64,000 bases of DNA from Pseudonocardia thermophila (GTDB taxonomy: Bacteria; Actinomycetota; Actinomycetes; Mycobacteriales; Pseudonocardiaceae), in the NCBI RefSeq assembly GCF_900142365.1, contig NZ_FRAP01000015.1, positions 1-64,000 on the forward strand, written 5' to 3'. The notes under the pieces were generated by a model, which was given only the letters and a program-made list of their open reading frames with translations, had not been told where the DNA came from and did no database searches. Below, in pieces: positions 1-64,000 of this stretch. A program made the position numbers and the translations under genes. How positions within the stretch are numbered: position 1 is the first letter of the stretch; each line of letters opens with the position of its first letter.

Positions 1-46
1 TGGTACTGCACTCGCTAGGGTGTGGGAGAGTAGGTCGCCGCCGACA
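1..46 (+). rRNA. rrf: 5S ribosomal RNA, 3' end only
   Basis: The first bases match the conserved 3' part of bacterial 5S rRNA: a GGTACTGC segment, the loop E / helix IV sequence GGGAGAGTAGG and the 3' strand CGCCGCCGACA that closes helix I. The 5' part lies outside the window, so the gene is partial by position, not broken. An intrinsic terminator follows within 20 bases, as expected for the last gene of an rRNA operon. The exact 3' end (about 46) is estimated from the helix I strand. Confidence 0.9.
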
Positions 47-64
47 TCAAACCCGCTGTTAAGA

Positions 65-95
65 GGGGCCCTCGCTGATGCGAGGGCCCCTTTTT
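65..95 (+). terminator. rho-independent terminator of the rRNA operon
   Basis: A perfect 11-bp GC-rich stem (GGGGCCCTCGC, loop TGAT, then GCGAGGGCCCC) is followed directly by five T residues. It sits about 20 bases after the 5S rRNA end and is the clearest intrinsic terminator in the window. Confidence 0.93.
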
Positions 96-304
96 CGTGT
101 GCTCGGGCAATCGGTTCCCCGCCCACCCTCGCACACGCCACCGACAGCTTCCGGTGGTGCGGCCGGATCCATCCCCACCTCCTCATGGTTGTCCACAGAA
201 TCGTTCGCCGGCTTGGACCGGCGGTCGGGCGCGGGCACGCTCGAAGGCGTCCGGGAACGCCGGACACCGAGCAGGACATCCTGCGCGAGCCTGGAGGAGA
301 ACCG

Positions 305-781
305 ATGTACGAGCCCGTGATCACCACTGTCGGTCGGGTCGCGACCGCGGTGTCGCTGCGCCGCTTCGAGGGCGGCGGTGTGAAGGCGTCGTTCCGGCTG
401 GCCTGCACCGAGCGGCGGCGCGACTGGACGACCGGGGAATGGGCGGACGGGGACACGACGTTCATGACTGTGTACTGCTGGCGCGGGATGGCGGAGAACG
501 TCCACGCCTCGCTGGGCGTGGGCGATCCGATCGTGGTGCGCGGCAAGCTGCGCACGCGCGCGTTCGAGTCCGAGGGCAAGCAGGGCATCGTCATCGAGGT
601 CGAGGCGACGGAGATCGGGCCCGATCTCGGGCGGTGCAGCACCGTCGTCAGACGCCCGAGTCCGGTCGAGCGCGCGGACGGTGCAGGGGAGAAGGGCCAG
701 GCGGGGTCGGCGGAGTCGGCACGTGCGCTGGTCGGAGCCGGTGCCGGCGGCCAGGTGGCCGAGGTGCCGATGAGCTCGTAG
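305..781 (+). CDS. ssb: single-stranded DNA-binding protein (SSB family, Rv2478c-like)
   Basis: Encodes 158 aa. Residues 1-110 form an SSB-type OB fold: an N-terminal strand MYEPVITTVGRV, a central 'FMTVYCWRGMAENV' segment and 'VVVRGKLRTR'. SSBs coat single-stranded DNA during replication and repair. The tail is Gly/Ala/Glu-rich and ends VAEVPMSS, so it lacks the acidic DDDIPF-type tip by which the housekeeping SSB recruits partners. This is therefore probably the second, accessory SSB of actinobacteria. The ATG at 305 follows a GGAGGA ribosome site, and upstream in-frame starts add only non-homologous sequence. It directly precedes ettA, as Rv2478c precedes Rv2477c in mycobacteria. Confidence 0.88.
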   Translation: MYEPVITTVGRVATAVSLRRFEGGGVKASFRLACTERRRDWTTGEWADGDTTFMTVYCWRGMAENVHASLGVGDPIVVRGKLRTRAFESEGKQGIVIEVEATEIGPDLGRCSTVVRRPSPVERADGAGEKGQAGSAESARALVGAGAGGQVAEVPMSS

Positions 782-806
782 GTCTCGTCGCAACTAGGAT
801 CGTGGA

Positions 807-2483
807 GTGGCAGAGTTCATCTACAGCATGCGGCGTGTGCGTAAGGCGCACGGCGACAAGGTCATCCTCGACGACGTCTCGTTGAACTTCCTGCCTGGCG
901 CGAAGATCGGCGTGGTCGGGCCCAACGGGGCCGGCAAGTCGACCGTCTTGAAGATCATGGCCGGGCTGGAGCAGCCGAACAACGGCGACGCCCAGCTCGC
1001 TCCTGGGGCGACCGTGGGCATCCTGTTGCAGGAGCCGCCCCTGAACGAGGAGAAGACCGTCCTCGGGAACGTCGAGGAGGGTCTCGGGGAGATCAAGCAG
1101 CAGCTCGACCGCTACAACCAGATCGCCGAGCAGCTGGCCACCGATTACTCCGACGAGCTCATGGAGGAGATGGGCCAGCTGCAGGAGATCCTCGACGCCA
1201 ACGACGCGTGGGAGATCGATTCTCAGCTGGAGCAGGCGATGGACGCGCTGCGATGCCCGCCGCCGGACATGCCGGTCACCCAGCTGTCCGGGGGTGAGCG
1301 TCGCCGGGTCGCCCTGTGCAAGCTGCTGCTGAGCAAGCCGGACCTGCTGCTTCTGGACGAGCCCACCAACCACCTCGACGCCGAGAGCGTGCTGTGGTTG
1401 GAGAAGCACCTGGAGAACTACAAGGGCACCGTCCTGGCGGTCACCCACGACCGCTACTTCCTCGACAACGTGGCCGAGTGGATCCTCGAGCTGGACCGCG
1501 GTCGCGCTATCGGGTACGAGGGCAACTACTCGACCTACCTGGAGAAGAAGGCCGAGCGGCTCGAGGTGCAGGGCCGCAAGGACGCTAAGCTGCGCAAGCG
1601 CCTCGCCGAAGAGCTCGCGTGGGTCCGCTCCGGGGCGAAGGCCCGGCAGGCCAAGAGCCGCGCCCGCCTGCAGCGCTACGAGGAGATGGCCGCGGAAGCG
1701 GAGAAGTACCGCAAGCTGGACTTCGAGGAGATCCAGATCCCGCCGGGGCCGCGGCTGGGCGACGTGGTAGTCGAGGTCGAGCACCTCGACAAGGGCTACG
1801 ACGGGCGGCTGCTGATCAAGGACCTGTCGTTCTCCCTCCCGCGCAACGGCATCGTGGGCGTGATCGGTCCGAACGGCGTCGGCAAGACCACGCTGTTCAA
1901 GACCATCGTCGGCCTGGAGAAGCCGGACTCGGGCAAGGTCCGCATCGGCGAGACCGTGCGGTTGTCGTACGTGGACCAGAACCGGGCCGGGATCGACCCG
2001 AACAAGACCGTGTGGGAGGTGGTGTCGGACGGGCTGGACCACATCAAGGTCGGCAACGTCGAGATGCCGTCTCGCGCCTACGTGGCCGCGTTCGGGTTCA
2101 AGGGACCGGACCAGCAGAAGCCGGCCGGCGTGCTCTCCGGTGGTGAGCGCAACCGCCTCAACCTCGCGCTCACGCTGAAGATCGGCGGAAACCTGATCCT
2201 CCTCGACGAGCCCACCAACGACCTCGACGTGGAGACCCTCGGGTCGCTGGAGAACGCGCTGGAGCAGTTCCCGGGCTGCGCCGTCGTGATCTCCCACGAC
2301 CGGTGGTTCCTCGACCGCGTGGCGACGCACATCCTCGCCTGGGAGGGCACGGAGGAGAACCCGGCCGCGTGGTTCTGGTTCGAGGGCAACTTCGAGGCGT
2401 ACGAGGAGAACAAGGTGAAGCGGCTGGGGGTGGAGGCCGCGCGTCCGCACCGAGTGACGCACCGTAGGCTTACTCGCGACTGA
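807..2483 (+). CDS. ettA: energy-dependent translational throttle protein EttA (ABC-F ATPase)
   Basis: A 558-aa ABC-F protein with two fused ATPase domains and no membrane segments. Domain 1 has Walker A GPNGAGKS near residue 38, signature LSGGERRR near 160 and Walker B LLLLDEPTNHLD. A charged linker with 'RSGAKARQAKSRARLQRYEE' separates it from domain 2, which has Walker A GPNGVGKT, signature LSGGERNR and LLDEPTNDLD. The short arm inserted in domain 1 and the overall length fit EttA, which binds the ribosomal E site and couples the first peptide bond to the ATP/ADP ratio. GTG start at 807. The order SSB-EttA matches Rv2478c-Rv2477c. Confidence 0.96.
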   Translation: MAEFIYSMRRVRKAHGDKVILDDVSLNFLPGAKIGVVGPNGAGKSTVLKIMAGLEQPNNGDAQLAPGATVGILLQEPPLNEEKTVLGNVEEGLGEIKQQLDRYNQIAEQLATDYSDELMEEMGQLQEILDANDAWEIDSQLEQAMDALRCPPPDMPVTQLSGGERRRVALCKLLLSKPDLLLLDEPTNHLDAESVLWLEKHLENYKGTVLAVTHDRYFLDNVAEWILELDRGRAIGYEGNYSTYLEKKAERLEVQGRKDAKLRKRLAEELAWVRSGAKARQAKSRARLQRYEEMAAEAEKYRKLDFEEIQIPPGPRLGDVVVEVEHLDKGYDGRLLIKDLSFSLPRNGIVGVIGPNGVGKTTLFKTIVGLEKPDSGKVRIGETVRLSYVDQNRAGIDPNKTVWEVVSDGLDHIKVGNVEMPSRAYVAAFGFKGPDQQKPAGVLSGGERNRLNLALTLKIGGNLILLDEPTNDLDVETLGSLENALEQFPGCAVVISHDRWFLDRVATHILAWEGTEENPAAWFWFEGNFEAYEENKVKRLGVEAARPHRVTHRRLTRD

Positions 2484-2588
2484 CTGCAAGCCCCTGCTCG
2501 GTCGGTGCTGGCGGACCGCTCGGCTGCTGCACACCCCCGACGGCCGAGCGCCGTGCGGCACCTGCTGCCAGGAAGGTGGGTACGTCAC

Positions 2589-5465
2589 GTGGGTGTCGAC
2601 CTGCTGGTTGCCGCGGAGGCTCTGCTCCCCACACGCCCCGACCTGGCCGCAAGCATCGCCGAGCAGGCGCTGGAGGCCGCGGCGGCCGCCAGCGACCCGG
2701 AGAGTTGGTCGGCCGCGGCTGGGCTCGCCCTCGCCGCCCGCCGCCGGGTCGGTGATGCACGCCGCACGGCCGTCGAGGTCCTCACCGCCGCGCGGGAGCG
2801 GTGGGACCCCGCCGTGCTGGCCGCGCCCGCCGCGCACCGGCTGCGGGTCGAGCTGGCACTGCTCGCCGCCGGGGCCGGTGCGGTGGAGGCGGTGCGGGTA
2901 CTGGTCGCGCCGGTGCTCGCGGACGACGCGGACCCGAAGCTGCGGCCGGCTGCGCAGATCGCGATCGCCCGGTCGGCCACCGATCCGGTCGAGAGCACCG
3001 AGGCGCTGCGGCTGGCGCAGAAGGCCTGCGCCGACGATCCGGCCGGGCGGGCGGCGCGGGCGGAGGTGCTGCTCGTCGGAGCGGCCATCGCGCGGCACGA
3101 CGGGGCGCCGGGCACCGCGGTCGAGCTGGCCGAGGAAGGGCTGCGGCTGCTCGACGGCGACACCGCCCCGGACGAGGACCTGCGCCTGTCGCTGATGGCG
3201 GAGTCGATCGCGGCGCTGCTCGACGCCGACGACACCCCACGGGCCCGGGAACGCGCCACGGCCGCTCTCTCGGCCCTGGAAGCGACGAAGGGGCCGCGAC
3301 GGCAGCGGGCCCTGCTGCAGCTCACCGTCGCGAGCGCGCTGGCCGGGGTGCGGGGGATGGACGGAACGCTCGAGGCGCTCGCCGCGGCGGCGCAGGAGGC
3401 GGCCGAGAGCGATGCGCCGGAGCTGGAGGCGGTGTGCCGGTCCGCGCTGGGCTCCATCCACGACAAATCCGGCCGCAGCGACACCGCGCGGGCCGAGTTC
3501 CGCTCCGGTGCGGACGCCCAGCACCGCGACCAGGAACAGGAACGCCGCTTCGTGGCCGCGCTCGACGAGTTGCTGGCCAGGGAGAAGGCGGCCGGGTGGG
3601 CGACCTCGGATCCGCCTCGGCGATCCGTCGAGGCACCCAGGCACTCGGTCGCTCCGGACGTCGCAGCGGAACGATCCACAGAGGACCGAGCGATCGAGAC
3701 CCCCCAGGAATCCACTGAGGACAACGCCGAGCCGACCGCCGAGAAGATCCCCGACATGATTCCCGACGAGCAGGCAGCCGAGGTCGACGGCATCGCGTGG
3801 CTGGCGTCCTCGCCGTGGCACAGCGCCGGTGCATGGCCGGGCACGCACCGGCAGACCACTCCGCGGGCGGCTGACGGTCGGCACAGCGCCGGGAAGGCGG
3901 CGAACCGACCAGCGCAGAACGGCGTCGCGCGCAACGGGGTCTCGCGCACCAACGGGCACGATCACGTCGTCTCCCGCCGGGCGCGGCACGCGAAGCCCGA
4001 TCCCTCGCAGGTGCGGGCTGGTGCGACCACGCCCGAACAGGCCGCGGCCCCGGCGGAACCACTGCGCGCCGAACCGATCGATCCGCTCGCTCCCGACTGG
4101 ATCGTGCCGCCGAGCTCCTCGCCGGCGGGCGAGAGCACGAGCTCCGGCAGCGAGGACGTCGAGACGTGGATGCGGACGGCGCTGGACGAGCTCGACCGGG
4201 TGTGGGGCCCGCTCGTCCGCCGCAAGGATCCCGGCGACCTGGAGCCGCGCGACCTCGCCCCGGAGCCCGAGGCCGAGCCGCCGGTCCCGACCGACCAGCT
4301 GCGGCCCGACCAGCCGCGGCCCGACCAGCCGACCCGGCCCGACCAGTCGGCCGAGCCGGAGGTGCCTGCGGCCACGGACGAGCCCCGGCGCCGTCACCGC
4401 GCGGAGGACCCCCGGCCGCGGCGTCGCCGCGCTGCGGAGCTACTCGACGAGGAACCGGCGCCGCATCGGCGGGGTCGGCACGCGACGGCGGAGCCCGGGC
4501 AGGGCGAGACCGATGCGCTCGCGCTGCTGGCCCGTGCTGCGCAGACCCCGGTGACGAAGGACATGCTGGCCGATCTCGCCCGCCGGGTCACCGCCGCGCC
4601 GCAGCACCTGCCCGTGCCGGACGACAGGACCTCCGGCGCCGCCTCGACCTCGACGCAGAACTCGACGCAGAACCCGATCCACAGCCGCAGCGAGGCCGGT
4701 GTCAGGGCCGGCACCGGCGCCGCGTCCGACTTCCCCTCCCCGCGTGCCCGCCGTCACCGACGGGCCGACGCGTCCGCGGAGCTGCCGCCGGCGACCCCCG
4801 ACGAGCTCGGTCGCCGGGCCGCGCAGCGCGCGGAGGACGTGTCGAGCTCGGCGCTGGGCTGCGCCGTCGTGATCGACCTCGCCCGGGACGGGCGGCGGTT
4901 CGCAGGGCTGCGGGCGGCGTCGGTGATCCGGGAGTTCGCGGAGGTCCTCTCCGAGCACGTCCCGGACGGCTCGCGGATGCGGTTCGACGAGCCTTACGTG
5001 CTGGCGCTGGTCCTGCCCGGGTGGGAGGCGACGAAGGCGACCCGCTGGATGTACCGCACCCTGCCTGCGCTGCTCGCCGACTTCGCTGCCAGCGAGGACA
5101 TCCCCGGCGTTCAGCTGCGCGCCACCGTCCACGATGTCGACGGTCCGTTCGGGGCGCAGCTGCTGCACCGCATCGACGCCGGCAAGCTCCTGCCCGGGGC
5201 TCGGCACCGCGCTGCGCCGCGCCGCAAGGGCGACAAGCCCGGCAGCGACAGGGAGCCCGCCGCGCAGCTGGACGAGCAGGCCGACTCGGGGGATGGAGAG
5301 CAGACGGAGATTGACAGCGCAACTGTTGCGGCCGAGAACAACGGCGTGAATTCCACCACATCGGACGCGGGCGAGAAGGCCGCGCCCTTCATCCCGGCCG
5401 ACGCCGAGGGCCTCGGCCTGGCCGATCTCCTCGCCGGCGCACTGGCCGCATACCGCTCCATCTGA
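2589..5465 (+). CDS. large Ala/Pro-rich protein: helical-repeat N-terminus, disordered middle, GGDEF-like C-terminus
   Basis: Encodes 958 aa of unknown function. Residues 1-340 are Ala/Leu/Arg-rich helical hairpins resembling degenerate tetratricopeptide repeats. Residues 340-740 are low complexity and rich in Pro, Arg, Glu and Thr, with a short RPDQP-type repeat near 570 (nt 4300-4350). Residues 750-880 look folded: 'LGCAVVIDLARDGRRFAGL', then 'RFDEPYVLALVLPGW', a position and strand pattern like the RGGDEFALLLPG segment of GGDEF domains but without the catalytic GG(D/E)EF. No signal peptide or membrane segment is evident. GTG 2589 is chosen because AGGAAGG lies 12 bases upstream. The gene sits between ettA and gdh, which are adjacent in mycobacteria. 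The GGDEF resemblance is by eye only. Confidence 0.75.
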   Translation: MGVDLLVAAEALLPTRPDLAASIAEQALEAAAAASDPESWSAAAGLALAARRRVGDARRTAVEVLTAARERWDPAVLAAPAAHRLRVELALLAAGAGAVEAVRVLVAPVLADDADPKLRPAAQIAIARSATDPVESTEALRLAQKACADDPAGRAARAEVLLVGAAIARHDGAPGTAVELAEEGLRLLDGDTAPDEDLRLSLMAESIAALLDADDTPRARERATAALSALEATKGPRRQRALLQLTVASALAGVRGMDGTLEALAAAAQEAAESDAPELEAVCRSALGSIHDKSGRSDTARAEFRSGADAQHRDQEQERRFVAALDELLAREKAAGWATSDPPRRSVEAPRHSVAPDVAAERSTEDRAIETPQESTEDNAEPTAEKIPDMIPDEQAAEVDGIAWLASSPWHSAGAWPGTHRQTTPRAADGRHSAGKAANRPAQNGVARNGVSRTNGHDHVVSRRARHAKPDPSQVRAGATTPEQAAAPAEPLRAEPIDPLAPDWIVPPSSSPAGESTSSGSEDVETWMRTALDELDRVWGPLVRRKDPGDLEPRDLAPEPEAEPPVPTDQLRPDQPRPDQPTRPDQSAEPEVPAATDEPRRRHRAEDPRPRRRRAAELLDEEPAPHRRGRHATAEPGQGETDALALLARAAQTPVTKDMLADLARRVTAAPQHLPVPDDRTSGAASTSTQNSTQNPIHSRSEAGVRAGTGAASDFPSPRARRHRRADASAELPPATPDELGRRAAQRAEDVSSSALGCAVVIDLARDGRRFAGLRAASVIREFAEVLSEHVPDGSRMRFDEPYVLALVLPGWEATKATRWMYRTLPALLADFAASEDIPGVQLRATVHDVDGPFGAQLLHRIDAGKLLPGARHRAAPRRKGDKPGSDREPAAQLDEQADSGDGEQTEIDSATVAAENNGVNSTTSDAGEKAAPFIPADAEGLGLADLLAGALAAYRSI

Positions 5466-5693
5466 CTCGATCCCTGACTCGTTTCGACCGGCGGCGACCC
5501 TGCCCGTGCGGGGGTCGATCGCACACCACCGGGACCGTCGTTCGGGCGGGTCCCCGAGCGCCGCCGCGCGGTCCCGGGACCTGCCGCTGGACGGCTCGAC
5601 CGCGCCCGGGGACGGTGCCGCTCCTCATTAGGGTGGAGCCTGCCGAGGTCACCCGGACGGTGGCCGTCGTTCAATCACTCGGAGCTGACTGAC

Positions 5694-8600
5694 GTGGCAG
5701 GCGGGAAAGCGGAACTCGCGAACGATCCTGAGCTGGAGGCGGTGACCGCGCTCTACGCGCGGCACGCGCCGGACCTGCGGGGCGGTTCGGGTGAGCGCCT
5801 CCCGCGCCTGGACACCGCGGCGGAGGAGCACCTCCGATTGGCGGCGGAACGGCCACCGGGCGAGGTGCTGGTCCGCGTGCGGAGCGAGTCCGCGGGCGTC
5901 GGCGCCACCGCCGAGATCGTCACCGACGACATGCCGTTCCTGGTCGGCGCCGTACTGGTCGCCGTGTCGAAGGCGGGCTCGGAGGTGCGGCGGCTGATCC
6001 ACCCGATCGTCGTCGTGCGCCGCACTCCGGACGGCAAGCTCGCCGAGGTGCTCGGCGACGCCGATCCGGCGACGCCCCCGCCGGAGACGGTCGTCGAGTC
6101 GTGGATCCACCTGGATCTCGACCAGCTGCCGACCGGTCCCGATGACCTGCAGCGGCGGCTGGCGGAGGCGATCGGGCACGTCCGGCGGGTCGTGGGCGAC
6201 ACCCCCGCGATGACCGACCGGGCCCGGGCCGTCGCGGACGAGCTGACCTCGGCGTCCGGCCGGCCGGGCGCCACCGCGCCGGGCGAGATCGCCCGGTTCC
6301 TCCAGTGGCTGGTCGACGGCCACTTCACGTTCCTCGGCCACCGCGGCTACACACCCGACGGTGCTCCGCACGACGCGGGCCTCGGGGTGCTGCGCGACGA
6401 CCGGCTCGCGGCCGCGTTCGCCCCGCGCGAGGGCCTGATCGCGGGCGGTGACCAGGACGATCTCGTGGTCACCCGGGCGAGCGCGCCCAGCCCGCTGCGG
6501 GCGCAGCACCCGTACGTGGTCGCCGTGCTGGTGCGCGACGCGCAGGGCGCCGTGGTCGGCGAGGAGCGGTTCGCGGGCCTGCTGACCGTGCCCGCCCTGT
6601 ACGAGAGCGTGCTCGACATCCCCGTCGTGGAGCACCGGGTCCGCGAGGCGATCCGCGGCGCCGGGTTCCCGCTGGACTCCTACTCCGGCCAGCAGATGCT
6701 GGACGTGCTCTCGGAGCTGCCGCGCGAAGAGTTGTTCAGCGCGTCCGAGGAGCGGCTGCGCGACACCGCGACGGGTGTGCTGACGGTGATCGGGCGGAGC
6801 GCGGTGCGGGTGTTCGGCCGCCGCGACCCGTTCCGCCGGTTCATCTCCTGCCTGGTCTACCTGCCCCGCGACCGCTACACGACGTCGTCCCGCCTGGCCA
6901 TGGCCGAGGTGCTGCAGCGCAGGCTGGGCGGCACTTCGGTCGACCACACCGCGCGGGTGAGCGAGTCGCGGCTGGCGCAGGTGCACTTCACCGTGCACAC
7001 CGACACCGGTGCCGGCACCGCCATCGCTGCCGACACCGACACCGGCGGGCCCGATGAGCTCGACCTGTCCGCGCTGCAGGACGAGCTGGGCGAGGCGGTG
7101 CGCACCTGGGAGGACCGCCTCCTCGCCGCGGTCGCGGACGAGGGTGGCGACACCGCGGCGATCACTGCGGCCCTGCCCGGCATCCCCGACTCGTACAAGG
7201 CCGTCGCGCCGCCCGAGCGGGCCGTGGAGGACCTCAAGCAGGTCGCCGGGCTCTCCGGTCCCGGCGACATCGGTGTGCGGCTCTACCGCGGCACGGCGGG
7301 TGCGGACTGGCGGTTCACCTTCTACCTCGCCGGCGAGCCGGCGACGCTGACCGCGGTGCTGCCGGTGCTGCAGCAGCTGGGCACCGAGGTGCTCGACGAG
7401 CGCCCGGCCGAGCTGACCCGCACCGACGGGCTGCGCGTGCACATCTACGACTTCGGCCTGCGACTGGACGACGCCACCCGCGAGGCGGTCGCCGACCGCA
7501 GCGACGCCGAGATCGCGAGCGGGTTCTGCGCGTCGTTCCGGGCGGCGTGGACCGGGGAGGCGGAGTCCGACGGGTTCTCCGCGCTGGTGCTGCGCGCCGG
7601 GCTGGACTGGCGCGAGGTGTCGATGCTGCGCGCGTACGCCCGCTACGCCCGCCAGCTCGGCAGCCCGTACGGCCACCAGTACATGGCGACCACGCTGCTC
7701 GCGCACCCGACCGTGGCGCGCTCCCTCGTGGAGCTGTTCCGGGCCCGGTTCGACCCCGGCCTCACCGGTGATCGCGACGCCGCGATCGAACAGGCCCTGG
7801 CCCGGGTGCGCGACCTGATCGACGCGGTGCACGGCCTGGACGCGGACCGGATCCTGCGCGGCTTCCTCGGCATGATCGCCGCGACGCTGCGCACCAACTA
7901 CTACCGGCGCCGCCCGTTCCTGTCGTTCAAGCTCGATCCCGCTCAGGTCCCGGACATGCCGGCACCGCGGCCGAAGTACGAGATCTTCGTGTACTCGCCG
8001 CGCGTCGAGGGCGTGCACCTGCGGTTCGGCAAGGTCGCCCGCGGTGGGCTGCGCTGGTCGGACCGGCCGCAGGACTTCCGGACCGAGATCCTCGGCCTGG
8101 TGAAGGCGCAGGCCGTGAAGAACGCCGTGATCGTGCCGGTCGGTGCCAAGGGCGGATTCGTCGTGCGGCACACCGAGCGCGGCCGGGCCGAGGTGGAGGC
8201 TTGCTACCGGACGTTCATCTCCGGGCTGCTCGACGTCACCGACAACCTGGTCGACGGCGAGGCGGTGCCGCCGCCGGACGTGGTGCGCCACGACGGCGAC
8301 GACACCTACCTGGTGGTGGCGGCCGACAAGGGCACGGCGACGTTCTCCGACATCGCCAACGAGGTGGCCGCCTCCTACGGGTTCTGGCTCGGCGACGCGT
8401 TCGCCTCCGGTGGCTCGGTCGGCTACGACCACAAGGCCATGGGCATCACCGCGCGCGGGGCGTGGGAGAGCGTCAAGCGGCACTTCCGCGAGCTGGGCGT
8501 GGACACCCAGTCGCAGGACTTCACCGTGGTCGGCATCGGCGACATGTCCGGTGACGTGTTCGGCAACGGGATGCTGCTCTCGCGGCACATCAAGCTGATC

Positions 8601-10430
8601 GCGGCGTTCGACCACCGGCACGTGTTCGTCGACCCGGACCCGGATCCGGCGACCTCCTACGAGGAGCGCGAGCGGCTGTTCGAGCTGCCGCACTCGTCGT
8701 GGGACGACTACGACCGCTCGTTGATCAGCCCCGGTGGCGGGGTGTGGCCGCGCACCGCGAAGGCGGTGCCGGTGAGCCCGCAGATGCGCCGGGCGCTCGG
8801 CATCGCCGACCGGGTCGAGCAGCTCAGCCCGCCCGAGCTGATCGCCGCGATCCTGCGCGCGCCCGCCGACCTGCTGTGGAACGGCGGCATCGGCACCTAC
8901 GTGAAAGCCACCGACGAGCCGCACGAGGCCGCGGGTGACAAGGCCAACGACGGGGTGCGCGCCAACGGCAGCGAGCTGCGGGTGAAGGTCGTCGGCGAAG
9001 GTGGCAACCTGGGTCTCACCCAGCGCGGCCGCATCGAGTTCGCCCGCAACGGCGGCAAGATCAACACCGACGCGATCGACAACTCGGCCGGGGTGGACTG
9101 CTCCGACCACGAGGTCAACATCAAGATCCTGCTGGACGGCCTGGTCGCCGCCGGCCGGCTCACCCGCGACGAGCGCAACGCGGTGCTCGCGGAGATGACC
9201 GACGAGGTCGCGCAGCTGGTGCTCGCCGACAACGTCAGCCAGAACGACGTGCTCGGCATCGCCCGGGCGCACGCTCCCGCGATGCTCAACGTGCACCGGC
9301 GGCTCACCGCCGACCTGGAGGCCCGCCGCGGCCTGGTGCGCGAACTGGAGGTGCTGCCCGATGAGGCGGGCTTCGCCGAGCTGGAGGCGGCCGGACAGGG
9401 CCTGACCAGTCCGGAGCTGGCCACCCTGCTCGCGCACACCAAGCTCGACCTGACCGCGGCCGTGCTCGACTCCGACCTGCCGGACACCCCCGCGTTCGCC
9501 GCGCGCCTACCCGAGTACTTCCCGCGCCTGATCCGTGAACGGTTCCCGGACGCGATCGCCGCGCACCCGCTGCGCCGCGAGATCATCGCGACGCTGCTGG
9601 TCAACGAGATGGTCGACGGTGCAGGCATCACGTACGCGTTCCGGCTGGGGGAGGAGCTGGCGGCGTCTCCGACGGACGCGGTCCGCGCCTACGCGGTCAC
9701 GACCGCGGTGTTCGAGCTGCCGCAGCTGTGGGAGCAGCTGCGGGCGCCGCGCATCCCGACCGCCGTGTCGGACCGGGCGATCCTCGAGTCGCGGCGGCTG
9801 CTCGACCGGGCCTCGCGCTGGTTCCTCACCAACCGGCCGCAGCCGCTGGCCGTGGGATCGGCGATAGCGCGGTTCCGCGAGCCCGTCCGCGAGCTGCGCG
9901 GGCTCATCCCGGACCTGCTGCGCGGCAAGGAGCGCGAGTCCGTCGAGGAGTCGGCCACGGAGCTGACCGGTGCCGGACTGGACGCCGAGCTGGCCACCCG
10001 CTGCGCGACGCTCATGCACTCGTACGGTTTGCTCGACATCGTGGAACTGGTGGAGCTGGCCGAGCAGGACCGGGAGCCGCGCGACCCGGAGGAGGTCACC
10101 GCGCTGTACTACGCGATGTCGAACCACCTGGGCATCGACCTCGCCCTCACCTCGGTGAGCGCGTTGGAGCGGGGCGACCGCTGGCACGCGCTCGCCCGGC
10201 TGGCGCTGCGCGACGACCTGTACGGCTCGCTGCGGTCGATCACGCTCGACGCGATGCGCGAGTCCGCCCCCGGTACCCCGATCGACGACACGATCGCGGC
10301 GTGGGAGCGGGCGAACGCCTCGCGGCTCGTGCGCGCCCGGGCCGCGCTGCACGAGATCGGGAAGGCGGGTCAGCTGGACCTGGCCACCCTGTCGGTGGTG
10401 TCGCGGCAGCTGCGGGGGCTCGCCCGATGA
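5694..10430 (+). CDS. gdh: NAD-specific glutamate dehydrogenase, large type (GDH2 / L-GDH)
   Basis: Encodes 1578 aa, the usual size of the 180-kDa class. It converts L-glutamate + NAD+ to 2-oxoglutarate + ammonia in the cytoplasm. The N-terminal half holds the regulatory ACT-like modules. The catalytic core lies at about 780-830, with '[20 protein letters not shown]' followed by '[14 protein letters not shown]', and the NAD-binding '[17 protein letters not shown]' is near 945. A helical C-terminal domain finishes the protein. Start GTG 5694, with GGAG about ten bases upstream. The stop overlaps the next start by 4 bp, so the following two genes are translationally coupled. Corresponds to Rv2476c in order and type. 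Confidence 0.97.
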   Translation: [1578 protein letters not shown]

Positions 10431-10861
10431 GCGGTAAGCGGTTCACCACGCTCGTCCCGATGCGGTGGAGCGATCTCGACGACTACGGCCACCTCAACAA
10501 CGCCCGCGCGGTGACGATCCTGGAGGAGGCGCGCATCGCGTTCCTCTGGTCGGCGCGCGCGGAGAACGCGGGCGTGTCGTTCCGCGGCGGACTGCTGGTC
10601 GCCGGGTTGAACGTGGAGTACAAGCGGCAGGTGACCTACCGCGCCGGCCGGTCGCTGCGGGTCGGCATGGGCATCGACGAGGTGCGGGCGGCGTCGTTCC
10701 GCATCCTCTACGACCTGCACGACGGGCCGGAGGCCGAGGACCCGGTGGCGATCCGGGCGTGGACGCGGATGGCGCTCTACGACATGGATGCGCAGCGGCC
10801 GCGGCGGCTGTCGGAGGCGGAGCGGGAGTACCTCAGCGGGTTCGTGGAGGACGCCTCGTGA
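10427..10861 (+). CDS. acyl-CoA thioesterase, 4HBT hot-dog fold (Rv2475c-like)
   Basis: A 144-aa hot-dog protein. The motif 'RWSDLDDYGHLNNA' near residue 15 is the 4HBT active-site signature (Asp at the DxxGHxNN helix), and 'GLNVEYKRQVTYRAGRSLRV' is the usual central strand pair. It probably hydrolyses an acyl-CoA thioester; the substrate is unknown. The ATG overlaps the gdh stop as ATGA, and its own stop overlaps the next GTG. This is the same neighbour as Rv2475c in M. tuberculosis, so the link to glutamate dehydrogenase is old, though its reason is unknown. Confidence 0.86.
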   Translation: MSGKRFTTLVPMRWSDLDDYGHLNNARAVTILEEARIAFLWSARAENAGVSFRGGLLVAGLNVEYKRQVTYRAGRSLRVGMGIDEVRAASFRILYDLHDGPEAEDPVAIRAWTRMALYDMDAQRPRRLSEAEREYLSGFVEDAS

Positions 10862-11475
10862 CGGCGCTGGCCCTGGCCGAGACCGCCGACCGCACCGATC
10901 TCGGTGCGTTCGTGGCCCGGGTGGTCCGGCTGGACGCGACGGCGACGGTGCGGCTGCGCGCCGTCGACGGACACGTGACCGCGTGGGCGACCACGCCGTT
11001 CGACGTGCTCGCCACCCGCACGGTGGCGGGCACCCTGGAGCCGCCCGACGTCACCGCGCCGGCGTCGGCGCTGCTCACCGCGCTGACGGTGGTGCGCTCG
11101 GAGGTCGTCGATCCCGGGCCCGGCACCCTCTGGCCCGCTGAGCTGCCGCCGGAGAGCGGCTGGACGCTGGTCGACGAGGTGCCCGCCGCGGAGATCGAGC
11201 GGCTCACCGAGCGCGGGCTCGAAGTGGCGCGCGAGCACGCCGGCCCGCACGGCCTGCCGACGTCGCTGCTGGACCAGGTCGTGCTCACCGTGACCGGCGG
11301 GGACACGACGGTGAAGGTGCCGCTGCGCTGCCTGTTCGCGCTGTCCGGGATGGGGTTCACCGGGGGCGAGCCGGACCCGGTGCGGGTGTCGGCGACCGGT
11401 TCGTGGCTGCGGCTGGATGCCCGCTACGGAGCGGTGGCCCGCCGCCGCGTCACGTCGCTGCCGCTGCTGTTCTGA
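10858..11475 (+). CDS. conserved hypothetical protein (Rv2474c-like position)
   Basis: Encodes 205 aa with no recognised catalytic motif. It is soluble, without signal peptide or membrane segment. GTG 10858 overlaps the stop of the thioesterase gene (GTGA), making it the last gene of the gdh operon; its place matches Rv2474c. The 3' end, including the stop codon, lies in the first copy of a 17-bp triplicated sequence, so the last codons are duplicated downstream as untranslated copies. Confidence 0.72.
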   Translation: MTALALAETADRTDLGAFVARVVRLDATATVRLRAVDGHVTAWATTPFDVLATRTVAGTLEPPDVTAPASALLTALTVVRSEVVDPGPGTLWPAELPPESGWTLVDEVPAAEIERLTERGLEVAREHAGPHGLPTSLLDQVVLTVTGGDTTVKVPLRCLFALSGMGFTGGEPDPVRVSATGSWLRLDARYGAVARRRVTSLPLLF

Positions 11476-11514
11476 TCACGCTGCTGTTCTGATCACGCTG
11501 CTGTTCTGATCACG
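11464..11514. repeat. three perfect 17-bp tandem copies spanning a stop codon
   Basis: The unit CTGCTGTTCTGATCACG occurs three times without mismatch at 11464-11480, 11481-11497 and 11498-11514. The first copy contains the TGA stop of the upstream gene; the others lie between it and the convergent glucosidase stop at 11529. Each unit carries the palindrome TGATCA. It looks like slippage-type amplification; no hairpin with a T-run is present. Confidence 0.95.
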
Positions 11515-11528
11515 GTGCTGGGCACGGC

Positions 11529-13070
11529 TCAGACCAGCCAGGCCGCGGTGTCCGGGGGCAGCTCGTCGGTCTCCAGCGGGGAGCTGGACAGCAGCACCTC
11601 TCCCGGGGGCAGCGGCACCGGCGCGGTGGAGGCGTTCAGCGCGCACACCAGCGTGGAACCGGAGCGGCGGAACGCGAGGCAGCCGGGCGGCGCGCCGAAC
11701 CACTCCACGGCGTCGCCGACGAACCCGGGATGGGTGCGGCGCAGCTCGATCGCGGCTCGATAGGCCGACAGCATCGACGCGGTATCCTCCAGCTGGTCGG
11801 CGACCAGCAGCTCGCCGTACTCCGCCGGCATCGGCAACCACGGCGCACCCGAGGTGAACCCGTAGCCGGGCGGCCCACCCTCCCACGGCAGCGGCACCCG
11901 GTAGCCGTCGCGCCCGCGCTCGCGGCGCCCGGACCGCTCCCACAGCGGATCCTGCAGGACCTCGTCGGGCAGGTCGACGTCGATCAGGCCCAGCTCCTCG
12001 CCGTAGTAGACGAACACGGCACCGGGCAACGCCATCGTCACCATGGCCATCGCCAACGCCCGCGCGCGGCCGATCTCGCCGCCGCCGTAGCGGGAGACCG
12101 CCCGGCTCACGTCGTGGTGACCCAGCGCCCACGTCGCCGACGCGCCCACCGACGTCGCCGCGGCCAGCGCGCTCTCGATGGTCTCGCGGATGGCGTCGGC
12201 GTCGAACGGGGTGACCGCCAGCTCCCGGGAGAAGCCCAGGTGCAGCTCGTCCTCGCGCAGGTACGCGGCGAACCGCTGGTCGGCGGGCAGCCCGATGTCG
12301 CCGATGACGACCCGGCCGGGGTAGTGGTCGATGACCGAGCGGATCATGCGGTGGATCTCGTGCACTCCGTCCTGATCGAACGGGCGCACCCGGGCCGACG
12401 CGGCATCGGTGAGCGACGCCGGCTTGGCCAGGCAGTGGGCGGCTTCGACGCGGAACCCGTCGACCCCGCGGTCGAGCCAGAACCGCATGGTCTTCTCCAG
12501 GTCGGCCCACACCTCGGGGTTGGTCCAGTTGAGATCGGGCTGCTCGGGGGCGAACAGGTGCAGGTACCACTCGCCGGGCCGGCCGTCGGTCTCGGTGACG
12601 CGGGTCCAGGCGGGGCCGCCGAACGTGCTGGTCCAGCCGTTGGGCGGGGTGGCGCCGTCCAGGCCGCGGCCGGGGCGGAAGTGGTAGCGGGACCGCTCCG
12701 GGCTGCCCGGCGCCGCGGTCAGCGCCGCCCGGAACCACTCGTGCTGCACGGACGTGTGGTTGGGCACCAGGTCGAGCAGCAGCTTCATCCCGTGCTCGTG
12801 CACCCGGTCGACCAGCGCGTCGAATCCGTCCAGGTCGCCGAAGACCGGATCGACGTCCCGGGGATCGGCGACGTCGTAGCCGTGGTCGGCCATCGGGGAG
12901 GCGTAGATCGGGGTCAGCAGCACGGCGTCGGCGCCGAGCAGCTCGATGTAGCCGAGCCGGGACGCGATCCCGTCCAGGTCACCCACCCCGTCGCCGTCGG
13001 CGTCGGCGAAGCTGCGGGCGTAGACCTGGTAGATCACGGCGTCGCGCCACCACTGCGCCGGGAGCTGCAC
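11529..13070 (-). CDS. GH13-family alpha-glucosidase-like protein with altered catalytic residues
   Basis: About 513 aa with the GH13 (beta/alpha)8 barrel: 'WWRDAVIYQVYARSFAD' at the N-terminus, region I 'LLLDLVPNHTS' and the lid 'GWTSTFGGPAW'. Family members hydrolyse or transfer alpha-glucosyl units of maltooligosaccharides or trehalose-related sugars. Region II reads 'DGFRVEAAHC', where the nucleophile Asp is normally in DGFRxD. Region III reads 'VVIGDIGLP', where the acid/base Glu is normally in GE. Region IV 'LGHHDVSR' keeps the third Asp. Activity is therefore uncertain. GTG 13070 has AGGAT upstream; TTG 13088 is an alternative. Position matches aglA (Rv2471), beside glbO. Confidence 0.87.
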   Translation of the reverse strand: MQLPAQWWRDAVIYQVYARSFADADGDGVGDLDGIASRLGYIELLGADAVLLTPIYASPMADHGYDVADPRDVDPVFGDLDGFDALVDRVHEHGMKLLLDLVPNHTSVQHEWFRAALTAAPGSPERSRYHFRPGRGLDGATPPNGWTSTFGGPAWTRVTETDGRPGEWYLHLFAPEQPDLNWTNPEVWADLEKTMRFWLDRGVDGFRVEAAHCLAKPASLTDAASARVRPFDQDGVHEIHRMIRSVIDHYPGRVVIGDIGLPADQRFAAYLREDELHLGFSRELAVTPFDADAIRETIESALAAATSVGASATWALGHHDVSRAVSRYGGGEIGRARALAMAMVTMALPGAVFVYYGEELGLIDVDLPDEVLQDPLWERSGRRERGRDGYRVPLPWEGGPPGYGFTSGAPWLPMPAEYGELLVADQLEDTASMLSAYRAAIELRRTHPGFVGDAVEWFGAPPGCLAFRRSGSTLVCALNASTAPVPLPPGEVLLSSSPLETDELPPDTAAWLV

Positions 13071-13128
13071 GAGTGCCGATCCTGCCAAACCACCGGCGCC
13101 GACGGCGTGCCAGTAGCGCGGAAGTAGC

Positions 13129-13512
13129 TCAGAAGTCGGAGTTCATCATGCTCATGGCGGCGTACTGGAGGTACTGCCACAGCTGGTCGCGGTGCGCATC
13201 GTCCAGTCCGGCCTCGTCGACGGCGATGCGCATGCAGCGCAGCCAGGCGTCGCGCTCCACCGGACCGATCTTGAACGGCATGTGCCGCATCCGCAGCCGG
13301 GGGTGCCCGCGCAGCTCGGAGTAGGTGCGGGGGCCGCCCCAGTACTGCTCGAGGAACATCCGCAGCCGGGCCTCAGCGGGGCCCAGATCCTCCTCCGGGT
13401 ACATGGGTCGGAGCACGTCGTCCTTCGCGACTTCCTCGTAGAAGCGCGAGACGATCTTCTCGAAGGTCGGTGCGCCGCCCACCTCGTCGTAGAAGTTCTG
13501 CGGTTCGCTCAC
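13129..13512 (-). CDS. glbO: group II truncated haemoglobin (trHbO)
   Basis: A 127-aa 2-on-2 globin, the same length as mycobacterial GlbO. Visible are 'FYDEVGG' at the start, 'VSRFYEEVA' (B helix with Tyr B10), '[18 protein letters not shown]', the proximal-His region '[12 protein letters not shown]' and Trp G8 in 'ERDAWLRCM'. It binds haem and O2; roles in respiration or redox chemistry are proposed for the family. Start GTG 13512 gives the family N-terminus; an upstream GTG at 13530 adds six residues. Lies next to the GH13 gene as in mycobacteria. Confidence 0.95.
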
Positions 13513-13563
13513 CGCTTCATTGTTCCGCACCCGGACGGGCCGGTGCCGGTTCCCGTGCAGGGC

Positions 13564-14556
13564 CTAACCCTGTGCGGAGGTCTGGCTGTTCGGGAACACG
13601 GCGGGGCGGGGCACCCCGGCGTCGTCGAACGCGTCGGTGATGGCGGCGTTGAGCGCCCGCTGCACCGCGAACTGCTGGCCGGGGGCCACTTTGACGGTGA
13701 GCCGCAGGTGCACCGCCTCGGTGGCGATGCGCTCCACGCCCAGCACCTGGACCTCGCCCAGCACCTTCTCGGCGAGGTCCTTCTCCGCGATCCGTTCGGT
13801 GGCCACGCGGCCGGCCAACTCGGTGGCCTCGGCGACATCGGCGCTGTGCGCCACCGGGATGTCGACGACGGCGACCGCGTAGCCCTGGCTCTTGTTGCCG
13901 ACCCGCAGGATCTCGCCGTTGCGGACGTACCAGACGGTGCCGCTGACGTCGCGCACGGTCGTGACCCGCAGCCCGACGGACTCGACGACCCCGCTGGCCT
14001 CGCCGAGATCGACGATGTCGCCCACTCCGTACTGGTCCTCGAGCAGCATGAACACGCCGGACAGGAAGTCGCGCACGAGGTTCTGCGCGCCGAACCCGAC
14101 CGCGACGCCGACGATGCCGGCGGAGGCGAGGATCGGGCCCAGGTTCACCCCGAACTCGGCGAGGACCATGATCGACGCGACGATCAGCACCACCGCCGAG
14201 GCGATGGACCGCAGCACCGATCCGATCGTGCGGGCCCGCTGCACGCTGCGCGGGCTGTCGGCCGGGGTCGACTGGTTGCGGGGCAGCCGCGAGGCGAGGC
14301 GGGTGACCTTCGAGCTGGTGGCACCGGCGACGATGCGGTTGATCATCCGGTGCAGCAGGTAGCGCATCAGCAGCGCGATGACGATCGTCAGCGCGATGTG
14401 CGCCGTCTTGGTGATGATCGTGTCGGCGGACCGCGCGAGCATGTCCGAGTTGGTCAACCGGTAGATCACCTCGCACCACGAGCCGGGGTCGCTGGCGCAG
14501 GGCGGCTGGAACGGCAGCAGCGAGTCGCCGTCGGCGAGGTCGTCGGCCGGGGCCAT
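13564..14556 (-). CDS. MscS-family small-conductance mechanosensitive channel
   Basis: A 330-aa membrane protein. There is a short N-terminal segment, a membrane helix near 48-65 ('AHIALTIVIALLMRYLL'), a second near 125-145, and the pore-lining TM3 'GIVGVAVGFGAQNLVRDFLSG' region near 150-170 with the Gly/Ala packing typical of MscS. A beta domain with 'VGDIVDLGEASGVVESVGLRVTTVRD' and a C-terminal alpha/beta domain follow. It opens under membrane tension to release solutes during osmotic downshift. Its ATG begins on the base after the TAG of the upstream peptidase gene, so the two are co-transcribed and probably coupled. Confidence 0.93.
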   Translation of the reverse strand: MAPADDLADGDSLLPFQPPCASDPGSWCEVIYRLTNSDMLARSADTIITKTAHIALTIVIALLMRYLLHRMINRIVAGATSSKVTRLASRLPRNQSTPADSPRSVQRARTIGSVLRSIASAVVLIVASIMVLAEFGVNLGPILASAGIVGVAVGFGAQNLVRDFLSGVFMLLEDQYGVGDIVDLGEASGVVESVGLRVTTVRDVSGTVWYVRNGEILRVGNKSQGYAVAVVDIPVAHSADVAEATELAGRVATERIAEKDLAEKVLGEVQVLGVERIATEAVHLRLTVKVAPGQQFAVQRALNAAITDAFDDAGVPRPAVFPNSQTSAQG

Positions 14557-16674
14557 CTAGAGCTCCAGTCCCGTGTGGGCGGCGAGGAAGGCGAGCTGGT
14601 CGACCGACAGGGCGACGGTGCGGCTCACCGAGCGCGCGCCGTGGCCGACGTCGGTCTCGCGGCGCAGCAGCACCGGGCGGGTCGCGAAGTCCCCGGCGGT
14701 GGCGTGCTGCAGCACCGCGCACATCTTGCGGGCGTGGCACGGGTCCACGCGGGTGTCGGAGTCGAACACGGTGAACAGCACCGCCGGGTAGCGCGTGCCC
14801 TCCCGCACGTGGTGGTAGGGCGAGTAGCTCAGCAGCCACTCGAACTCGACGGGATCAGCGGCGGTGCCGTACTCGTCGTTCCACGTGGGGCCGAGGGAGA
14901 ACTGCTCGTAGCGCACCATGTCCAGCAGCGGCGCCGAACAGACGACGGCGCGGTACAGCTCCGGTCGCTGGGTCAGCGCGGCGCCGACGAGCAGCCCGCC
15001 GTTGGAGCCGCCGAGGATCGCCAGCTGCTCGGCCGTGGTCGTACCGGAGGCGATGAGGGCCTCGGCGGCGGCGTGGAAGTCGTCGAAGACGTTCTGCTTG
15101 TTGGCGCGGTTGCCGGCGAGGTGCCAGGCCTCGCCCTCCTCGCTGCCACCGCGCAGCGACACCACGACGTACGCACCGCCTGCCTCGACCCAGGCCAGCG
15201 CGGATGGTGTGTACGCGGGCTCGCGGGAGATCGCGAAGCCGCCGTACCCGGTCATCAGCGCCGGCACCGGCCCGGGCCGGTCGGGGCTGAGCACGAACAT
15301 GCGCACGGTGGTGCCGTCGCGGCTGGTGAACGTGCGCTGCTCACTGCGCACCGCGGGCACGGCGACCGCGCCGGGCGCGGTGGCCTCCAGCGTCACCTCG
15401 CCGGTCGCGGCGTCGAAGCGGTGCACCTGGGTGGGCGTGACGAAGTCGGTCCAGCCGAACCACAGCTGCCCGAACCGCTCCGGGGTGCGCACGTCGGCCA
15501 CCGAGAGGGCGGTCAGCGAGCCGGGGCCGGGCAGCGCGACGGTGCCGCGCGGGCTGCCGTCCAGGCCGTGCAGGGCCAGCTCGCCGACGGCGTGGCGGCT
15601 GCGGGCGAGCACCAGCAGCGGCTCGGCGTCCGAGCCGGGCGGCGGCTCGAGGTAGCGGACCGCGTCGAGGTTCGAGGCGGGGTCCTCGGGGACCAGTTCT
15701 CGCCAGTGCTCCCGGCCGGGTGTGCGGGGATCGGCGACCGCGAGCCGCCAGCGCGGCGCGCCGTCGGTGGTGCGGACGTACAGGCGGCCGTCGCGCTCGA
15801 CCCACATCGTGGCGCGCACATCGTCGGCCTGGGTGAGCACGGGGGTGAGCGGCGGCACCGGCTCGCCGGGGGTGAGCTCGGCGATCCACACGCTGTCGCG
15901 GCGGGCGGTGCCGACGCTGCCGGAGACCACCAGCCAGCGTCCGTCGTGGGAGAGGTGCAGGCCGTAGTAGGTGTGGTCGATGTAGAGGCCCGGCCCGTCG
16001 ACGAGCACGTCCTGGCTGGTCGGGGCGCCGACCCGGTGGCGCCAGATGCGCCGGTGGAACGCCTGCTGGCCGGGCGGTGCCTCGTCCTCGCGGACCATCC
16101 GCACGAACAGGAACTCCGCGCTCTGCCCGACCTCGCCGGGCAGCCACACGACGTCGGAGTAGCGGCAGCGGTCGATCGGTTCCTCGATCTCCTCGCCGGT
16201 GTCGACGTCCATGACGTGCAGCACCGAGTTCTCGTCGCCGCCGAACGACAGCTGGTAGGCCAGGAGGCGCCCGGTCGGGTCGACCGTGGCGCCGTCGAGG
16301 GTGGTGCGCCCGCTCGGGTCGATCGCCATCGGATCGACCAGCGTCCGCCGCGTGCCGTCGGGTTCGACGACCTGCAGCACGGCGTGGTCCTGGTCGGGCT
16401 CGCGGTGGGTGACGAACCGGCGGCCGGCCTTCCAGACCGGCGCCGAGACCGCACCCGTGGCGGAGTAGCGCTCCAGCGCCGCGGTGAGCCGCGCGCGACC
16501 GGGCAGCGCGCCCAGCACCTGTGCGGTCAGCTCGTCCTGGGCCTGTGACCAGGCCTTCGTCCGCGGGTCGTCGGGGTCCTCCAGCCACCGGTACGGGTCG
16601 GGGACGCGGTGGCCGTGCAGGGTGTCGACGAGATCGAGCCGGAGCGCTTCGGGGTAGCGGTCGGTCGTCGTCAC
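14557..16674 (-). CDS. prolyl oligopeptidase family serine peptidase (S9A)
   Basis: Encodes 705 aa without signal peptide, so cytoplasmic. An N-terminal beta-propeller (about 70-400) is followed by an alpha/beta-hydrolase domain. The triad is visible: Ser in 'ILGGSNGGLLVGA', Asp in 'FDSDTRVDP' and His in 'VGHGARS'. The oxyanion-side 'YGGFAIS' and 'SLRGGSEEGEAWHLAGN' segments are typical of S9A. It cleaves short proline-containing peptides. GTG start at 16674 gives the conserved 'YPEALRLDLVDTLHGHRVPDPYRWLED' family N-terminus (split here over residues 7-33). Its stop abuts the mscS start. Confidence 0.95.
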   Translation of the reverse strand: MTTTDRYPEALRLDLVDTLHGHRVPDPYRWLEDPDDPRTKAWSQAQDELTAQVLGALPGRARLTAALERYSATGAVSAPVWKAGRRFVTHREPDQDHAVLQVVEPDGTRRTLVDPMAIDPSGRTTLDGATVDPTGRLLAYQLSFGGDENSVLHVMDVDTGEEIEEPIDRCRYSDVVWLPGEVGQSAEFLFVRMVREDEAPPGQQAFHRRIWRHRVGAPTSQDVLVDGPGLYIDHTYYGLHLSHDGRWLVVSGSVGTARRDSVWIAELTPGEPVPPLTPVLTQADDVRATMWVERDGRLYVRTTDGAPRWRLAVADPRTPGREHWRELVPEDPASNLDAVRYLEPPPGSDAEPLLVLARSRHAVGELALHGLDGSPRGTVALPGPGSLTALSVADVRTPERFGQLWFGWTDFVTPTQVHRFDAATGEVTLEATAPGAVAVPAVRSEQRTFTSRDGTTVRMFVLSPDRPGPVPALMTGYGGFAISREPAYTPSALAWVEAGGAYVVVSLRGGSEEGEAWHLAGNRANKQNVFDDFHAAAEALIASGTTTAEQLAILGGSNGGLLVGAALTQRPELYRAVVCSAPLLDMVRYEQFSLGPTWNDEYGTAADPVEFEWLLSYSPYHHVREGTRYPAVLFTVFDSDTRVDPCHARKMCAVLQHATAGDFATRPVLLRRETDVGHGARSVSRTVALSVDQLAFLAAHTGLEL

Positions 16675-16904
16675 GCGGTCCGAGGGTAGTTCAGCCCATC
16701 GGGTGGCCCCGCGGCGGTCACGGTCGCCGGTGCAGTGCGGCAGCGACCGCGCCGGTCAGGACGAGGGCGGCGCGGCGGTTCGGGGTGGCGACCCGGGTGC
16801 AGCGCGACCCTGCGCGGCGCCGGCCAGCGCGCCTGCTGGCCGTGGCCGAGTCGCTGCCCGCGGGCCCGAGGCCGCCCGCGCGCGGGGGCGTCGCGGCGCG
16901 GGCA

Positions 16905-17561
16905 TCAGGCGGGCGCGCGCTCCGCCACGTGCGCCGGTACCGGCATCGCCGCCGGGACGGTCGGGCAGGGCTGGGGCGGGCCGAAGACCGTGCGGACGGG
17001 AAGCACGCCCGCCCACACGTCGAGCGCGGCGAGGTCCTCCTCGTCGTCACTCGGACCGGCGGCGCGCACCTTCACGCTGGCCTCGTCGAGTGCGACGGCG
17101 AGCACGGCGGTGGCGGCCATCTCGCGCTTGGTCGGCCGACGGGAGTGGTCCCACGAGCCGGGCGCGAGGTGCTCGACGATCGCCCGGACGGCGGCCGTCC
17201 GTTCGTCGGGGTCGGTGACCAGGCGGGCGGTCGCGTGCACGACCGCGCAGCGGTAGTTCATCGAGTGGTGGAAGGCCGAGCGCGCGTAGACGATGCCGTC
17301 GAGGTGGGTGACGGTGACGCAGACCGGCGCGCCGGCGATGCCGCGCACGTACCCGGCGCCGGTGGAGGCGTGCAGGTAGAGGGTGTCGCCGATCCGCCCG
17401 TACCCGGTGGGCAGGACGACCGGCGCGCCGTCGCGGACGAAGCCGAGGTGGCACACGAGCCCGGCGTCGAGCACAGCGTGCAGATCGGCGCGGTCCGTGC
17501 GGGCCCGTTCCCGGAGCCGGGTGAGCGTGGTGCGCGGGGTCGAGGACAGCGGCGCGGACAT
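16905..17561 (-). CDS. pyridoxamine 5'-phosphate oxidase-family (PPOX) FMN-binding protein
   Basis: A 218-aa split beta-barrel protein. 'VCHLGFVRDGAPVVLPTGYG' near residue 30 and 'LYLHASTGAGYVRGIAG' form the flavin-binding half; 'ARSAFHHSMNYRCAVVHATA' is typical of actinobacterial PPOX proteins with this partner. Residues 170-218 are an irregular Pro-rich tail. ATG 17561 has GGAGG only two bases upstream. The gene is divergent from a MocR regulator and they share a 69-bp promoter region with an inverted repeat. A role in vitamin B6 or flavin redox chemistry is likely but the substrate is unknown. The 230 bases after its stop up to the S9 peptidase start (16675-16904) hold no gene. Confidence 0.85.
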   Translation of the reverse strand: MSAPLSSTPRTTLTRLRERARTDRADLHAVLDAGLVCHLGFVRDGAPVVLPTGYGRIGDTLYLHASTGAGYVRGIAGAPVCVTVTHLDGIVYARSAFHHSMNYRCAVVHATARLVTDPDERTAAVRAIVEHLAPGSWDHSRRPTKREMAATAVLAVALDEASVKVRAAGPSDDEEDLAALDVWAGVLPVRTVFGPPQPCPTVPAAMPVPAHVAERAPA

Positions 17562-17581
17562 GCCTCCAGCGTCGCGGGTCC

Positions 17582-17628
17582 AGTGGCATCCTGACAGGGC
17601 CATTTCGTCGTCGATCAGGAAGGCCACT
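17582..17628. promoter_or_regulatory. inverted repeat between PPOX and MocR genes (candidate MocR operator)
   Basis: AGTGGCATCCTGA at 17582-17594 is matched in inverted orientation by TCAGGAAGGCCACT at 17615-17628, differing by one inserted base and one substitution; a third weaker half (GGGCCATT) lies between. The right arm ends two bases before the MocR GTG start. MocR proteins commonly bind such paired sites in the divergent promoter. The regulatory role is inferred. Confidence 0.5.
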
Positions 17629-17630
17629 CC

Positions 17631-19001
17631 GTGGATCTGCCGCCGCTGCCGCTGGACCGGGCCAGCGACGTCCCCCTCGCCGTCCAGCTCGCCGACGCGG
17701 TGCGGGCCGCCGCGGTGGCCGGGACGTTCCGCCGCGGCGACCGGCTCCCGTCGACGCGGGCATTGGCGGCCACGCTCGGGGTGAGCCGGACCGTGACCGC
17801 GGCCGCGTACGAGCAGCTGCTCGCCGAGGGCTGGATCGAGGGGCGCCGGGGCGCGGGCACGTTCGTCGTCGGAGTGCCGCACGGGACGCCCGCCCCGGCC
17901 CGGGCGGCTGCGCACCCACCCGCTCAGCGGGGGCCGGCGTCGGCGATCAGCCTGGAACCGGGATCACCGTGCCGCGAGGCGCTCGACCCGGCAGCGTGGC
18001 GGCGGGCCTGGCGCGCGGCCGGCGACGTCCCGCCCGCTCTGTCCCACGACGAGGCGGGCCTGCTCGCCTACCGCGCCGCCGTCGCCGACCAGCTGCTGCG
18101 CCACCGCGGCCTCGTCGTCGAACCGGACGAGGTGCTGGCCACCTCCGGGACCACCGCGGCCGTCGCCGAGCTGGCCGCCCTCCTCCCGCGGGGTGCCCGG
18201 GTCGCCGTCGAGGACCCGGGCTACAAGCGGGTGTCGGCCGCGCTGCGCGCAGCCGGGGCCAGCGTGCTGCCGGTGCCGGTCGACGACGAGGGCCTCGACG
18301 TCGCCGCGCTGCCCGCCCAGCTCGACGCCGTCTACTGCACCCCGGCCCACCAGTACCCGCTCGGCGCCCGGCTCTCGGCGTCGCGGCGGCTGGCACTCGT
18401 GGAGCGGGCCCGTGCGGAGGGGTTCCTCGTGATCGAGGACGACTACGACGGCGAGCTGCGCTACGACGTCGCCCCGCTCCCGCTGCTGGCCGCGCTCGCC
18501 CCCGACGTCGTCGCGCACCTGGGGACCACCAGCAAGGTCCTCACCCCCACCCTCGGCGTCGGCTGGATCGTCGCCCCGCCCGAGATCCGCGCCGCTCTGC
18601 TCGCCGCGCGGGGCGCCGGAGCACGGCCGGCGGAGGCGGGCCAGCGGGTGTTCGCGGCCTTCGCCGCCCACGGCGACCTGGCCCGGCACCTGCGGCGGCT
18701 GCGGCGGATCCTCGGCGAACGCCGGGCCGAGACCGTGGCCGCGATCCGCACCACCGGGAACCCCGTCCGCGGTGACGCCGCCGGCGGGCACGTCGTCGTC
18801 CCCCTCGCGGACGCCGCCCGCGAGGCCGTCGTCGTGTCCGCGCTCGCGGCCCGGGACGTGTCCGCCGCGGCGCTGTCCCCGTACCACGCACCGGGGCGGG
18901 CGGCGGGGCACGGCATCGTCGTCGGGTACGCGGGCCCGGACCGGGCGGATCTCCGGCGGGCGCTGGGGGCGCTGCGCGACGTGCTCGCGGAGGAGGGGTG
19001 A
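17631..19001 (+). CDS. MocR/PdxR-type regulator: GntR helix-turn-helix fused to an aminotransferase domain
   Basis: Encodes 456 aa. Residues 1-75 are a GntR winged helix ('RLPSTRALAATLGVSRTVTA', 'GRRGAGTFVV'). From about 100 the protein is a fold-type I aminotransferase: 'ATSGTTAAVAELA', 'VEDPGYKRVSAALRAAG', 'YCTPAHQYPLG', 'VIEDDYDGELRY' and the PLP lysine in 'LGTTSKVLTPTLGVGW'. All core PLP residues are kept. Such proteins sense PLP or an amine and control B6-related or amino-acid genes, here probably the divergent PPOX gene. GTG 17631 gives the standard family N-terminus. Confidence 0.93.
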   Translation: MDLPPLPLDRASDVPLAVQLADAVRAAAVAGTFRRGDRLPSTRALAATLGVSRTVTAAAYEQLLAEGWIEGRRGAGTFVVGVPHGTPAPARAAAHPPAQRGPASAISLEPGSPCREALDPAAWRRAWRAAGDVPPALSHDEAGLLAYRAAVADQLLRHRGLVVEPDEVLATSGTTAAVAELAALLPRGARVAVEDPGYKRVSAALRAAGASVLPVPVDDEGLDVAALPAQLDAVYCTPAHQYPLGARLSASRRLALVERARAEGFLVIEDDYDGELRYDVAPLPLLAALAPDVVAHLGTTSKVLTPTLGVGWIVAPPEIRAALLAARGAGARPAEAGQRVFAAFAAHGDLARHLRRLRRILGERRAETVAAIRTTGNPVRGDAAGGHVVVPLADAAREAVVVSALAARDVSAAALSPYHAPGRAAGHGIVVGYAGPDRADLRRALGALRDVLAEEG

Positions 19002-19040
19002 GGTGCCGGGTTCCGCGGAACCCCCAGGCCCGCCGGGAGG

Positions 19041-19091
19041 CAACGAACGGCCCTTTCGTCCACTCCGAGTGGACGAAAGGGCCGTTCGTTG
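19041..19091. repeat. perfect 25-bp inverted repeat (51-bp palindrome)
   Basis: The arm CAACGAACGGCCCTTTCGTCCACTC (19041-19065; first half CAACGAACGGCC) is followed by one base and its exact complement at 19067-19091. As RNA it would form a very long hairpin, so it could act as a bidirectional terminator between the MocR gene and the convergent remnant. It lies exactly where homology of the SGNH hydrolase remnant stops. Lack of a T-run and its length also suggest a dispersed palindromic element. Confidence 0.93.
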
Positions 19092-19439
19092 CGTTCGGAG
19101 CACCTTCCGCTTCAACCAGGACACGACGGCCTGCGGCTGCGCCCGGTACCACGCGGCCGTGGTGCGCTCGGGCAGCTGCTTGCGGGACACCTTCTTGCGG
19201 GACACCGACTTCTCGACCGGGTACCCGGGCAGGCGCGCCCGGGCGTCGTTGCTCCCGATGAGCACCGCGATGACGTCCGCCGGCGTCGCCACGACCTCGT
19301 CGAGGCGCTGGGCGAGGCTGTAGGCCACGCCGCCGTTCGCCGCGAAGCGGCGCAGCGCGAGCGCGCCGGGTGGGCGGCGGACGGCCAGCAGGGCTAGGTG
19401 ATCGGTGCTCAGCTGTCCCCGGGTGATGCTGTCACCCAC
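19092..19439 (-). pseudogene. truncated SGNH/GDSL-family hydrolase
   Basis: About 107-116 residues from an SGNH esterase/lipase. Block I 'GDSITRG' with the nucleophile Ser, block II around 'ANGGVAYSLAQRLDEV' and block III 'VIAVLIGSNDAR' with the catalytic Asn are all present. The protein should run on for about 100 more residues to the DxxH block; instead the sequence meets the 51-bp palindrome at 19091 and reads into unrelated antisense of the MocR gene. The 5' end is also unclear: GTG 19439 begins at the Gly before GDSIT, whereas the family usually has a few residues first. It cannot encode a complete triad. Confidence 0.75.
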
Positions 19440-19533
19440 GCAGGAAACGCGGATCGGCAGGGGGTTTCGTTCCGAAGGGGATCGGCACGGGGAAGACGCT
19501 GGACGGCGGCGGTGCGGCGCTTACCCTGGGCGC

Positions 19534-20424
19534 ATGGGGACCGACCCGCACCGCGGTGGTTCGGGCCCGCGCGCGTCCCAGCTCGTGTTCGCGCCCAGCC
19601 CGGGGCTACGGCCCTACGCGAGCGGCTACGTCGGATTCGAGCTGTCGGGCTTTCCACCGGGCGTGCACCTCGGTCCACCCGGCCGGACCCTGACGCTCCT
19701 CGTCAACCTGTCCGAGCCGATCGAGGTGGTGCGCAGCGGCGAGGCGGCGACCCGGCACGATGCGCTCGTCGGCGGGCTGCGCTCGACCGCGGCGGCGATC
19801 CGCCACGACGGTTGCCAGCACGGTGTCCGGGTGGCGCTCACCCCGCTCGGAGCCCGGGCCGTGCTCGGTGTGCCGGCCGGCGAGCTGGCCGACCGCATGC
19901 TCGACCTCGACGCGGTGGTCGGGCCGGTGGCCGCCGAGCTCGTCGACCGGGTCCGCAGCGCGACCACCTGGCCCGCCCGAATCGCGGCACTGGAGGCCGG
20001 CCTCGCCGCACTCGTCCGTCGGCACGACCGGACCGCCGCCCGGGCGGTTCCCGCCGAGGTCGCCGAGGCGTGGCGCCGGCTGGTCGCCCGCCGGGGCCAG
20101 GTGCGCGTCGCAGACCTCGCCGCCGCGCTCGGCTGGAGCCGCCAGCACCTCGGCGACCGCTTCCGGCGGGAGCTCGGGCTAGGCCCGAAGACCCTGGCCC
20201 GGGTGCTGCGCTTCGCTCACGCCTACGAGCTGGTCACCGCGGACGATCCGCGGCCGTGGGCGGAGGTCGCCGCGCTGGCGGGGTACGCCGACCAAGCCCA
20301 CCTGGTGCGGGAGTGGCGAGCCGTCACCGGCCTGCCCCCGACGGCCTGGCAGCGCGAGGAGGTCCTGCCCCCGGATGCCCGCCCGGTCACCGAGCACGGT
20401 GCTCCGTCCCCAGGCCGGGGGTGA
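19534..20424 (+). CDS. AraC-family transcriptional regulator
   Basis: Encodes 296 aa. Residues 1-180 form a small-ligand sensor domain of the type with 'FELSGFPPGVHLGPPGRTLTLL' near 35; the ligand is unknown. Residues 190-285 are the double helix-turn-helix: 'VRVADLAAALGWSRQHLGDRFRRELG' (first, spanning two motifs) and 'WAEVAALAGYADQAHLVREW' with 'TGLPPTAW', the AraC signature. ATG 19534 is preferred over upstream in-frame starts because the extra 43 residues are non-homologous in character. Its 3' end overlaps the convergent cupin gene by 38 bp. Confidence 0.9.
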   Translation: MGTDPHRGGSGPRASQLVFAPSPGLRPYASGYVGFELSGFPPGVHLGPPGRTLTLLVNLSEPIEVVRSGEAATRHDALVGGLRSTAAAIRHDGCQHGVRVALTPLGARAVLGVPAGELADRMLDLDAVVGPVAAELVDRVRSATTWPARIAALEAGLAALVRRHDRTAARAVPAEVAEAWRRLVARRGQVRVADLAAALGWSRQHLGDRFRRELGLGPKTLARVLRFAHAYELVTADDPRPWAEVAALAGYADQAHLVREWRAVTGLPPTAWQREEVLPPDARPVTEHGAPSPGRG

Positions 20425-20809
20425 TCGACAGGAGCCGGGCGGGCCCCTCGGCGTCGACGGCGTGCCACACCCCGGGCGGGTTCACCACGGCCTGGCCCGC
20501 CTCCAGGACGACGGTGCGTGCCGGGGCGCCGGGCGACTCCGCCTGGTGCACGGCGACGCGCCCGGACACGCACACGAGCACCTCGTCGCCGGCGGGGTGG
20601 CACTCCCAGTGCGCGCCGGGGCCGTCCTCGTCGATCAGTACGACGAGCCGCCCCTCGGCCCCGTCCTCGGCCGTCGCCTCGGCGTAGGCCTGCAGCGTGG
20701 CGGGATCGAAGGAGAACCCGTCCACGGGCCGAGCCCGCGAGCCGAGGCCCAGGTGCAGCGGCTCGGTCAGCAGGTCGACGGCATCACGGTGATCGGTTCG
20801 CAACTCCAT
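20387..20809 (-). CDS. small cupin-domain protein
   Basis: A 140-aa single cupin. Cupin motif 1 is 'HWECHPAGDEVLVCVSGRV' (metal His and Glu positions visible) and motif 2 is 'GQAVVNPPGVWHAVDAEGPA'. The N-terminal part, 'LHLGLGSRARPVDGFSFD', is not diagnostic. It may bind a metal and a small acid or sugar; function unknown. ATG 20809 is the first sensible start. Convergent with the AraC gene (38-bp overlap), and the region upstream carries a 22-bp tandem repeat. Confidence 0.82.
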   Translation of the reverse strand: MELRTDHRDAVDLLTEPLHLGLGSRARPVDGFSFDPATLQAYAEATAEDGAEGRLVVLIDEDGPGAHWECHPAGDEVLVCVSGRVAVHQAESPGAPARTVVLEAGQAVVNPPGVWHAVDAEGPARLLSITPGLGTEHRAR

Positions 20810-20880
20810 GCGGCCCACTGTCGGCGGGCCTGTGCCGTGGAGTCTTGAACGAACGGAAGCTGCCGCGCGAGGCCGGGCCG

Positions 20881-20990
20881 CCCCCGCGCGTGGGCGACTC
20901 GCGGGCCTGCACCGGAGAACTCGCTGGTCCGCTCGGGAGAACTCGCCGCACCGCACGGGGCGACTCGCGCATCCGCGCCGGACGACTGGC
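20881..20990. repeat. degenerate 22-bp tandem repeat, five units, noncoding
   Basis: A core ending ACTCGC recurs at exactly 22-bp spacing, at 20902, 20924, 20946 and 20968, with a degenerate fifth at 20990 (ACTGGC). The units read roughly NNNNCCGCNCCGGNGAACTCGC. The array fills the space between the divergent cupin and DMT-exporter genes. A 22-bp period breaks any reading frame, and there are no spacers, so it is neither coding nor CRISPR. Confidence 0.85.
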
Positions 20991-21065
20991 CGGAGCATTT
21001 GGACCAGTTGATCCTTCTGCATTCGGACCTGGCTACTCGGGCCACACTCATCCGAAGCTGGACCC

Positions 21066-22004
21066 GTGATCACCTCTGCCCGCTTCGCCGCACTCGGCGG
21101 CGCACTCGGGATGGTCTGCGTCGGGAGTAGCGTGGCCGCGTCCCAGGTCCTGGTCGGGGCGCCGCTGTTCACCGTGCAGGCCCTGCGCTACACCCTCGCC
21201 GCCGTGCTCCTGCTGGTCCTCGCCCGCATCGGCCGCCGGCCGCTGCCCCGGCCGCGCGGGACCGAGTGGTGCTGGCTCGCCGCCGTGGCCGCGGTCGGGC
21301 TGGTGGTGTTCAACGTCGCGGTCGTGCGGGGTGTGGAGCACGCCGAGCCCGCGGTGATCGGGGTGGCTGTGGCGACGGTGCCGGTCGCGCTGGCCGTGGC
21401 CGGGCCGCTGGCCGCGCGGCGCCGCCCGGCACCGACCGTCGTGCTGGCCGCGCTGGTCGTCACGGCCGGGGCGGTGCTCGTCGAGGGAGGTGGGCGGACC
21501 GATGCCGAGGGCATCCTCTGGGCCGCGGTGACGATGCTGTGCGAGATCGGGTTCACCCTGCTCGCGGTTCCGGTGCTCGACCGGCTGGGGCCGTGGGCGG
21601 TGTCGCTGCACAGCGTGTGGATCGCCACCGTCGTGCTGACCGTGCTCGGGCTCGCGGTCGAGGGACCGGCCGCGATCACGCAGCTCGACGGCGGCGATCT
21701 CCTCGCCGCGCTGCACCTCGCCGTCGTGGTCACGGCGCTGGCGTTCGTGCTCTGGTACACCGCGGTCGACCGGATCGGCGCCGGCCGGGCGGGCCTGTTC
21801 ACCGGCATCGTGCCCGTCGCCGCGGCCGCCGGGGGAGTGCTGCTCGGTGCCCCGGTGCCCGGGGCCGCGGTGTGGCTGGGGACCGGAGTGGTCGCACTGG
21901 GGCTGGCGATCGGCTTCGCGCGACCGGCGCCGCAGCGGACTCCGGAGAGGATCAGCCCTGGTGCGGGTACGACGACACCGTCGGCGGCACGAACGTCTCC
22001 TTGA
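21066..22004 (+). CDS. EamA-family (DMT) transporter
   Basis: A 312-aa membrane protein with about ten hydrophobic helices in two EamA repeats (about 5-135 and 150-285), for example 'LAALVVTAGAVLVEGGG' and 'LAALHLAVVVTALAFVLWYTA'. 'LFTGIVPVAAAAGGVLLGAP' is the typical last-but-one segment. Such proteins export amino acids or other small metabolites; the substrate cannot be read from sequence. GTG start at 21066. The last 53 bases overlap the convergent pruA gene. Confidence 0.88.
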   Translation: MITSARFAALGGALGMVCVGSSVAASQVLVGAPLFTVQALRYTLAAVLLLVLARIGRRPLPRPRGTEWCWLAAVAAVGLVVFNVAVVRGVEHAEPAVIGVAVATVPVALAVAGPLAARRRPAPTVVLAALVVTAGAVLVEGGGRTDAEGILWAAVTMLCEIGFTLLAVPVLDRLGPWAVSLHSVWIATVVLTVLGLAVEGPAAITQLDGGDLLAALHLAVVVTALAFVLWYTAVDRIGAGRAGLFTGIVPVAAAAGGVLLGAPVPGAAVWLGTGVVALGLAIGFARPAPQRTPERISPGAGTTTPSAARTSP

Positions 22005-23577
22005 TCACCCGCGGGCTGACCCAGCGCAGCAGGTTGTAGATCGAGCCCGCCTTGTCGTTCGTGCCCGACGCGCGCGATCCACCGAACGGCTGCTGGCCGA
22101 CGACGGCGCCGGTCGGCTTGTCGTTGACGTAGAAATTGCCGGCCGCGAACCGCAGCGCGCTCGTCGCCTGCTCGATCGCCGCCCGGTCACGGGCGATGAT
22201 CGAGCCGGTCAGCCCGTACGCCGCGCCGCGGTCGATCTGGGTCAGCACCGTGTCGACGTCGGAGTCGTCGTAGATGTACACCGCCAGGTACGGCCCGAAG
22301 TACTCGGTGCAGAACACTTGGTGCGTCGGGTCCGAGCCGACCACGATCGTCGGCCGCACGAAGTAGCCCACGGAGTCGTCGGCGGTGCCTCCCGCGATGA
22401 CCTCCAGGCTCGGGTCGTCGTGCGCCATCTGCAGCGCGGCCGTCACCTTGTCGTAGGCCTTGCGGTCGATCAGCGCGCCGAGGAAGTTCGAGAAGTCGGT
22501 GACGTCGCCCATCTCCAGCGACTCGGTCTCGGCCACGAGATCGTCGCGCAGCCGCCTCCACACCGAGCGCGGGATGTACGCGCGGGAGGCCGCCGAGCAC
22601 TTCTGGCCCTGGTACTCGAACGCGCCGCGGACCAGCGCGGTGCGCAGCACGTCCACGTCGGCGGACGGGTGGGCGAACACGAAGTCCTTGCCGCCGGTCT
22701 CGCCGACCAGGCGCGGGTAGGTGGCGTAGTTGGCGATGTTCGCCCCGACCCGGCTCCACAGGTGCTGGAACGTCGCGGTCGATCCGGTGAAGTGGATGCC
22801 GGCGAGCGCCCGGTCGGCGAGCAGCACGTCGGAGACGTCCTTGCCGTCGCCGGTGAGCAGGTTGATCACGCCGGGCGGCATCCCGGCCTCCTCCAGCAGC
22901 CGCATCGTCAGGTGCGCGGCCAGGCCCTGCGTCGGGGACGGCTTCCAGATCACCGTGTTACCCATCAGCGCGGGCGCGGTCGGCAGGTTGCCGGCGATCG
23001 CGGTGAAGTTGAACGGGGTGATCGCGTAGACGAAGCCCTCCAGCGGCCGGTAGTCCATCCGGTTCCACACTCCCGGCGCGCTGTTCGGCTGGTTCTCGTG
23101 GATCTGGCGGGCGTAGGCGACGTTGAACCGCCAGAAGTCGGCCAGTTCGCACGCGGCGTCGATCTCCGCCTGGTAGCAGGTCTTCGACTGGCCGAGCATC
23201 GTCGCGGCGTTCATCCGCGCCCGCCACGGTCCGGTGAGCAGGTCGGCGGCGCGCAACAGCACGGCCGCGCGCTCGTCGAACGGCAGGTCACGCCACGCCG
23301 GGGCGGCCCGCAGCGCGGCTTCGACCGCGGCCTTCGCGTCCTCGTGCGAGGCGTTCGCGGTCACGCCGAGGACGTGCTCGTGGTCGTGCGGGGCGACGAC
23401 GTCGATGCGCCGGCCGGCGGCCATGTGCTGGCGGCCGTCGATCGTGACGGTGAGCTCGTACTGCTGGCCGCCGATCTCGGCGAGGGCCGCCTCCAGCTCG
23501 GCCCGTTCCGGCGAGCCGGGTGCGTAGCTGAGCACGGTCTCGTTGCGCGGCACGGGGGTACCGGTGATGGCGTCCAT
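21952..23577 (-). CDS. pruA: L-glutamate gamma-semialdehyde dehydrogenase (1-pyrroline-5-carboxylate dehydrogenase)
   Basis: Encodes 541 aa, the normal length. It oxidises glutamate semialdehyde (from proline) to glutamate with NAD+, the second step of proline catabolism. Visible are 'AITPFNFTAIAGNLPTAPAL' (Asn stabilising the oxyanion), 'GNTVIWKPSPTQ' (cofactor Lys), the catalytic Glu in 'ETGGKDFVFAHPSADVD' and the catalytic Cys in 'FEYQGQKCSAASR'. ATG 23577 gives the canonical N-terminus. It follows the PucR-type regulator on the same strand with a 52-bp gap holding an operator-like 12-mer, so it probably has its own promoter. Confidence 0.97.
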   Translation of the reverse strand: MDAITGTPVPRNETVLSYAPGSPERAELEAALAEIGGQQYELTVTIDGRQHMAAGRRIDVVAPHDHEHVLGVTANASHEDAKAAVEAALRAAPAWRDLPFDERAAVLLRAADLLTGPWRARMNAATMLGQSKTCYQAEIDAACELADFWRFNVAYARQIHENQPNSAPGVWNRMDYRPLEGFVYAITPFNFTAIAGNLPTAPALMGNTVIWKPSPTQGLAAHLTMRLLEEAGMPPGVINLLTGDGKDVSDVLLADRALAGIHFTGSTATFQHLWSRVGANIANYATYPRLVGETGGKDFVFAHPSADVDVLRTALVRGAFEYQGQKCSAASRAYIPRSVWRRLRDDLVAETESLEMGDVTDFSNFLGALIDRKAYDKVTAALQMAHDDPSLEVIAGGTADDSVGYFVRPTIVVGSDPTHQVFCTEYFGPYLAVYIYDDSDVDTVLTQIDRGAAYGLTGSIIARDRAAIEQATSALRFAAGNFYVNDKPTGAVVGQQPFGGSRASGTNDKAGSIYNLLRWVSPRVIKETFVPPTVSSYPHQG

Positions 23578-23612
23578 GGCTGGAGGGTAGGAACCGAGCA
23601 CGATCCTTGTGC

Positions 23613-23624
23613 TGTTCGATCGGA
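23613..23624. promoter_or_regulatory. operator-like 12-mer upstream of pruA
   Basis: TGTTCGATCGGA lies 36-47 bases before the pruA start. The identical 12-mer occurs at 25204-25215 and a near copy (TATTCGATCGTA) at 25172-25183, both in the promoter region between the regulator and proline dehydrogenase. Presence at both ends of the locus suggests the binding site of the PucR-type regulator. Confidence 0.55.
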
Positions 23625-23629
23625 TAGCG

Positions 23630-25171
23630 TCAGTGCCGCTGTGTTGTCCGGAACGCCAACAATAGCTGCAGGTGCGCCATGAGCCGCGCCCGCGGATCAC
23701 CCAGCGCCAGCCCGGACACCGCGGTCGCCCGCCGCAGCCGGTGCCGCAGCGTGTTCGGGTGCACCACCAGCCGCTCCGCCGCCATCCGCACGTCGCCGTG
23801 CGCGTCGAGCCAGGTGAGCACCGATCCGGCCAGATCGGAGCCGTGCTCGGCGTCGTGCGCGAGCAGCCGCTCGACGGCGGGGTCGCGCACTTCCGGCGCC
23901 GCCGCGAGCAGGTCCAGGGTCTCGTCGAGCAGGATCTCCGCGCGCAGGTCGGGCAGGGTGGCCACGTCGGCGTCGGCCGGCATCGTGGCGAGCACCCGGT
24001 CGGCCTCGGCCCGGGACACCGCTGCGCCGCCCAGCCGGGGTGCGGGCGCGCCGATCCCCGACCGGACCGGGCTGCCGGTGCGCCGGCCGGCCAGCGCCAC
24101 CACCTCGGCGCACATCGCCCGCAGCCCCGGCTCGATGCCGTCGGCCGGCACCCCGGGCAGCACGGCGTAGACCCGGTCGCCGTCCACGGCGGTGGGTGCG
24201 GTGCGGCGGTAGGTGGCCGCGTGCACGGCGACGACGTCGGCCAGCTCGGCCACGCCCACGGCGTCCGCGCCGGGCGCGGTGAACGCGGCCACCACCACCG
24301 GGGCTTCCGGGTCGATCCCGTAGACGCCGGCGACCAGCTCCGGGGCGACCCGGCCGGCGAGCAGCCCGGCGACCAGGTCGGTGCCGGGGGAGCGGCGGGT
24401 GCGGCGGCGGACCAGGTGCTGCGCCGCCACGCGGGTGGCCCCGAGCAGCGCCTCCTCCGCGCGGGGGGTGAACCCGGTGGAGCCCTCCTGCACCCAGATC
24501 GTGCCCAGCCAGCGCGCGCCGGCGTGGATACCGGCAGCGAGCCGGCGCCGGATGCCCAGCTCCGGGTGCTCGTCGATGCGGACCACGCCCTCACCGGCCC
24601 GCACCCGATCGAACACGCCCCACTCGCGCAGCAGCCCCAGGTAGTCGGCCGGGCCCTGCCAGCCGAGCACGGAGAGCCGGCGCAGCTCGTCGGCCGACGC
24701 GCTGTCGTAGCGGGAGTAGGCGAGGACCCGGCTGCCGGTGTCCTCGATGCTGACCAACCCACCCGTCAGCAGTGCGGTGGTCTGGGCGAGGCTGAACAGC
24801 TCGTCGGGGCCCGCGTCGGTCTCCAGCACCTCGCGCAGCAGCTGCTCGACGTGGTCCCAGCGGGCGTCGTCGCGCACGGCGACCACAGCGGCCCGCCGGG
24901 TCGCGTCGCGCAGCAGATCGGGATCGGAGGCACCGATCTTCACCGCCACCGCGACCGCGCCGCGCCGGTCGACCCCGCGCACAGCGTGCACCGCCTCTCG
25001 CCCGCGCGCGCCGATGACCAGCACGAACCGGCCCGCGTAGTCGTCGGGCTCGTCGTCGGGATCGACGATCGCCAGCCCGGACACCGGCACGTCGAGGCCA
25101 TCCGGCGTCGACAGCGCCTCCGCCAGCGGGGTGCCGAGCGCGCCGAGCAGTCTCCGCAGGCTCGTCTCCAT
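23630..25171 (-). CDS. pruC: PucR-family transcriptional regulator of proline catabolism
   Basis: Encodes 513 aa. The N-terminal two-thirds hold the PucR sensor region, with 'LVIGARGREAVHAVRGVDRRG' and 'FSLAQTTALLTGGLVSIED'. The C-terminal helix-turn-helix (about 445-500) is 'LTWLDAHGDVRMAAERLVV' then 'HPNTLRHRLRRA'. Placement between pruA and a divergent proline dehydrogenase gene matches mycobacterial PruC (Rv1186c), which activates pruA/pruB in response to proline; the symbol is given on that basis. ATG 25171. Confidence 0.88.
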   Translation of the reverse strand: METSLRRLLGALGTPLAEALSTPDGLDVPVSGLAIVDPDDEPDDYAGRFVLVIGARGREAVHAVRGVDRRGAVAVAVKIGASDPDLLRDATRRAAVVAVRDDARWDHVEQLLREVLETDAGPDELFSLAQTTALLTGGLVSIEDTGSRVLAYSRYDSASADELRRLSVLGWQGPADYLGLLREWGVFDRVRAGEGVVRIDEHPELGIRRRLAAGIHAGARWLGTIWVQEGSTGFTPRAEEALLGATRVAAQHLVRRRTRRSPGTDLVAGLLAGRVAPELVAGVYGIDPEAPVVVAAFTAPGADAVGVAELADVVAVHAATYRRTAPTAVDGDRVYAVLPGVPADGIEPGLRAMCAEVVALAGRRTGSPVRSGIGAPAPRLGGAAVSRAEADRVLATMPADADVATLPDLRAEILLDETLDLLAAAPEVRDPAVERLLAHDAEHGSDLAGSVLTWLDAHGDVRMAAERLVVHPNTLRHRLRRATAVSGLALGDPRARLMAHLQLLLAFRTTQRH

Positions 25172-25215
25172 TATTCGATCGTATGACGATCACCGCGGAG
25201 CGTTGTTCGATCGGA
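25172..25215. promoter_or_regulatory. paired operator-like sites between pruC and proline dehydrogenase genes
   Basis: TATTCGATCGTA (25172-25183) and TGTTCGATCGGA (25204-25215) share 10 of 12 positions and start 32 bp apart, three helical turns, so they lie on one DNA face. The first touches the pruC ATG and the second lies about 40 bases before the proline dehydrogenase ATG, a good layout for autoregulation plus activation. Confidence 0.55.
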
Positions 25216-25252
25216 CAGTCCGCGGGTGTGTCCGGCGCCCTACCGTTCGGGC

Positions 25253-26182
25253 ATGCTCAGGACCGCGATGCTCGCTGCCGCACGCTCCGCCGTGTGTCGC
25301 GACCTCGCCGAGAACACCTCGCTGCTCCGGCCGCTCGTCGACCGCTTCGTGGCCGGCGAGACCCTCGATGCGGCGCTCGCGACCGCCACTGAGCTCACCG
25401 CCGACCGGTTCGTCACCATCGACCACCTCGGCGAGGACACCCGCGACCGCGCCCAGGCCGGCGCCGTCGTCGACGCGTACGTGACCCTCCTGCAGCGGCT
25501 CGCCGACATCGGGCTCGCCGACCGGGCCGAGGTGTCGGTCAAGCTCTCGGCGCTCGGCCAGGCGCTGCCCGATCCCGACGCCGACAAGATCGCGCTCGAC
25601 AACGCGCGGCGCATCTGCGCGGCCGCCGCCGCTGCCGGCGCCACGGTCACCGTCGACATGGAGGACCACACCACCACCGACTCGACCCTGGGCATCGTCG
25701 AGGAGCTGCGCGCCGATCACCCGTGGGTCGGGGCGGTGCTGCAGGCCCAGCTGCGCCGCACGGAAGGTGACTGCCGCGCGCTCGCCGGGCCGGGCTCGCG
25801 CGTGCGGCTCTGCAAGGGCGCCTACGCCGAACCGGCCTCGGTCGCCTACCGGACCAAGCACGAGGTCGATCTCGCGTACGTGCGGTGCCTCAAGATCCTC
25901 ATGGCCGGGCAGGGCAGGCCGATGGTCGCCACCCACGATCCGCGGCTCGTCGCCATCGCCCGCCGGCTCGCCGAGCGCCACGGCCGCGGGCCCGCCGACT
26001 ACGAGCTGCAGATGCTCCTCGGGGTGCGGCCCGACGCGCAGCGCGCGCTCGCCGGAGAGGGCCTCACCGTGCGCGTCTACCTGCCCTACGGCACCGAGTG
26101 GTACGACTACTTCATGCGCCGGCTCGCTGAGCGTCCGGCCAACCTGGCCTTCTTCGCCCGCTCACTGCTCACCCGCTCCTGA
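25253..26182 (+). CDS. pruB: proline dehydrogenase (monofunctional, FAD)
   Basis: A 309-aa (beta/alpha)8 PutA-type proline dehydrogenase that oxidises L-proline to pyrroline-5-carboxylate, passing electrons from FAD to the respiratory chain. Family blocks seen: 'VSVKLSALGQ', 'VTVDMEDHTTTDSTL', 'LQAQLRRTEGD', 'RVRLCKGAYAEP', 'MVATHDPRLV' and the C-terminal 'VRVYLPYGTEWYDYFMRRLAERPAN' split region with the substrate Arg pair (RRLAER). ATG 25253 at the family start. Divergent from pruC. Confidence 0.96.
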   Translation: MLRTAMLAAARSAVCRDLAENTSLLRPLVDRFVAGETLDAALATATELTADRFVTIDHLGEDTRDRAQAGAVVDAYVTLLQRLADIGLADRAEVSVKLSALGQALPDPDADKIALDNARRICAAAAAAGATVTVDMEDHTTTDSTLGIVEELRADHPWVGAVLQAQLRRTEGDCRALAGPGSRVRLCKGAYAEPASVAYRTKHEVDLAYVRCLKILMAGQGRPMVATHDPRLVAIARRLAERHGRGPADYELQMLLGVRPDAQRALAGEGLTVRVYLPYGTEWYDYFMRRLAERPANLAFFARSLLTRS

Positions 26183-26214
26183 CCGAGCACCCGCTCGGGG
26201 GCTAGCCTCCGAGC

Positions 26215-26832
26215 ATGACCCGGGTGATCGCGACCGAGGACGAGCTGCGGGAGTTCGTCGAGCCCCCGCACCCGGTGATCCGCGACAAGGCGGTCGACCG
26301 GATCGACGAGGTGACCCGCCGCTTCCTCGAGGCGAGCCCGTTCGTCCTGCTCGCGACCGCCGCGGCCGACGGCACCTGCGACGTCTCCCCGCGCGGCGAC
26401 CCGCCCGGCAGCGTGCTGGTGCTCGACCAGCGCACCATCGCCCTGGCCGACCGCAAGGGCAACCGGCGGCTCGACAGCATGCGCAACATCCTGGCCAACC
26501 CGCACGTCGGGCTGCTGTTCCTCGTACCGGGGATCGGGGACACGCTGCGGATCAACGGCACCGCCCGGATCGTCGCCGACGCCGACTACCTGCCGCGGAT
26601 GGCGGTCGCCGGGATCGCCCCGCAGCTGGCGATCGAGATCACCGTGCAGGAGCTGTTCCTGCACTGCAGCAAGGCGTTCGCGCGCTCCGGGCTGTGGGAC
26701 CCCGCCACCTGGCCCGAGCGCAGCGCGATCCCCACGGCCGGGCAGATCGTCAAGGGCCAGCACCCCGGCCCGACTCCGGCGGAGAAGATCGACGAGGTGC
26801 TCGCCCACGACGTGCGGGTCAACCAGTACTGA
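26215..26832 (+). CDS. PPOX-family FMN-binding protein, MSMEG_1061 type
   Basis: A 205-aa flavin-binding split-barrel protein: 'ASPFVLLATAAADGTCDVSPRGD' split barrel entry, 'LDQRTIALADRKGNRRLDSM' and 'RINGTARIVAD', then 'LFLHCSKAFARSGLWDP', hallmarks of the MSMEG_1061-type subfamily. It probably reduces or oxidises an unknown substrate with FMN or F420. It starts 32 bp after the proline dehydrogenase stop on the same strand and may be co-transcribed, although no role in proline use is known. Confidence 0.88.
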   Translation: MTRVIATEDELREFVEPPHPVIRDKAVDRIDEVTRRFLEASPFVLLATAAADGTCDVSPRGDPPGSVLVLDQRTIALADRKGNRRLDSMRNILANPHVGLLFLVPGIGDTLRINGTARIVADADYLPRMAVAGIAPQLAIEITVQELFLHCSKAFARSGLWDPATWPERSAIPTAGQIVKGQHPGPTPAEKIDEVLAHDVRVNQY

Positions 26833-26851
26833 GCTGCGCTCGTACCGAGCT

Positions 26852-27298
26852 TCACCTCGTACTGAGCTCGAAGACCGCCACCTGGTCGGCGATCGCCGCG
26901 AACTGGCCGGGATCGGCTCGCTCGACCAGCCCGAGGCGCTGGAAGAACGCGACCCCGTGCGGTACCTCGGTGGGGAACGCGCGCAGCACGGACCGCTTGA
27001 GCTCGGGATCGTCGACTTCGGTGATGCGGACCGGGGTGGTGGTGCGCCGGGCGGTGATGCTGCCGTGCCCGGCGGCGCGCGCGTTGCGCGCCCAGTCCGC
27101 GTGCGGCAGCGCGGCCACGACGTAGCGCCGGCCGTCGACCGTCAGCGGGGAGACGGGCGTGGGCCGCGGCTCGCCCGTCCGCCTGCCGGGCACGGTCAGC
27201 ACGTGCACGGTGCCGAGCGGGACGCCCAGCCGAGCCAGGCCGCGCACGACGCGGTTGGCGGTGGGGAGCCACGCCGGGAGATGTCCCGTCACTTTCAT
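26852..27298 (-). CDS. Ddn-type F420-dependent nitroreductase family protein (DUF385)
   Basis: A 148-aa protein of the deazaflavin-dependent nitroreductase family: 'HVLTVPGRRTGEPRPTPVSP' and 'YVVAALPHADWARNARAAG' are the F420-binding hallmark (PGR.tG...P and hadWy.NlraaG). It probably uses reduced F420 to reduce quinones or similar compounds. Divergent from a MarR regulator with a 50-bp spacer containing two matched palindromes, one just upstream of its start, so it is the likely target of that regulator. Confidence 0.87.
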   Translation of the reverse strand: MKVTGHLPAWLPTANRVVRGLARLGVPLGTVHVLTVPGRRTGEPRPTPVSPLTVDGRRYVVAALPHADWARNARAAGHGSITARRTTTPVRITEVDDPELKRSVLRAFPTEVPHGVAFFQRLGLVERADPGQFAAIADQVAVFELSTR

Positions 27299-27306
27299 GA
27301 GATTCC

Positions 27307-27356
27307 TTCGGTCGCCGAAATGATTGACCCGATGCTAGATTGCTTCGGATGCCGAA
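27307..27356. promoter_or_regulatory. twin TTCGGNNNCCGAA operators for the MarR regulator
   Basis: TTCGGTCGCCGAA (27307-27319) and TTCGGATGCCGAA (27344-27356) are perfect 5-bp-arm palindromes with 3-bp centres, 37 bp apart. The first lies over the ribosome-site region of the divergent nitroreductase gene; the second covers the marR ATG (27349). Bound repressor would block both genes, the usual MarR arrangement. Confidence 0.75.
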
Positions 27357-27828
27357 ACAAGAGTGGATCGAACGGGCCGCGCGGGCGGCGGCCGCGTTCG
27401 GCACGGGCCGTGACATGTTCGACGAGGTCGCCGCCCGGGTGCTCGGCCTCAACCGGACCGACCTGCGCATCCTCTCGGCCGCCCACGCCGCCGGCACGCT
27501 GTCCGCGGGTGCGCTCGCCACGCAGGTCGGGCTCAGCCCGGCCGCCACGACGGAGGCCGTCCAGCGGCTCATCGCCCGCGGCTACCTCACCCGCGACACC
27601 GATCCCGCCGACCGCCGCCGCGCCGTCATCGCCACCAGCGGCCGCGGCGCGCAGCTGATCGAGCAGGTCTACGCGCCGCTGCACGCCGCCGGCCTGGCGA
27701 TCCTCGAGGACTACACCGAGGACGAGCTGCGGCTGATCACCGGGTTCCTGGAGCGCGGCCGGCAGCTGCAGGTGGACCACGCCGCGCGGGTGCGGGCTCT
27801 GCAGGCCGAGACTCAGGCGTTGCCGTAG
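27349..27828 (+). CDS. MarR-family transcriptional regulator
   Basis: A 159-aa winged-helix protein. 'LNRTDLRILSAAHAAGTLSAG' precedes the recognition region 'LATQVGLSPAATTEAVQRLIARGYL', and the wing 'RDTDPADRRRAVIATSGRG' carries the MarR DxxDRR signature. Start ATG 27349 lies inside the second operator palindrome; TTG 27340 is an alternative. The gene ends 16 bp inside the convergent PPOX gene. It probably represses itself and the divergent nitroreductase; the ligand is unknown. Confidence 0.92.
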   Translation: MPKQEWIERAARAAAAFGTGRDMFDEVAARVLGLNRTDLRILSAAHAAGTLSAGALATQVGLSPAATTEAVQRLIARGYLTRDTDPADRRRAVIATSGRGAQLIEQVYAPLHAAGLAILEDYTEDELRLITGFLERGRQLQVDHAARVRALQAETQALP

Positions 27829-28256
27829 ACGCGGATCGGCGGGATCAGCACCACCACCCGCCGCTCCTCGCGCATCACCCGGTCGTAGGTGTCCCAGTCG
27901 TCGTGCGTTCCGCCGCACGCGGTGAACACCTCGCGCAGCAGCAGCCGCAGCCGCTCGTCGTCGATCCCCTCGACCGGGTCGTCCGGTCCGATCACCTGCG
28001 CGGTGCCCTCGACGCCGGCCCAGCGCCACCCGACCCGCCACACGACCGCCGTCGCCGGCCGGGCGCGCAGGTTCGCGAGCTTCACCCTCCCGTACGTGAC
28101 GTAGCCGACGACCGGCTCGCCGGTCAGCGGGTGGTCGAGCACCCCGGCGTTGACCACCGAGCTGTGCGGGGTGCCGTCGGCGCGGACGACGGTGACGGTG
28201 GCGAGGCCGTGGTCCTGCGCGACGAGGTCGCGCACGGCGGCGAGGTCGACGGTCAT
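27813..28256 (-). CDS. PPOX-class F420-dependent oxidoreductase family protein
   Basis: A 147-aa split-barrel protein. '[22 protein letters not shown]' and '[25 protein letters not shown]' are the cofactor-binding halves; '[16 protein letters not shown]' follows as in actinobacterial F420/FMN-binding PPOX proteins. ATG 28256 is the first start at the family N-terminus. Its end overlaps the convergent marR by 16 bp. Substrate unknown. Confidence 0.85.
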
Positions 28257-28332
28257 GAACGCATTCTGCGCGCGACGCGGGCGGCGAGCCCGGGTCGGCG
28301 GCACTCGGCCGTGCCACCTACGCTCGCTGGAC

Positions 28333-29427
28333 ATGAGCGGACGGCGGACTCGGGTGGCGGTGGTCTTCGGCGGACGCAGCAGCGAGCACGCCGTGTCCTG
28401 CGTGTCGGGCGGTGCCGTGCTCTCGCACATCGACCGCGAGCGCTTCGACGTGGTGCCCGTCGGCATCACCCCGAGCGGCGCCTGGGTCCTCGTCCCGGAC
28501 GACCCGGAGGCGCTGAGGATCGCCGACCGGTCGCTGCCGTCGGTCGACGAGGCCGGCCGCGCGGTCACCCTCACACCGGTGCGTCCCGCGCTGGTCACGC
28601 TGGAGCCGGGGCAGGTCAGCGAGGTGCTGGCCGAGGTCGACGTCGTGTTCCCGGTGCTGCACGGCCCGTACGGCGAGGACGGCACCATCCAGGGGCTGCT
28701 GGAGATGGTCGGAGTGCCCTACGTCGGGGCGGGCGTGCTGGCCAGCGCAGTCTCCATGGACAAGGAGTTCACCAAGAAGGTCCTGGCTGCCGCCGGGCTC
28801 CCGATCGGCGACTACGTGGCGCTGCGCTCCGGCACCCTCGACGACGCCCAGCGCGAGCGGCTCGGCCTGCCGGTGTTCGTCAAACCCGCCCGCGGCGGAT
28901 CATCGATCGGCGTGTCGAAGGTGCACGACTGGGCCGATCTCGCCGCCGCGCTGGAGACCGCCCGCACCTACGACCCGAAGGTGCTGGTCGAAGCCGCGAT
29001 CGACGGCCGCGAGATCGAGTGCGCGGTGCTGGAGTTCCCCGACGGCGCGGTGCGCGCCAGTGTGCCCGCCGAGATCCGGGTGGTCGGCAAGGACGGCGTG
29101 GTCCCGGAGTTCTACGACTTCGAGACCAAGTACCTCGACGACGTCTGCGAGTTCGACGTCCCGGCGAAGCTCGACGACGCCGAGGCCGACCGCCTGCGCG
29201 AGCTCGCCGTTGCCGCGTTCCACGCCGTCGACGCGCAGGGCCTCGCCCGCGTCGACTTCTTCTACACCCGTGACGGGCGGATGCTCGTCAACGAGGTCAA
29301 CACGATGCCGGGCTTCACCCCGATCTCGATGTACCCGCGGGCGTGGGCGGTGACCGGCATCGACTTCGCCACGCTGGTCACGACGCTGATCGAGACCGCG
29401 CTCGCGCGGGGCACAGGCCTGCGCTGA
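28333..29427 (+). CDS. ddl: D-alanine-D-alanine ligase
   Basis: A 364-aa ATP-grasp enzyme that joins two D-alanines for peptidoglycan precursors. Visible are '[19 protein letters not shown]' at the N-terminus, '[21 protein letters not shown]' split over the D-Ala site, the ATP-binding '[17 protein letters not shown]' and the metal-binding '[18 protein letters not shown]'. ATG 28333 fits the family start. Grouping with a DUF3515 gene and thiL matches the conserved Rv2981c-Rv2977c neighbourhood. Confidence 0.97.
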
Positions 29428-29431
29428 GGCG

Positions 29432-30103
29432 TCAGTTCGCCGTCGTGCACGGGCCGAGCACGTGCCCGTGCACGAGGGCGATCAGCGGCCCGCCGAGCGC
29501 GTGCCGGGTCCCGGCGACGACGACCCACGTGGGGCCGCCGAACGGCTCCTGCGCCGTGACCTCGATCTCCGCGCCGGGCACGATGCCCAGCTTGCCCAGG
29601 TGCCGTAGCGCGGCGCTGTCGCGGTCCGAGACGCGCTGCACCCGGAACCGGTGCCCGACCGGCACCGCGGCGAGCGGCGTGCCCCAGTCCTCGTCGTGCT
29701 CCCCGGCGCGCGGCGGGATCGGGTCGCCGTGCGGGTCGTGGGTGGGGTAGCCGAGCGCGGCGTCGATCCGCTCCTCCAGCCGCTCGGACAGCGCGTGCTC
29801 GAGCAGCTCAGCCTCGGCGTGCACCTCATCCCACGGGACACCGGCCGCGCGGTGCAGGAAGGTCTCCAGCAGCCGGTGACGGCGCACGACGCGCAGGGCG
29901 GCGCGCTCCCCTGCGGGCGTGAGGCGCAGGGACCGCGGATCGGGGCGATCGACGAGGTGGCCGTCCTCGAGGCGCTTCACCATCGCGGAGACGGACGGGG
30001 AGGAGACCCCCAGCTCCTTCGCCAGCTGGCCGGTCGTCACCACCTCACCACGGGTGGTGAGGTGGTAGATCGTCTTGAGATAGTCCTCGGTCGCCCGGGA
30101 CAT
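29432..30103 (-). CDS. DtxR/MntR-family metal-dependent regulator
   Basis: Encodes 223 aa: an N-terminal winged helix ('EDYLKTIYHL', 'LAKELGVSSPSVSAMVKRLEDGHLV' region), a dimerisation/metal domain with 'VHAEAELLEHALSERLEERI' carrying the H/E ligands and 'LGYPTHDPHGDPIP', and a C-terminal FeoA/SH3-like domain. It represses uptake or storage genes when Fe2+ or Mn2+ is bound. ATG 30103 has GGTGG five bases upstream; ATG 30112 would add three residues. Convergent with ddl (4-bp gap). Whether it is an IdeR- or MntR-type cannot be settled by eye. Confidence 0.9.
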   Translation of the reverse strand: MSRATEDYLKTIYHLTTRGEVVTTGQLAKELGVSSPSVSAMVKRLEDGHLVDRPDPRSLRLTPAGERAALRVVRRHRLLETFLHRAAGVPWDEVHAEAELLEHALSERLEERIDAALGYPTHDPHGDPIPPRAGEHDEDWGTPLAAVPVGHRFRVQRVSDRDSAALRHLGKLGIVPGAEIEVTAQEPFGGPTWVVVAGTRHALGGPLIALVHGHVLGPCTTAN

Positions 30104-30133
30104 AGCCACCATGACTGACGATGATAGGCGCGT

Positions 30134-30685
30134 CTACCGAACGGGTACCGGCTGAGCAGGGAGGTTCTGCGCGATCACCTCCGAGATCTCCTGCAGCGGC
30201 CCCGCCCCGACGGCCACCGGCATCGTCACGGCGACGAAGACCGGCCGGTCGACCGCGATGTGCGTCTGCAGGTCGGGGTTCGGCAGTCCGTCGTCCAGCG
30301 TCAGCCAGGACACGCCGTCGACCACCAGCAGCGCCGACGTCGGTGTCAGCTCGGCGGGCCGGGGCAGCCCGCAGCGCAGCACGACCGGGCGGGGCGCAGC
30401 GGCCCACGCCCGCACCCCGGCCACCGGCGGGGAGATCTCGCGCTCGGCCAGGCCACCGGTGAGGGTGGCGGGCAGCGCGTCGAGCAGCGTCGTGCAGGCC
30501 GGATCGGCCGCCGCGGGGGCGTCGACCGGGACGACGGTCAGCGGCCCGGTCTCGACGACCGGCTCCGGGTCGAGCGCGCTGCTGCGGGTCACCACACCCA
30601 GCACGGCGACGGCGACGGCGAACAGCACCGGGAGCGCGATCGCGATGACGACCGGCGGCGACCACCCCCCGGAGCGGCGGGTCAT
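30134..30685 (-). CDS. DUF3515 membrane-anchored protein
   Basis: Encodes 183 aa with one N-terminal membrane helix (about 12-33, 'VVIAIALPVLFAVAVAVLGV') and an extracytoplasmic domain containing 'RPVVLRCGLPRPAELTPTSA', the DUF3515 core with a conserved RCG. Function is unknown; the gene is conserved beside ddl and thiL in actinobacteria (Rv2980). Its ATG overlaps the stop of the Lrp-like gene (ATGA), so the two form one transcription unit. Confidence 0.87.
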   Translation of the reverse strand: MTRRSGGWSPPVVIAIALPVLFAVAVAVLGVVTRSSALDPEPVVETGPLTVVPVDAPAAADPACTTLLDALPATLTGGLAEREISPPVAGVRAWAAAPRPVVLRCGLPRPAELTPTSALLVVDGVSWLTLDDGLPNPDLQTHIAVDRPVFVAVTMPVAVGAGPLQEISEVIAQNLPAQPVPVR

Positions 30686-30918
30686 CCCAGCTTGACCACC
30701 GGGCAGGTGAGCGTGCGGGTGATGCCGCTGACGCTCTGCACCTTGGCGACCACCAGCTGACCGAGGAGGTCGACGTCGGGTGCCTCCGCGCGGACGATCA
30801 CGTCGTAGGGCCCGGTCACGTCCTCAGCGGACACCACACCCTCGATCTGGCCGATCTCCTTGGCGACGGCGGCAGCCTTGCCGACCTCGGTCTGGACCAG
30901 GATGTAGGCCTGCACCAC
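30682..30918 (-). CDS. stand-alone Lrp/AsnC ligand-binding (RAM) domain protein
   Basis: Only 78 aa, containing the alpha/beta effector domain of Lrp/AsnC regulators ('VQAYILVQTEVGKAAAVAKE', 'VVSAEDVTGPYDVIVRAEA') and no DNA-binding domain. Such single-domain proteins form the same oligomers as Lrp and may bind amino acids or modulate full-length Lrp proteins. GTG 30918 follows GAGAGGGG at suitable spacing. The 3' end overlaps the DUF3515 gene; the 5' side is divergent from thiL. Confidence 0.88.
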   Translation of the reverse strand: MVQAYILVQTEVGKAAAVAKEIGQIEGVVSAEDVTGPYDVIVRAEAPDVDLLGQLVVAKVQSVSGITRTLTCPVVKLG

Positions 30919-30991
30919 GGCGTGCCCCTCTCGAGTGATGAGATCGTGTTCGTACGTCTGTCGGTTGCCGAACGTACCGGAGGTGGCGCCC

Positions 30992-31987
30992 GTGCCCGCA
31001 GCACCGTCGAGGGAACCCCGTCCTGCCGGGCAGGCCGGGAACGATCCCGAGACGGTGGCAGACCTCGGGGAGTTCGGCCTGATCAGCGCCCTGACCGGCG
31101 ATCTGGTGCAGCCACCGACCACGCTCTTGGGCCCCGGGGACGACGCCGCGGTGGTGGCCGCGCCCGATGCCCGCGTGACGGTCACCACGGACGTCCTCGT
31201 CGAAGGAGTGCACTTCCGGCTCGACTGGTCGACGCCGGAGCAGATCGGCCGGAAGGCGGCAGCGGTCAACCTCGCCGACGTCGCGGCGATGGGGGCGACA
31301 CCGACGGCGCTGCTGGTCGGGCTGGTCTGCCCGCCCACCACCCCGGCCGAGACGGTGCTGGGGATCGGTCGCGCGCTGCGGGAGGAGACCGAGGTGGCGG
31401 GGGCCGCGATCGTCGGCGGTGATGTGACGGCGGGCCCGGTGATCGTGCTGGCGATCACCGCGATGGGCAACCTCGGCGGGCGGCCGCCGGTCACCCGCGC
31501 CGGCGCGCGGCCCGGTGACGTGGTGGCGCTGTGCGGCACGGTCGGTCGGGCGGCGACGGGGCTGGCGGTGCTGTCCCGGGGGTTCCGCTCTCCGCGGGAG
31601 TTCGTCGACGCCCAGCGGGTGCCGTCCCCGCCCTACGCCGCGGGACCGCAGGCGGCGAAGGCCGGCGCCACATCGATGGTCGACGTCTCCGACGGCTTGC
31701 TGGCCGATCTCGGGCACGTCGCTGAGGCGTCCGGGGTGTTGATCGACCTGCAGGTGCCGCCGGTGCCGCCGCGGATGGCGGAGGTGGGTTCCGCGCTCGG
31801 CGTCGACCCGGTCGTGTGGCTCATGACCGGTGGGGAGGACCACGCCCTGGCCGCGACCTTCCCGCCCGACGTGGCCCTGCCCGAGGGGTGGGAGCGGATC
31901 GGCGTGGTGCGCGAGGGCGGGCCCGGTGTGCTGGTGGAGGGCCGTCCGTTCGAGGCGGAGTCGACGGGCTGGGACCACTTCCGCTGA
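30992..31987 (+). CDS. thiL: thiamine-monophosphate kinase
   Basis: A 331-aa AIR-synthase-fold enzyme that phosphorylates thiamine monophosphate to thiamine diphosphate. Family motifs: 'LGPGDDAAVVAAPD', 'TTDVLVEGVHFRLDW', 'NLADVAAMGATP', 'IVGGDVTAGP', 'MVDVSDGLLADLGH' and 'WLMTGGEDHALAATF'. GTG 30992 is chosen because CCGGAGGTGG lies just upstream; in-frame starts further up add unrelated residues. No TPP riboswitch is apparent before it. Confidence 0.95.
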   Translation: MPAAPSREPRPAGQAGNDPETVADLGEFGLISALTGDLVQPPTTLLGPGDDAAVVAAPDARVTVTTDVLVEGVHFRLDWSTPEQIGRKAAAVNLADVAAMGATPTALLVGLVCPPTTPAETVLGIGRALREETEVAGAAIVGGDVTAGPVIVLAITAMGNLGGRPPVTRAGARPGDVVALCGTVGRAATGLAVLSRGFRSPREFVDAQRVPSPPYAAGPQAAKAGATSMVDVSDGLLADLGHVAEASGVLIDLQVPPVPPRMAEVGSALGVDPVVWLMTGGEDHALAATFPPDVALPEGWERIGVVREGGPGVLVEGRPFEAESTGWDHFR

Positions 31988-32078
31988 CCTGCGCGCGGGC
32001 GCGGCGCAGCCGCGGTCCGCGCGCTCGGCGGGTGGACCTCCCCCGTCACCTCGGCCCCTCCCACGGGGTCTGCCCGGG

Positions 32079-32811
32079 TCACGGCGATCTCCGGTCGGTC
32101 GCCTTCAGCCGTCCGATCGCGGCGCCGGCGGCGGATTCGAGGGACGGCATGTCCGAGAAGCAGGTGACCAACGTGCAGCCGAGCTCACGGAACCGGAGCG
32201 CGGTGTCGACGTCGGTCGCGTGCACGCCGACGGGGACCCCGTGGGGAGCGCATGCGGTGAGGACCGTGCTGATCGCCTCCGAGAAGTCGCGGTCGTCGAG
32301 GGAGTTGGTGCAGCCCAGGGAGGCCGAGAGGTCTGCTGGCCCGACGTAGATCCCGTCGGGCCGGATCTCCGCGACGATGTCGGCGACCGCGGCCAGAGCG
32401 CCTGCGGTTTCGATCATCAGGATGCACCGGTCCTCGGGGTGGTCCGAGCCTGCGACGCGACCGAGCGACCTGTTGCCTGCCGGGGGGGTAGCGGCACGCG
32501 GCCGCGGCTGCTCGCGCCTCCTCGAGGCTGTGCAGGCTCGGGACGATGACGCCTGACGCACCGAGGTCGAGCGCGCGGCCCAGGTCGGCGGCGTGGGGCG
32601 ACCTGGCGCGGGCGAGCAGCCGGCTGCCAGCAGCCCGGGCTGCCGCGGACAGGGCGGGTAGATCGTGCTCCGCGGCAGTTCCGTGCTGCAGGTCGGCGAC
32701 GAGGTAGTCGAAGCCGGCGTGTGCGAGGGCGGTCACCGCCGGGATCGACGGGGTGTGCAGCCAAGCGCCGTAGAGCACGTCCGGTGGGCTGCTCGGGTGC
32801 TGGTCTCTCAT
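32079..32811 (-). pseudogene. HpcH/HpaI-type 2-keto-acid aldolase, interrupted by a one-base frameshift
   Basis: The two parts together match a class II pyruvate aldolase (family acts on 4-hydroxy-2-oxoheptanedioate or 2-keto-3-deoxy-rhamnonate). N-terminal part: 'YGAWLHTPSIPAVTALAHAG', 'LVADLQHGTAAEH', 'GVIVPSLHSLEEA'. C-terminal part: 'CILMIETAGALAAVADIVAE' (metal Glu), 'GIYVGPADLSASLG'. They are out of frame across a run of seven G (32482-32488; C on the coding strand). With six G the frame restores as CRYPPAGNRSLGR, as in relatives, for 243 aa. It may be a true pseudogene, a phase-variable tract or a sequencing error. ATG 32811. Confidence 0.82.
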
Positions 32812-33118
32812 CGTCTCGCCCTTTCTCGTGGACCCGGTTCGGCACGATACGGCCGGACATCGGCCACGGGCGGGATCGGCGCATCGCCGCACTCGTGCTC
32901 GGTGTCCGCCGGATGACCGGGCCTCCTCGCTGGGCCACGACGAACAGCTCCGACCAGCCGACCCGCCCCGTGTGAAGACGGCCCGACCCCGTCGAAGAGC
33001 CGGTCGCAGCGACGGGCCCGGAGCCGGGGACGAGAACCCATGATCACCACTCCCGGTGACGACCCCGCTACGGGCGTGTCGTAGCGTCGGGTTCCCCGCG
33101 GTGCGAAGGAGAGACCCC
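32812..33118. other. intergenic region without recognisable gene
   Basis: The 307 bases between the aldolase remnant and the DUF3105 lipoprotein gene contain short overlapping frames of no recognisable family. The two genes are divergent, so promoters for both should lie here; no clear -35/-10 pair or palindrome was seen. GAAGGAG at the right edge is the ribosome site of the lipoprotein gene. Confidence 0.5.
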
Positions 33119-33811
33119 GTGCGCAGATCCGTCCGGCCCGCCGCCGTGCTGCTCGCCGCCGCCCTGCTGCTCGGCGGATGCTCCTCGATCGGCGGCACGT
33201 CGGCCGCCGCGCCGATCCGGCAGAGCGTCGACACCTCGGAGTACGTGCCCTCGGCGACCAACCCCGACCCGTCGCGGAAGATCCCCGGCATCACGATCAA
33301 GAAGTTCGCCGGGGCGCAGCACGTCCCCAGCAACGTCCGCGTCGCCTACACGCACAACCCGCCGATCGGCGGCCGCCACGACCAGGTGTGGGCCGCCTGC
33401 AACGGCGTCGTCTACGAGACGCCCGTGCGGGTCGAGCACCTGGTGCACTCGCTGGAGCACGGCGCGGTGTGGATCGCCTACGACCCGGCGCGCCTCTCGG
33501 CGGCCGACGTGGCTGCGCTCGCCACGCTGGTGGAGGGCAAGCCGTACATGGTCATGTCGCCGTACCCGGAGATGGCCTCGCCGGTGTCGCTGCAGTCGTG
33601 GGGCCACCAGCTGGCCGTCGACTCGGTCACTGACCCGCGCATCGACCAGTTCATCACCGCGCTGCGGGTCAACCCCAACACGCACCCCGAGCCGAACGCG
33701 TCCTGCGACATCCCGAGCCGCTACTTCGACCAGGACGACCCGCCGCCGTACCAGCCGCTGCCCGCGCAGAGCGAGATCGACGGCGCGACGATCGTGGCGG
33801 AGGAAGGCTGA
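33119..33811 (+). CDS. DUF3105 lipoprotein, full-length copy
   Basis: Encodes 230 aa. A basic start and hydrophobic stretch lead to the lipobox LLGGC near residue 24, so it is probably anchored outside the membrane. The mature domain has the DUF3105 pattern 'VAYTHNPPIGGRHDQVWAACNGVVYE', split here, followed by 'HLVHSLEHGAVWIAYDP' with conserved His residues and 'ASCDIPSRYFDQDDPPPYQP'. Function of DUF3105 is unknown; the conserved His/Cys suggest metal binding. GTG 33119 follows GAAGGAG. Its 3' half is duplicated, with a deletion, at 49268-49533. Confidence 0.88.
   Translation: MRRSVRPAAVLLAAALLLGGCSSIGGTSAAAPIRQSVDTSEYVPSATNPDPSRKIPGITIKKFAGAQHVPSNVRVAYTHNPPIGGRHDQVWAACNGVVYETPVRVEHLVHSLEHGAVWIAYDPARLSAADVAALATLVEGKPYMVMSPYPEMASPVSLQSWGHQLAVDSVTDPRIDQFITALRVNPNTHPEPNASCDIPSRYFDQDDPPPYQPLPAQSEIDGATIVAEEG
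33445..33811 (+). repeat. left copy of a direct repeat flanking a 15.5-kb catabolic segment
   Basis: This 3' part of the DUF3105 gene recurs in the same orientation at 49268-49533. By eye there are about nine mismatches over 266 aligned bases, plus a 101-bp gap (33569-33669 is missing on the right). Homology begins inside the gene and stops at its stop codon in both copies. Confidence 0.93.
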
Positions 33812-33992
33812 CACCAGCGATGACCGAGCGTAGGCGACACGATCGGGTGATCGTCGCACGATGCGGTGCGGATCAGTCGCCGAAGATCCGGTCAGGAACG
33901 CCGAGGGCGCTGGACGGACGACAGGGAGCGCCCATGAGCGGCAAGCTCACACCGCATGGCGGCGCGGGCAGGCGACCTCTCGCCGGGAGGGT

Positions 33993-34730
33993 TCATGCAT
34001 GGTTGAGCCCACTCATGGTCGTCATGCCTCCGTCCACCGGAAGACAAGTGCCGGTCAGCGCCCACCGGTTGGGGCCGATCGCGTAGAGCACCGCCTCGAC
34101 GACCTCACTGGACGAGATGAGCCGGCCGATCGGCTGCCGGCGGCGCAGTGCGGCGAGTTCAGCCGCCGGATCCGCGGAGTCGTCGAGCAGGTTGTCCACC
34201 CACGGCGTGTCGACCGTCCCAGGACTGATGCTCACGACACTCACACCGTCCTGGAGCAGATCGGCGGCCATCGCGCGGGTCAACGCGACGACGGCGCCCT
34301 TGGATCCGCTGTAGACCGCCCGTTCACGAAGGCCGGTCGCGGCAGCGACCGAGGCGATGTTGACGATGGTCCCGGCTTTCGAAGCCCTGAGGTGAGGCAG
34401 GGCCAGGCGGCTCACGCGGGCGAGACCGAACACGTTGACGGCGAAGACCCGCTCCCAGTCCTGGGCCGTCGAGGTCTCGACCGTGCCCTGCGCGCCGACG
34501 CCCGCGCAGTTCACGAGGACGTCGATTCCTCTCAGGTGGTCCACCGCGGTCCTGATCGCAGTCCGCGTTTGCTCCTCGTCGGTGATGTCGCAGGAGAGGA
34601 TCGGGATCGGGGCCTTCGCCGGGACCGCGATATCGAGGCCGATGACAGCGCGGCCGGTTTCCGCTAATCGGTTCACCAGGTGTGCACCGATGCCGGAGCC
34701 AGCACCGGTAACCACGACTCGATCGGACAC
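33993..34730 (-). CDS. short-chain dehydrogenase/reductase (SDR)
   Basis: A 245-aa classical SDR. Cofactor loop 'VVTGAGSGIGAHLVNR', 'CDITDEEQ', 'DVLVNCAGVG', catalytic Ser in 'IVNIASVAAATGL' and the Y-x3-K pair in 'AVYSGSKGAVVAL', C-terminal 'LTGTCLPVDGGMTT'. It should oxidise or reduce a hydroxy compound with NAD(P). GTG 34730 at the family start. Third gene of the IclR / D-threonine-aldolase-like / SDR unit (17-bp gap). The 181 bases from the DUF3105 stop to its end contain no recognisable gene. Confidence 0.92.
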   Translation of the reverse strand: MSDRVVVTGAGSGIGAHLVNRLAETGRAVIGLDIAVPAKAPIPILSCDITDEEQTRTAIRTAVDHLRGIDVLVNCAGVGAQGTVETSTAQDWERVFAVNVFGLARVSRLALPHLRASKAGTIVNIASVAAATGLRERAVYSGSKGAVVALTRAMAADLLQDGVSVVSISPGTVDTPWVDNLLDDSADPAAELAALRRRQPIGRLISSSEVVEAVLYAIGPNRWALTGTCLPVDGGMTTMSGLNHA

Positions 34731-34746
34731 AGTGAGATTCCCCGTT

Positions 34747-35865
34747 CTACCGTGAGGTGCCGGCCGACATGCACGGCAACCAAGTGGTCGTATCGGCTTC
34801 GACGAGATGACATTCGCCCAGTGCGGCGAAGACCATGCACACATGGTTGGGGATCACGTGGACCCGTTCGCCGATCTTGAGCTGTGGTGCCGGTTCCGCG
34901 CCGGTCCAGCGCAGCCAGCCGTGTTCCTCGGACAGGCGTGCGACGATCCAGCCCGGCAGCTCTGGGATGAGCCCGTAACCCGGGAAGGCGTCCCGATGCG
35001 CCACCGCCGGGACGAGGTCAGCGCCAAGTGCTTTCGAGCCTGCATCGATGCATCCATAGCCCGGACGTGGGCTGCTCACCACGGTCGTGGCGACTCGAGC
35101 CGCGCAGTCGGCCAGAGCCGCGTTTCCGAGGGCCACCTGGCCGAGGTCGTTGAAAGCGTAGATCCCTGGTCGGAGCTCGGTGATACCGCTCTGTTCTGCC
35201 ATGATGCGCGCTGATGCGCTCGCCCCGACCGACACGTCGTGGACCGGTATCCCGGCAGCCCGGAGTTCCTCCGCCACACTGGTCATCAGACGTGCCACCT
35301 CTCTGCATCGTGCGCGGAGGTCAGCTTCGTCGGTCGCGGTGTACACGTTGCCCTCATGAGTCTGGATGCCCTGGAGGTGCAATCCGTCGAACCCGGCGAT
35401 CTCCCGGGCGACACGGACGGCCTCCTCAGGTCGTAAGCCCTCGCGGCCGAGACCGGAGTCGATCATGAGGCGAACGGCGAGCTCGGTGCCCTGCGCGGTC
35501 GCGACCTCTGCGAGCGATCGGGCACCTTCGACGCTGTCGGCCGCCACGATCAATTCAACGCGGCGGGACAGCTCGACGGCGCGACGAGCTTTGTGCTCTC
35601 CGACGAGGGGGTAGGCCACCACTAAGCGGTTGACCCCAGCACGCGCGAACTCTTCAGCCTCGCCGAGCTTGGCGACGGTCAGGCCATCTGCTCCGGCTGC
35701 GATCTGGCGAAGTCCGAGAGCGACGTTGCGGTGGGTCTTGGCATGCGGGACGAGGCGCTTGCCGTTGCTGTGGGCGTGCGCGGCCATACGGCTCAAGTTG
35801 CGCTCGAGGACCGCGGCATCGACGAGCAGCGACGGGGTGTCGTACGGGTCGGGTGTGATCACCAC
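34747..35865 (-). CDS. D-threonine aldolase / D-serine dehydratase-like PLP enzyme
   Basis: A 372-aa fold-type III protein. The alanine-racemase-like barrel carries the PLP lysine in 'RLVPHAKTHRNVA' near residue 43; the C-terminal domain has 'VIPNHVCMVF', the PNHxC zinc-site motif of D-threonine aldolases and DSD1-type D-serine dehydratases. It should cleave or dehydrate a beta-hydroxy-D-amino acid. This fits the nearby N-acyl-D-amino-acid deacylase, which would supply D-amino acids, and RidA, which removes enamine products. GTG 35865 overlaps the IclR gene end by 7 bp. Base composition here is visibly less GC-rich than the core genes. Confidence 0.9.
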   Translation of the reverse strand: MVITPDPYDTPSLLVDAAVLERNLSRMAAHAHSNGKRLVPHAKTHRNVALGLRQIAAGADGLTVAKLGEAEEFARAGVNRLVVAYPLVGEHKARRAVELSRRVELIVAADSVEGARSLAEVATAQGTELAVRLMIDSGLGREGLRPEEAVRVAREIAGFDGLHLQGIQTHEGNVYTATDEADLRARCREVARLMTSVAEELRAAGIPVHDVSVGASASARIMAEQSGITELRPGIYAFNDLGQVALGNAALADCAARVATTVVSSPRPGYGCIDAGSKALGADLVPAVAHRDAFPGYGLIPELPGWIVARLSEEHGWLRWTGAEPAPQLKIGERVHVIPNHVCMVFAALGECHLVEADTTTWLPCMSAGTSR

Positions 35866-36647
35866 GGCCGTTCACCCACGAAACCCAGCTCGGTCGAAAT
35901 GGCGTTGGCTTCCCCCTGGAGGACCTCGAGAAGTGTTTCTTTCACGGTTTCGCCACTGTCGATCCGAGACTGCGGTACGGTGCAACTCATAGCGCCGACG
36001 ACCTCGCGGGTGTGGTCGCGCAAAGGCACAGCAACACACATCACTCCCTCGGTGTACTCTCCATGGTCTTCGGCCCAGCCGCGGTTTCGTACCTCGTCGA
36101 GCACCGCGAGGAGCTCGCGTTTGGTCCCGATCGTTCGAGGAGTGAATCGTCGAAGCCGGTAGTTGCGCAGGCGTGACTTGAGTTCATCCTCAGGCAGGCC
36201 TGCGAGCAGGACCTTTCCGAGCCCGGTGGCGTAGGCGGGCAGCCTCGCCCCGATCTGGGAGACGAGTCGGAGCGGCTGTGATCCTTCGACCTTGTCGACG
36301 TAGACGACCGTGAGCTCGTCGAGCACTCCGAGCTGGACCGTCTCGTTCACCCGCTGCACGATCGCCTCGAGGTGAGGGTGCGCGATCCTCGGTAGGTCGA
36401 GGCTCTGGAGGTAGGCCCGACCGGCAAGCCCGGCGCGGACTCCGAGCTCGTAGTTCTTGCTCGTGGCGTCGAACCGGACCCAGTTGCGTTGGACGAGGGT
36501 TGCGAGCAGGCTGTGCGTGCTGCTGCGGGGGGCCCGCAGGCGCCGGGTGATCTCGGCGAACGACAGGGCACCTTCTTCGGCCAACAGCTCCAGAAGATCG
36601 ATGGTTCGATCTGCCGACTTCACCGTCGCCGGTCGTGGAGCGTTCAT
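35859..36647 (-). CDS. IclR-family transcriptional regulator
   Basis: Encodes 262 aa. An N-terminal winged helix (10-75: 'TIDLLELLAEEGALSFAEI', 'RLRAPRSSTHSLLATLVQR') and the IclR effector domain with 'VYVDKVEGSQPLRLVSQIG', 'LPAYATGLGKVLLAGLPEDE' and 'YTEGVMCVAVPLRDH'. It probably controls the surrounding catabolic genes; the matched 16-bp palindromes before the solute-binding protein and dehydrogenase genes are candidate sites. First gene of a three-gene unit. Confidence 0.93.
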   Translation of the reverse strand: MNAPRPATVKSADRTIDLLELLAEEGALSFAEITRRLRAPRSSTHSLLATLVQRNWVRFDATSKNYELGVRAGLAGRAYLQSLDLPRIAHPHLEAIVQRVNETVQLGVLDELTVVYVDKVEGSQPLRLVSQIGARLPAYATGLGKVLLAGLPEDELKSRLRNYRLRRFTPRTIGTKRELLAVLDEVRNRGWAEDHGEYTEGVMCVAVPLRDHTREVVGAMSCTVPQSRIDSGETVKETLLEVLQGEANAISTELGFVGERPW

Positions 36648-37033
36648 CTGTCCCCTCGTCGTTCCGTCCCCGCCGGAGCGCTGCGCGCGAAGCTCTGTCC
36701 GGGCGCCTACGCGGCGAGGCGCTCAGGCTCAATCGGTGTGCCCGGTTCACCGTCGGCCGCACCGGCGTCGGTCGGCTGGGCCGGGTGCTCATCTGCACCG
36801 CACCGACGTGGGCGAGATCGCGATCGAACGCAACGACGGTCCCCCTTGGCCAGGTCGAGCACCGCGGCGTCCAGCCCACCGCGGTGCTCGGCCTCGGTAC
36901 AGATTAGAACGCTGCCGGACCAGATTGCCGAGCAACTGCCCGGCCGGCCGGCCGACGCGCACGGCTCGGGACCAGGTCCAACTCGGTCCATCGTCGTGGG
37001 CGTGGCCCGGCTGTTCGAACAGTTTCTGGCTGC
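36648..37033. other. 386-bp intergenic region, no recognisable gene
   Basis: Between the IclR start and the stop of the upstream dehydrogenase. Overlapping frames exist on both strands but none shows a known family or good ribosome site. A 12-bp palindrome (CTGTTCGAACAG, 37011-37022) lies at the right edge. It must hold the IclR promoter and may contain decayed sequence. Confidence 0.5.
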
Positions 37034-37981
37034 TCAGGGAAGTAGGACGTACTTGATGGCCTCCCCGGGGGCGTTCATGAGGGAAGTGAAGATCTCCACA
37101 CCATCGGTGAGCGGCCGCGTGTCGACCCAACCCGTGGGGAGCCGAGGCATGAGATCGACCGCGACCTGGAAGTCCCGTCGGTCGTAACAGAACGTCGTGA
37201 TTACCCGATGCTCCTGCCGGATCATCGCTTGACCGTCGACGTCGGCCCCTGACCCGTGGAGGCCTACCCAGACCGCGGTGCCGCCCGGTCGGAGCCGCTC
37301 GAGGGACAGCCCCCGGGTCGTGCTCGAGCCCACCGTATCGAAGATCACGTCGTAGTCGTGGTCGAGGTCCCTCACCGCACGCGCGCCGGCGACCTCTGCC
37401 CAGGCGAGCCGGGAGTCGACCCGGTCGCAGAGGTCGACGCGGGGAAGACCCCGCAACTGACCGACGAGCGCGAGGGTGAAGCCGACCGCTCCGGCACCGA
37501 TGATCGCGACGCGCTGCGGCCACATGATGTGCTCCTCGACCAGGCGCATCGCGTGGACGGCGTTGGCAACGGGCTCGCTCGCGGCAAGGTGCTCAACGGG
37601 CGAGCTCAGGTCGCTCACGGCGTAGCAGCTGGTAGCGGGAACGGCGACGCGTTCGGCGAACCCTCCGGACCGATGGATACCGATGATCTGGCGCTGTCGG
37701 CAGATGTTCGGATAGCCCGCGTCGCAGAGGTCGCACCCGGCGCAGGAGATCATCGGGTTGACGACGACCGTCTCGCCGGTGTCCTCCCGGACACCCACGA
37801 ACTCGTGCCCCATGATGAGTGGGGGCACCCGGAACGGGCTCTGGGTAGCGACCCCCTCGAGTTCCGAGCCGCAGATGCCGACCGCCCGGACATCGACGAC
37901 GACTTCATCGTCCGCAGGCTTGGGGTCGTCGACCTCGAGAACCTCGAGGGTGAGCGGGCGGGTGTAGACGAGAGCTCGCAT
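37034..37981 (-). CDS. zinc-type medium-chain alcohol/polyol dehydrogenase
   Basis: A 315-aa MDR-family enzyme. Catalytic zinc ligands: Cys in 'AVGICGSELEGV' and His-Glu in 'IMGHEFVGV'. Structural zinc: four Cys in 'MISCAGCDLCDAGYPNIC'. Rossmann loop 'VAIIGAGAVGFTLALVG' and an acidic residue after strand 2 suggest NAD. It is about 30 residues shorter than typical sorbitol/threonine dehydrogenases, mainly in the N-terminal domain. ATG 37981. Follows the D-aminoacylase gene by 39 bp on the same strand; probably oxidises a hydroxyl of the sugar-like part of the substrate. Confidence 0.9.
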   Translation of the reverse strand: MRALVYTRPLTLEVLEVDDPKPADDEVVVDVRAVGICGSELEGVATQSPFRVPPLIMGHEFVGVREDTGETVVVNPMISCAGCDLCDAGYPNICRQRQIIGIHRSGGFAERVAVPATSCYAVSDLSSPVEHLAASEPVANAVHAMRLVEEHIMWPQRVAIIGAGAVGFTLALVGQLRGLPRVDLCDRVDSRLAWAEVAGARAVRDLDHDYDVIFDTVGSSTTRGLSLERLRPGGTAVWVGLHGSGADVDGQAMIRQEHRVITTFCYDRRDFQVAVDLMPRLPTGWVDTRPLTDGVEIFTSLMNAPGEAIKYVLLP

Positions 37982-38020
37982 GTATGTCCAATCTCGCTGT
38001 GGTCGGGTCGAGGGACGTGA

Positions 38021-39604
38021 TCAGGGGGTGAGGACGCGGCCGGCCCGGATCCCGGTGACATGGCCGTCCCGAACGGCGAACCGGCCGTTGACGAGCACGT
38101 GCCGGACGCCGACGGCCGGCGTGCGGGGCCGGTCGTACGTGGCGCGATCGGAGATCACGGCGGGATCGATGGCGACGATGTCGGCTCGCCGGCCAGGCAG
38201 CAACCGGCCTCTGCCGCGCTGACCGAGCCGGTCGGTCGCGCTGCTCGTCATGTGGCGCACCGCCTCGGGCAGCTCAAGGACTCCGAGCTCGCGCACGTAA
38301 GGGCCGAGGATCCGCGCGAAGCTCCCCCATCCGCGGGGGTGTGGGCGGGCACCTTCGAGGATGCCGTCGCTCCCGACGGTGTGCGCGGGGTGCTGCATGA
38401 GGGCACGCACGTGCTCCTCGATCCCGAAGTGCATGATGCACGTCGCCGCGAGATCGGAGTCGGCGATCAGGTCCAGCGTCGCTTCGGCCGGATCGCTCTG
38501 CAGGCGTTCGGCGACCTCGGTCAGCGAGCGCCCGACCGCCCATCTCCACGGTGCGGCCGTTCCGACGTCCGCGACGACGATCGTGTCCCAGTCGAGCGGC
38601 AGGCCCTGATGCCCGTCCGAACCCTCCTCGGCGAGGGCGCGGACGATGCGGCGGCGGTCGTCGGCGTTCCGCAGCCGGGCCCGCTGGATGCGCAGCGAGC
38701 CCTCCCGGGCCCAGGACGGCAGCTGGGAGGCCAGGGTCGACATGCCCGCGAGGTAGGGATAGGCGTCGAAGGAGAGGTCGATCCCGCGGCGCGGCGCCGA
38801 GTCCAGGAGGTCGAGCAGCTCGGGCAGCCGGTTGCGGTTCGCCGGGAAACTGAGGTGGGTGTGGGCGAGGTGGAGCGCGACCCCCGACTCCTGTGCGATG
38901 TCGAGGCACTCACCGTATCCACCGATGACGTCCGCTCCGTAGTTGCGGTGGTGCGGGCAGTAGTAGCCGCCGTGGCGCGCCACTACCGAACACAGCGCGA
39001 TGAGCTCGCTCGTCTCGGCGTAGCAGCCGGGCGCGTACGTCAACCCGGCGGACAGGCCGACCGCGCCCTGGGACAGGGCCTCGTCGAGCAGCGTGCACAT
39101 CTGCTCGATCTCCTCAGGGGTGGCCGGTCGCGCGGCGCTCCCCACGACGAGCAGCCGCAGTGTGGAGTGCGGGACGAGGAACGCGACGTTGACGGACGAT
39201 CCGTCGAGGCGATCGAGGAAGTCCGCGACCGATCGCCACTGCCAGTCCAGATCCGGCCGTCGTCCGTTCCAACCGGCGAGCTGGTCCGCGAGGTGTGCGA
39301 GGCTCTCGGCAGAGACCGGGGCGTAGCTGAGCCCGTCTTGCCCGATGACCTCCGTCGTCACGCCCTGCAGGAGCTTCGCCTCGTTGAGGTCGGAACTCAG
39401 CAGGTGCAGATCCGAGTGGGAATGCATGTCGACGAAGCCGGGTGTGAGCGTGAGCCCGGCGACGTCGACGACCTCGGCGTCCACCTCGGCGTCCGGCGGC
39501 AGCACATCGAGCAGGACGTCCCCCTCGACCAGCAGCGAGCCCGGGCGTGGTGGCGTTCCCGTTCCGTCGACGATGCTGCCCTGGCGCAGGAGTATGCGAT
39601 TCAT
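38021..39604 (-). CDS. N-acyl-D-amino-acid deacylase (D-aminoacylase, amidohydrolase superfamily)
   Basis: A 527-aa amidohydrolase that removes the acyl group from N-acyl-D-amino acids. Metal-site 'GFVDMHSHSDLHLL' near residue 57 (HxHxD), 'QGVTTEVIGQDG', 'CPHHRNYG', 'LHLAHTHLSF', the Asp in 'HTVGSDGILEGARPHPRGWG' split region, and the C-terminal 'GRRADIVAIDP' strand are all typical. Its ATG overlaps the upstream MBL gene stop by 4 bp. It is the best clue to the substrate class of this locus. Confidence 0.93.
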   Translation of the reverse strand: MNRILLRQGSIVDGTGTPPRPGSLLVEGDVLLDVLPPDAEVDAEVVDVAGLTLTPGFVDMHSHSDLHLLSSDLNEAKLLQGVTTEVIGQDGLSYAPVSAESLAHLADQLAGWNGRRPDLDWQWRSVADFLDRLDGSSVNVAFLVPHSTLRLLVVGSAARPATPEEIEQMCTLLDEALSQGAVGLSAGLTYAPGCYAETSELIALCSVVARHGGYYCPHHRNYGADVIGGYGECLDIAQESGVALHLAHTHLSFPANRNRLPELLDLLDSAPRRGIDLSFDAYPYLAGMSTLASQLPSWAREGSLRIQRARLRNADDRRRIVRALAEEGSDGHQGLPLDWDTIVVADVGTAAPWRWAVGRSLTEVAERLQSDPAEATLDLIADSDLAATCIMHFGIEEHVRALMQHPAHTVGSDGILEGARPHPRGWGSFARILGPYVRELGVLELPEAVRHMTSSATDRLGQRGRGRLLPGRRADIVAIDPAVISDRATYDRPRTPAVGVRHVLVNGRFAVRDGHVTGIRAGRVLTP

Positions 39605-40386
39605 CGCGCGGGCCGTTCCCTCACAGGGAAGCGGGTCGCGTTGCCCGGTTCGTGGCCGGCGACGGTGAGGTCCGTCGTCGCGAGATAGCGCTTGATCGTC
39701 GCTCGGACGCGGGCCGTGTCCTCGGCGATGCCGATCGGCCGGATCTCGGTGATGTTCCGTTCGAGGAAGGCCGCCTCGAGGATGCCGAGCATCCCTTCAG
39801 CGGTCCGCACCCGAACGCCGCCCGAGCCCGGGTGGTGCCCGCCGGTGGCATCGAAGATCAGCCCCGGCCACACCTCGACCTCGCTCTCGACGAGGTGGAG
39901 TCGCCGCTCGATCCCGAGCTTGCGCAAGAACATCCACGTCGGTGCGCTGAAGTAGAGGTGGGGGGCGGGATGCCCAGGCGGGTCGAGGAGGAACTCGAGC
40001 ACTCCGGGCAGCGCCATGTAGACCTCGGCCCGTGGCAGGAACTCCTCGAGGAGGCCGCCGCTGTGGTAGGTCAGGGTCTGGGTGAGCAGAACCGCGTCGA
40101 TGTCCTCGGGGCGGAGCGCGAAGGCCTCCAGCGCGCGGTCGATCCCGACGACGTCGGTGAACGTCGAACGTTCGTCGACTCCCCGGCAAGCCGCGTCGAG
40201 GTCTTCGAGGTCCTGCGGATCCATGGGCAGGCCCGTGTCGACCAGCGCGTGGCGGATCCCGTCGGTCACGTGCCAGATGTAGAAGGCGAGGTCGTGGAAC
40301 TCGGTGTCGTTGATGCCGAAGAACGCCTCCCACCCCGGGACGGGCAGGGTGGCGATGCGGAAGGCCTCGACGTCGTACGTGGTCAT
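39601..40386 (-). CDS. metallo-beta-lactamase-fold hydrolase with a degenerate HxHxDH motif
   Basis: A 261-aa MBL-fold protein like lactonases: 'HALVDTGLPMDPQDLEDL', 'DIDAVLLTQTLTYHSGGL', 'GGHHPGSGGVRV' and 'VAGHEPGNATRF'. The canonical THxHxDHxGG is here TQTLTYHSGG, so the first two His and the Asp are replaced, while the later His ligands remain. It may bind one metal or none; if active it might open a lactone. ATG 40386 overlaps the mutarotase stop (ATGA), and its own stop overlaps the deacylase start. Confidence 0.85.
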   Translation of the reverse strand: MTTYDVEAFRIATLPVPGWEAFFGINDTEFHDLAFYIWHVTDGIRHALVDTGLPMDPQDLEDLDAACRGVDERSTFTDVVGIDRALEAFALRPEDIDAVLLTQTLTYHSGGLLEEFLPRAEVYMALPGVLEFLLDPPGHPAPHLYFSAPTWMFLRKLGIERRLHLVESEVEVWPGLIFDATGGHHPGSGGVRVRTAEGMLGILEAAFLERNITEIRPIGIAEDTARVRATIKRYLATTDLTVAGHEPGNATRFPVRERPAR

Positions 40387-40727
40387 GCGCTCTCCGATGG
40401 GTCGGGTCGATCCGGGAAGCAGAAGACCTTCGGCAGCCCCCGGATGAGGGGCAGGTCGTCGTCGAGCGGACGGTCGAGGGTGAGGGCGATGACCTGGGCC
40501 GTCCACTCCGGGTCCGCGTCGTAGGACAGGGCGCTGCGCAGAGCTTCAGGATCCTCGTAGCGGAAGTGCGCGAAGACGTGATCACCGTCGAGGAAGATCG
40601 CGTAGTCGGTGATCGACGCCGCGGCGAGCTGATCTGAGATCGCCTTCGGCACCGGTGAGTGGAGCCGGACGTACTCCGGCCCCGCACCAGGGCGCAGGAC
40701 CATGTGGAAGGCGTGCTCGTGGCTCAT
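40383..40727 (-). CDS. L-rhamnose mutarotase-family protein (RhaM, DUF718)
   Basis: A 114-aa dimeric alpha/beta-barrel protein. 'HMVLRPGAGPEYVRLHSPVP', 'ITDYAIFLDGDHVFAHFRYED' split region and 'DPEWTAQV' are the family pattern; RhaM interconverts alpha and beta anomers of L-rhamnose and relatives act on L-fucose. This points to a 6-deoxy-sugar or related aldose in the substrate. Overlaps both neighbours by 4 bp. Confidence 0.88.
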   Translation of the reverse strand: MSHEHAFHMVLRPGAGPEYVRLHSPVPKAISDQLAAASITDYAIFLDGDHVFAHFRYEDPEALRSALSYDADPEWTAQVIALTLDRPLDDDLPLIRGLPKVFCFPDRPDPSESA

Positions 40728-41761
40728 AGGGACACCTCCGGCACCGTCCTCGCGTAGTACTCGTCGGTCAGTGCGACGACGCGGCGGGCGAGGTGACCGG
40801 ACATGCCCGGATGCACCGGCGCGCCGAGCGCGGCGTCGAGCAGGGCGTGCGTCGGGGCGAACGGGTCGTATGCGCCGGCGCCGGCCGCGTCGGCGAGCAA
40901 GCAGACCCGGCCGGCGTCGTCGACGAGACGTACCTGGTCGGCCATGGAGTCGAGGTGGAGATCGCCTCGGTCACCGTAGAGACTGAGGACCCACTGCGGT
41001 CGGGTGCTGTAGGGCCGGGTGCTGGCGCAGCTGAGGACCGCCGCACCGCCGCCGCTCAGGGGCAGCAGGACTCCGTTGTGCAGGTCGATCCGGGCACCGG
41101 CGGGGTAGGACGTCGCGGACATCGGTCCGATCTCCACGTCGTCTCCGAGGATCCAGAGGAGCAGCCCCAGCTGGTGGCTCATCGAGACCGCGGCCGACCC
41201 GCCCGCGGACACCGCCGGGTCGGTGTAGGTGGCCGGGCATGAGGCGACCCCGCCCCAGCCACCGTCGGTGCTTCCGCCGAGGAGCGCCCGGGTGCTGACC
41301 GCGAGGGTCATGCTCGCGTGCTCGATGCGTCCGACCCGACCCTCGGCGACCGCGCGGCGGGCGGCGGCGAAGACCGGGGTGGCGGCCCAGCCGAACCCGA
41401 CGAGCAGGTGGCAGCCACTCTCCTCCGCCGCGCGGACCATCGTGTCCGCGTCGGCGGTCGACATGGCGAAGGGCTTCTCGACGAGGACGTGAGCACCGGA
41501 GCGCAGCGCTGCGCAGACCTGCTCGACGTGGGCGACGGGTGGGCTGCTCACGACGACGCAGTCGAGGCCGAGCTCGAGCGCGTCCTGCCAGCGGGTCAGG
41601 TGGTTCGACGCACCGAACTGCTCGGCGAGGCGGCGGGCGGTTTCCGCGGACTGCGAGGTGACGACGACGAGCTCGGCGTCGTCCCGGGCCCGGACAGCAG
41701 GCAGATGACTGCTCTGCGACCAGGCACCTGCGCTGAGGACGCCGACGCGCAGACGGGGCAT
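40724..41761 (-). CDS. Gfo/Idh/MocA-family oxidoreductase
   Basis: A 345-aa NAD(P)-dependent enzyme of sugar and inositol metabolism. Rossmann start 'RVGVLSAGAWSQSSHLPAV', 'CVVVSSPPVAHVEQVCAALR', the family 'HVLVEKPFAMSTADAD' (the EKP lysine) and a C-terminal beta-sheet domain with 'MSHQLGLLLWILG'. The usual GxGxxG appears as SAGAWS, so nucleotide binding is slightly unusual. ATG 41761 has GAGAGG upstream. It is translationally coupled to the mutarotase gene and likely oxidises a sugar ring hydroxyl. Confidence 0.9.
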   Translation of the reverse strand: MPRLRVGVLSAGAWSQSSHLPAVRARDDAELVVVTSQSAETARRLAEQFGASNHLTRWQDALELGLDCVVVSSPPVAHVEQVCAALRSGAHVLVEKPFAMSTADADTMVRAAEESGCHLLVGFGWAATPVFAAARRAVAEGRVGRIEHASMTLAVSTRALLGGSTDGGWGGVASCPATYTDPAVSAGGSAAVSMSHQLGLLLWILGDDVEIGPMSATSYPAGARIDLHNGVLLPLSGGGAAVLSCASTRPYSTRPQWVLSLYGDRGDLHLDSMADQVRLVDDAGRVCLLADAAGAGAYDPFAPTHALLDAALGAPVHPGMSGHLARRVVALTDEYYARTVPEVSL

Positions 41762-41775
41762 TGCACCTCTCTCGA

Positions 41776-42705
41776 TCACTTGTCGTAGCCGGCAGCGAGA
41801 GCGCCGACGACCTGGCGCTGGAAGATCAGGACGATGACGACCGGCGGGATGAGGGCGAGGATCGTCGCCGCGGCGAGGGAGTTCCAGTTGAACTGCTGAG
41901 CGCTCTGGAAGCCTGCGAGCAGCGGAGGCACGGTCAACTGGTTCGTCAGCACGAGTGAGTAGAAGAACTCGCTCCACGCTTCGAGGAAGATCAGGACGCC
42001 GGCGGCGACCAGGCCCGGTCGGGCGAGCGGTGCTACGACGACCCAGATGATCTGCAGACGCGAGGCACCGTCGAGGCGAGCCGCCTCTTCGATCTCCACG
42101 GGCAGCTTGTCGAAGTAGTCCTTCAGGACCATGATCGCGATCGGCAACGTGAACACGTTGTAACTGATGACGAGCGCCCACGGGGTGTCGAGCAGGTCGG
42201 CGTACCGGAAGACGACGAAGAACGGACCGACGATCGCGATCGGCGGCACGACGCGCGCTGCGATGACGCCGAGGTGGAGCGGGCGCGATCCTCGGAAGGG
42301 ATACCGCGACATGCCGTAGGCGCACAGCCCCGCGATGAGCAGATTGAGGACGACGAGGATCGAGCTGACGAGGAAGCTCTGCGCGATGGCGTCGATGAGG
42401 CGTGTACCGATGTCGATCGTGCCGAACTGCTCGCGTCCGGTGTTGCCGGTGAGCAGGCCGACGTAGTTGTCGAGGGTGATGTCGGTCGGGATGATCGGCA
42501 TCGGGCGGACGCCGATCTGCTCGGCGGTCGTTACGCTGCTGATCGCGACGTACCACATCGGGAGCAGGATCCACAGCAGATAGGCGAGCCCGACGACGCC
42601 GAGGACGAGGCCCCGCTTGACCCGCCGGCGGGGACGGCGCCGGATGGCCGGGGTGTTCGACGACGCCGGAATCGTCGTCCTCGGCCGGTCGTGGGTGGCA
42701 GTCAT
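41776..42705 (-). CDS. sugar-type ABC transporter permease, MalG-like (CUT1)
   Basis: A 309-aa inner-membrane protein with six helices after a basic N-terminus ('LVLGVVGLAYLLWILLP' first). The EAA loop 'PVEIEEAARLDGASRLQIIW' near 210 contacts the ATPase. With the neighbouring permease and solute-binding protein it forms a CUT1 carbohydrate importer. No ATP-binding subunit is encoded nearby. One base separates it from the MalF-like gene. Confidence 0.94.
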   Translation of the reverse strand: MTATHDRPRTTIPASSNTPAIRRRPRRRVKRGLVLGVVGLAYLLWILLPMWYVAISSVTTAEQIGVRPMPIIPTDITLDNYVGLLTGNTGREQFGTIDIGTRLIDAIAQSFLVSSILVVLNLLIAGLCAYGMSRYPFRGSRPLHLGVIAARVVPPIAIVGPFFVVFRYADLLDTPWALVISYNVFTLPIAIMVLKDYFDKLPVEIEEAARLDGASRLQIIWVVVAPLARPGLVAAGVLIFLEAWSEFFYSLVLTNQLTVPPLLAGFQSAQQFNWNSLAAATILALIPPVVIVLIFQRQVVGALAAGYDK

Positions 42706-42706
42706 G

Positions 42707-43630
42707 TCATGCCTCGTTCCGGTAGAGCAGCCGGACGGTGATGAGACCGCCGACGAGGGAGAGCAGGGCGAGGATGACCGCCAGTGCCGACCCGGTCCCG
42801 ATATCGGTCGCGACGAACAGTTGGCGGTAGATCAGGATGCTCAGCACCTGAGTCGCGTCACCGGGGCCGCCCTGGGTCATTGCGAAGATCACGTCGAACT
42901 GCAGGAACGCGTAGATGATGTTGAGGACGATGACTGTCGCGAGGACCGGGCGCAGCCACGGAATCGTCACGTGACGGAAGCGGCCGAGCGGCCCGGCGCC
43001 GTCGATCGCGGCAGCCTCGTTGAGCTCCTTGGGAAGGGTCTGCAAGCCGGCGAGGAGCAAGATCGCCGCGAAGCACGCTTGCCGCCACGATGCGCCGATC
43101 ACCGCGATGATCAGCGCGGATCTCGGGTTGGAGAGGAAGTCGATGTAGCCGTCGGTGAGGCCGAGGTGCATGAGCAGCCCGTTCAGGCCGCCGACGCTGC
43201 CGTCGACGAACCAGCGCCAGATGATGCCGATGACCAACCACGGGCAGGCCCACGGGATGACCAGGAGGCCACGGAGGATCCCGCGGCCGGGGAAGGCCTC
43301 GTTGAGGAGCAGTGCGAAGCCGAGGCCGAGGCAGGTCGAGACGACGACGAACCCGAGCGAGAAGACGATCGTGACCCAGAGGGAGGACCAGAAGACCGGG
43401 CTGCCGAACACCGTCTCGTAGTTGGTGAGGCCGATGAACTCGCCGGGTGCGATGCCCGTCGGGGGTACGTCGTGGAAGCTGTAGACCAGGGTCAGAACCG
43501 CTGGGACGACGAGGAGCATCGCGAGCAGGGCCAGGGCAGGTGCCGACAGCCGCAGGCCGAACTGTCGATCGGCCCGCGACATCGGGGACACCTTGGCTCG
43601 CGACGCTGAGCGGATCAGCGTCAGGGCCAT
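42707..43630 (-). CDS. sugar-type ABC transporter permease, MalF-like (CUT1)
   Basis: A 307-aa membrane protein with about six helices ('LALLAMLLVVPAVLTLVYSF' first, 'GLLVIPWACPWLVIGIIWRW' central) and EAA loop 'LPKELNEAAAIDGAGPLGRF'. It pairs with the MalG-like permease. ATG 43630 is chosen: GGAGGG lies about ten bases upstream and it leaves a 4-bp gap to the solute-binding protein gene, whereas the longer frame to 43672 would overlap that gene. Confidence 0.94.
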   Translation of the reverse strand: MALTLIRSASRAKVSPMSRADRQFGLRLSAPALALLAMLLVVPAVLTLVYSFHDVPPTGIAPGEFIGLTNYETVFGSPVFWSSLWVTIVFSLGFVVVSTCLGLGFALLLNEAFPGRGILRGLLVIPWACPWLVIGIIWRWFVDGSVGGLNGLLMHLGLTDGYIDFLSNPRSALIIAVIGASWRQACFAAILLLAGLQTLPKELNEAAAIDGAGPLGRFRHVTIPWLRPVLATVIVLNIIYAFLQFDVIFAMTQGGPGDATQVLSILIYRQLFVATDIGTGSALAVILALLSLVGGLITVRLLYRNEA

Positions 43631-43634
43631 CGAA

Positions 43635-44963
43635 TCACAACCCTCCGCCCTTCTTGGCGGCCTTGGCGGCATCAGTCAGCGCCTTGACCGTCTCGGTGGG
43701 CGTCGCGTTGCCGAGGAGCAGGTTGTGCACGTGGTCGCCGACCTTCATCTGGAACGCCGAGTACCAGGACTGGTTGCGCACCGGCATCACGTTGGAACCA
43801 GTACCGAAGGTCGCCGAGAGGAACTTCAGGTCGTAATAGTCGGGGAAGGCTGCGATAACGGCGGGGTCGTCGAAGAAGTCGCTGTACGGGCCGACGAGGC
43901 CGGACGACTTCGCCCATTCGGTGAGCACGGTGAACTTGCCGTCGACGTCTTTCCAGCCGTAGTACTTCATCAGATCCCAGGCTCTCGCCTTCCGATCCTC
44001 ATTGGTGATCGTCCCCATCTGGAGGACGTCGCCGATCTGAAGGGTCTCGCCCGTCGCGCTGACCGGTGCGTGGAACAGGTTCGGTGACTCGGGCCCGTTG
44101 AGCTCACGCACTGCGGTGAGGAAGTAGTGGTGGAGAACGAAGAACGCGGCGCGGCCCTGGGCGAGCTCAGTCGAGAGCTTCCCGGGATCGTCGGTCAGGA
44201 CCGACGAGGCAGCGAGACCGTCCCTGTACATCGACTGCCACCACTCGAGGACCCGAACCGTCTTGGGGTCGTCGGCGAAGACCGGGTCGCCCTGGTCGTC
44301 GAAGGGGATCACCCCCTCGGAGAGGAGGTAGACGTTGAAGTACTCCTCGCAGAACTCCTTGATCCAGTATGCCACGTACGGGGTCTCGAGGCCGCCCGCC
44401 TTGAGCTTCTGGGCCTGGGCGTACGTTTCGTCGAGGTTCTTCGGAGGGCCGGAGAACCCGGCGTCCTCGACCATCCGCTTGTTGTAGTGCATGAGGTGCA
44501 CCGCGGAGTAGTAGGGAACGCTGATGATCTTGCCATCCGCCTGGACGTAGCGCGGTCGCGCGCTCGGGTAGAGGTTGGCGACCATGTCGTCGACCCCGGG
44601 GAGATCGTTCAGCGGGGTGGCCCAGTCCTGCTTGATGAAGCGTTCGCTGTTGTACGAGTGGTTGTAGAACACATCGATCGGGTCACCGCCGCGGAGACGG
44701 GTCTGGATCGCTGCGGCGTAACCGACGTTGGGGCTGATCGAGACGTCGACCGGGACGTTGTTCGCGGTCGACCAGCTGCTCACGAGCCGCTTGATCACCT
44801 CGGGCTGGTGGTCCCAGCCCATGAAGTTCAGCTTGCCGTCCCATGTGGACGAGCTGCTTCCGCCGCATGCGGCGAGGGCGGGGGATATCGCTGCCAGGAT
44901 GCCGGCGCTGCCGACCCCGCGAAGGAACGTCCGTCGCCCGAACGGTGCCGATTCTCCGACCAT
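43635..44963 (-). CDS. extracellular sugar-type solute-binding protein (Tat lipoprotein)
   Basis: A 442-aa ABC binding protein of the family 1 (sugar) type. The N-terminus has twin arginines 'GRRTFLRGVGSAG' and a lipobox ending ALAACGG near residue 33, so it is probably exported folded by Tat and lipid-anchored. 'DVFYNHSYNSERF' and 'GKIISVPYYSAVHLMHYNKR' are typical periplasmic-binding-protein segments. ATG 44963 is chosen over an in-frame ATG at 45014 because the shorter form has a normal signal peptide. First gene of the importer operon; a 16-bp palindrome lies 12 bp upstream. Confidence 0.93.
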   Translation of the reverse strand: MVGESAPFGRRTFLRGVGSAGILAAISPALAACGGSSSSTWDGKLNFMGWDHQPEVIKRLVSSWSTANNVPVDVSISPNVGYAAAIQTRLRGGDPIDVFYNHSYNSERFIKQDWATPLNDLPGVDDMVANLYPSARPRYVQADGKIISVPYYSAVHLMHYNKRMVEDAGFSGPPKNLDETYAQAQKLKAGGLETPYVAYWIKEFCEEYFNVYLLSEGVIPFDDQGDPVFADDPKTVRVLEWWQSMYRDGLAASSVLTDDPGKLSTELAQGRAAFFVLHHYFLTAVRELNGPESPNLFHAPVSATGETLQIGDVLQMGTITNEDRKARAWDLMKYYGWKDVDGKFTVLTEWAKSSGLVGPYSDFFDDPAVIAAFPDYYDLKFLSATFGTGSNVMPVRNQSWYSAFQMKVGDHVHNLLLGNATPTETVKALTDAAKAAKKGGGL

Positions 44964-44974
44964 GGTGCCATCCT

Positions 44975-44990
44975 GTTCATGTATGTGAAC
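44975..44990. promoter_or_regulatory. 16-bp operator-like palindrome before the solute-binding protein gene
   Basis: GTTCATGTATGTGAAC sits 12 bp before the start of the importer operon. Its twin GTTCATATACGTGAAC lies at 46049-46064 in the divergent dehydrogenase promoter. The arms GTTCA and TGAAC are identical in both. Confidence 0.7.
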
Positions 44991-45050
44991 TGTGTTCTGC
45001 CAGCTGAACTGCACGGGAGACTGGCAGGCGATGCGAGCGGCTGTCTAGGG

Positions 45051-45935
45051 CTACGCGCCGGTAAGTTCGGGTGCGCTGTTGCTGGTGGCCGGCGTGACCC
45101 GCTGTCGGATCGCGCCGAGTCCGTCGATCTCCATGGCGATCTCGTCGCCGGCGGACAGGTAGGGGAAGCGGCCGGAGAGCGCGACACCTTCTGGTGTGCC
45201 GGTGTTCACCAGGTCGCCGGGCTCTAAGACCATGAACTGGCTCAGTCGGAAGATGATCTCGGCGACGCTGAAGATCATGTCCGCCGTCGTCGAATCCTGG
45301 CGGAGTTCGCCGTTGACGTAGCTACGGAGCCGGAGGCGCTGCGGGTCGGCCACGAGGTCCGGGGTGGTGATCCATGGTCCGCAGGGGTTGAAGGTCTCGA
45401 ACGATTTCCCCTTCGACCATTGACCTCCTGAGCGCTCCAGTTGGTAGTGGCGTTCGCTCACGTCGTTGCTCAGGACGTACCCGGCGACGTGGTCGAGCGC
45501 TTGGTGGGCTGAGCGCAGGTAGCGGGTCCGGCGACCGATGACCACGCCGAGTTCGACCTCCCAGTCGAGGTGCTCCGCACCTGGCGGGATCAGGACCGCG
45601 TCGTTCGGGCCCACCAAGGTGTTCGGGGGCTTGTAGAAGATCACCGGCTCGGATGGCGGCTCGGCGCCCGACTCTGCAGCGTGGGCTGCGTAGTTCATGC
45701 CGATGCAGATGATGACCCCGGGGTTTCGCAGTGGGGAGCCGATGCGGGCACCGGTGATGTCGATTCGGGAGAGTGCTCCGGCGCGCAGAGCCGTCCGGGT
45801 CCGCTCGATGCCGGCGGAGGCGAAGAACGACGGGTCGATGTCCGTGCAGATCGGGGTGAGGTCGTAAGCGAGGTCCTGGTCGTCCATTACGACGGGACGC
45901 TCGCGGCCGAATGGACCGACGCGGAGCAGGCGCAT
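45051..45935 (-). CDS. fumarylacetoacetate hydrolase-family protein
   Basis: A 294-aa FAH-fold enzyme. 'PGVIICIGMNYAAHAAESG', 'EPVIFYKPPNTLVGP', the metal Glu/Glu/Asp set in 'HLDWEVELGVVIGR' and 'YVLSNDVSERHYQ', then 'GKSFETFNPCGPWI' and 'NTGTPEGVALS'. Relatives hydrolyse or decarboxylate 2,4-diketo acids, for example in non-phosphorylative L-fucose/L-rhamnose catabolism, which would suit the mutarotase, SDRs and HpcH-type aldolase here. ATG 45935. It shares a 138-bp promoter region with the divergent dehydrogenase gene. Confidence 0.93.
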   Translation of the reverse strand: MRLLRVGPFGRERPVVMDDQDLAYDLTPICTDIDPSFFASAGIERTRTALRAGALSRIDITGARIGSPLRNPGVIICIGMNYAAHAAESGAEPPSEPVIFYKPPNTLVGPNDAVLIPPGAEHLDWEVELGVVIGRRTRYLRSAHQALDHVAGYVLSNDVSERHYQLERSGGQWSKGKSFETFNPCGPWITTPDLVADPQRLRLRSYVNGELRQDSTTADMIFSVAEIIFRLSQFMVLEPGDLVNTGTPEGVALSGRFPYLSAGDEIAMEIDGLGAIRQRVTPATSNSAPELTGA

Positions 45936-46048
45936 GACGGAGGCCTTTCGTCGGAAGTGTGGGAGTGGCACGGGGCGTAGGTCGGGCCCTTGCGTCGCCG
46001 GGAAATTCGCCTCTACGCTAGCAGCAGAAGTTCGGATCTGTGAAATCA

Positions 46049-46064
46049 GTTCATATACGTGAAC
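46049..46064. promoter_or_regulatory. 16-bp operator-like palindrome in the FAH / dehydrogenase divergent promoter
   Basis: GTTCATATACGTGAAC lies 9 bp before the GTG of the plus-strand operon. It matches the palindrome at 44975-44990 at 14 of 16 positions. Binding here would overlap the ribosome-site region, fitting repression. Confidence 0.7.
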
Positions 46065-46073
46065 GGAGAGACC

Positions 46074-47120
46074 GTGCAGGCAGTCGTGTTCGACGGGATC
46101 GAGCAGATCCGCGTCGCAGAGGTGCCCGAGCCGGAGTGCGGTCCGGAGGACGTGATCGTCGACGTCGTCCTCTGCGGCATCTGTGGGTCCGACCTCGCGT
46201 CCTACCGGCGCGGCGCCCTCATCGGTCCGGGGCAGGTCATGGGGCACGAGTTCGCCGGGACCGTCTCCACCGTGGGTGCGCGTGTCGAGGGGATCGAGAT
46301 CGGTGATCGGGTGACGGTCAACCCGTTGTCGCACTGCGGCCGCTGCCGACAGTGCCGCACCGGGCACGCACAGCTGTGCCTGGCTGGTCTGCCGCACGTC
46401 GGATACGGCCTGCCCGGAGCCTTCGCGCCACGCGTCCGGGTGCCACGTGCTCGGCTCGGTGCCAACGTCCACGTGCTGCCCGACGGAGTCGACTTCGAGG
46501 CCGGAGCGCTCGTCGAGCCGTACGCCGTCGCGTTGCACGCCGTCAAGCTCTCGGCGCCTGACCCGCACTGCAGCGTTGCCGTCCTCGGGATGGGGCCGAT
46601 CGGTCTGGCGGTGACGCAGGTCCTACGGGCGCACGGCGTGACGAACATCGTCGGGGTCGAACGGTCGGCGCTACGCGGAGACCTCGCCTGCAAGCTCGGC
46701 GCCACGGTCGTCCTCGACGGGGCCGGCGCACGGCCGCTCGCGGAGGAGATCGTCGATGCGGCCGGACCGGTCGCGGCCGCGCTCGGCGGCGTCGACCACG
46801 TCTTCGAGACTTCCGGCGTCGGTGCGCTGCTCGAGGCCGGGATCGCGGCGGCCCGGCCCGGCGGAACCGTACGAGTCGTGGCCCTCCACGCCCAACCCGT
46901 ACCCCTCGATGCGGGGGCGCTCGTCGGCAAGGAGATCACGCTCGGGGGGAGCAACTGCTACCACGACGAGTTCGCCGAGGTTCTCGAGCTCATGCGGCAG
47001 GGCGTGCTCGCGACGAGCCCGCTCGTCTCCGGCGTCGTGGCGCTCGAGGACGCCCTGACCGGGTTCCTCGCCCAGCTCGACCCGGAGCGGGGCGTCAAGT
47101 ACATGGTCCGGCCGGCATGA
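46074..47120 (+). CDS. zinc-type medium-chain polyol/threonine dehydrogenase
   Basis: A 348-aa MDR enzyme of normal length. Catalytic zinc: 'VLCGICGSDLASYRRG' and 'QVMGHEFAG'; structural zinc Cys set in 'SHCGRCRQCRTGHAQLC'; cofactor loop 'VAVLGMGPIGLAVTQVL'. It probably oxidises a secondary alcohol of the imported substrate with NAD. GTG 46074 follows GGAGAG; an upstream GTG at 46059 overlaps the operator and adds five residues. Its stop overlaps a possible ATG of the following SDR gene. Confidence 0.92.
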   Translation: MQAVVFDGIEQIRVAEVPEPECGPEDVIVDVVLCGICGSDLASYRRGALIGPGQVMGHEFAGTVSTVGARVEGIEIGDRVTVNPLSHCGRCRQCRTGHAQLCLAGLPHVGYGLPGAFAPRVRVPRARLGANVHVLPDGVDFEAGALVEPYAVALHAVKLSAPDPHCSVAVLGMGPIGLAVTQVLRAHGVTNIVGVERSALRGDLACKLGATVVLDGAGARPLAEEIVDAAGPVAAALGGVDHVFETSGVGALLEAGIAAARPGGTVRVVALHAQPVPLDAGALVGKEITLGGSNCYHDEFAEVLELMRQGVLATSPLVSGVVALEDALTGFLAQLDPERGVKYMVRPA

Positions 47121-47143
47121 GCCGGATCGGTGAAGGGAAGAAC

Positions 47144-47935
47144 ATGGGTCGTCTCCAGGACAAGGTCGCCATCGTCACCGGCGCGAGCTCCGGCATCGGC
47201 AGGGCGACGTACGAGCTGTTCGCACGGGAGGGCGCCACAGTCGTCGGTATCGCGCGTCGCCCCGGTCCTCTGCAGGAGGTGACTGACGCGATCGTCGCTG
47301 ACGGCGGAACTGCGATCGCGGAGCCGATCGACCTGACCGACGACGCAGGAGTGGGCGCCATCATCGCACGGACGCTCTCGGACCTCGGCCGCATCGACGT
47401 CCTCGTCAACTGCGCAGGGGTCGGATACTCCTACGGGGAGAAGCACCCCGAGGCCATGGCGGCCGTCCACGAGACCGAACCCGAGCAGTGGCGGCACGTG
47501 CTGGCCCTGAACCTCGACACCTACTTCCACGCGATCCGGCACGTCGTCCCGGCGATGTTGAAAGCGGGTCGAGGGTCGATCGTCAACGTCGCGAGCATGA
47601 GCGGCATGACGGGCCTCACGAGCGCGCACACGTACACCGCGGCCAAAGGGGCGGTCATCAACCTGACCCGCTCCATGGCCATCACCTACATCGAGCAGGG
47701 GATCCGCACCAACACCGTTTCGCCGGGGCTGGTGGCGACCCCGATGGTGGCTTCGTTCATCGACACGCTCGAGGACCGGGACGTCGCGGTGAAGTTCTCT
47801 CCGGCCGCACGGCCCGGACAGCCCATCGAGATCGCCTACGCCAACCTCTTCTTCGCTTCCGACGAGTCGTCGTACTGCAACGGCTCGATGTTGATCGTGG
47901 ACGGCGGCACCACCGCCCGCGCCGTCGCCGAGTAG
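47144..47935 (+). CDS. short-chain dehydrogenase/reductase (SDR)
   Basis: A 263-aa classical SDR: 'VAIVTGASSGIGRATYEL', 'DVLVNCAGVGYSY', catalytic Ser in 'IVNVASMSGMTGL', Tyr/Lys in 'HTYTAAKGAVINL', 'TVSPGLVATPM' and C-terminal 'MLIVDGGTTA'. ATG 47144 has GAAGGGAAG upstream; ATG 47117, which overlaps the dehydrogenase stop as ATGA, would add nine residues. Second gene of the plus-strand catabolic operon. Confidence 0.92.
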   Translation: MGRLQDKVAIVTGASSGIGRATYELFAREGATVVGIARRPGPLQEVTDAIVADGGTAIAEPIDLTDDAGVGAIIARTLSDLGRIDVLVNCAGVGYSYGEKHPEAMAAVHETEPEQWRHVLALNLDTYFHAIRHVVPAMLKAGRGSIVNVASMSGMTGLTSAHTYTAAKGAVINLTRSMAITYIEQGIRTNTVSPGLVATPMVASFIDTLEDRDVAVKFSPAARPGQPIEIAYANLFFASDESSYCNGSMLIVDGGTTARAVAE

Positions 47936-47963
47936 CCGCCCATCCTCACGTCAAGGAGCACTC

Positions 47964-48794
47964 ATGGTTTCCACCCAGTGGCCGATGGACACGCCCAACG
48001 TGTTGTCGGGCCTCGGCATCAAGCGCACCGCCCTCACTCCCGAGCAGCGCGAGCAGCTCGACGTGGAGGGGTACTTCATCGTGCACGACGTGTACACCCC
48101 CGAAGAGTGCCAGGAGATGGCCGCGGAGTTCGAGCGGATCGCGGAGGAGGAGGGCCGGTTCGGCGGCAGTGAGACGCGGAGCGAGCCCGGGGCTCGGCGA
48201 GTCGCCGCGGTGTTCAGCAAGTCCACGGCGTTCGACCGAGTCCTCACCTGTGCCCCGCTGCTCGTCGCTGCGTCCGAGCTGCTCGGCGAGATCCGTATCC
48301 ACGCCGACAACATGCGTGAGCCCCTCGTCGGGCACGGGCACCAGCCGCTCCATTCCGACGTGCCGTCCGAGGGCCCGGGGAAGTGGCGGCTGGTCAACTC
48401 CCTCCACCTCTTCGACGACATGACGAAGGAGAACGGTGGAACGCGCATCGTTCCGGGATCACATCGGTGGGCGTCGCTGAACATCCCGCCGGCGAACATC
48501 GAGAAGGGCTTCGTCGAGCCCGAGGACCTCGACCGGAGCCACATCCCCGAGGACCCCTTCGCCCCGCATCCCGAGGAGATCGTGCTCGAGGCTCCGGCCG
48601 GCAGCGTCGTGGTGCTCAACGCGCACTTGTGGCACGGCGGGACGAAGCGGGTGAGTGATGCCCCGCGTCGCATGCTGCACCTGAGCATCTGCCGACGTGA
48701 GCTGGACCAGCAGCTCAACCAGCGGGAGTACGTCACCGACGCGATGCGTGAGCGGATGAGCGACGAACTCCTCTGGCTGCTGGACGTCCTGTGA
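47964..48794 (+). CDS. phytanoyl-CoA dioxygenase (PhyH)-family Fe(II)/2-oxoglutarate enzyme
   Basis: A 276-aa double-stranded beta-helix protein. The iron ligands can be read as His and Asp in 'QPLHSDVPSEG' and the distal His in 'NAHLWHGGTKRVS', with the 2-oxoglutarate Arg shortly after ('DAPRRMLHLS'). It would hydroxylate an unactivated carbon using O2 and 2-oxoglutarate, perhaps the first attack on the imported compound. ATG 47964 follows AAGGAG. Its stop overlaps the RidA start (GTGA). Confidence 0.93.
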   Translation: MVSTQWPMDTPNVLSGLGIKRTALTPEQREQLDVEGYFIVHDVYTPEECQEMAAEFERIAEEEGRFGGSETRSEPGARRVAAVFSKSTAFDRVLTCAPLLVAASELLGEIRIHADNMREPLVGHGHQPLHSDVPSEGPGKWRLVNSLHLFDDMTKENGGTRIVPGSHRWASLNIPPANIEKGFVEPEDLDRSHIPEDPFAPHPEEIVLEAPAGSVVVLNAHLWHGGTKRVSDAPRRMLHLSICRRELDQQLNQREYVTDAMRERMSDELLWLLDVL

Positions 48795-49177
48795 CGAAGC
48801 CGCCGATCGAGCGTCGGCACGGCTTCACGACGCTGGCGCCCCCGCCAGCCGGGCCGTACTCCCAGGCCGTCCGCGCGGGCGGGATCGTCGTCTGCGCGGG
48901 GCAGGCCGGCATCACCCCGGACGGAACACCGCTCGGGGGGTTGGAGGCCCAGCTCCGCCAGACGTTCGCGAACATCGCCGCAGCCCTGGCGACGTGCGAT
49001 GCGACGCTCGCCGACGTCATCTCCACGCGGGTCTTCCTGACCGATCCCGCCCAGTTCGAGGAGATGAACGCGATCTACCGCGAGTTCTTCTCGGAGCCGT
49101 ACCCGGCCCGGACCACCGTGTACGTCGGCCTACCTGCACCGCTCCTGGTCGAGGTCGACTGCCTCGCCGTGGTCTGA
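48791..49177 (+). CDS. RidA (YjgF/YER057c/UK114) family enamine/imine deaminase
   Basis: A 128-aa trimer-forming protein: 'PPPAGPYSQAVRAGGIVVCAGQ', split here, 'QLRQTFANIAAALA', 'YREFFSEPYPARTTVYVGLP' with the conserved Arg that binds the substrate carboxylate, and 'LVEVDCLAVV' at the end. RidA hydrolyses reactive enamines made by PLP-dependent dehydratases, so the D-threonine-aldolase/dehydratase-like enzyme of this locus is a natural partner. GTG 48791 is coupled to PhyH. Followed by a strong terminator. Confidence 0.94.
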   Translation: MTKPPIERRHGFTTLAPPPAGPYSQAVRAGGIVVCAGQAGITPDGTPLGGLEAQLRQTFANIAAALATCDATLADVISTRVFLTDPAQFEEMNAIYREFFSEPYPARTTVYVGLPAPLLVEVDCLAVV

Positions 49178-49194
49178 CCGCAGGCGCCCGACAG

Positions 49195-49229
49195 ACGAGG
49201 GCCCACTCGTGACTCGAGTGGGCCCTCGT
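49195..49229. terminator. hairpin terminator after ridA
   Basis: A perfect 15-bp stem, ACGAGGGCCCACTCG, a 5-base loop, then CGAGTGGGCCCTCGT, 17 bases after the RidA stop. There is no T-run, as is common in high-GC actinobacteria. It closes the plus-strand catabolic operon. Confidence 0.85.
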
Positions 49230-49267
49230 GTGCGTCTGCGCATCCTCCTTCGTCAATTCGGCTTGTG

Positions 49268-49533
49268 GCACTCGCTGGAGCACGGCGCGGTGTGGATCGC
49301 CTACGACCCGGCGCGCCTCTCGGCGGCCGACGTGGCTGCGCTCGCCACGCTGGTGGAGGGCAAGCCGTACATGATCATCTCGCCGTACCCGCAACCCCAA
49401 CACGCACCCCGAGCCGAACGCCTCCTGCGACATCCCGAGCCGTTACTTCGACCAGGACGACCCGCCGCCGTTCCAGCCGCTGCCCGCGCAGAGCGAGATC
49501 GACGGCGCGACGATCGTGGCGGAGTCGGACTGA
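49268..49533 (+). pseudogene. truncated, frameshifted copy of the DUF3105 lipoprotein gene
   Basis: Nearly identical to the 3' half of the intact DUF3105 gene (33445-33811): both parts align, with about nine mismatches over 266 bases, including the last codons and stop (TGA 49531-49533). A 101-bp segment is missing after 49391, which shifts the frame, and the 5' half with start and lipobox is absent. It cannot make the protein. It is in the same orientation as the left copy and marks the right edge of the 15.5-kb catabolic segment. Confidence 0.93.
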
Positions 49534-49598
49534 GTTGCGACGTACGCGGTATCCGGTGGACCGCGTCCGGCATCGGTCGACGGCGGAATCCAGCGGGG

Positions 49599-49635
49599 CG
49601 GCCGGGCCCAGGACGCCTGGTCCTGGGCCCGGCCG
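49599..49635. terminator. hairpin terminator after the PEP-utilising enzyme gene
   Basis: A perfect 16-bp GC stem, CGGCCGGGCCCAGGAC, loop GCCTG, then GTCCTGGGCCCGGCCG, ends 12 bases beyond the minus-strand stop at 49648. It could also stop transcription from the left. No T-run. Confidence 0.85.
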
Positions 49636-49647
49636 GTCCGGGCTGCG

Positions 49648-52422
49648 TTACGAAGCCACCGCCGTGGGCTCGAGGATCTTGACGACTCCCGTGGTGCCGT
49701 CGACCGAGATCGTGGCGCCGTCCGGGATCCGCTGCAGCGCGCCGTGCACGGTGACCGCCGGCAGGTTGTACTCCCGCGACAGGCAGGCGCCGTGCGCGAG
49801 CATGCCGCCGGTGGCGAGGACCAGCCCCTTGATCACCATGAACACCGGTGTCCACGCCGGGTCGGTGCTGTTGGTGACCAGGATGTCACCCTCCTGCACC
49901 CGGTCGATCTCCTTCAGGTCGCGGATCACGCGCGCGGTCCCGGTCGCGACGCCGCGGCTCGAGCCGAAGCCCTGCAGCACGCCGTCGGAGTCGTCCGGGG
50001 CGACCGCCTCCGGGGCGTCGGGGTCGACCCACGGCTCGCCGTCCTTGAGGAAGTACGGCGGGTTGATCTCGCGGCGGTCGAAGCGATCGAACGCGGCGCG
50101 CCGCCCGGCGATCTTCGCCTCGATCAGCCGCGGCGAGTAGTCGCCGTCGAGCAGATCGAACAGCTCCTGCTCGGACAGGAAGAAGTGGTCGAGCTCGCCC
50201 TTCAGCCTGCCGCGGGTCCGCAGGCGGGCACCGAGCTCCTGGAAGCCGAGCCGGACCGAGTACGTGACCCGGTCGATGAAGTGCCGCTGGTTGTCCCGGT
50301 AGACGAGGAACTTGTGCACGTACGCCAGGACCTTCTTGAACGCGGCCACCTTCAGCGTGCCGAACTTCTGCTGGCTGAGCCGGTCGATGACGTCCTTCGT
50401 GGCCTTCTCACGGGCCTCGGCCAGGCGGCGCTCGGACTCCTCGGGGTCGCGTGACCCGTCGCTGGTCAGCAGCGACTTGACCGAGCGGTAGTCGATCGAC
50501 GGGTCGTCGGCGCGCCGCGGGAACCAGATGTCCCGGTCGGCGTGCCCGCGGTGACCGTGCTCGGCGACCAGCTCGTCGTACAGTTCGGTGACCGCGGCGC
50601 CCTCCGGGATCTCGGCGGCCCGGGCGAAGAACTCGTCCTCCCGCGAGCTGTGGAACAGGTCCGTCAGCACTGGGCTCTTGCGGATCTCCTCGGCGATCCG
50701 CCAGAGCGTGTGGTTCTCCTCCATCGTCACCGTGCGCTCGGGCAGGCCGGAGACGAGGTCGACGAAGATCGTCGGGTTGTCGCCGTCGTACCACTTGTCG
50801 AGCATCAGGCTCAGCCCTGTGATCGCGTTGGGCGCGTGGATGAAGAACCCGGACCAGTGCTGTTGGTGCAGGTCGGAGGCGAACTCGCGGTACTTGGCGA
50901 TCGCGCGCTTGAGCTCGTGGCCGCTCAGCGCCGCCCAGTCCTCCTTGGTCAGCGCCTTGCCGAACGGCATGTCCTTGACCGTCACGGCGTCACCGTTGTC
51001 GATCCACTTGAACATGCCCTCGTCGGTGATCAGCTCGATCCTGGCGAGCATCTTGAGGTACTTGACCAGGTTGAGCGGCGCTTCGACGGCCTCCTTCTGG
51101 TCCTGCTGAGGCAGGTAGGTGACCATCGGCGCCCGGAACTGCGGCGGCGTCGTGTAGAGGACCTGCTTCTTCTGGTACTCGGAGTTGATGTACACCTCGC
51201 CGCGGTGGTAGCGGTGCCGCGGCACGTTCGCGAACTCCCGGTAGCCCCACTCCTTCACCACGCGCACGTGCGCGTCGGTCATGCTCGCGGCGTACCACGA
51301 GTAGAACAGGGGGGTGACCGCGCCGGTCCAGTACTCGTCGGCGAACCCGCGAGACCAGACGACGTCGGGGTCGTCGGGAAGGTCCTGCCACTGCTCCAGG
51401 TCCTCGTCCCACGTCAGCTCGACGCCGGTGATGTCGCGGGCTTGGAGCACGTAGAAGCGCCCGTCCTGCAGGGCCCATTCGATGTCCTGCGGCATGCGCT
51501 CCGAGCGCTTCTCGATCCGGATGCCCAGCCGGGTCAGTTCGCGGATCTGCTCCTCGCTGAGCGCCCACGCGTTGCGCTTGCCCGGTTCGGTCTCCACGTG
51601 GACGGTGCCGACCCCCGTCTTCGGGTCGCGCACCACCTGGTGCTCCTTCGAGCCGAGCTCGCGGTGCTTGATCCGCAGGCTCTTCTTCTTCACCGTCGCC
51701 TGGTCCGGTGTCACGAGCCCGGAGACCACGGCCTCACCCAGGCCCCACGACGCGTTGATGACGACTTCGTCGGTGGCCCCGGTGACCGGGTTGGCGGTGA
51801 ACATCACGCCCGCCACCTCGGCGTCGACCATGCGCTGCACGACGACCGCCAGGCCCAGGTCGGCCACCGGGATGTCGGACTCGCGCCGGTAGGCGACCGC
51901 CCGGGTGGTCCACATCGAGGCCCAGCATCGCTGGACCGCCTCGAGCAGCGCGTCGTCACCGGTGATGTCGAGGTAGGTGTCGTGCTGGCCGGCGAACGAG
52001 GCGTCGGCCATGTCCTCGGCGGTACCGGAGGACCGCACGGCGACCAACCCGCGGCCGAGGCCGGGGTAGGCGTCGAGGATCTCGGCGCGCAGGTCCTCCG
52101 GGAACGCAGGGGCCAGGATCATCTCGCGGATCTCGGCGGCCTGCTGCTCGAGCCGCTCCGGGGCGTCGTAGGCGAAGTCGGAAGCGATCTTCTCGATGCG
52201 CCGCTGCAGGTCGTGGGCCGCGACGAACCGGTGGTAGGCCGCCACCGTGATCGTGAAGCCCGGGGGCACGTCGAAGCCTTCGCGCACCAGGCGCATGAGG
52301 TGCAGGGCTTTGCCGCCGAACTGCTCACGGTCGGGGACGAGTCCATCGCGTGCCGCCGCCAGCGGCACGACGAGCGCCTGCGTGGACTCCGATGTCTGGC
52401 CAGGCGAGGACATGGTGGTCAT
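49648..52422 (-). CDS. PEP-utilising phosphotransferase (PEP synthase / rifampin-phosphotransferase-like)
   Basis: Encodes 924 aa. N-terminal ATP-grasp of the PPDK type: 'GGKALHLMRLVREGFDVPPG', 'VAVRSSGTAEDMADASFAGQ' near 130, 'VMFTANPVTGATDEVVINAS'. A middle domain of about 480 residues has no recognised family. The C-terminal swivelling domain has the phosphohistidine in 'LATGGMLAHGACLSREYNLP' near residue 876. Such proteins use ATP to phosphorylate this His and pass phosphate to a substrate: pyruvate, phenol or a drug. The divergent middle and the catabolic context suggest a small organic acceptor rather than pyruvate. ATG 52422 follows AAGGAG. Confidence 0.85.
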   Translation of the reverse strand: MTTMSSPGQTSESTQALVVPLAAARDGLVPDREQFGGKALHLMRLVREGFDVPPGFTITVAAYHRFVAAHDLQRRIEKIASDFAYDAPERLEQQAAEIREMILAPAFPEDLRAEILDAYPGLGRGLVAVRSSGTAEDMADASFAGQHDTYLDITGDDALLEAVQRCWASMWTTRAVAYRRESDIPVADLGLAVVVQRMVDAEVAGVMFTANPVTGATDEVVINASWGLGEAVVSGLVTPDQATVKKKSLRIKHRELGSKEHQVVRDPKTGVGTVHVETEPGKRNAWALSEEQIRELTRLGIRIEKRSERMPQDIEWALQDGRFYVLQARDITGVELTWDEDLEQWQDLPDDPDVVWSRGFADEYWTGAVTPLFYSWYAASMTDAHVRVVKEWGYREFANVPRHRYHRGEVYINSEYQKKQVLYTTPPQFRAPMVTYLPQQDQKEAVEAPLNLVKYLKMLARIELITDEGMFKWIDNGDAVTVKDMPFGKALTKEDWAALSGHELKRAIAKYREFASDLHQQHWSGFFIHAPNAITGLSLMLDKWYDGDNPTIFVDLVSGLPERTVTMEENHTLWRIAEEIRKSPVLTDLFHSSREDEFFARAAEIPEGAAVTELYDELVAEHGHRGHADRDIWFPRRADDPSIDYRSVKSLLTSDGSRDPEESERRLAEAREKATKDVIDRLSQQKFGTLKVAAFKKVLAYVHKFLVYRDNQRHFIDRVTYSVRLGFQELGARLRTRGRLKGELDHFFLSEQELFDLLDGDYSPRLIEAKIAGRRAAFDRFDRREINPPYFLKDGEPWVDPDAPEAVAPDDSDGVLQGFGSSRGVATGTARVIRDLKEIDRVQEGDILVTNSTDPAWTPVFMVIKGLVLATGGMLAHGACLSREYNLPAVTVHGALQRIPDGATISVDGTTGVVKILEPTAVAS

Positions 52423-52566
52423 CGATGTGTGCTCCTTCAGATCCAGCACGCGAGGCTCCCGCAGGTGGCAAGTGGCTCTCGCTGCGGAATCAGGCACCTG
52501 CGAGCGACGCCACGCCGTGGATGGTCTGCGCAACCTGCATCACACTTTGACGCAAACCATTGGGCG

Positions 52567-52591
52567 TGTCAATACATTCATATCTATAAAT
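52567..52591 (-). promoter_or_regulatory. candidate promoter and AT-rich palindrome upstream of the PEP-utilising enzyme
   Basis: In a very GC-rich region, ATTTATAGATATGAAT (minus strand, 52591 to 52576) is an imperfect palindrome, followed three bases later by a perfect TTGACA (52572 to 52567). The -10 candidate CAAAGT 17 bp on is weak, so activation by a factor bound at the palindrome is plausible. The rest of the 284-bp gap 52423-52706 holds no gene. Confidence 0.45.
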
Positions 52592-52706
52592 GCTGCCCAC
52601 AGGTCGAGGCGTCCGCAGAACGGTGCAGGCCTGCTCCGCCGCTCGTCGGGGAGCGCGAGCGGAACCCTCTCCGGTGGCGCCCGGCCGAGCGACCCGCACC
52701 GGACCA

Positions 52707-53480
52707 TCACTGGATCACCGTCCCCCCGTCGACCGGGATGACCGTGCCCGTCACGAACGACGCGTCGGAGCTGGCCACGAAGGCCACCACACCCGCGATC
52801 TCGTGCGGCTGGGCGGCTCGGCCCATCGGGACGTTCGCCTTGACGTAGGCCTGCTGCTGTTCGCGCACCTCCGCCAGCGACGCCCCCTGGTACAGCACCG
52901 CCTGCCACGGCGTCTCGACCGAGCCGGGGGCGATGCAGTTGACGCGGATCCCGTCCCCGGCCCCCACCAGCGCCAAGGCACGCGTCAGACCGGTCACGGC
53001 GGCTTTCGTCGTTGAGTACAGCGGGCTGTACGGGGACCCCAGCAGTGCCGACGTGGATGCGGTGAGGCTGATCGACCGGTCTCCGTCGGTACGGCGCATG
53101 AGATCGAACGCGATCGTGGCGACGTAGTACGCCGACTTGATGTTGACGTCGACGATCCAGTCGAACTTCTCCTCGGCCACGTCCAGTCCCGGCGGGCCGG
53201 GCAAGCCGACCTGCGAGTGGACCACGTGCAGGCGTCCCTGCTCGTCGTCGATGCGCGCGTACAGCTCCCGCAGCGCGGTCACGTCGGTGGCGTCCACCTG
53301 GACCGGCACGGCCTTCCCGCTGTCGGCGGCCACTTCCTGCGCCACCGCCTCCGCGGCCTTGCCGTTGAGGTCGGCCACGTAGACCACGGCGCCCTCACGC
53401 GCCAGGCGCAACGAGATCTCCCGGCCCATGCCGGAGGCGCCGCCCACGACGAGGGCGACCCTGTCCTCGAACCTTCGCAT
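52707..53480 (-). CDS. short-chain dehydrogenase/reductase (SDR)
   Basis: A 257-aa SDR: 'VALVVGGASGMGREISLRL', catalytic Ser in 'SISLTASTSALLGS', Tyr/Lys in 'PLYSTTKAAVTGL', 'VNCIAPGSVETPW' and 'VTGTVIPVDGGTVIQ'. The usual NNAG strand-4 motif is replaced by 'VVHSQVGLPG'. Probably a hydroxyacyl or alcohol dehydrogenase of the cluster. Starts 13 bp after the preceding SDR gene on the same strand. Confidence 0.92.
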   Translation of the reverse strand: MRRFEDRVALVVGGASGMGREISLRLAREGAVVYVADLNGKAAEAVAQEVAADSGKAVPVQVDATDVTALRELYARIDDEQGRLHVVHSQVGLPGPPGLDVAEEKFDWIVDVNIKSAYYVATIAFDLMRRTDGDRSISLTASTSALLGSPYSPLYSTTKAAVTGLTRALALVGAGDGIRVNCIAPGSVETPWQAVLYQGASLAEVREQQQAYVKANVPMGRAAQPHEIAGVVAFVASSDASFVTGTVIPVDGGTVIQ

Positions 53481-53493
53481 TGCCTGCTGCTCC

Positions 53494-54279
53494 TTACGCG
53501 GACGTCAGCCCGCCGTCGATGGTCAACGTCTGTCCCGTCATCCACGCCGATTCGTCGGAGACCAGGTAGGTCGCCGCGGCGGCGATCTCCTCGGGGCGGC
53601 CGAGCCGACCGAGCGGGTAGCGAGTCGCAGCCGCGCGCAGTCCGACCTCCACGTCACCGCCGCCGCCGAGCCCGGAACCCTGGCGGTAGGCCTCGCGCAC
53701 CAGGTCGGTCGGCACCGTGCCCGGAGCGATCGCGTTGATCCGCACCCCGTACGGCGCCGCGTCCTGCGCTGCTTGGCGGACCATCGCGGTACACCCGCCC
53801 TGCGACGCCGCGTAGGCGAACGTGTTCGGCACGCCGATCAGGGCACCGACAGACGCCATCACCACGACCGAGCCGGAACCTCGCTGCTGCATCCCGGGCA
53901 GGAAGTACTTGAACGACAGCCACTTGGACGTCAGGTTGATCGCGAGCACTCGCTGGAAGTCCGCCAGTGACGTGGTGACCGCCGTTCCCGGCCCGGTCAC
54001 ACCCGCCCCGGCAACGACCGCGTCCACCTTCCCCCGCCAGGCCAGCGCCTCCGTGGCCATGCGCTCGGCCTCCGCTTCCACCGCCATGTCCGCGCTCAGC
54101 GCCAGCGCGCGGCCGCCGGCGTTCTCGATCGCCGCCGCGGTGTCGGACACCTTGGCCGCCCGGCGTCCCACGCACACCACCGCGGCGCCTTCGGCGGCGA
54201 ACATCTCGGCGGTGGCGCGCCCGATACCGCTGCCGGCGCCGACCACCACGGCGACCTTGCCGCGTAGCCGACCGCTCAT
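53494..54279 (-). CDS. SDR-family protein with catalytic Lys replaced by Gln
   Basis: A 261-aa SDR: 'VAVVVGAGSGIGRATAEMFA', 'DAVVAGAGVTGPG', Ser in 'VVVMASVGALIGV', and 'FAYAASQGGCTAMV' where the Y-x3-K Lys is Gln (codon CAG). The C-terminal 'MTGQTLTIDGGLTS' is normal. Loss of this Lys usually abolishes or strongly lowers dehydrogenase activity, so it may act as a hydratase, isomerase or partner subunit. ATG 54279 overlaps the ligase stop (ATGA). Confidence 0.9.
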   Translation of the reverse strand: MSGRLRGKVAVVVGAGSGIGRATAEMFAAEGAAVVCVGRRAAKVSDTAAAIENAGGRALALSADMAVEAEAERMATEALAWRGKVDAVVAGAGVTGPGTAVTTSLADFQRVLAINLTSKWLSFKYFLPGMQQRGSGSVVVMASVGALIGVPNTFAYAASQGGCTAMVRQAAQDAAPYGVRINAIAPGTVPTDLVREAYRQGSGLGGGGDVEVGLRAAATRYPLGRLGRPEEIAAAATYLVSDESAWMTGQTLTIDGGLTSA

Positions 54280-55928
54280 CGGGGCTGCCCGCCAGCAGCT
54301 GGTGCCGAGGCCTGCAGGTCCAGCGTGTGCTCGTCGACGCCCTGATCGCGCAGTGCGTTCTTGAGGACCTTGTGCGAGGAGTTCTTCGGCAGCTCGGCAG
54401 CCTTGCGCCAGTAGCGCGGCGCCATGTAGCCGGGCAGTTTCCGCCGGGCCCACTCCGCCAGTTCCCGCAGGTCCAGTTCCGTGCCGATCCTCGGCACGAC
54501 GACCGCGAGCACTTCCTCCTCGCCGAGATCGGACGGGACACCGACGGCCGCCACCTCGCCGACCGCCGGATGCTCCATCAGCTCGCGCTCGACCTCGAAC
54601 GCGGAGATGTTCTCACCGCGGCGGCGGATGACGTCCTTGGCGCGGCCGCGGAACCAGAGGTTGCCGTCGGCGTCTCGGCTGACCAGGTCGCCGGTGTGGA
54701 ACCAGCCGTCGCGCCAGGCCTGCGCGGTCGCCTCGGGGCGCCCGAGGTACTCCCGGAACATCAGGTTCGCCAGGCGCGGCCGCACCACCAGCTCACCCAC
54801 GCCGTCCACCGGAGCGTCCGATCCGTCATCGGCCACCACCCGGACGTCGTGGTACGGGTGGTTCTTGCCGATCAGGCCGGGCCGGCGGCTGCCGTCGCGG
54901 CTCTGCAGCACGACCTGTCCCTCGGTGAGCCCGTAAGTGCTGTAGTACACCGGCACCCGGAACCGTTCCTCGAACTCGGCGAGCTGTTCCGGGGCCGGTA
55001 CGAGGTGACAGTGCCGCAGGCGGTGATCGGGCCGGAACTCGCTCGGCGGGCGCTTCATGAGGATGTTGCCGACGGTTCCCATGCCCGCGAAGTGCGTGGC
55101 GCCGGAGTCGGCGATCTGGTGCCAGAACTGCCCCGCGCTGAACCGGGACCGCACGGTCACCCGCGCGCCGACGAAGATCGCCGGGAAGATCGTCACGCAC
55201 ATCGCGTTGGCGTGGAACATCGGCAGCGGGGTGAACAGCACGTCCTCGTGGTGGTGGCGCATGGCGTGCGCGTAGCTCCACCCGTAGAAGAAGAGGTGCT
55301 CGTGCGGGATCACCACGCCTTTCGAGACACCGGTGGTACCGGATGTGTAGAGCACGGCCGCGACGTCGCCCGGCTTCGCGGCGTCCGGCCTTGCAGGCAC
55401 CGGCGGCGCGGTGGCGTCGAACGTCGACACGGTCAGCCTGTCGTGCAGCCCGGTACCCGTCGCGAGGACGATCTCCCGCAGCGCGGGCAGCTCCCAGTCC
55501 GCCTCGACGTTCGCCAGGCCGTCCGGTGCGGCGACGAGCAGCACCGCCCCGGAGTCGGTCAGCAGGTGCTGCAGGATCGCGCCGCGGAAGTCCGGGTTGA
55601 TCGGCACGATCACCGCGCCCTCGGACAGCACCGCAACCCACAGAGCCATGGTGTCCAGGCTGTTGGGCAGCATGACCGCGATCAGCTCACCGGGCCGGAT
55701 CCCGGCCCGGCGCAAGCAGGCCCGCCACCGCCCGGCCCGCTCCTCCACCTGGCGGTAGGTCAGCACGGAGCCGCCGTCGAACGAGATGAACGGCCGGTCC
55801 GGATGCGCCGCCAGCGCCCGCTGCCACAGTGCGTTGATCGTGCGCCGGGCGGCCGGAATCGTCACGTAGTCGTAGGAGGCGTCCTGGATCGGGCGGCTGT
55901 CCCACGAGCTCGATCCCGGGGCGGTCAC
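54276..55928 (-). CDS. acyl-CoA synthetase (ANL superfamily, AMP-forming)
   Basis: A 550-aa ligase that activates a carboxylic acid with ATP and CoA. P-loop 'VLYTSGTTGVSKGVVIPHEH', A5 'YYSTYGLTEGQVVLQ', A7 'GWFHTGDLVSRDADGNLWF', A8 'GRAKDVIRRRGENIS' and the C-terminal catalytic Lys in 'NSSHKVLKNALRD'. The acid-binding pocket resembles long- or medium-chain and cyclic-acid ligases ('PMFHANAMCVTIFP'), but the substrate cannot be read. GTG 55928 overlaps the thiolase stop. It starts the CoA pathway of the cluster. Confidence 0.94.
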   Translation of the reverse strand: MTAPGSSSWDSRPIQDASYDYVTIPAARRTINALWQRALAAHPDRPFISFDGGSVLTYRQVEERAGRWRACLRRAGIRPGELIAVMLPNSLDTMALWVAVLSEGAVIVPINPDFRGAILQHLLTDSGAVLLVAAPDGLANVEADWELPALREIVLATGTGLHDRLTVSTFDATAPPVPARPDAAKPGDVAAVLYTSGTTGVSKGVVIPHEHLFFYGWSYAHAMRHHHEDVLFTPLPMFHANAMCVTIFPAIFVGARVTVRSRFSAGQFWHQIADSGATHFAGMGTVGNILMKRPPSEFRPDHRLRHCHLVPAPEQLAEFEERFRVPVYYSTYGLTEGQVVLQSRDGSRRPGLIGKNHPYHDVRVVADDGSDAPVDGVGELVVRPRLANLMFREYLGRPEATAQAWRDGWFHTGDLVSRDADGNLWFRGRAKDVIRRRGENISAFEVERELMEHPAVGEVAAVGVPSDLGEEEVLAVVVPRIGTELDLRELAEWARRKLPGYMAPRYWRKAAELPKNSSHKVLKNALRDQGVDEHTLDLQASAPAAGGQPR

Positions 55929-57076
55929 CGCACGAGCTCCACGACGGTCGCGTTCGCCATGCCGCCGCCCTCGCACATCGTCTGCAGCCCGTAGCGCAGA
56001 CCTTCCCGCCGCATGCGGTGCAGCATCGTCGTCATCAGCCGCGCCCCGGTGGCGCCGAGCGGGTGGCCGAGCGCGATCGCACCGCCGTCGGGGTTGAGCA
56101 CCGCATGATCCACCCCGAGCTCGCGCGCCCATGCCATCGGCACCGAGGCGAACGCCTCGTTGACCTCGAACGTGTCGATGTCGCTCAGCTTCAGCCCGGC
56201 ACGCTCGAGCACTGCGCGAGTGGCCGGGATCGGGGCGGTCAGCATCTCCTCCACGCCGTCGCCGACCGTGGTGGCGGCGACGATCCGGGCCAGCGGGGTC
56301 AGGCCGTACCGTTCGACCGCGGCGTCGGACGCCACCACGAGCATCGCCGCGCCGTCGGACATCTGGCTGGACGTCGCCGCAGTGAGCCGTCCGCCCGGGC
56401 GCAGCGGCCGCAGCGCTGCCATCGCCTCGAGCGTCGTGTCCGCGCGCGGGCCCTCGTCGACCGCGAAGCCGTCGACCGGCACGATCTCGTCGGCGAAACG
56501 ACCGGCCCGGATGGCGGCCAGCGCGCGCTCGTGACTGGTCAGCGAGTACCGCTCCATCTCCTCGCGGCCGATGTTCCAGCGCTCGGCGATCAGTTCGGCG
56601 GAGATGAACTGGCTGACCTCCAGTCCCGGGTAGCGCTTGGTGAACCGGTCGCCGTCGAACGGGCCGCGCAGTCCGTTCTCGACGCCGAGCCGGATGGCGG
56701 CGTCCATCGGGACCACGCTCATGACCTCGACGCCACCGGCGACCACGACGTCCTGCCACCCCGACAGCACGCCCTGGGCGGCGAACTGCAGCGCCTGCTG
56801 GGACGAGCCGCATTGGCGGTCGACGGTGGTGCCCGGCACCTTCTCGGGCAGGCCGGCCGACAACGCCACGGTGCGGGCGATGTTGGTCGACTGGGCACCG
56901 ACCTGCACGACGCATCCGAGCACCACGTCGTCGACCGCGTGGTCCGGCACCCCGGCGCGGGACAAGGTCTCCCGCAGCACATGGGCGGCGAGATCGGCGG
57001 GATGGTGAGCGGCCAGCGACTTGCCGCGGCGGCCGACGGCGCTGCGCGCGGCGGCGACGATGTACGCGGAGGTCAT
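55925..57076 (-). CDS. thiolase (acetyl-CoA acyltransferase), first copy
   Basis: A 383-aa type I thiolase for CoA-dependent cleavage of a 3-ketoacyl-CoA. Nucleophile Cys89 in 'TVDRQCGSSQQALQ', 'DIDTFEVNEAFASVPMAW', catalytic His in 'GGAIALGHPLGATGARL' and the second Cys in 'TMCEGGGMANA'. Length and motifs are complete. ATG 57076; coupled to the ligase gene by a 4-bp overlap. Confidence 0.95.
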   Translation of the reverse strand: MTSAYIVAAARSAVGRRGKSLAAHHPADLAAHVLRETLSRAGVPDHAVDDVVLGCVVQVGAQSTNIARTVALSAGLPEKVPGTTVDRQCGSSQQALQFAAQGVLSGWQDVVVAGGVEVMSVVPMDAAIRLGVENGLRGPFDGDRFTKRYPGLEVSQFISAELIAERWNIGREEMERYSLTSHERALAAIRAGRFADEIVPVDGFAVDEGPRADTTLEAMAALRPLRPGGRLTAATSSQMSDGAAMLVVASDAAVERYGLTPLARIVAATTVGDGVEEMLTAPIPATRAVLERAGLKLSDIDTFEVNEAFASVPMAWARELGVDHAVLNPDGGAIALGHPLGATGARLMTTMLHRMRREGLRYGLQTMCEGGGMANATVVELVR

Positions 57077-57134
57077 GATCGGCTCTCCGTTCTGGGGAAG
57101 TCGGGTAACGGTGGATCGGTGGCCCGGGCCGTGG

Positions 57135-57926
57135 TCAGGGCCGGCGGGAGAACACGTGCCGGACCCGGGCGATGTCCTCGTCGGGGAAGCGCTCGTTCCA
57201 GCCGGCCCGACCGACGGGCGGCAGCCCGAGGGAAGCGGACAGCGACGCGCGCATCTCGGCGTACTTGACTCCGACGGCGAGCATGTCGAACACCGGAACG
57301 TCGAGCTCCTCGTGGCGAGAGAACCCGTGGTAGGTGGCGAACGCGCACAGGCCGCCGCTGCCGATCACGATCGCGTCCGCGCCGTCGGCGACGAGCTCGG
57401 CGGCGCGGGCCCGCATGTCGTCCACCACGAGCTGGGGGGTGGCGAAGCCGGTGGTGAAGATCTCCGCCGTGGGTGTGTGCAGCGTGCGCTTGCCGACGTA
57501 GCGGTGCTGGAGCTGGTAGGCGTGGATGAGCCGGTCGAGGTGGGTCGACCAGGTCGGGTCGTTCACCGTGAGCAGGCCGAACTTCCAGCCGTAGCCGAGC
57601 GCCAGCCCGACGGTCGCCTCCATAGGACCGACGACTGGGACGTCGACGAGACACCGGGACTCCTGTACCGCCGGGTCGCCCGAGCACGCGATCAGGACCG
57701 CGTCGACCCCGGCCGCCGCCAGGTCGGTGACCTCCTGGGTGATGTCGGCCTGGTTGAGCAGCATCGGGTACGGACGGGCGGAGTCGGTGGCCCGGCGCAG
57801 GTGCTTGACGTAGGTGTGCACCAGCTCGGTATCCGGCGCGGCCACGCGCGCCAGGTTCGCCTCGACCATGCGGCCGTAGTCGGCCGAGCTGGCCTGCGTG
57901 GTCATGTGGACGACGCCGATCCTCAT
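57135..57926 (-). CDS. aspartate/glutamate racemase-family protein
   Basis: A 263-aa protein of the Asp/Glu/hydantoin racemase and maleate isomerase superfamily. Two Cys at the usual catalytic places: 'AVLIACSGDPAVQES' (near 83) and 'AIVIGSGGLCAFATY'. 'VPVVGPMEATVGLALGYG' is a family signature. It may isomerise or racemise a diacid or similar intermediate, an unexpected function in a CoA-based degradation operon. ATG 57926 overlaps the SDR stop (ATGA). Fifty-eight bases separate it from the next thiolase gene. Confidence 0.87.
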   Translation of the reverse strand: MRIGVVHMTTQASSADYGRMVEANLARVAAPDTELVHTYVKHLRRATDSARPYPMLLNQADITQEVTDLAAAGVDAVLIACSGDPAVQESRCLVDVPVVGPMEATVGLALGYGWKFGLLTVNDPTWSTHLDRLIHAYQLQHRYVGKRTLHTPTAEIFTTGFATPQLVVDDMRARAAELVADGADAIVIGSGGLCAFATYHGFSRHEELDVPVFDMLAVGVKYAEMRASLSASLGLPPVGRAGWNERFPDEDIARVRHVFSRRP

Positions 57927-58747
57927 CGCGTCTCCTCTCCGGCGCGCGCGGCTGGGGACAGGTAGCTGACGGCCGTCATGCCGCCGTCGACGACGAGCGT
58001 CTGGCCGTTGACGTAGGTGGACGCACCCGACGCCAGGAAACCGACCGTCGCGGCGATCTCGTTGATCTCGCCCATTCGGCCGGTGGGGATCCGGGCGACG
58101 CGGGCGCCCTTCCACTGCTGGGTCATGCCCGTCAGGATCGGGGTTTCCACGAGGCCGGGGGCGACACAGTTGATCCGCACCCCGTGCGGTGCGAGCTCGT
58201 AGACGAGCGACCTGGTGAGCGCCATCAGGGCGCCCTTGCTAGCCACGTAAGCGGTGTTCTGCGCGTCGAGCGTGGCGATGCCGGCGATCGACGCGATGTT
58301 GACGATCGACCCGCTGCGCTGTGCGATCATCCGCCGCGACGCGTGCTTGATGGCCAGCACCGCGCCGCGCAGGTTGGTGTCGATCACCGCGGACCAGTTC
58401 TCCAGCGTCAGCTCGGTGATCGGTTGTTTGCGACTGATCCCTGCGCAGTTGACCAGTACGTGCACTCCGCCTTGCGCCGCGGCGAGCTCCACCAGCGACA
58501 CCACGTCGTCCTCGGTGCGGACGTCGCAGCGGACGGCAAGCACGCCGTCGGTCTCGGCAGGGTCGACCGGGCCCGTGAGGTCGCCGACGACGACCCGCGC
58601 ACCGCGGGCGCGCAGGTGCGCGGCGATGCCGGCCCCGATGCCGGACAGTCCGCCGGTGACGATCGCGACCTGCCCCCCGAGGTCACGCGGCAGCTCGGGC
58701 ACTGCCGGGGCCGGTGTGGCCGACAGCGGCCGGTCGGGCGTGCTCAT
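57923..58747 (-). CDS. short-chain dehydrogenase/reductase (SDR)
   Basis: A 274-aa classical SDR with a 25-residue Pro-rich N-terminal extension: 'VAIVTGGLSGIGAGIAAHL', 'HVLVNCAGISRKQPI', Ser in 'IVNIASIAGIATL', Tyr/Lys in 'TAYVASKGALMAL', 'YVNGQTLVVDGGMTA'. All catalytic residues present; a candidate 3-hydroxyacyl-CoA dehydrogenase. ATG 58747 overlaps the upstream thiolase stop (ATGA). Confidence 0.92.
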   Translation of the reverse strand: MSTPDRPLSATPAPAVPELPRDLGGQVAIVTGGLSGIGAGIAAHLRARGARVVVGDLTGPVDPAETDGVLAVRCDVRTEDDVVSLVELAAAQGGVHVLVNCAGISRKQPITELTLENWSAVIDTNLRGAVLAIKHASRRMIAQRSGSIVNIASIAGIATLDAQNTAYVASKGALMALTRSLVYELAPHGVRINCVAPGLVETPILTGMTQQWKGARVARIPTGRMGEINEIAATVGFLASGASTYVNGQTLVVDGGMTAVSYLSPAARAGEETR

Positions 58748-59904
58748 GGCCGCTCCAGGATGTAGGCGTTCGCCATGCCACCGGCTTCGCAGATGGCCTG
58801 CAGGCCGTACCGCGCGCCGGTCGCGTTCATGTGGTGGACGAGTGTCGCGGTCAGCCGCGCTCCGGTGGCGCCGAGCGGGTGGCCGAGCGCGATCGCGCCG
58901 CCGTTGGGGTTCAGCCGAGCAGGGTCGGCGCCCGTTTCCGCCAGCCACGCCAGCGTCACGGTCGCGAACGCCTCGTTGACCTCGAACACGTCGATGTCGT
59001 CGATCGTCAGGCCGGCGCGTCGCAGCGCCTGCTGCGTGGCGGTGATCGGCCCGGTCAGCATGAGCACGGGATCGACACCGGTCACCGCGAACGACGCAAA
59101 CCGGGCCAGCGGGGTCAGACCGTGTCTGCGGGCGACGTCCTCAGCCATGATCAGCACAGCCGCCGCCCCGTCGGAGATCTGCGACGAGTTGCCGGCGGTG
59201 ACGATCCCGTCGGGCCGGAACGCCGGCTTGAGCTCGGCGAGCGTCGCGACGTTCGTACCCGGCCGGATTCCCTCATCGGCGACGTGCATCCCGCCTTGCC
59301 CGTCCGGGATGCCGACGATCTCGGCGTCGAACCGGCCGCTCTCCCGGGCCACCGCGGCGCGCGCGTGCGACTCGGCGGCGTACTCGTCGGCCCGGGCGCG
59401 TGTCAGTGACCACTTCTCGGCCACCATCTCGGCGGCGAGGCCCTGCGAGAACTCCACGTCGCCGTAGCGTTCGGTGATCCGGGGCCCGCGTGCCTGCCCG
59501 TGGCCCGACGTGCGGGTGGCTCCCATAGGTACGCGCGACATCGACTCCACCCCGCCGGCGATGACGATGTCGTACTGGCCCGCCATCACCCCGGCGGCGG
59601 CGAACGCCACGGTCTGCTGGGAGCTGCCGCAGGCGCGGTCGACGGTGGTCGCCGGGACGGTGTCCGGCCACCCGGCCGCCAGCAGACTCCAGCGACCGAT
59701 GTTGGACGACTGTTCGCCGATCGTGGTGACGCATCCGAAGATGACGTCGTCCACCACGTCCGGTTCGATCCCGGTGCGTGTGACCAACGCGTTGAGCACG
59801 GTGGCGGAGAGGTCGACCGGATGGATGCCCGACAGCATGCCCTTGCCCGGCTTTCCGCGGCCGATCGGGGAACGGACGGCGTCGACGACGACTGCGTTGC
59901 GCAT
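58744..59904 (-). CDS. thiolase (acetyl-CoA acyltransferase), second copy
   Basis: A 386-aa thiolase with Cys92 in 'TVDRACGSSQQTVA', 'DIDVFEVNEAFATVTLAW', His in 'GGAIALGHPLGATGARL' and Cys in 'AICEAGGMANA'. It is clearly related to the thiolase at 55925-57076 but divergent over its length, so it probably handles a different chain length or ring-derived intermediate rather than being a recent duplicate. Starts 12 bp after the preceding SDR gene. Confidence 0.95.
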   Translation of the reverse strand: MRNAVVVDAVRSPIGRGKPGKGMLSGIHPVDLSATVLNALVTRTGIEPDVVDDVIFGCVTTIGEQSSNIGRWSLLAAGWPDTVPATTVDRACGSSQQTVAFAAAGVMAGQYDIVIAGGVESMSRVPMGATRTSGHGQARGPRITERYGDVEFSQGLAAEMVAEKWSLTRARADEYAAESHARAAVARESGRFDAEIVGIPDGQGGMHVADEGIRPGTNVATLAELKPAFRPDGIVTAGNSSQISDGAAAVLIMAEDVARRHGLTPLARFASFAVTGVDPVLMLTGPITATQQALRRAGLTIDDIDVFEVNEAFATVTLAWLAETGADPARLNPNGGAIALGHPLGATGARLTATLVHHMNATGARYGLQAICEAGGMANAYILERP

Positions 59905-59916
59905 CGGGGTCCCTCC

Positions 59917-60684
59917 TCAGCGGGCCGACAGGCGCTGGGCGCCGTCGAGCCGGATGACTTCGCCGTTGAGCATCGGGTTCTCCGCGATGTGGAGCGCGAG
60001 CGCCGCGTACTCCTCCGGGTGCCCCAGCCGGCGCGGATGCGGGATCTCGGCGGTCAGCCCGGCCCGGATCTCCTCGGAGTACCCGGCGATGATCGGGGTG
60101 TCGAACACACCGGGCGCGATCGAACACACTCGGATCAGCTTCGAGGCCAGGTCGCGCGCGGCCGGCAGCACCATGCCGTTGACCCCGGACTTGCTGGCCG
60201 CGTAGTGCACCTGGCCGGTCCTGCCCTCCCACGCCGCGATCGACGAGGTGAGCACGCACACGCCCCGCTCGCCGTCGACCGGTTCGAGCGCGGCCATGGC
60301 GGCCGCGACGTGGCGCAGCACGTTGTAGGTGCCGACGAGGTTGATGCCGATCACGCGCTCGAAGGCCGCGCGGTCGCCCGGTGAGCCGTCCTCGGCCAGG
60401 AGCCGCAGCGGGCCGCCGACCCCGGCGGTGTGCACGAGCAGGCGAGGCCCGCCCCACTCCTGGGTGCGCGCGACGGCCGCCCGTACCGCGTCGTCGTCAC
60501 GCACGTCACCGGGCACGAACGCCGCCACGTCGGTGCCGAACCTGCCGGCGACCTCCGCACCCGGCGAGGTGGGCAGGTCGAGGACCACGGCACGCCCTCC
60601 GGCGGCGACGATCTTCTCGACGGTCGCCAGACCGAGCCCGGAGGCTCCGCCGCTGACCAGTGCGGTTTGTCCCTGGAGCTTCAT
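59917..60684 (-). CDS. 3-hydroxyacyl-CoA dehydrogenase-type SDR
   Basis: A 255-aa SDR similar in layout to type-2 (HSD10-like) 3-hydroxyacyl-CoA dehydrogenases: 'TALVSGGASGLGLATVEKI', Ser in 'VCVLTSSIAAWEG', Tyr/Lys in 'VHYAASKSGVNGMVLPAARD', 'CSIAPGVFDTPI', 'PMLNGEVIRLDGAQRLS'. It would oxidise the hydroxyacyl-CoA made by the crotonase to the substrate of a thiolase. ATG 60684 overlaps the crotonase gene stop. Confidence 0.92.
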   Translation of the reverse strand: MKLQGQTALVSGGASGLGLATVEKIVAAGGRAVVLDLPTSPGAEVAGRFGTDVAAFVPGDVRDDDAVRAAVARTQEWGGPRLLVHTAGVGGPLRLLAEDGSPGDRAAFERVIGINLVGTYNVLRHVAAAMAALEPVDGERGVCVLTSSIAAWEGRTGQVHYAASKSGVNGMVLPAARDLASKLIRVCSIAPGVFDTPIIAGYSEEIRAGLTAEIPHPRRLGHPEEYAALALHIAENPMLNGEVIRLDGAQRLSAR

Positions 60685-62264
60685 GCGTTCGTGTCCTCCT
60701 CCGTCGTCGGCGTGGTCAGGTAGCGGCGCGCCCCACCGGTCCACGGCGGCATCAGCCCGAGTCGGACGGTGGCGAGGTCGATCGCGTCCCGCAGGCCGGC
60801 GTGCTCGTCGGCCAGCTCCACCGCCGCGGTCGCGACGGCCCGCAGGATGTGCCCGGCGGCGGCGATGCCGGTGTCGGTGACGTCCTGCGCCGGCGCGGAA
60901 GCCACGCAGCGCAGCCCGGCCCACGCGACGGCTTCGGCGACCACGGCGGGGTCGTAGCCGGCGGCGGTCTCGGCTGCCCGGGCGGCCAGCACCGCGGACG
61001 GGGCTGGGCCGGGGGAGACCTCGACGACGCCGAGCCCGTGGCGGATCAGGGCGGCCAATGACCCGGCGATCGCCTCACGAGCAGGGTCGGCCGGGTCGAT
61101 GGCCACTTCGAGGAAGTGCAGCCCGTCGCCCACGACGTCCTCGTGCAGGCGGGCCTGCCCCGGAGCAAGCTCCTCGGCGTCGGTGATCTCCACCGTCACC
61201 CGGCCGCCGCGCCCGGCGATCCCGCCCGTGACCGCAGCGGGTCCGCCCTCGGGGTACTCGGTGTAGCGCCAGGCCTTTGCGCACGCGAGCAGACGACGGG
61301 CAGCCTCGGTGCCGCCGGTGAACGTGACCGTCATCGGTTCGGTGGCAGCCGCTCGCTGCGTGGCAGCGCGCCGGAAGCTGGTGAGGTCGTGGAAGTTGAC
61401 CCGGATGGTGTTCTTCGCCTCCGGCGTCACGACCAGCTCGCCGAGCGCCTCGGACTCGGCGTGCATGGCCGCCGCGACGTCACCGGTGGCGGCCAGCGCG
61501 ACAACCCGAGCGACGAGCCGGCCTGCCCGGGCCGCCCGGCGGGGCTCGGGGTGCGGGTTGTCAAGTCGGATCCGCGCCGGTGCGGTGTCCCAGCGTTGCC
61601 GGGCCGGCCGGGGAGCGGAGCGCAGCCAGGCCGAGGCGCGCTCGAGGGCTTGCTCGACGGAATCGGTGACGTCGTCGACCAGGCCGGCGGCGTGGGCTGC
61701 GTCGGCGTCGAGCCGGCGTCCCGACGTGATCAGGTCGATCGCCGGGCTGCCGAGCAAGAGCGTGCTGCGGACCACACCCCCGACTCCGGGGATGAGGCCG
61801 AGTACGGTCTCCGGGAAACCGACGACCGTGCGCGGCGACCGCACCGCGATTCTCCGGTGGCACGCCAGGGCCAGCTCGAGGCCGCCGCCGAGTGCGGCGC
61901 CGTCGAGGACGGCCACGACGGGGACCCCGGCGTTCTCCAGCCGGTGCAGGCGGCGCTTGCGCACGTCCACATCGGCGACGAACGCCGCCCGGTCCTCCGG
62001 CCGCACGGCCAGCAGCCGGTTGAGGTCACCGCCGGCGAAGAAGCTGGACTTCGCGGACGTCAGTATCACGCCGATCAGCTCGGACGCCTGCGCCTCGAGG
62101 CGGTCGAGCGCGGCGTCCATCGCCCGGGCGAACGCGTCGTTGAGCGTGTTGACCTTGGCCGTGGGGTCGTCCAGCACGAGGCGGACCAGGCCGTCACCGA
62201 GCTCTTCCCAGCGAACGGCCGGCGCCGGGGCGCGCGTGTCCGCCTGGTCCGCGGTGTGCGTCAT
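60681..62264 (-). CDS. enoyl-CoA hydratase/isomerase domain protein with atypical C-terminal half
   Basis: Encodes 527 aa. Residues 15-215 are a crotonase: oxyanion loop 'SSFFAGGDLNRLLA', 'GAALGGGLELALACHRRIA' and 'VGFPETVLGLIPGVGG' with both catalytic Glu positions. The total length, linker and a C-terminal 'LGLMPPWTGGARRYL' resemble FadJ/FadB multifunctional proteins, but no GxGxMG NAD-binding Rossmann motif is visible between. The middle has 'PMTVTFTGGTEAARRLLACA' instead. It is likely a hydratase whose dehydrogenase half has decayed or taken a new role. ATG 62264. First gene of the minus-strand operon. Confidence 0.85.
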   Translation of the reverse strand: MTHTADQADTRAPAPAVRWEELGDGLVRLVLDDPTAKVNTLNDAFARAMDAALDRLEAQASELIGVILTSAKSSFFAGGDLNRLLAVRPEDRAAFVADVDVRKRRLHRLENAGVPVVAVLDGAALGGGLELALACHRRIAVRSPRTVVGFPETVLGLIPGVGGVVRSTLLLGSPAIDLITSGRRLDADAAHAAGLVDDVTDSVEQALERASAWLRSAPRPARQRWDTAPARIRLDNPHPEPRRAARAGRLVARVVALAATGDVAAAMHAESEALGELVVTPEAKNTIRVNFHDLTSFRRAATQRAAATEPMTVTFTGGTEAARRLLACAKAWRYTEYPEGGPAAVTGGIAGRGGRVTVEITDAEELAPGQARLHEDVVGDGLHFLEVAIDPADPAREAIAGSLAALIRHGLGVVEVSPGPAPSAVLAARAAETAAGYDPAVVAEAVAWAGLRCVASAPAQDVTDTGIAAAGHILRAVATAAVELADEHAGLRDAIDLATVRLGLMPPWTGGARRYLTTPTTEEDTNA

Positions 62265-62337
62265 CGGAAGGCTCTCCTCAAGGTGTGCGTCGACGAACGG
62301 CGCCCGGCCTCGGGCGGCCTCTCGGCTACCGCCGCCG

Positions 62338-62376
62338 CATACTACCGAGTATGATTTCTCCATACTACTGGGTATG
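62338..62376. promoter_or_regulatory. twin TetR-type operators in the divergent promoter
   Basis: CATACTACCGAGTATG (62338-62353, perfect 6-bp arms) and CATACTACTGGGTATG (62361-62376, one arm mismatch) start 23 bp apart between the crotonase and acyl-CoA dehydrogenase genes. The TetR gene just downstream is the probable repressor of both directions. Confidence 0.8.
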
Positions 62377-62411
62377 ATGTCATCCTCGCCCATGCGATAG
62401 GGATCCCTGCC

Positions 62412-63569
62412 ATGACTGCTTCGACCTCCTCCGCCGTCGACTACGACGCCGTGTTCGCCTACGCCCGGGACGTGCTGGCTCCGCTGGCGGAGAAGGGGCT
62501 GCACGGCCGGGTCGACCCCGTGCTGACGCGTGCCCTCGGCGAGGGAGGCATCCTCCCCGCGCTGTATCCGGAGGGCGACCGAGCGCAGGCGAGCGCCCGC
62601 ACGATCTGCGAGATCCGGGAGCGTGTCGCCTATCACTGCGTGGCCGCCGAGGTGGCCGTGGCGATGCAGGGCATCGGCGGCTACCCGATCCTGCAGTCCG
62701 GGCAGGACCACCAGCGCGCCGAGTGGCTGCCGCGCGTGCGCACCGGTGAGGCCGTCGCGGCCTTCGCGCTCACCGAACCGGAGTGCGGGTCGGACGCGGC
62801 AGCCGTGCAGCTGCGCGCCGAGCGGACCGGGCGCGGCTGGAAGCTGTACGGCAGGAAGAAGTGGATCAGCAACGCCCCTGGCGCGCACTTCTACACGACG
62901 TTCGCCCGCACCGGGGACGAGCCGGGCAGCCGCGGCGTGACCGCCTTCCTGGTGCCCGCCGACCGTCCGGGCCTGACGGCCACCCCGCTCGAGCTGATCA
63001 ACCCGCACCCGATCGGGACGCTCGACTTCGACGGCGTCGAGGTCACCGAAGACGACGTGCTCGGCGAGGTGAACCGTGGCTTCCGGGTAGCGATGCAGAC
63101 GTTCGACCTGTTCCGGCCGAGCGTCGGCGCGGCGGCGATCGGCATGGCGCAGCGCGCGCTCGACATGACGGTCGAGCGCGTCACGACGCGCCGGATGTTC
63201 GGGGTACTGCTCGGCGAGAAGCAGGGGGCGGCCCACCAGCTCGCCGACGCCGCGACTGCGCTGGATGCGGCACGGCTGCTGGTCAGGCGGGCTGCCGACG
63301 CCTACGACTCGGCCGATCCTCGGGTGACGGCGCATTCGGCGATGGCCAAGCTGTACGCGACCGAGACGGCTCAGAAGGTGATCGACACCGCGGTGCAGCT
63401 GCACGGCGCTGCCGCGCTCGCCGCCACTCATCCGGTGGGGCAGCTCTACACCGAGATCCGCGCGACCCGTATCTATGAGGGTGCCTCCGAGGTGCAGCGG
63501 GATCTGATCGCTCGTGACCTGTTTCGCGACACCGCCTTGGGGCGCCGTTCCAGCCGGGCGGCTCGCTGA
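62412..63569 (+). CDS. acyl-CoA dehydrogenase
   Basis: A 385-aa FAD enzyme that introduces the alpha,beta double bond into an acyl-CoA. 'AFALTEPECGSDAAAVQLRA' (FAD-binding loop, split) and 'GRKKWISNAPGAHFYTTFAR', 'RRMFGVLLGEKQGAAHQLAD', 'VQLHGAAALAATHPV' and the C-terminal 'RIYEGASEVQRDLIAR' with the catalytic Glu. ATG 62412, 36 bp after the second operator palindrome. It supplies enoyl-CoA to the crotonase on the other strand, completing a beta-oxidation-like set. Confidence 0.95.
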   Translation: MTASTSSAVDYDAVFAYARDVLAPLAEKGLHGRVDPVLTRALGEGGILPALYPEGDRAQASARTICEIRERVAYHCVAAEVAVAMQGIGGYPILQSGQDHQRAEWLPRVRTGEAVAAFALTEPECGSDAAAVQLRAERTGRGWKLYGRKKWISNAPGAHFYTTFARTGDEPGSRGVTAFLVPADRPGLTATPLELINPHPIGTLDFDGVEVTEDDVLGEVNRGFRVAMQTFDLFRPSVGAAAIGMAQRALDMTVERVTTRRMFGVLLGEKQGAAHQLADAATALDAARLLVRRAADAYDSADPRVTAHSAMAKLYATETAQKVIDTAVQLHGAAALAATHPVGQLYTEIRATRIYEGASEVQRDLIARDLFRDTALGRRSSRAAR

Positions 63570-63606
63570 GCCGGCCGGCACCGACAGCGACACGCGGGAG
63601 GCCGTC

Positions 63607-64000
63607 ATGTCTGAGTCATCCGGACGCTCGATCCGCTCCGGTGAACGGGGACGGGAGGTGCTCGACGCCGCGGCAGCCGTCTTCGCCCGCAAGGGATACG
63701 CCCAGACGAGCCTGGATGACATCGCCGACGAGCTCGGGGCGACCAAGGGGCTGATCTACCACCACTACCGGAGCAAGGAGTCGCTCCTGCTGGACGTGCT
63801 GACGACCGGGGCGAAGACGCTCATCGACGGGGTGCGCCAGATCGCCCGGTCCGACGGCGACCCGCGGGCCCGCCTGCGCGCAATGGCCCGCGAGCACGTC
63901 CGGATCACCATGACGGACGTCGCCTACCAGCGGACGGCCTTCCGCAGCCTGCCGATGCACGTCTACCTCGCCCGGCGGTCGGTGGACGAGCGCTGGGGCA
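63607..64000 (+). CDS. TetR-family transcriptional regulator (cut by the window edge)
   Basis: The first 131 codons are visible. The N-terminal helix-turn-helix is standard: 'VLDAAAAVFARKGYAQTSLD', 'DIADELGATKGLIYHHYRSK', 'ESLLLDVL'. The ligand domain begins after residue 55 and continues beyond the window. ATG 63607 lies 37 bp after the acyl-CoA dehydrogenase stop, so the two are probably co-transcribed and autoregulated through the CATACT palindromes; a CoA ester is a plausible inducer. Confidence 0.93.
   Translation, partial: MSESSGRSIRSGERGREVLDAAAAVFARKGYAQTSLDDIADELGATKGLIYHHYRSKESLLLDVLTTGAKTLIDGVRQIARSDGDPRARLRAMAREHVRITMTDVAYQRTAFRSLPMHVYLARRSVDERWG

Follow-up and report, generated by a model that had tools for sequence, protein, structure and literature searches.

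IclR-family regulators follow published trends in the architecture of their binding sites. The main text of PMC8222616 (Suvorova and Gelfand 2021) gives the group-1 IclR consensus as GKTYCRYW3-4RYGRAMC, reports that in 94 of 181 orthologous groups the palindromes come in tandem at a distance of 18-22 bp, locates the main peak of site centres at -22 and a second one at -3 to +1, and associates even-length sites with a preference for Ser30 and an avoidance of Arg33 in the regulator. The two tandem sites described here lie in the 64-kb stretch of DNA that was analyzed (the window) and resemble the group-1 even-length subgroup NGT-12-ACN of that survey in their GTTC-N8-GAAC outer bases, their near-start position, the arrangement in tandems about two DNA turns apart, and a nearby regulator with Ser30 and without Arg33, but they differ in the inner bases, which are RA...TY in the subgroup and AY...RT in the window boxes. 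The site of NpdR, an actinobacterial IclR-family regulator of Rhodococcus opacus, is given in Table 1 of PMC8222616 as GTTCMRYATMRTGAWS; it too has 16 bases, a GTTC start, and TGA in the right half but, compared by site alone, it has other inner bases, and NpdR serves trinitrophenol use. The words "aminoacylase" and "D-amino" are absent from the main text of PMC8222616, and our search of the literature found no paper joining IclR, D-aminoacylase, and operator.

The genes of the locus recall two further systems. The best NCBIfam matches of the local IclR protein and of the local pyridoxal 5'-phosphate (PLP) enzyme are BhcR (E 1.6e-52) and BhcC (E 6.5e-39), each of them falling well short of the curated cut-off. 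BhcR belongs to the beta-hydroxyaspartate cycle of Paracoccus and, as presented in PMC11323563, is an activator in vivo with one potential palindromic site upstream of the -35 region, in contrast to the start-adjacent tandems found here. The combination of D-aminoacylase-type, PLP-enzyme, and RidA genes is reminiscent of the ong cluster, with which marine Pseudoalteromonas uses N-acetyl-glucosaminate. However, the repressor OngR and the inner-membrane transporter of that cluster, as described in PMC9537276, are a MurR/RpiR-family protein and a sodium symporter, whereas the window has an IclR and an ABC importer, and it has in addition dehydrogenases, an FAA hydrolase, and a PhyH protein. Neither a MurR/RpiR repressor nor a KDG kinase, nor indeed any kinase, was found among the identified genes of the locus.

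The catabolic segment extends over 33.8-49.3 kb of the window. On the minus strand, the importer run begins with the ABC importer solute-binding protein (43635-44963), followed by two BPD_transp_1 permeases (42707-43633, with its start chosen inside a longer ORF, and 41776-42705), a Gfo/Idh/MocA oxidoreductase (40724-41776), an L-rhamnose-mutarotase-family protein (40383-40727), a metallo-beta-lactamase-like (MBL) protein without a Pfam match but with a weak NCBIfam match to lactonase YtnP (39601-40398), a D-aminoacylase-type amidohydrolase (38021-39604), a zinc-type dehydrogenase (37034-37981), the IclR-family regulator that we propose as the box binder (35859-36647), a D-threonine aldolase/D-serine dehydratase-type PLP enzyme (34747-35865), and a short-chain dehydrogenase (33993-34727, the ORF as listed starting at 34844 and the start used being 34727). 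The PDB relatives of the amidohydrolase include D-aminoacylase (E 3.3e-74), which is the better match, and PpOngB (E 1.2e-61); the PLP enzyme belongs to the D-threonine aldolase/D-threo-3-hydroxyaspartate dehydratase type. The plus strand carries a zinc-type alcohol dehydrogenase (46074-47120), which is the first gene of the second run, a short-chain dehydrogenase (SDR; 47117-47935), a PhyH-family dioxygenase (47964-48794), and a RidA-family protein (48791-49177). Between the two tandem sites lies a minus-strand FAA-hydrolase-family gene (45051-45935). The dehydrogenase run had been called divergent, which is correct with respect to the FAA-hydrolase gene and does not apply directly to the importer.

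The segment was probably acquired, together with its D-aminoacylase- and D-threonine-aldolase-type genes. To its left stands an intact DUF3105 gene (33056-33811) and to its right a 98% identical copy in two pieces (49268-49524), and the segment looks as if it had been inserted at, or had duplicated, the DUF3105 gene. The importer gene has no match at E <= 1e-60 in two other genomes of the same genus; at that threshold it was found in the window and two other genomes among 298 of the order and in the window alone among 394 of the class. A PhyH match at E <= 1e-40 is absent from all 199 other genomes of the family, the single positive among 200 being the window's own. D-aminoacylase matches at E <= 1e-80 are present in 130 of the 200 family genomes, own included. 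The 11 D-aminoacylase relatives that we inspected (L122-L132, with flanks of up to about 1.5 kb) lack an IclR match at E <= 1e-10 and have a best tandem score of 17.8, and so the presence of the D-aminoacylase gene is not in itself a predictor of the operator.

The original prediction was of two 16-bp palindromes, differing at two positions and placed 9-12 bp from a start codon, and both sequences are present exactly as claimed. GTTCATGTATGTGAAC at 44975-44990 is separated by 11 bp from the ATG of the solute-binding-protein gene (start 44963, minus strand), GTTCATATACGTGAAC at 46049-46064 is separated by 9 bp from the GTG (46074) of the dehydrogenase gene, and the two sites are mismatched at 2 of 16 positions. 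Their description as palindromes is right as to symmetry, with 5-bp arms and a 6-bp spacer, but full self-complementarity is absent, and each is only the start-proximal half of a putative tandem operator. Exactly 19 bp upstream of each palindrome, centre to centre, a second box is found at both window loci. The resulting four 16-bp boxes, all of a GTTC-N8-GAAC-like form, make two tandem pairs that each span 35 bp. Before the importer the tandem reads GTTCAGCTGGCAGAAC-ACA-GTTCACATACATGAAC on the coding (minus) strand, with box A2 (GTTCAGCTGGCAGAAC) at 44994-45009 and the start-proximal box A1 (GTTCACATACATGAAC) at 44975-44990; before the dehydrogenase it reads GTTCGGATCTGTGAAA-TCA-GTTCATATACGTGAAC on the plus strand, with box B2 (GTTCGGATCTGTGAAA) at 46030-46045 and the start-proximal box B1 (GTTCATATACGTGAAC) at 46049-46064. 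The start of the FAA-hydrolase gene is 94 bp from box B2, which may place this gene, too, under the control of pair B.

Counted from the start codons, the two sites are centred near -19.5 and -17.5. Boxes A1 and B1 match the group-1 pattern KTYCRY-N4-RYGRAM without mismatch and B2 matches it at one mismatch; A2 does not match at one mismatch or fewer and has only the outer GTTC and GAAC in common with it. The four central bases are A or T at three positions in each of A1, B1, and B2 and at one position in A2. This pattern is a loose one, with three zero-mismatch places in the window (the third at 22651) against 1.08 expected.

The genome that we scanned comprises 6,098,214 bases in 47 contigs. 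The many random genomic hits that a genome-wide motif scan might have returned were not seen: the 35-bp tandem pattern GTTCN8GAAN4GTTCN8GAAC occurs without mismatch in the 6.1-Mb genome at these two loci only, and all other listed places have two or three mismatches. Such near-matches, of which there are 44 and 50 at up to three mismatches versus 13 and 6 for the reversed control, are commoner than in the control but are not read as sites. For the single box, zero-mismatch matches to GTTCAYRTRYRTGAAC are confined to the two palindromes, both in the window and in the whole genome; one further genome place, C5:80650, is reached at one mismatch; it falls within the frame of an EamA-family transporter and is without a tandem partner. 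At up to two mismatches there are 19 and 22 genome matches on the two strands, where the reversed control pattern gives 3 and 5, and within the window 10 matches were counted at up to three mismatches on both strands versus 2.41 expected, a number reached by one of 100 shuffles. The arms alone, GTTCAN6TGAAC, occur at 12 genome places versus one for the reversed control and thus are not diagnostic. It is the partner box that separates the two loci from the rest: of 15 genome places examined, a partner score of at least 7 of 8 is reached at these two alone, the other 13 scoring 6 or less, and when the 40 bp upstream of each box were shuffled, an equally good partner at 18-22 bp arose in 7 of 100,000 cases for the importer and 255 of 100,000 for the dehydrogenase.

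Related importer loci were found in three distant actinobacteria. Actinotalea caeni (L034) and an actinobacterium of the window genome's order (G185) encode the binding protein, two permeases, Gfo/Idh, D-aminoacylase, and PLP lyase with an IclR that belongs to the same same-strand gene run as the importer, and in a Nocardioidaceae genome (L041) the genes for the binding protein and two permeases have an iclR gene in their neighbourhood. The presence of IclR was checked in 17 loci or genomes, a set without L046-L049, L051-L054, L056, and L057. A first matrix included the sites of the relatives and hence was circular for them, and the only hold-out is a matrix made with no other sites than the four window boxes; with it 22 loci were scanned, L046, L049, L053, and L054 being left out. 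The importer-upstream sites of the relatives had been seen by eye before this matrix was built, and the choice of loci was not blind. With the hold-out matrix, the top tandem is directly upstream of the importer gene in A. caeni (36.9; best of 10 shuffles 16.7) and in G185 (25.7; best of 10 shuffles 17.7). In the Nocardioidaceae locus, the top tandem (31.7) occupies the intergenic stretch that separates iclR from its divergent neighbour, and the second (29.8; best of 10 shuffles 16.2) is upstream of the importer. The importer-upstream tandem site consequently ranks first in two of the three distant loci and second in one. The tandem spacing is 20 bp in all three, and their upstream boxes are weak. 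The likely importer start codon falls inside the proximal box in A. caeni (at 9959) and in G185 (L062 at 18622).

The exact arms GTTCAN6TGAAC were matched in 13 of 61 loci, all from the window's own genome and none from a relative; the form that recurs is therefore a looser one. A 15-base version of the proximal box, modelled on the sites described above, occurs without mismatch at one place each in the A. caeni (4.0 Mb) and G185 (7.2 Mb) genomes, in both cases the importer promoter. In the Nocardioidaceae genome it occurs without mismatch at five places, one being the importer promoter and one being inside a permease gene. Another of the five, C9:48711 (L134:8691-8726), is a further tandem pair, with 20-bp spacing, before a binding-protein gene in a locus that encodes relatives of the window's FAA hydrolase (58%), RidA (61%), and MBL protein (48%) and another IclR (34%). 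The tandem at this second locus hints that both modules may belong to a single pathway governed by one motif.

Beyond these three loci the pattern fades. In four Devosia loci (L037, L038, L039, and L058) the top tandem is upstream of the importer at 17.6-18.1, with best-of-10 shuffles of 19.4, 13.8, 18.9, and 17.2, and in L036 the second-best tandem is upstream of the importer at 13.4 (shuffles 16.5). The half-sites of the four top tandems look differently spaced, with TTC-N6-GAA in L037-L039, and the aligned Devosia IclR proteins (L036, L037, and L058), with Thr30 and Arg33, are 36-37% identical to the local protein. L037-L039 have an A/T-rich palindrome pair, CTTTTCATATGCGAAAAG and a neighbour 20 bp on, at a distance of about 280 bp upstream from the importer match. 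No importer-upstream tandem above shuffles was detected in Kaistia L035 (IclR 39% identical), in L040, or in any of 12 Chloroflexota loci, and G073, scanned with the first matrix only, gave nothing upstream of the importer.

The local IclR has both domains of the family above the Pfam cut-offs (HTH_IclR, E 1.2e-13; IclR_C, E 1.7e-51) and is 49, 48, and 46% identical to the A. caeni, G185, and Nocardioidaceae proteins, respectively. A second, less similar IclR is encoded nearby in A. caeni (30% identity to the local IclR) and in G185 (35%). Helix numbering was fixed through TtgV in Table 5 of PMC8222616 (Pro46 = 27, Thr49 = 30, Arg52 = 33) and put on the local IclR by eye, on sequence alignment A1. 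In its recognition helix, PRSSTHSLL, the PRSSTHS stretch has serine at positions 30 and 33; the three actinobacterial orthologues all have Ser30, with Gly, Ala, and Gly at position 33. Ser30 without Arg33 agrees with the published trend for even-length sites, which is a correlation. No operator-like box was found before iclR itself. The 386-bp gap between the dehydrogenase and iclR (36648-37033) is without a box of operator quality, and it may hold a separate iclR promoter.

A standard promoter scan found no promoter. A relaxed hand pattern picks out a possible importer-operon promoter, TAGACA-N18-CAGTCT (45018-45047, minus strand), which is weak and ends 8 bp before A2, and a possible dehydrogenase-operon promoter, TTGCGT-N18-TACGCT (45990-46019, plus strand), also weak, which ends 10 bp before B2. 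The boxes adjoin the ribosome-binding sites. A place just downstream of promoter-like sequences and abutting ribosome-binding sites is a repressor position.

Such a place would also suit RNA hairpins of the 5' leader, acting by attenuation or translation control, and short stems are possible in the palindromes. This explanation is very improbable, since five leader stretches fold no better than their shuffles (z -0.22 to 1.27), and the predicted folds of A. caeni and G185 have no stem in the proximal box, though the box pattern is kept. A chance likeness of two palindromes without regulatory meaning could appeal to the 12 genome places of the arms, but it would have to account for identical 19-bp tandem partners, a tandem that is unique in the genome, two start-codon positions, and recurrence in relatives, and we regard it as extremely unlikely.

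There are two other explanations that accept the sites as operators and change the protein. The genome encodes at least 42 GntR proteins (150 of 200 candidates scored) and seven LacI proteins, interrupted palindromes are generic, and it had been argued that the symmetry would suit a GntR or LacI protein encoded elsewhere as well. That argument keeps the large number of such proteins on its side, but it is weakened by the 19-bp tandem, the group-1 consensus, and the recognition-helix residues. No GntR or LacI match lies inside the segment (again with 150 of 200 GntR candidates scored), the sole one in the window being a GntR (17679-17867) some 27 kb away from site A, and IclR is the only kind of regulator found among the identified segment genes. 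Among 17 relatives' proteins given to Pfam, which represent part of the ORFs of the three actinobacterial loci, there is no GntR or LacI; they gave one ArsR, encoded in G185 at a distance of about 5.5 kb from the importer, and one sub-threshold GMT-type winged helix-turn-helix in the Nocardioidaceae locus, leaving IclR as the only regulator family seen across all four loci. With the 19-20-bp tandems and the GTTC-N8-GAAC boxes agreeing with IclR trends, operators of another regulator family are unlikely, and, judged from sequence, the IclR family would be clearly the best candidate. An even more doubtful binder is any of the other 27 IclR-family proteins that the genome encodes. There are 28 IclR_C proteins in all and the motifs of the family overlap, but in the profile listing 27 of the 28 have Arg33, the residue avoided by even-length sites; the sole exception is the segment's own IclR, and importer and iclR occur together in the three distant actinobacterial loci.

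Our preferred reading, to which we give a probability of about 0.85, is that the palindromes are the start-proximal halves of tandem operators bound by the local IclR, which would repress both runs. The original prediction of a shared operator, a small regulon, and the local IclR as best candidate is supported by the uniqueness of the tandem and by its recurrence before the orthologous importer; these, like the boxes and their spacing, are present in the sequence itself. The IclR protein encoded at 35859-36647 would bind both tandem operators, probably as two dimers per site forming a tetramer on the same DNA face, between promoter and ribosome-binding site. Bound there, it would block transcription of the first run, from the ABC importer and the D-aminoacylase to IclR and the PLP lyase, and of the second run of dehydrogenase, SDR, PhyH, and RidA genes, perhaps together with the FAA-hydrolase gene, each run being a presumed operon. 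A substrate or intermediate at the IclR C-terminal domain would release the dimers. The circuit would be autoregulated because iclR sits downstream in the first run. It would be an ordinary type of bacterial control, in an unusually clear double-site layout.

What the regulon would serve is a more tentative matter. One possibility, which we put forward with considerable reserve, is that an N-acylated amino-sugar acid or D-amino acid is imported and deacylated by the products of the regulon, and that these steps are coupled to an oxidative branch of FAA-hydrolase, PhyH, and RidA functions, a combination that would be rare among the sampled relatives. A visual similarity between two palindromes becomes a specific candidate regulon of one named protein, four boxes, and two promoters. 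The local IclR would be one more case in line with the published trend that links residues to sites, in which Arg33 is absent and the site is of even length, and the shared operator would link the dehydrogenase-SDR-PhyH-RidA genes with the importer and D-aminoacylase pathway.
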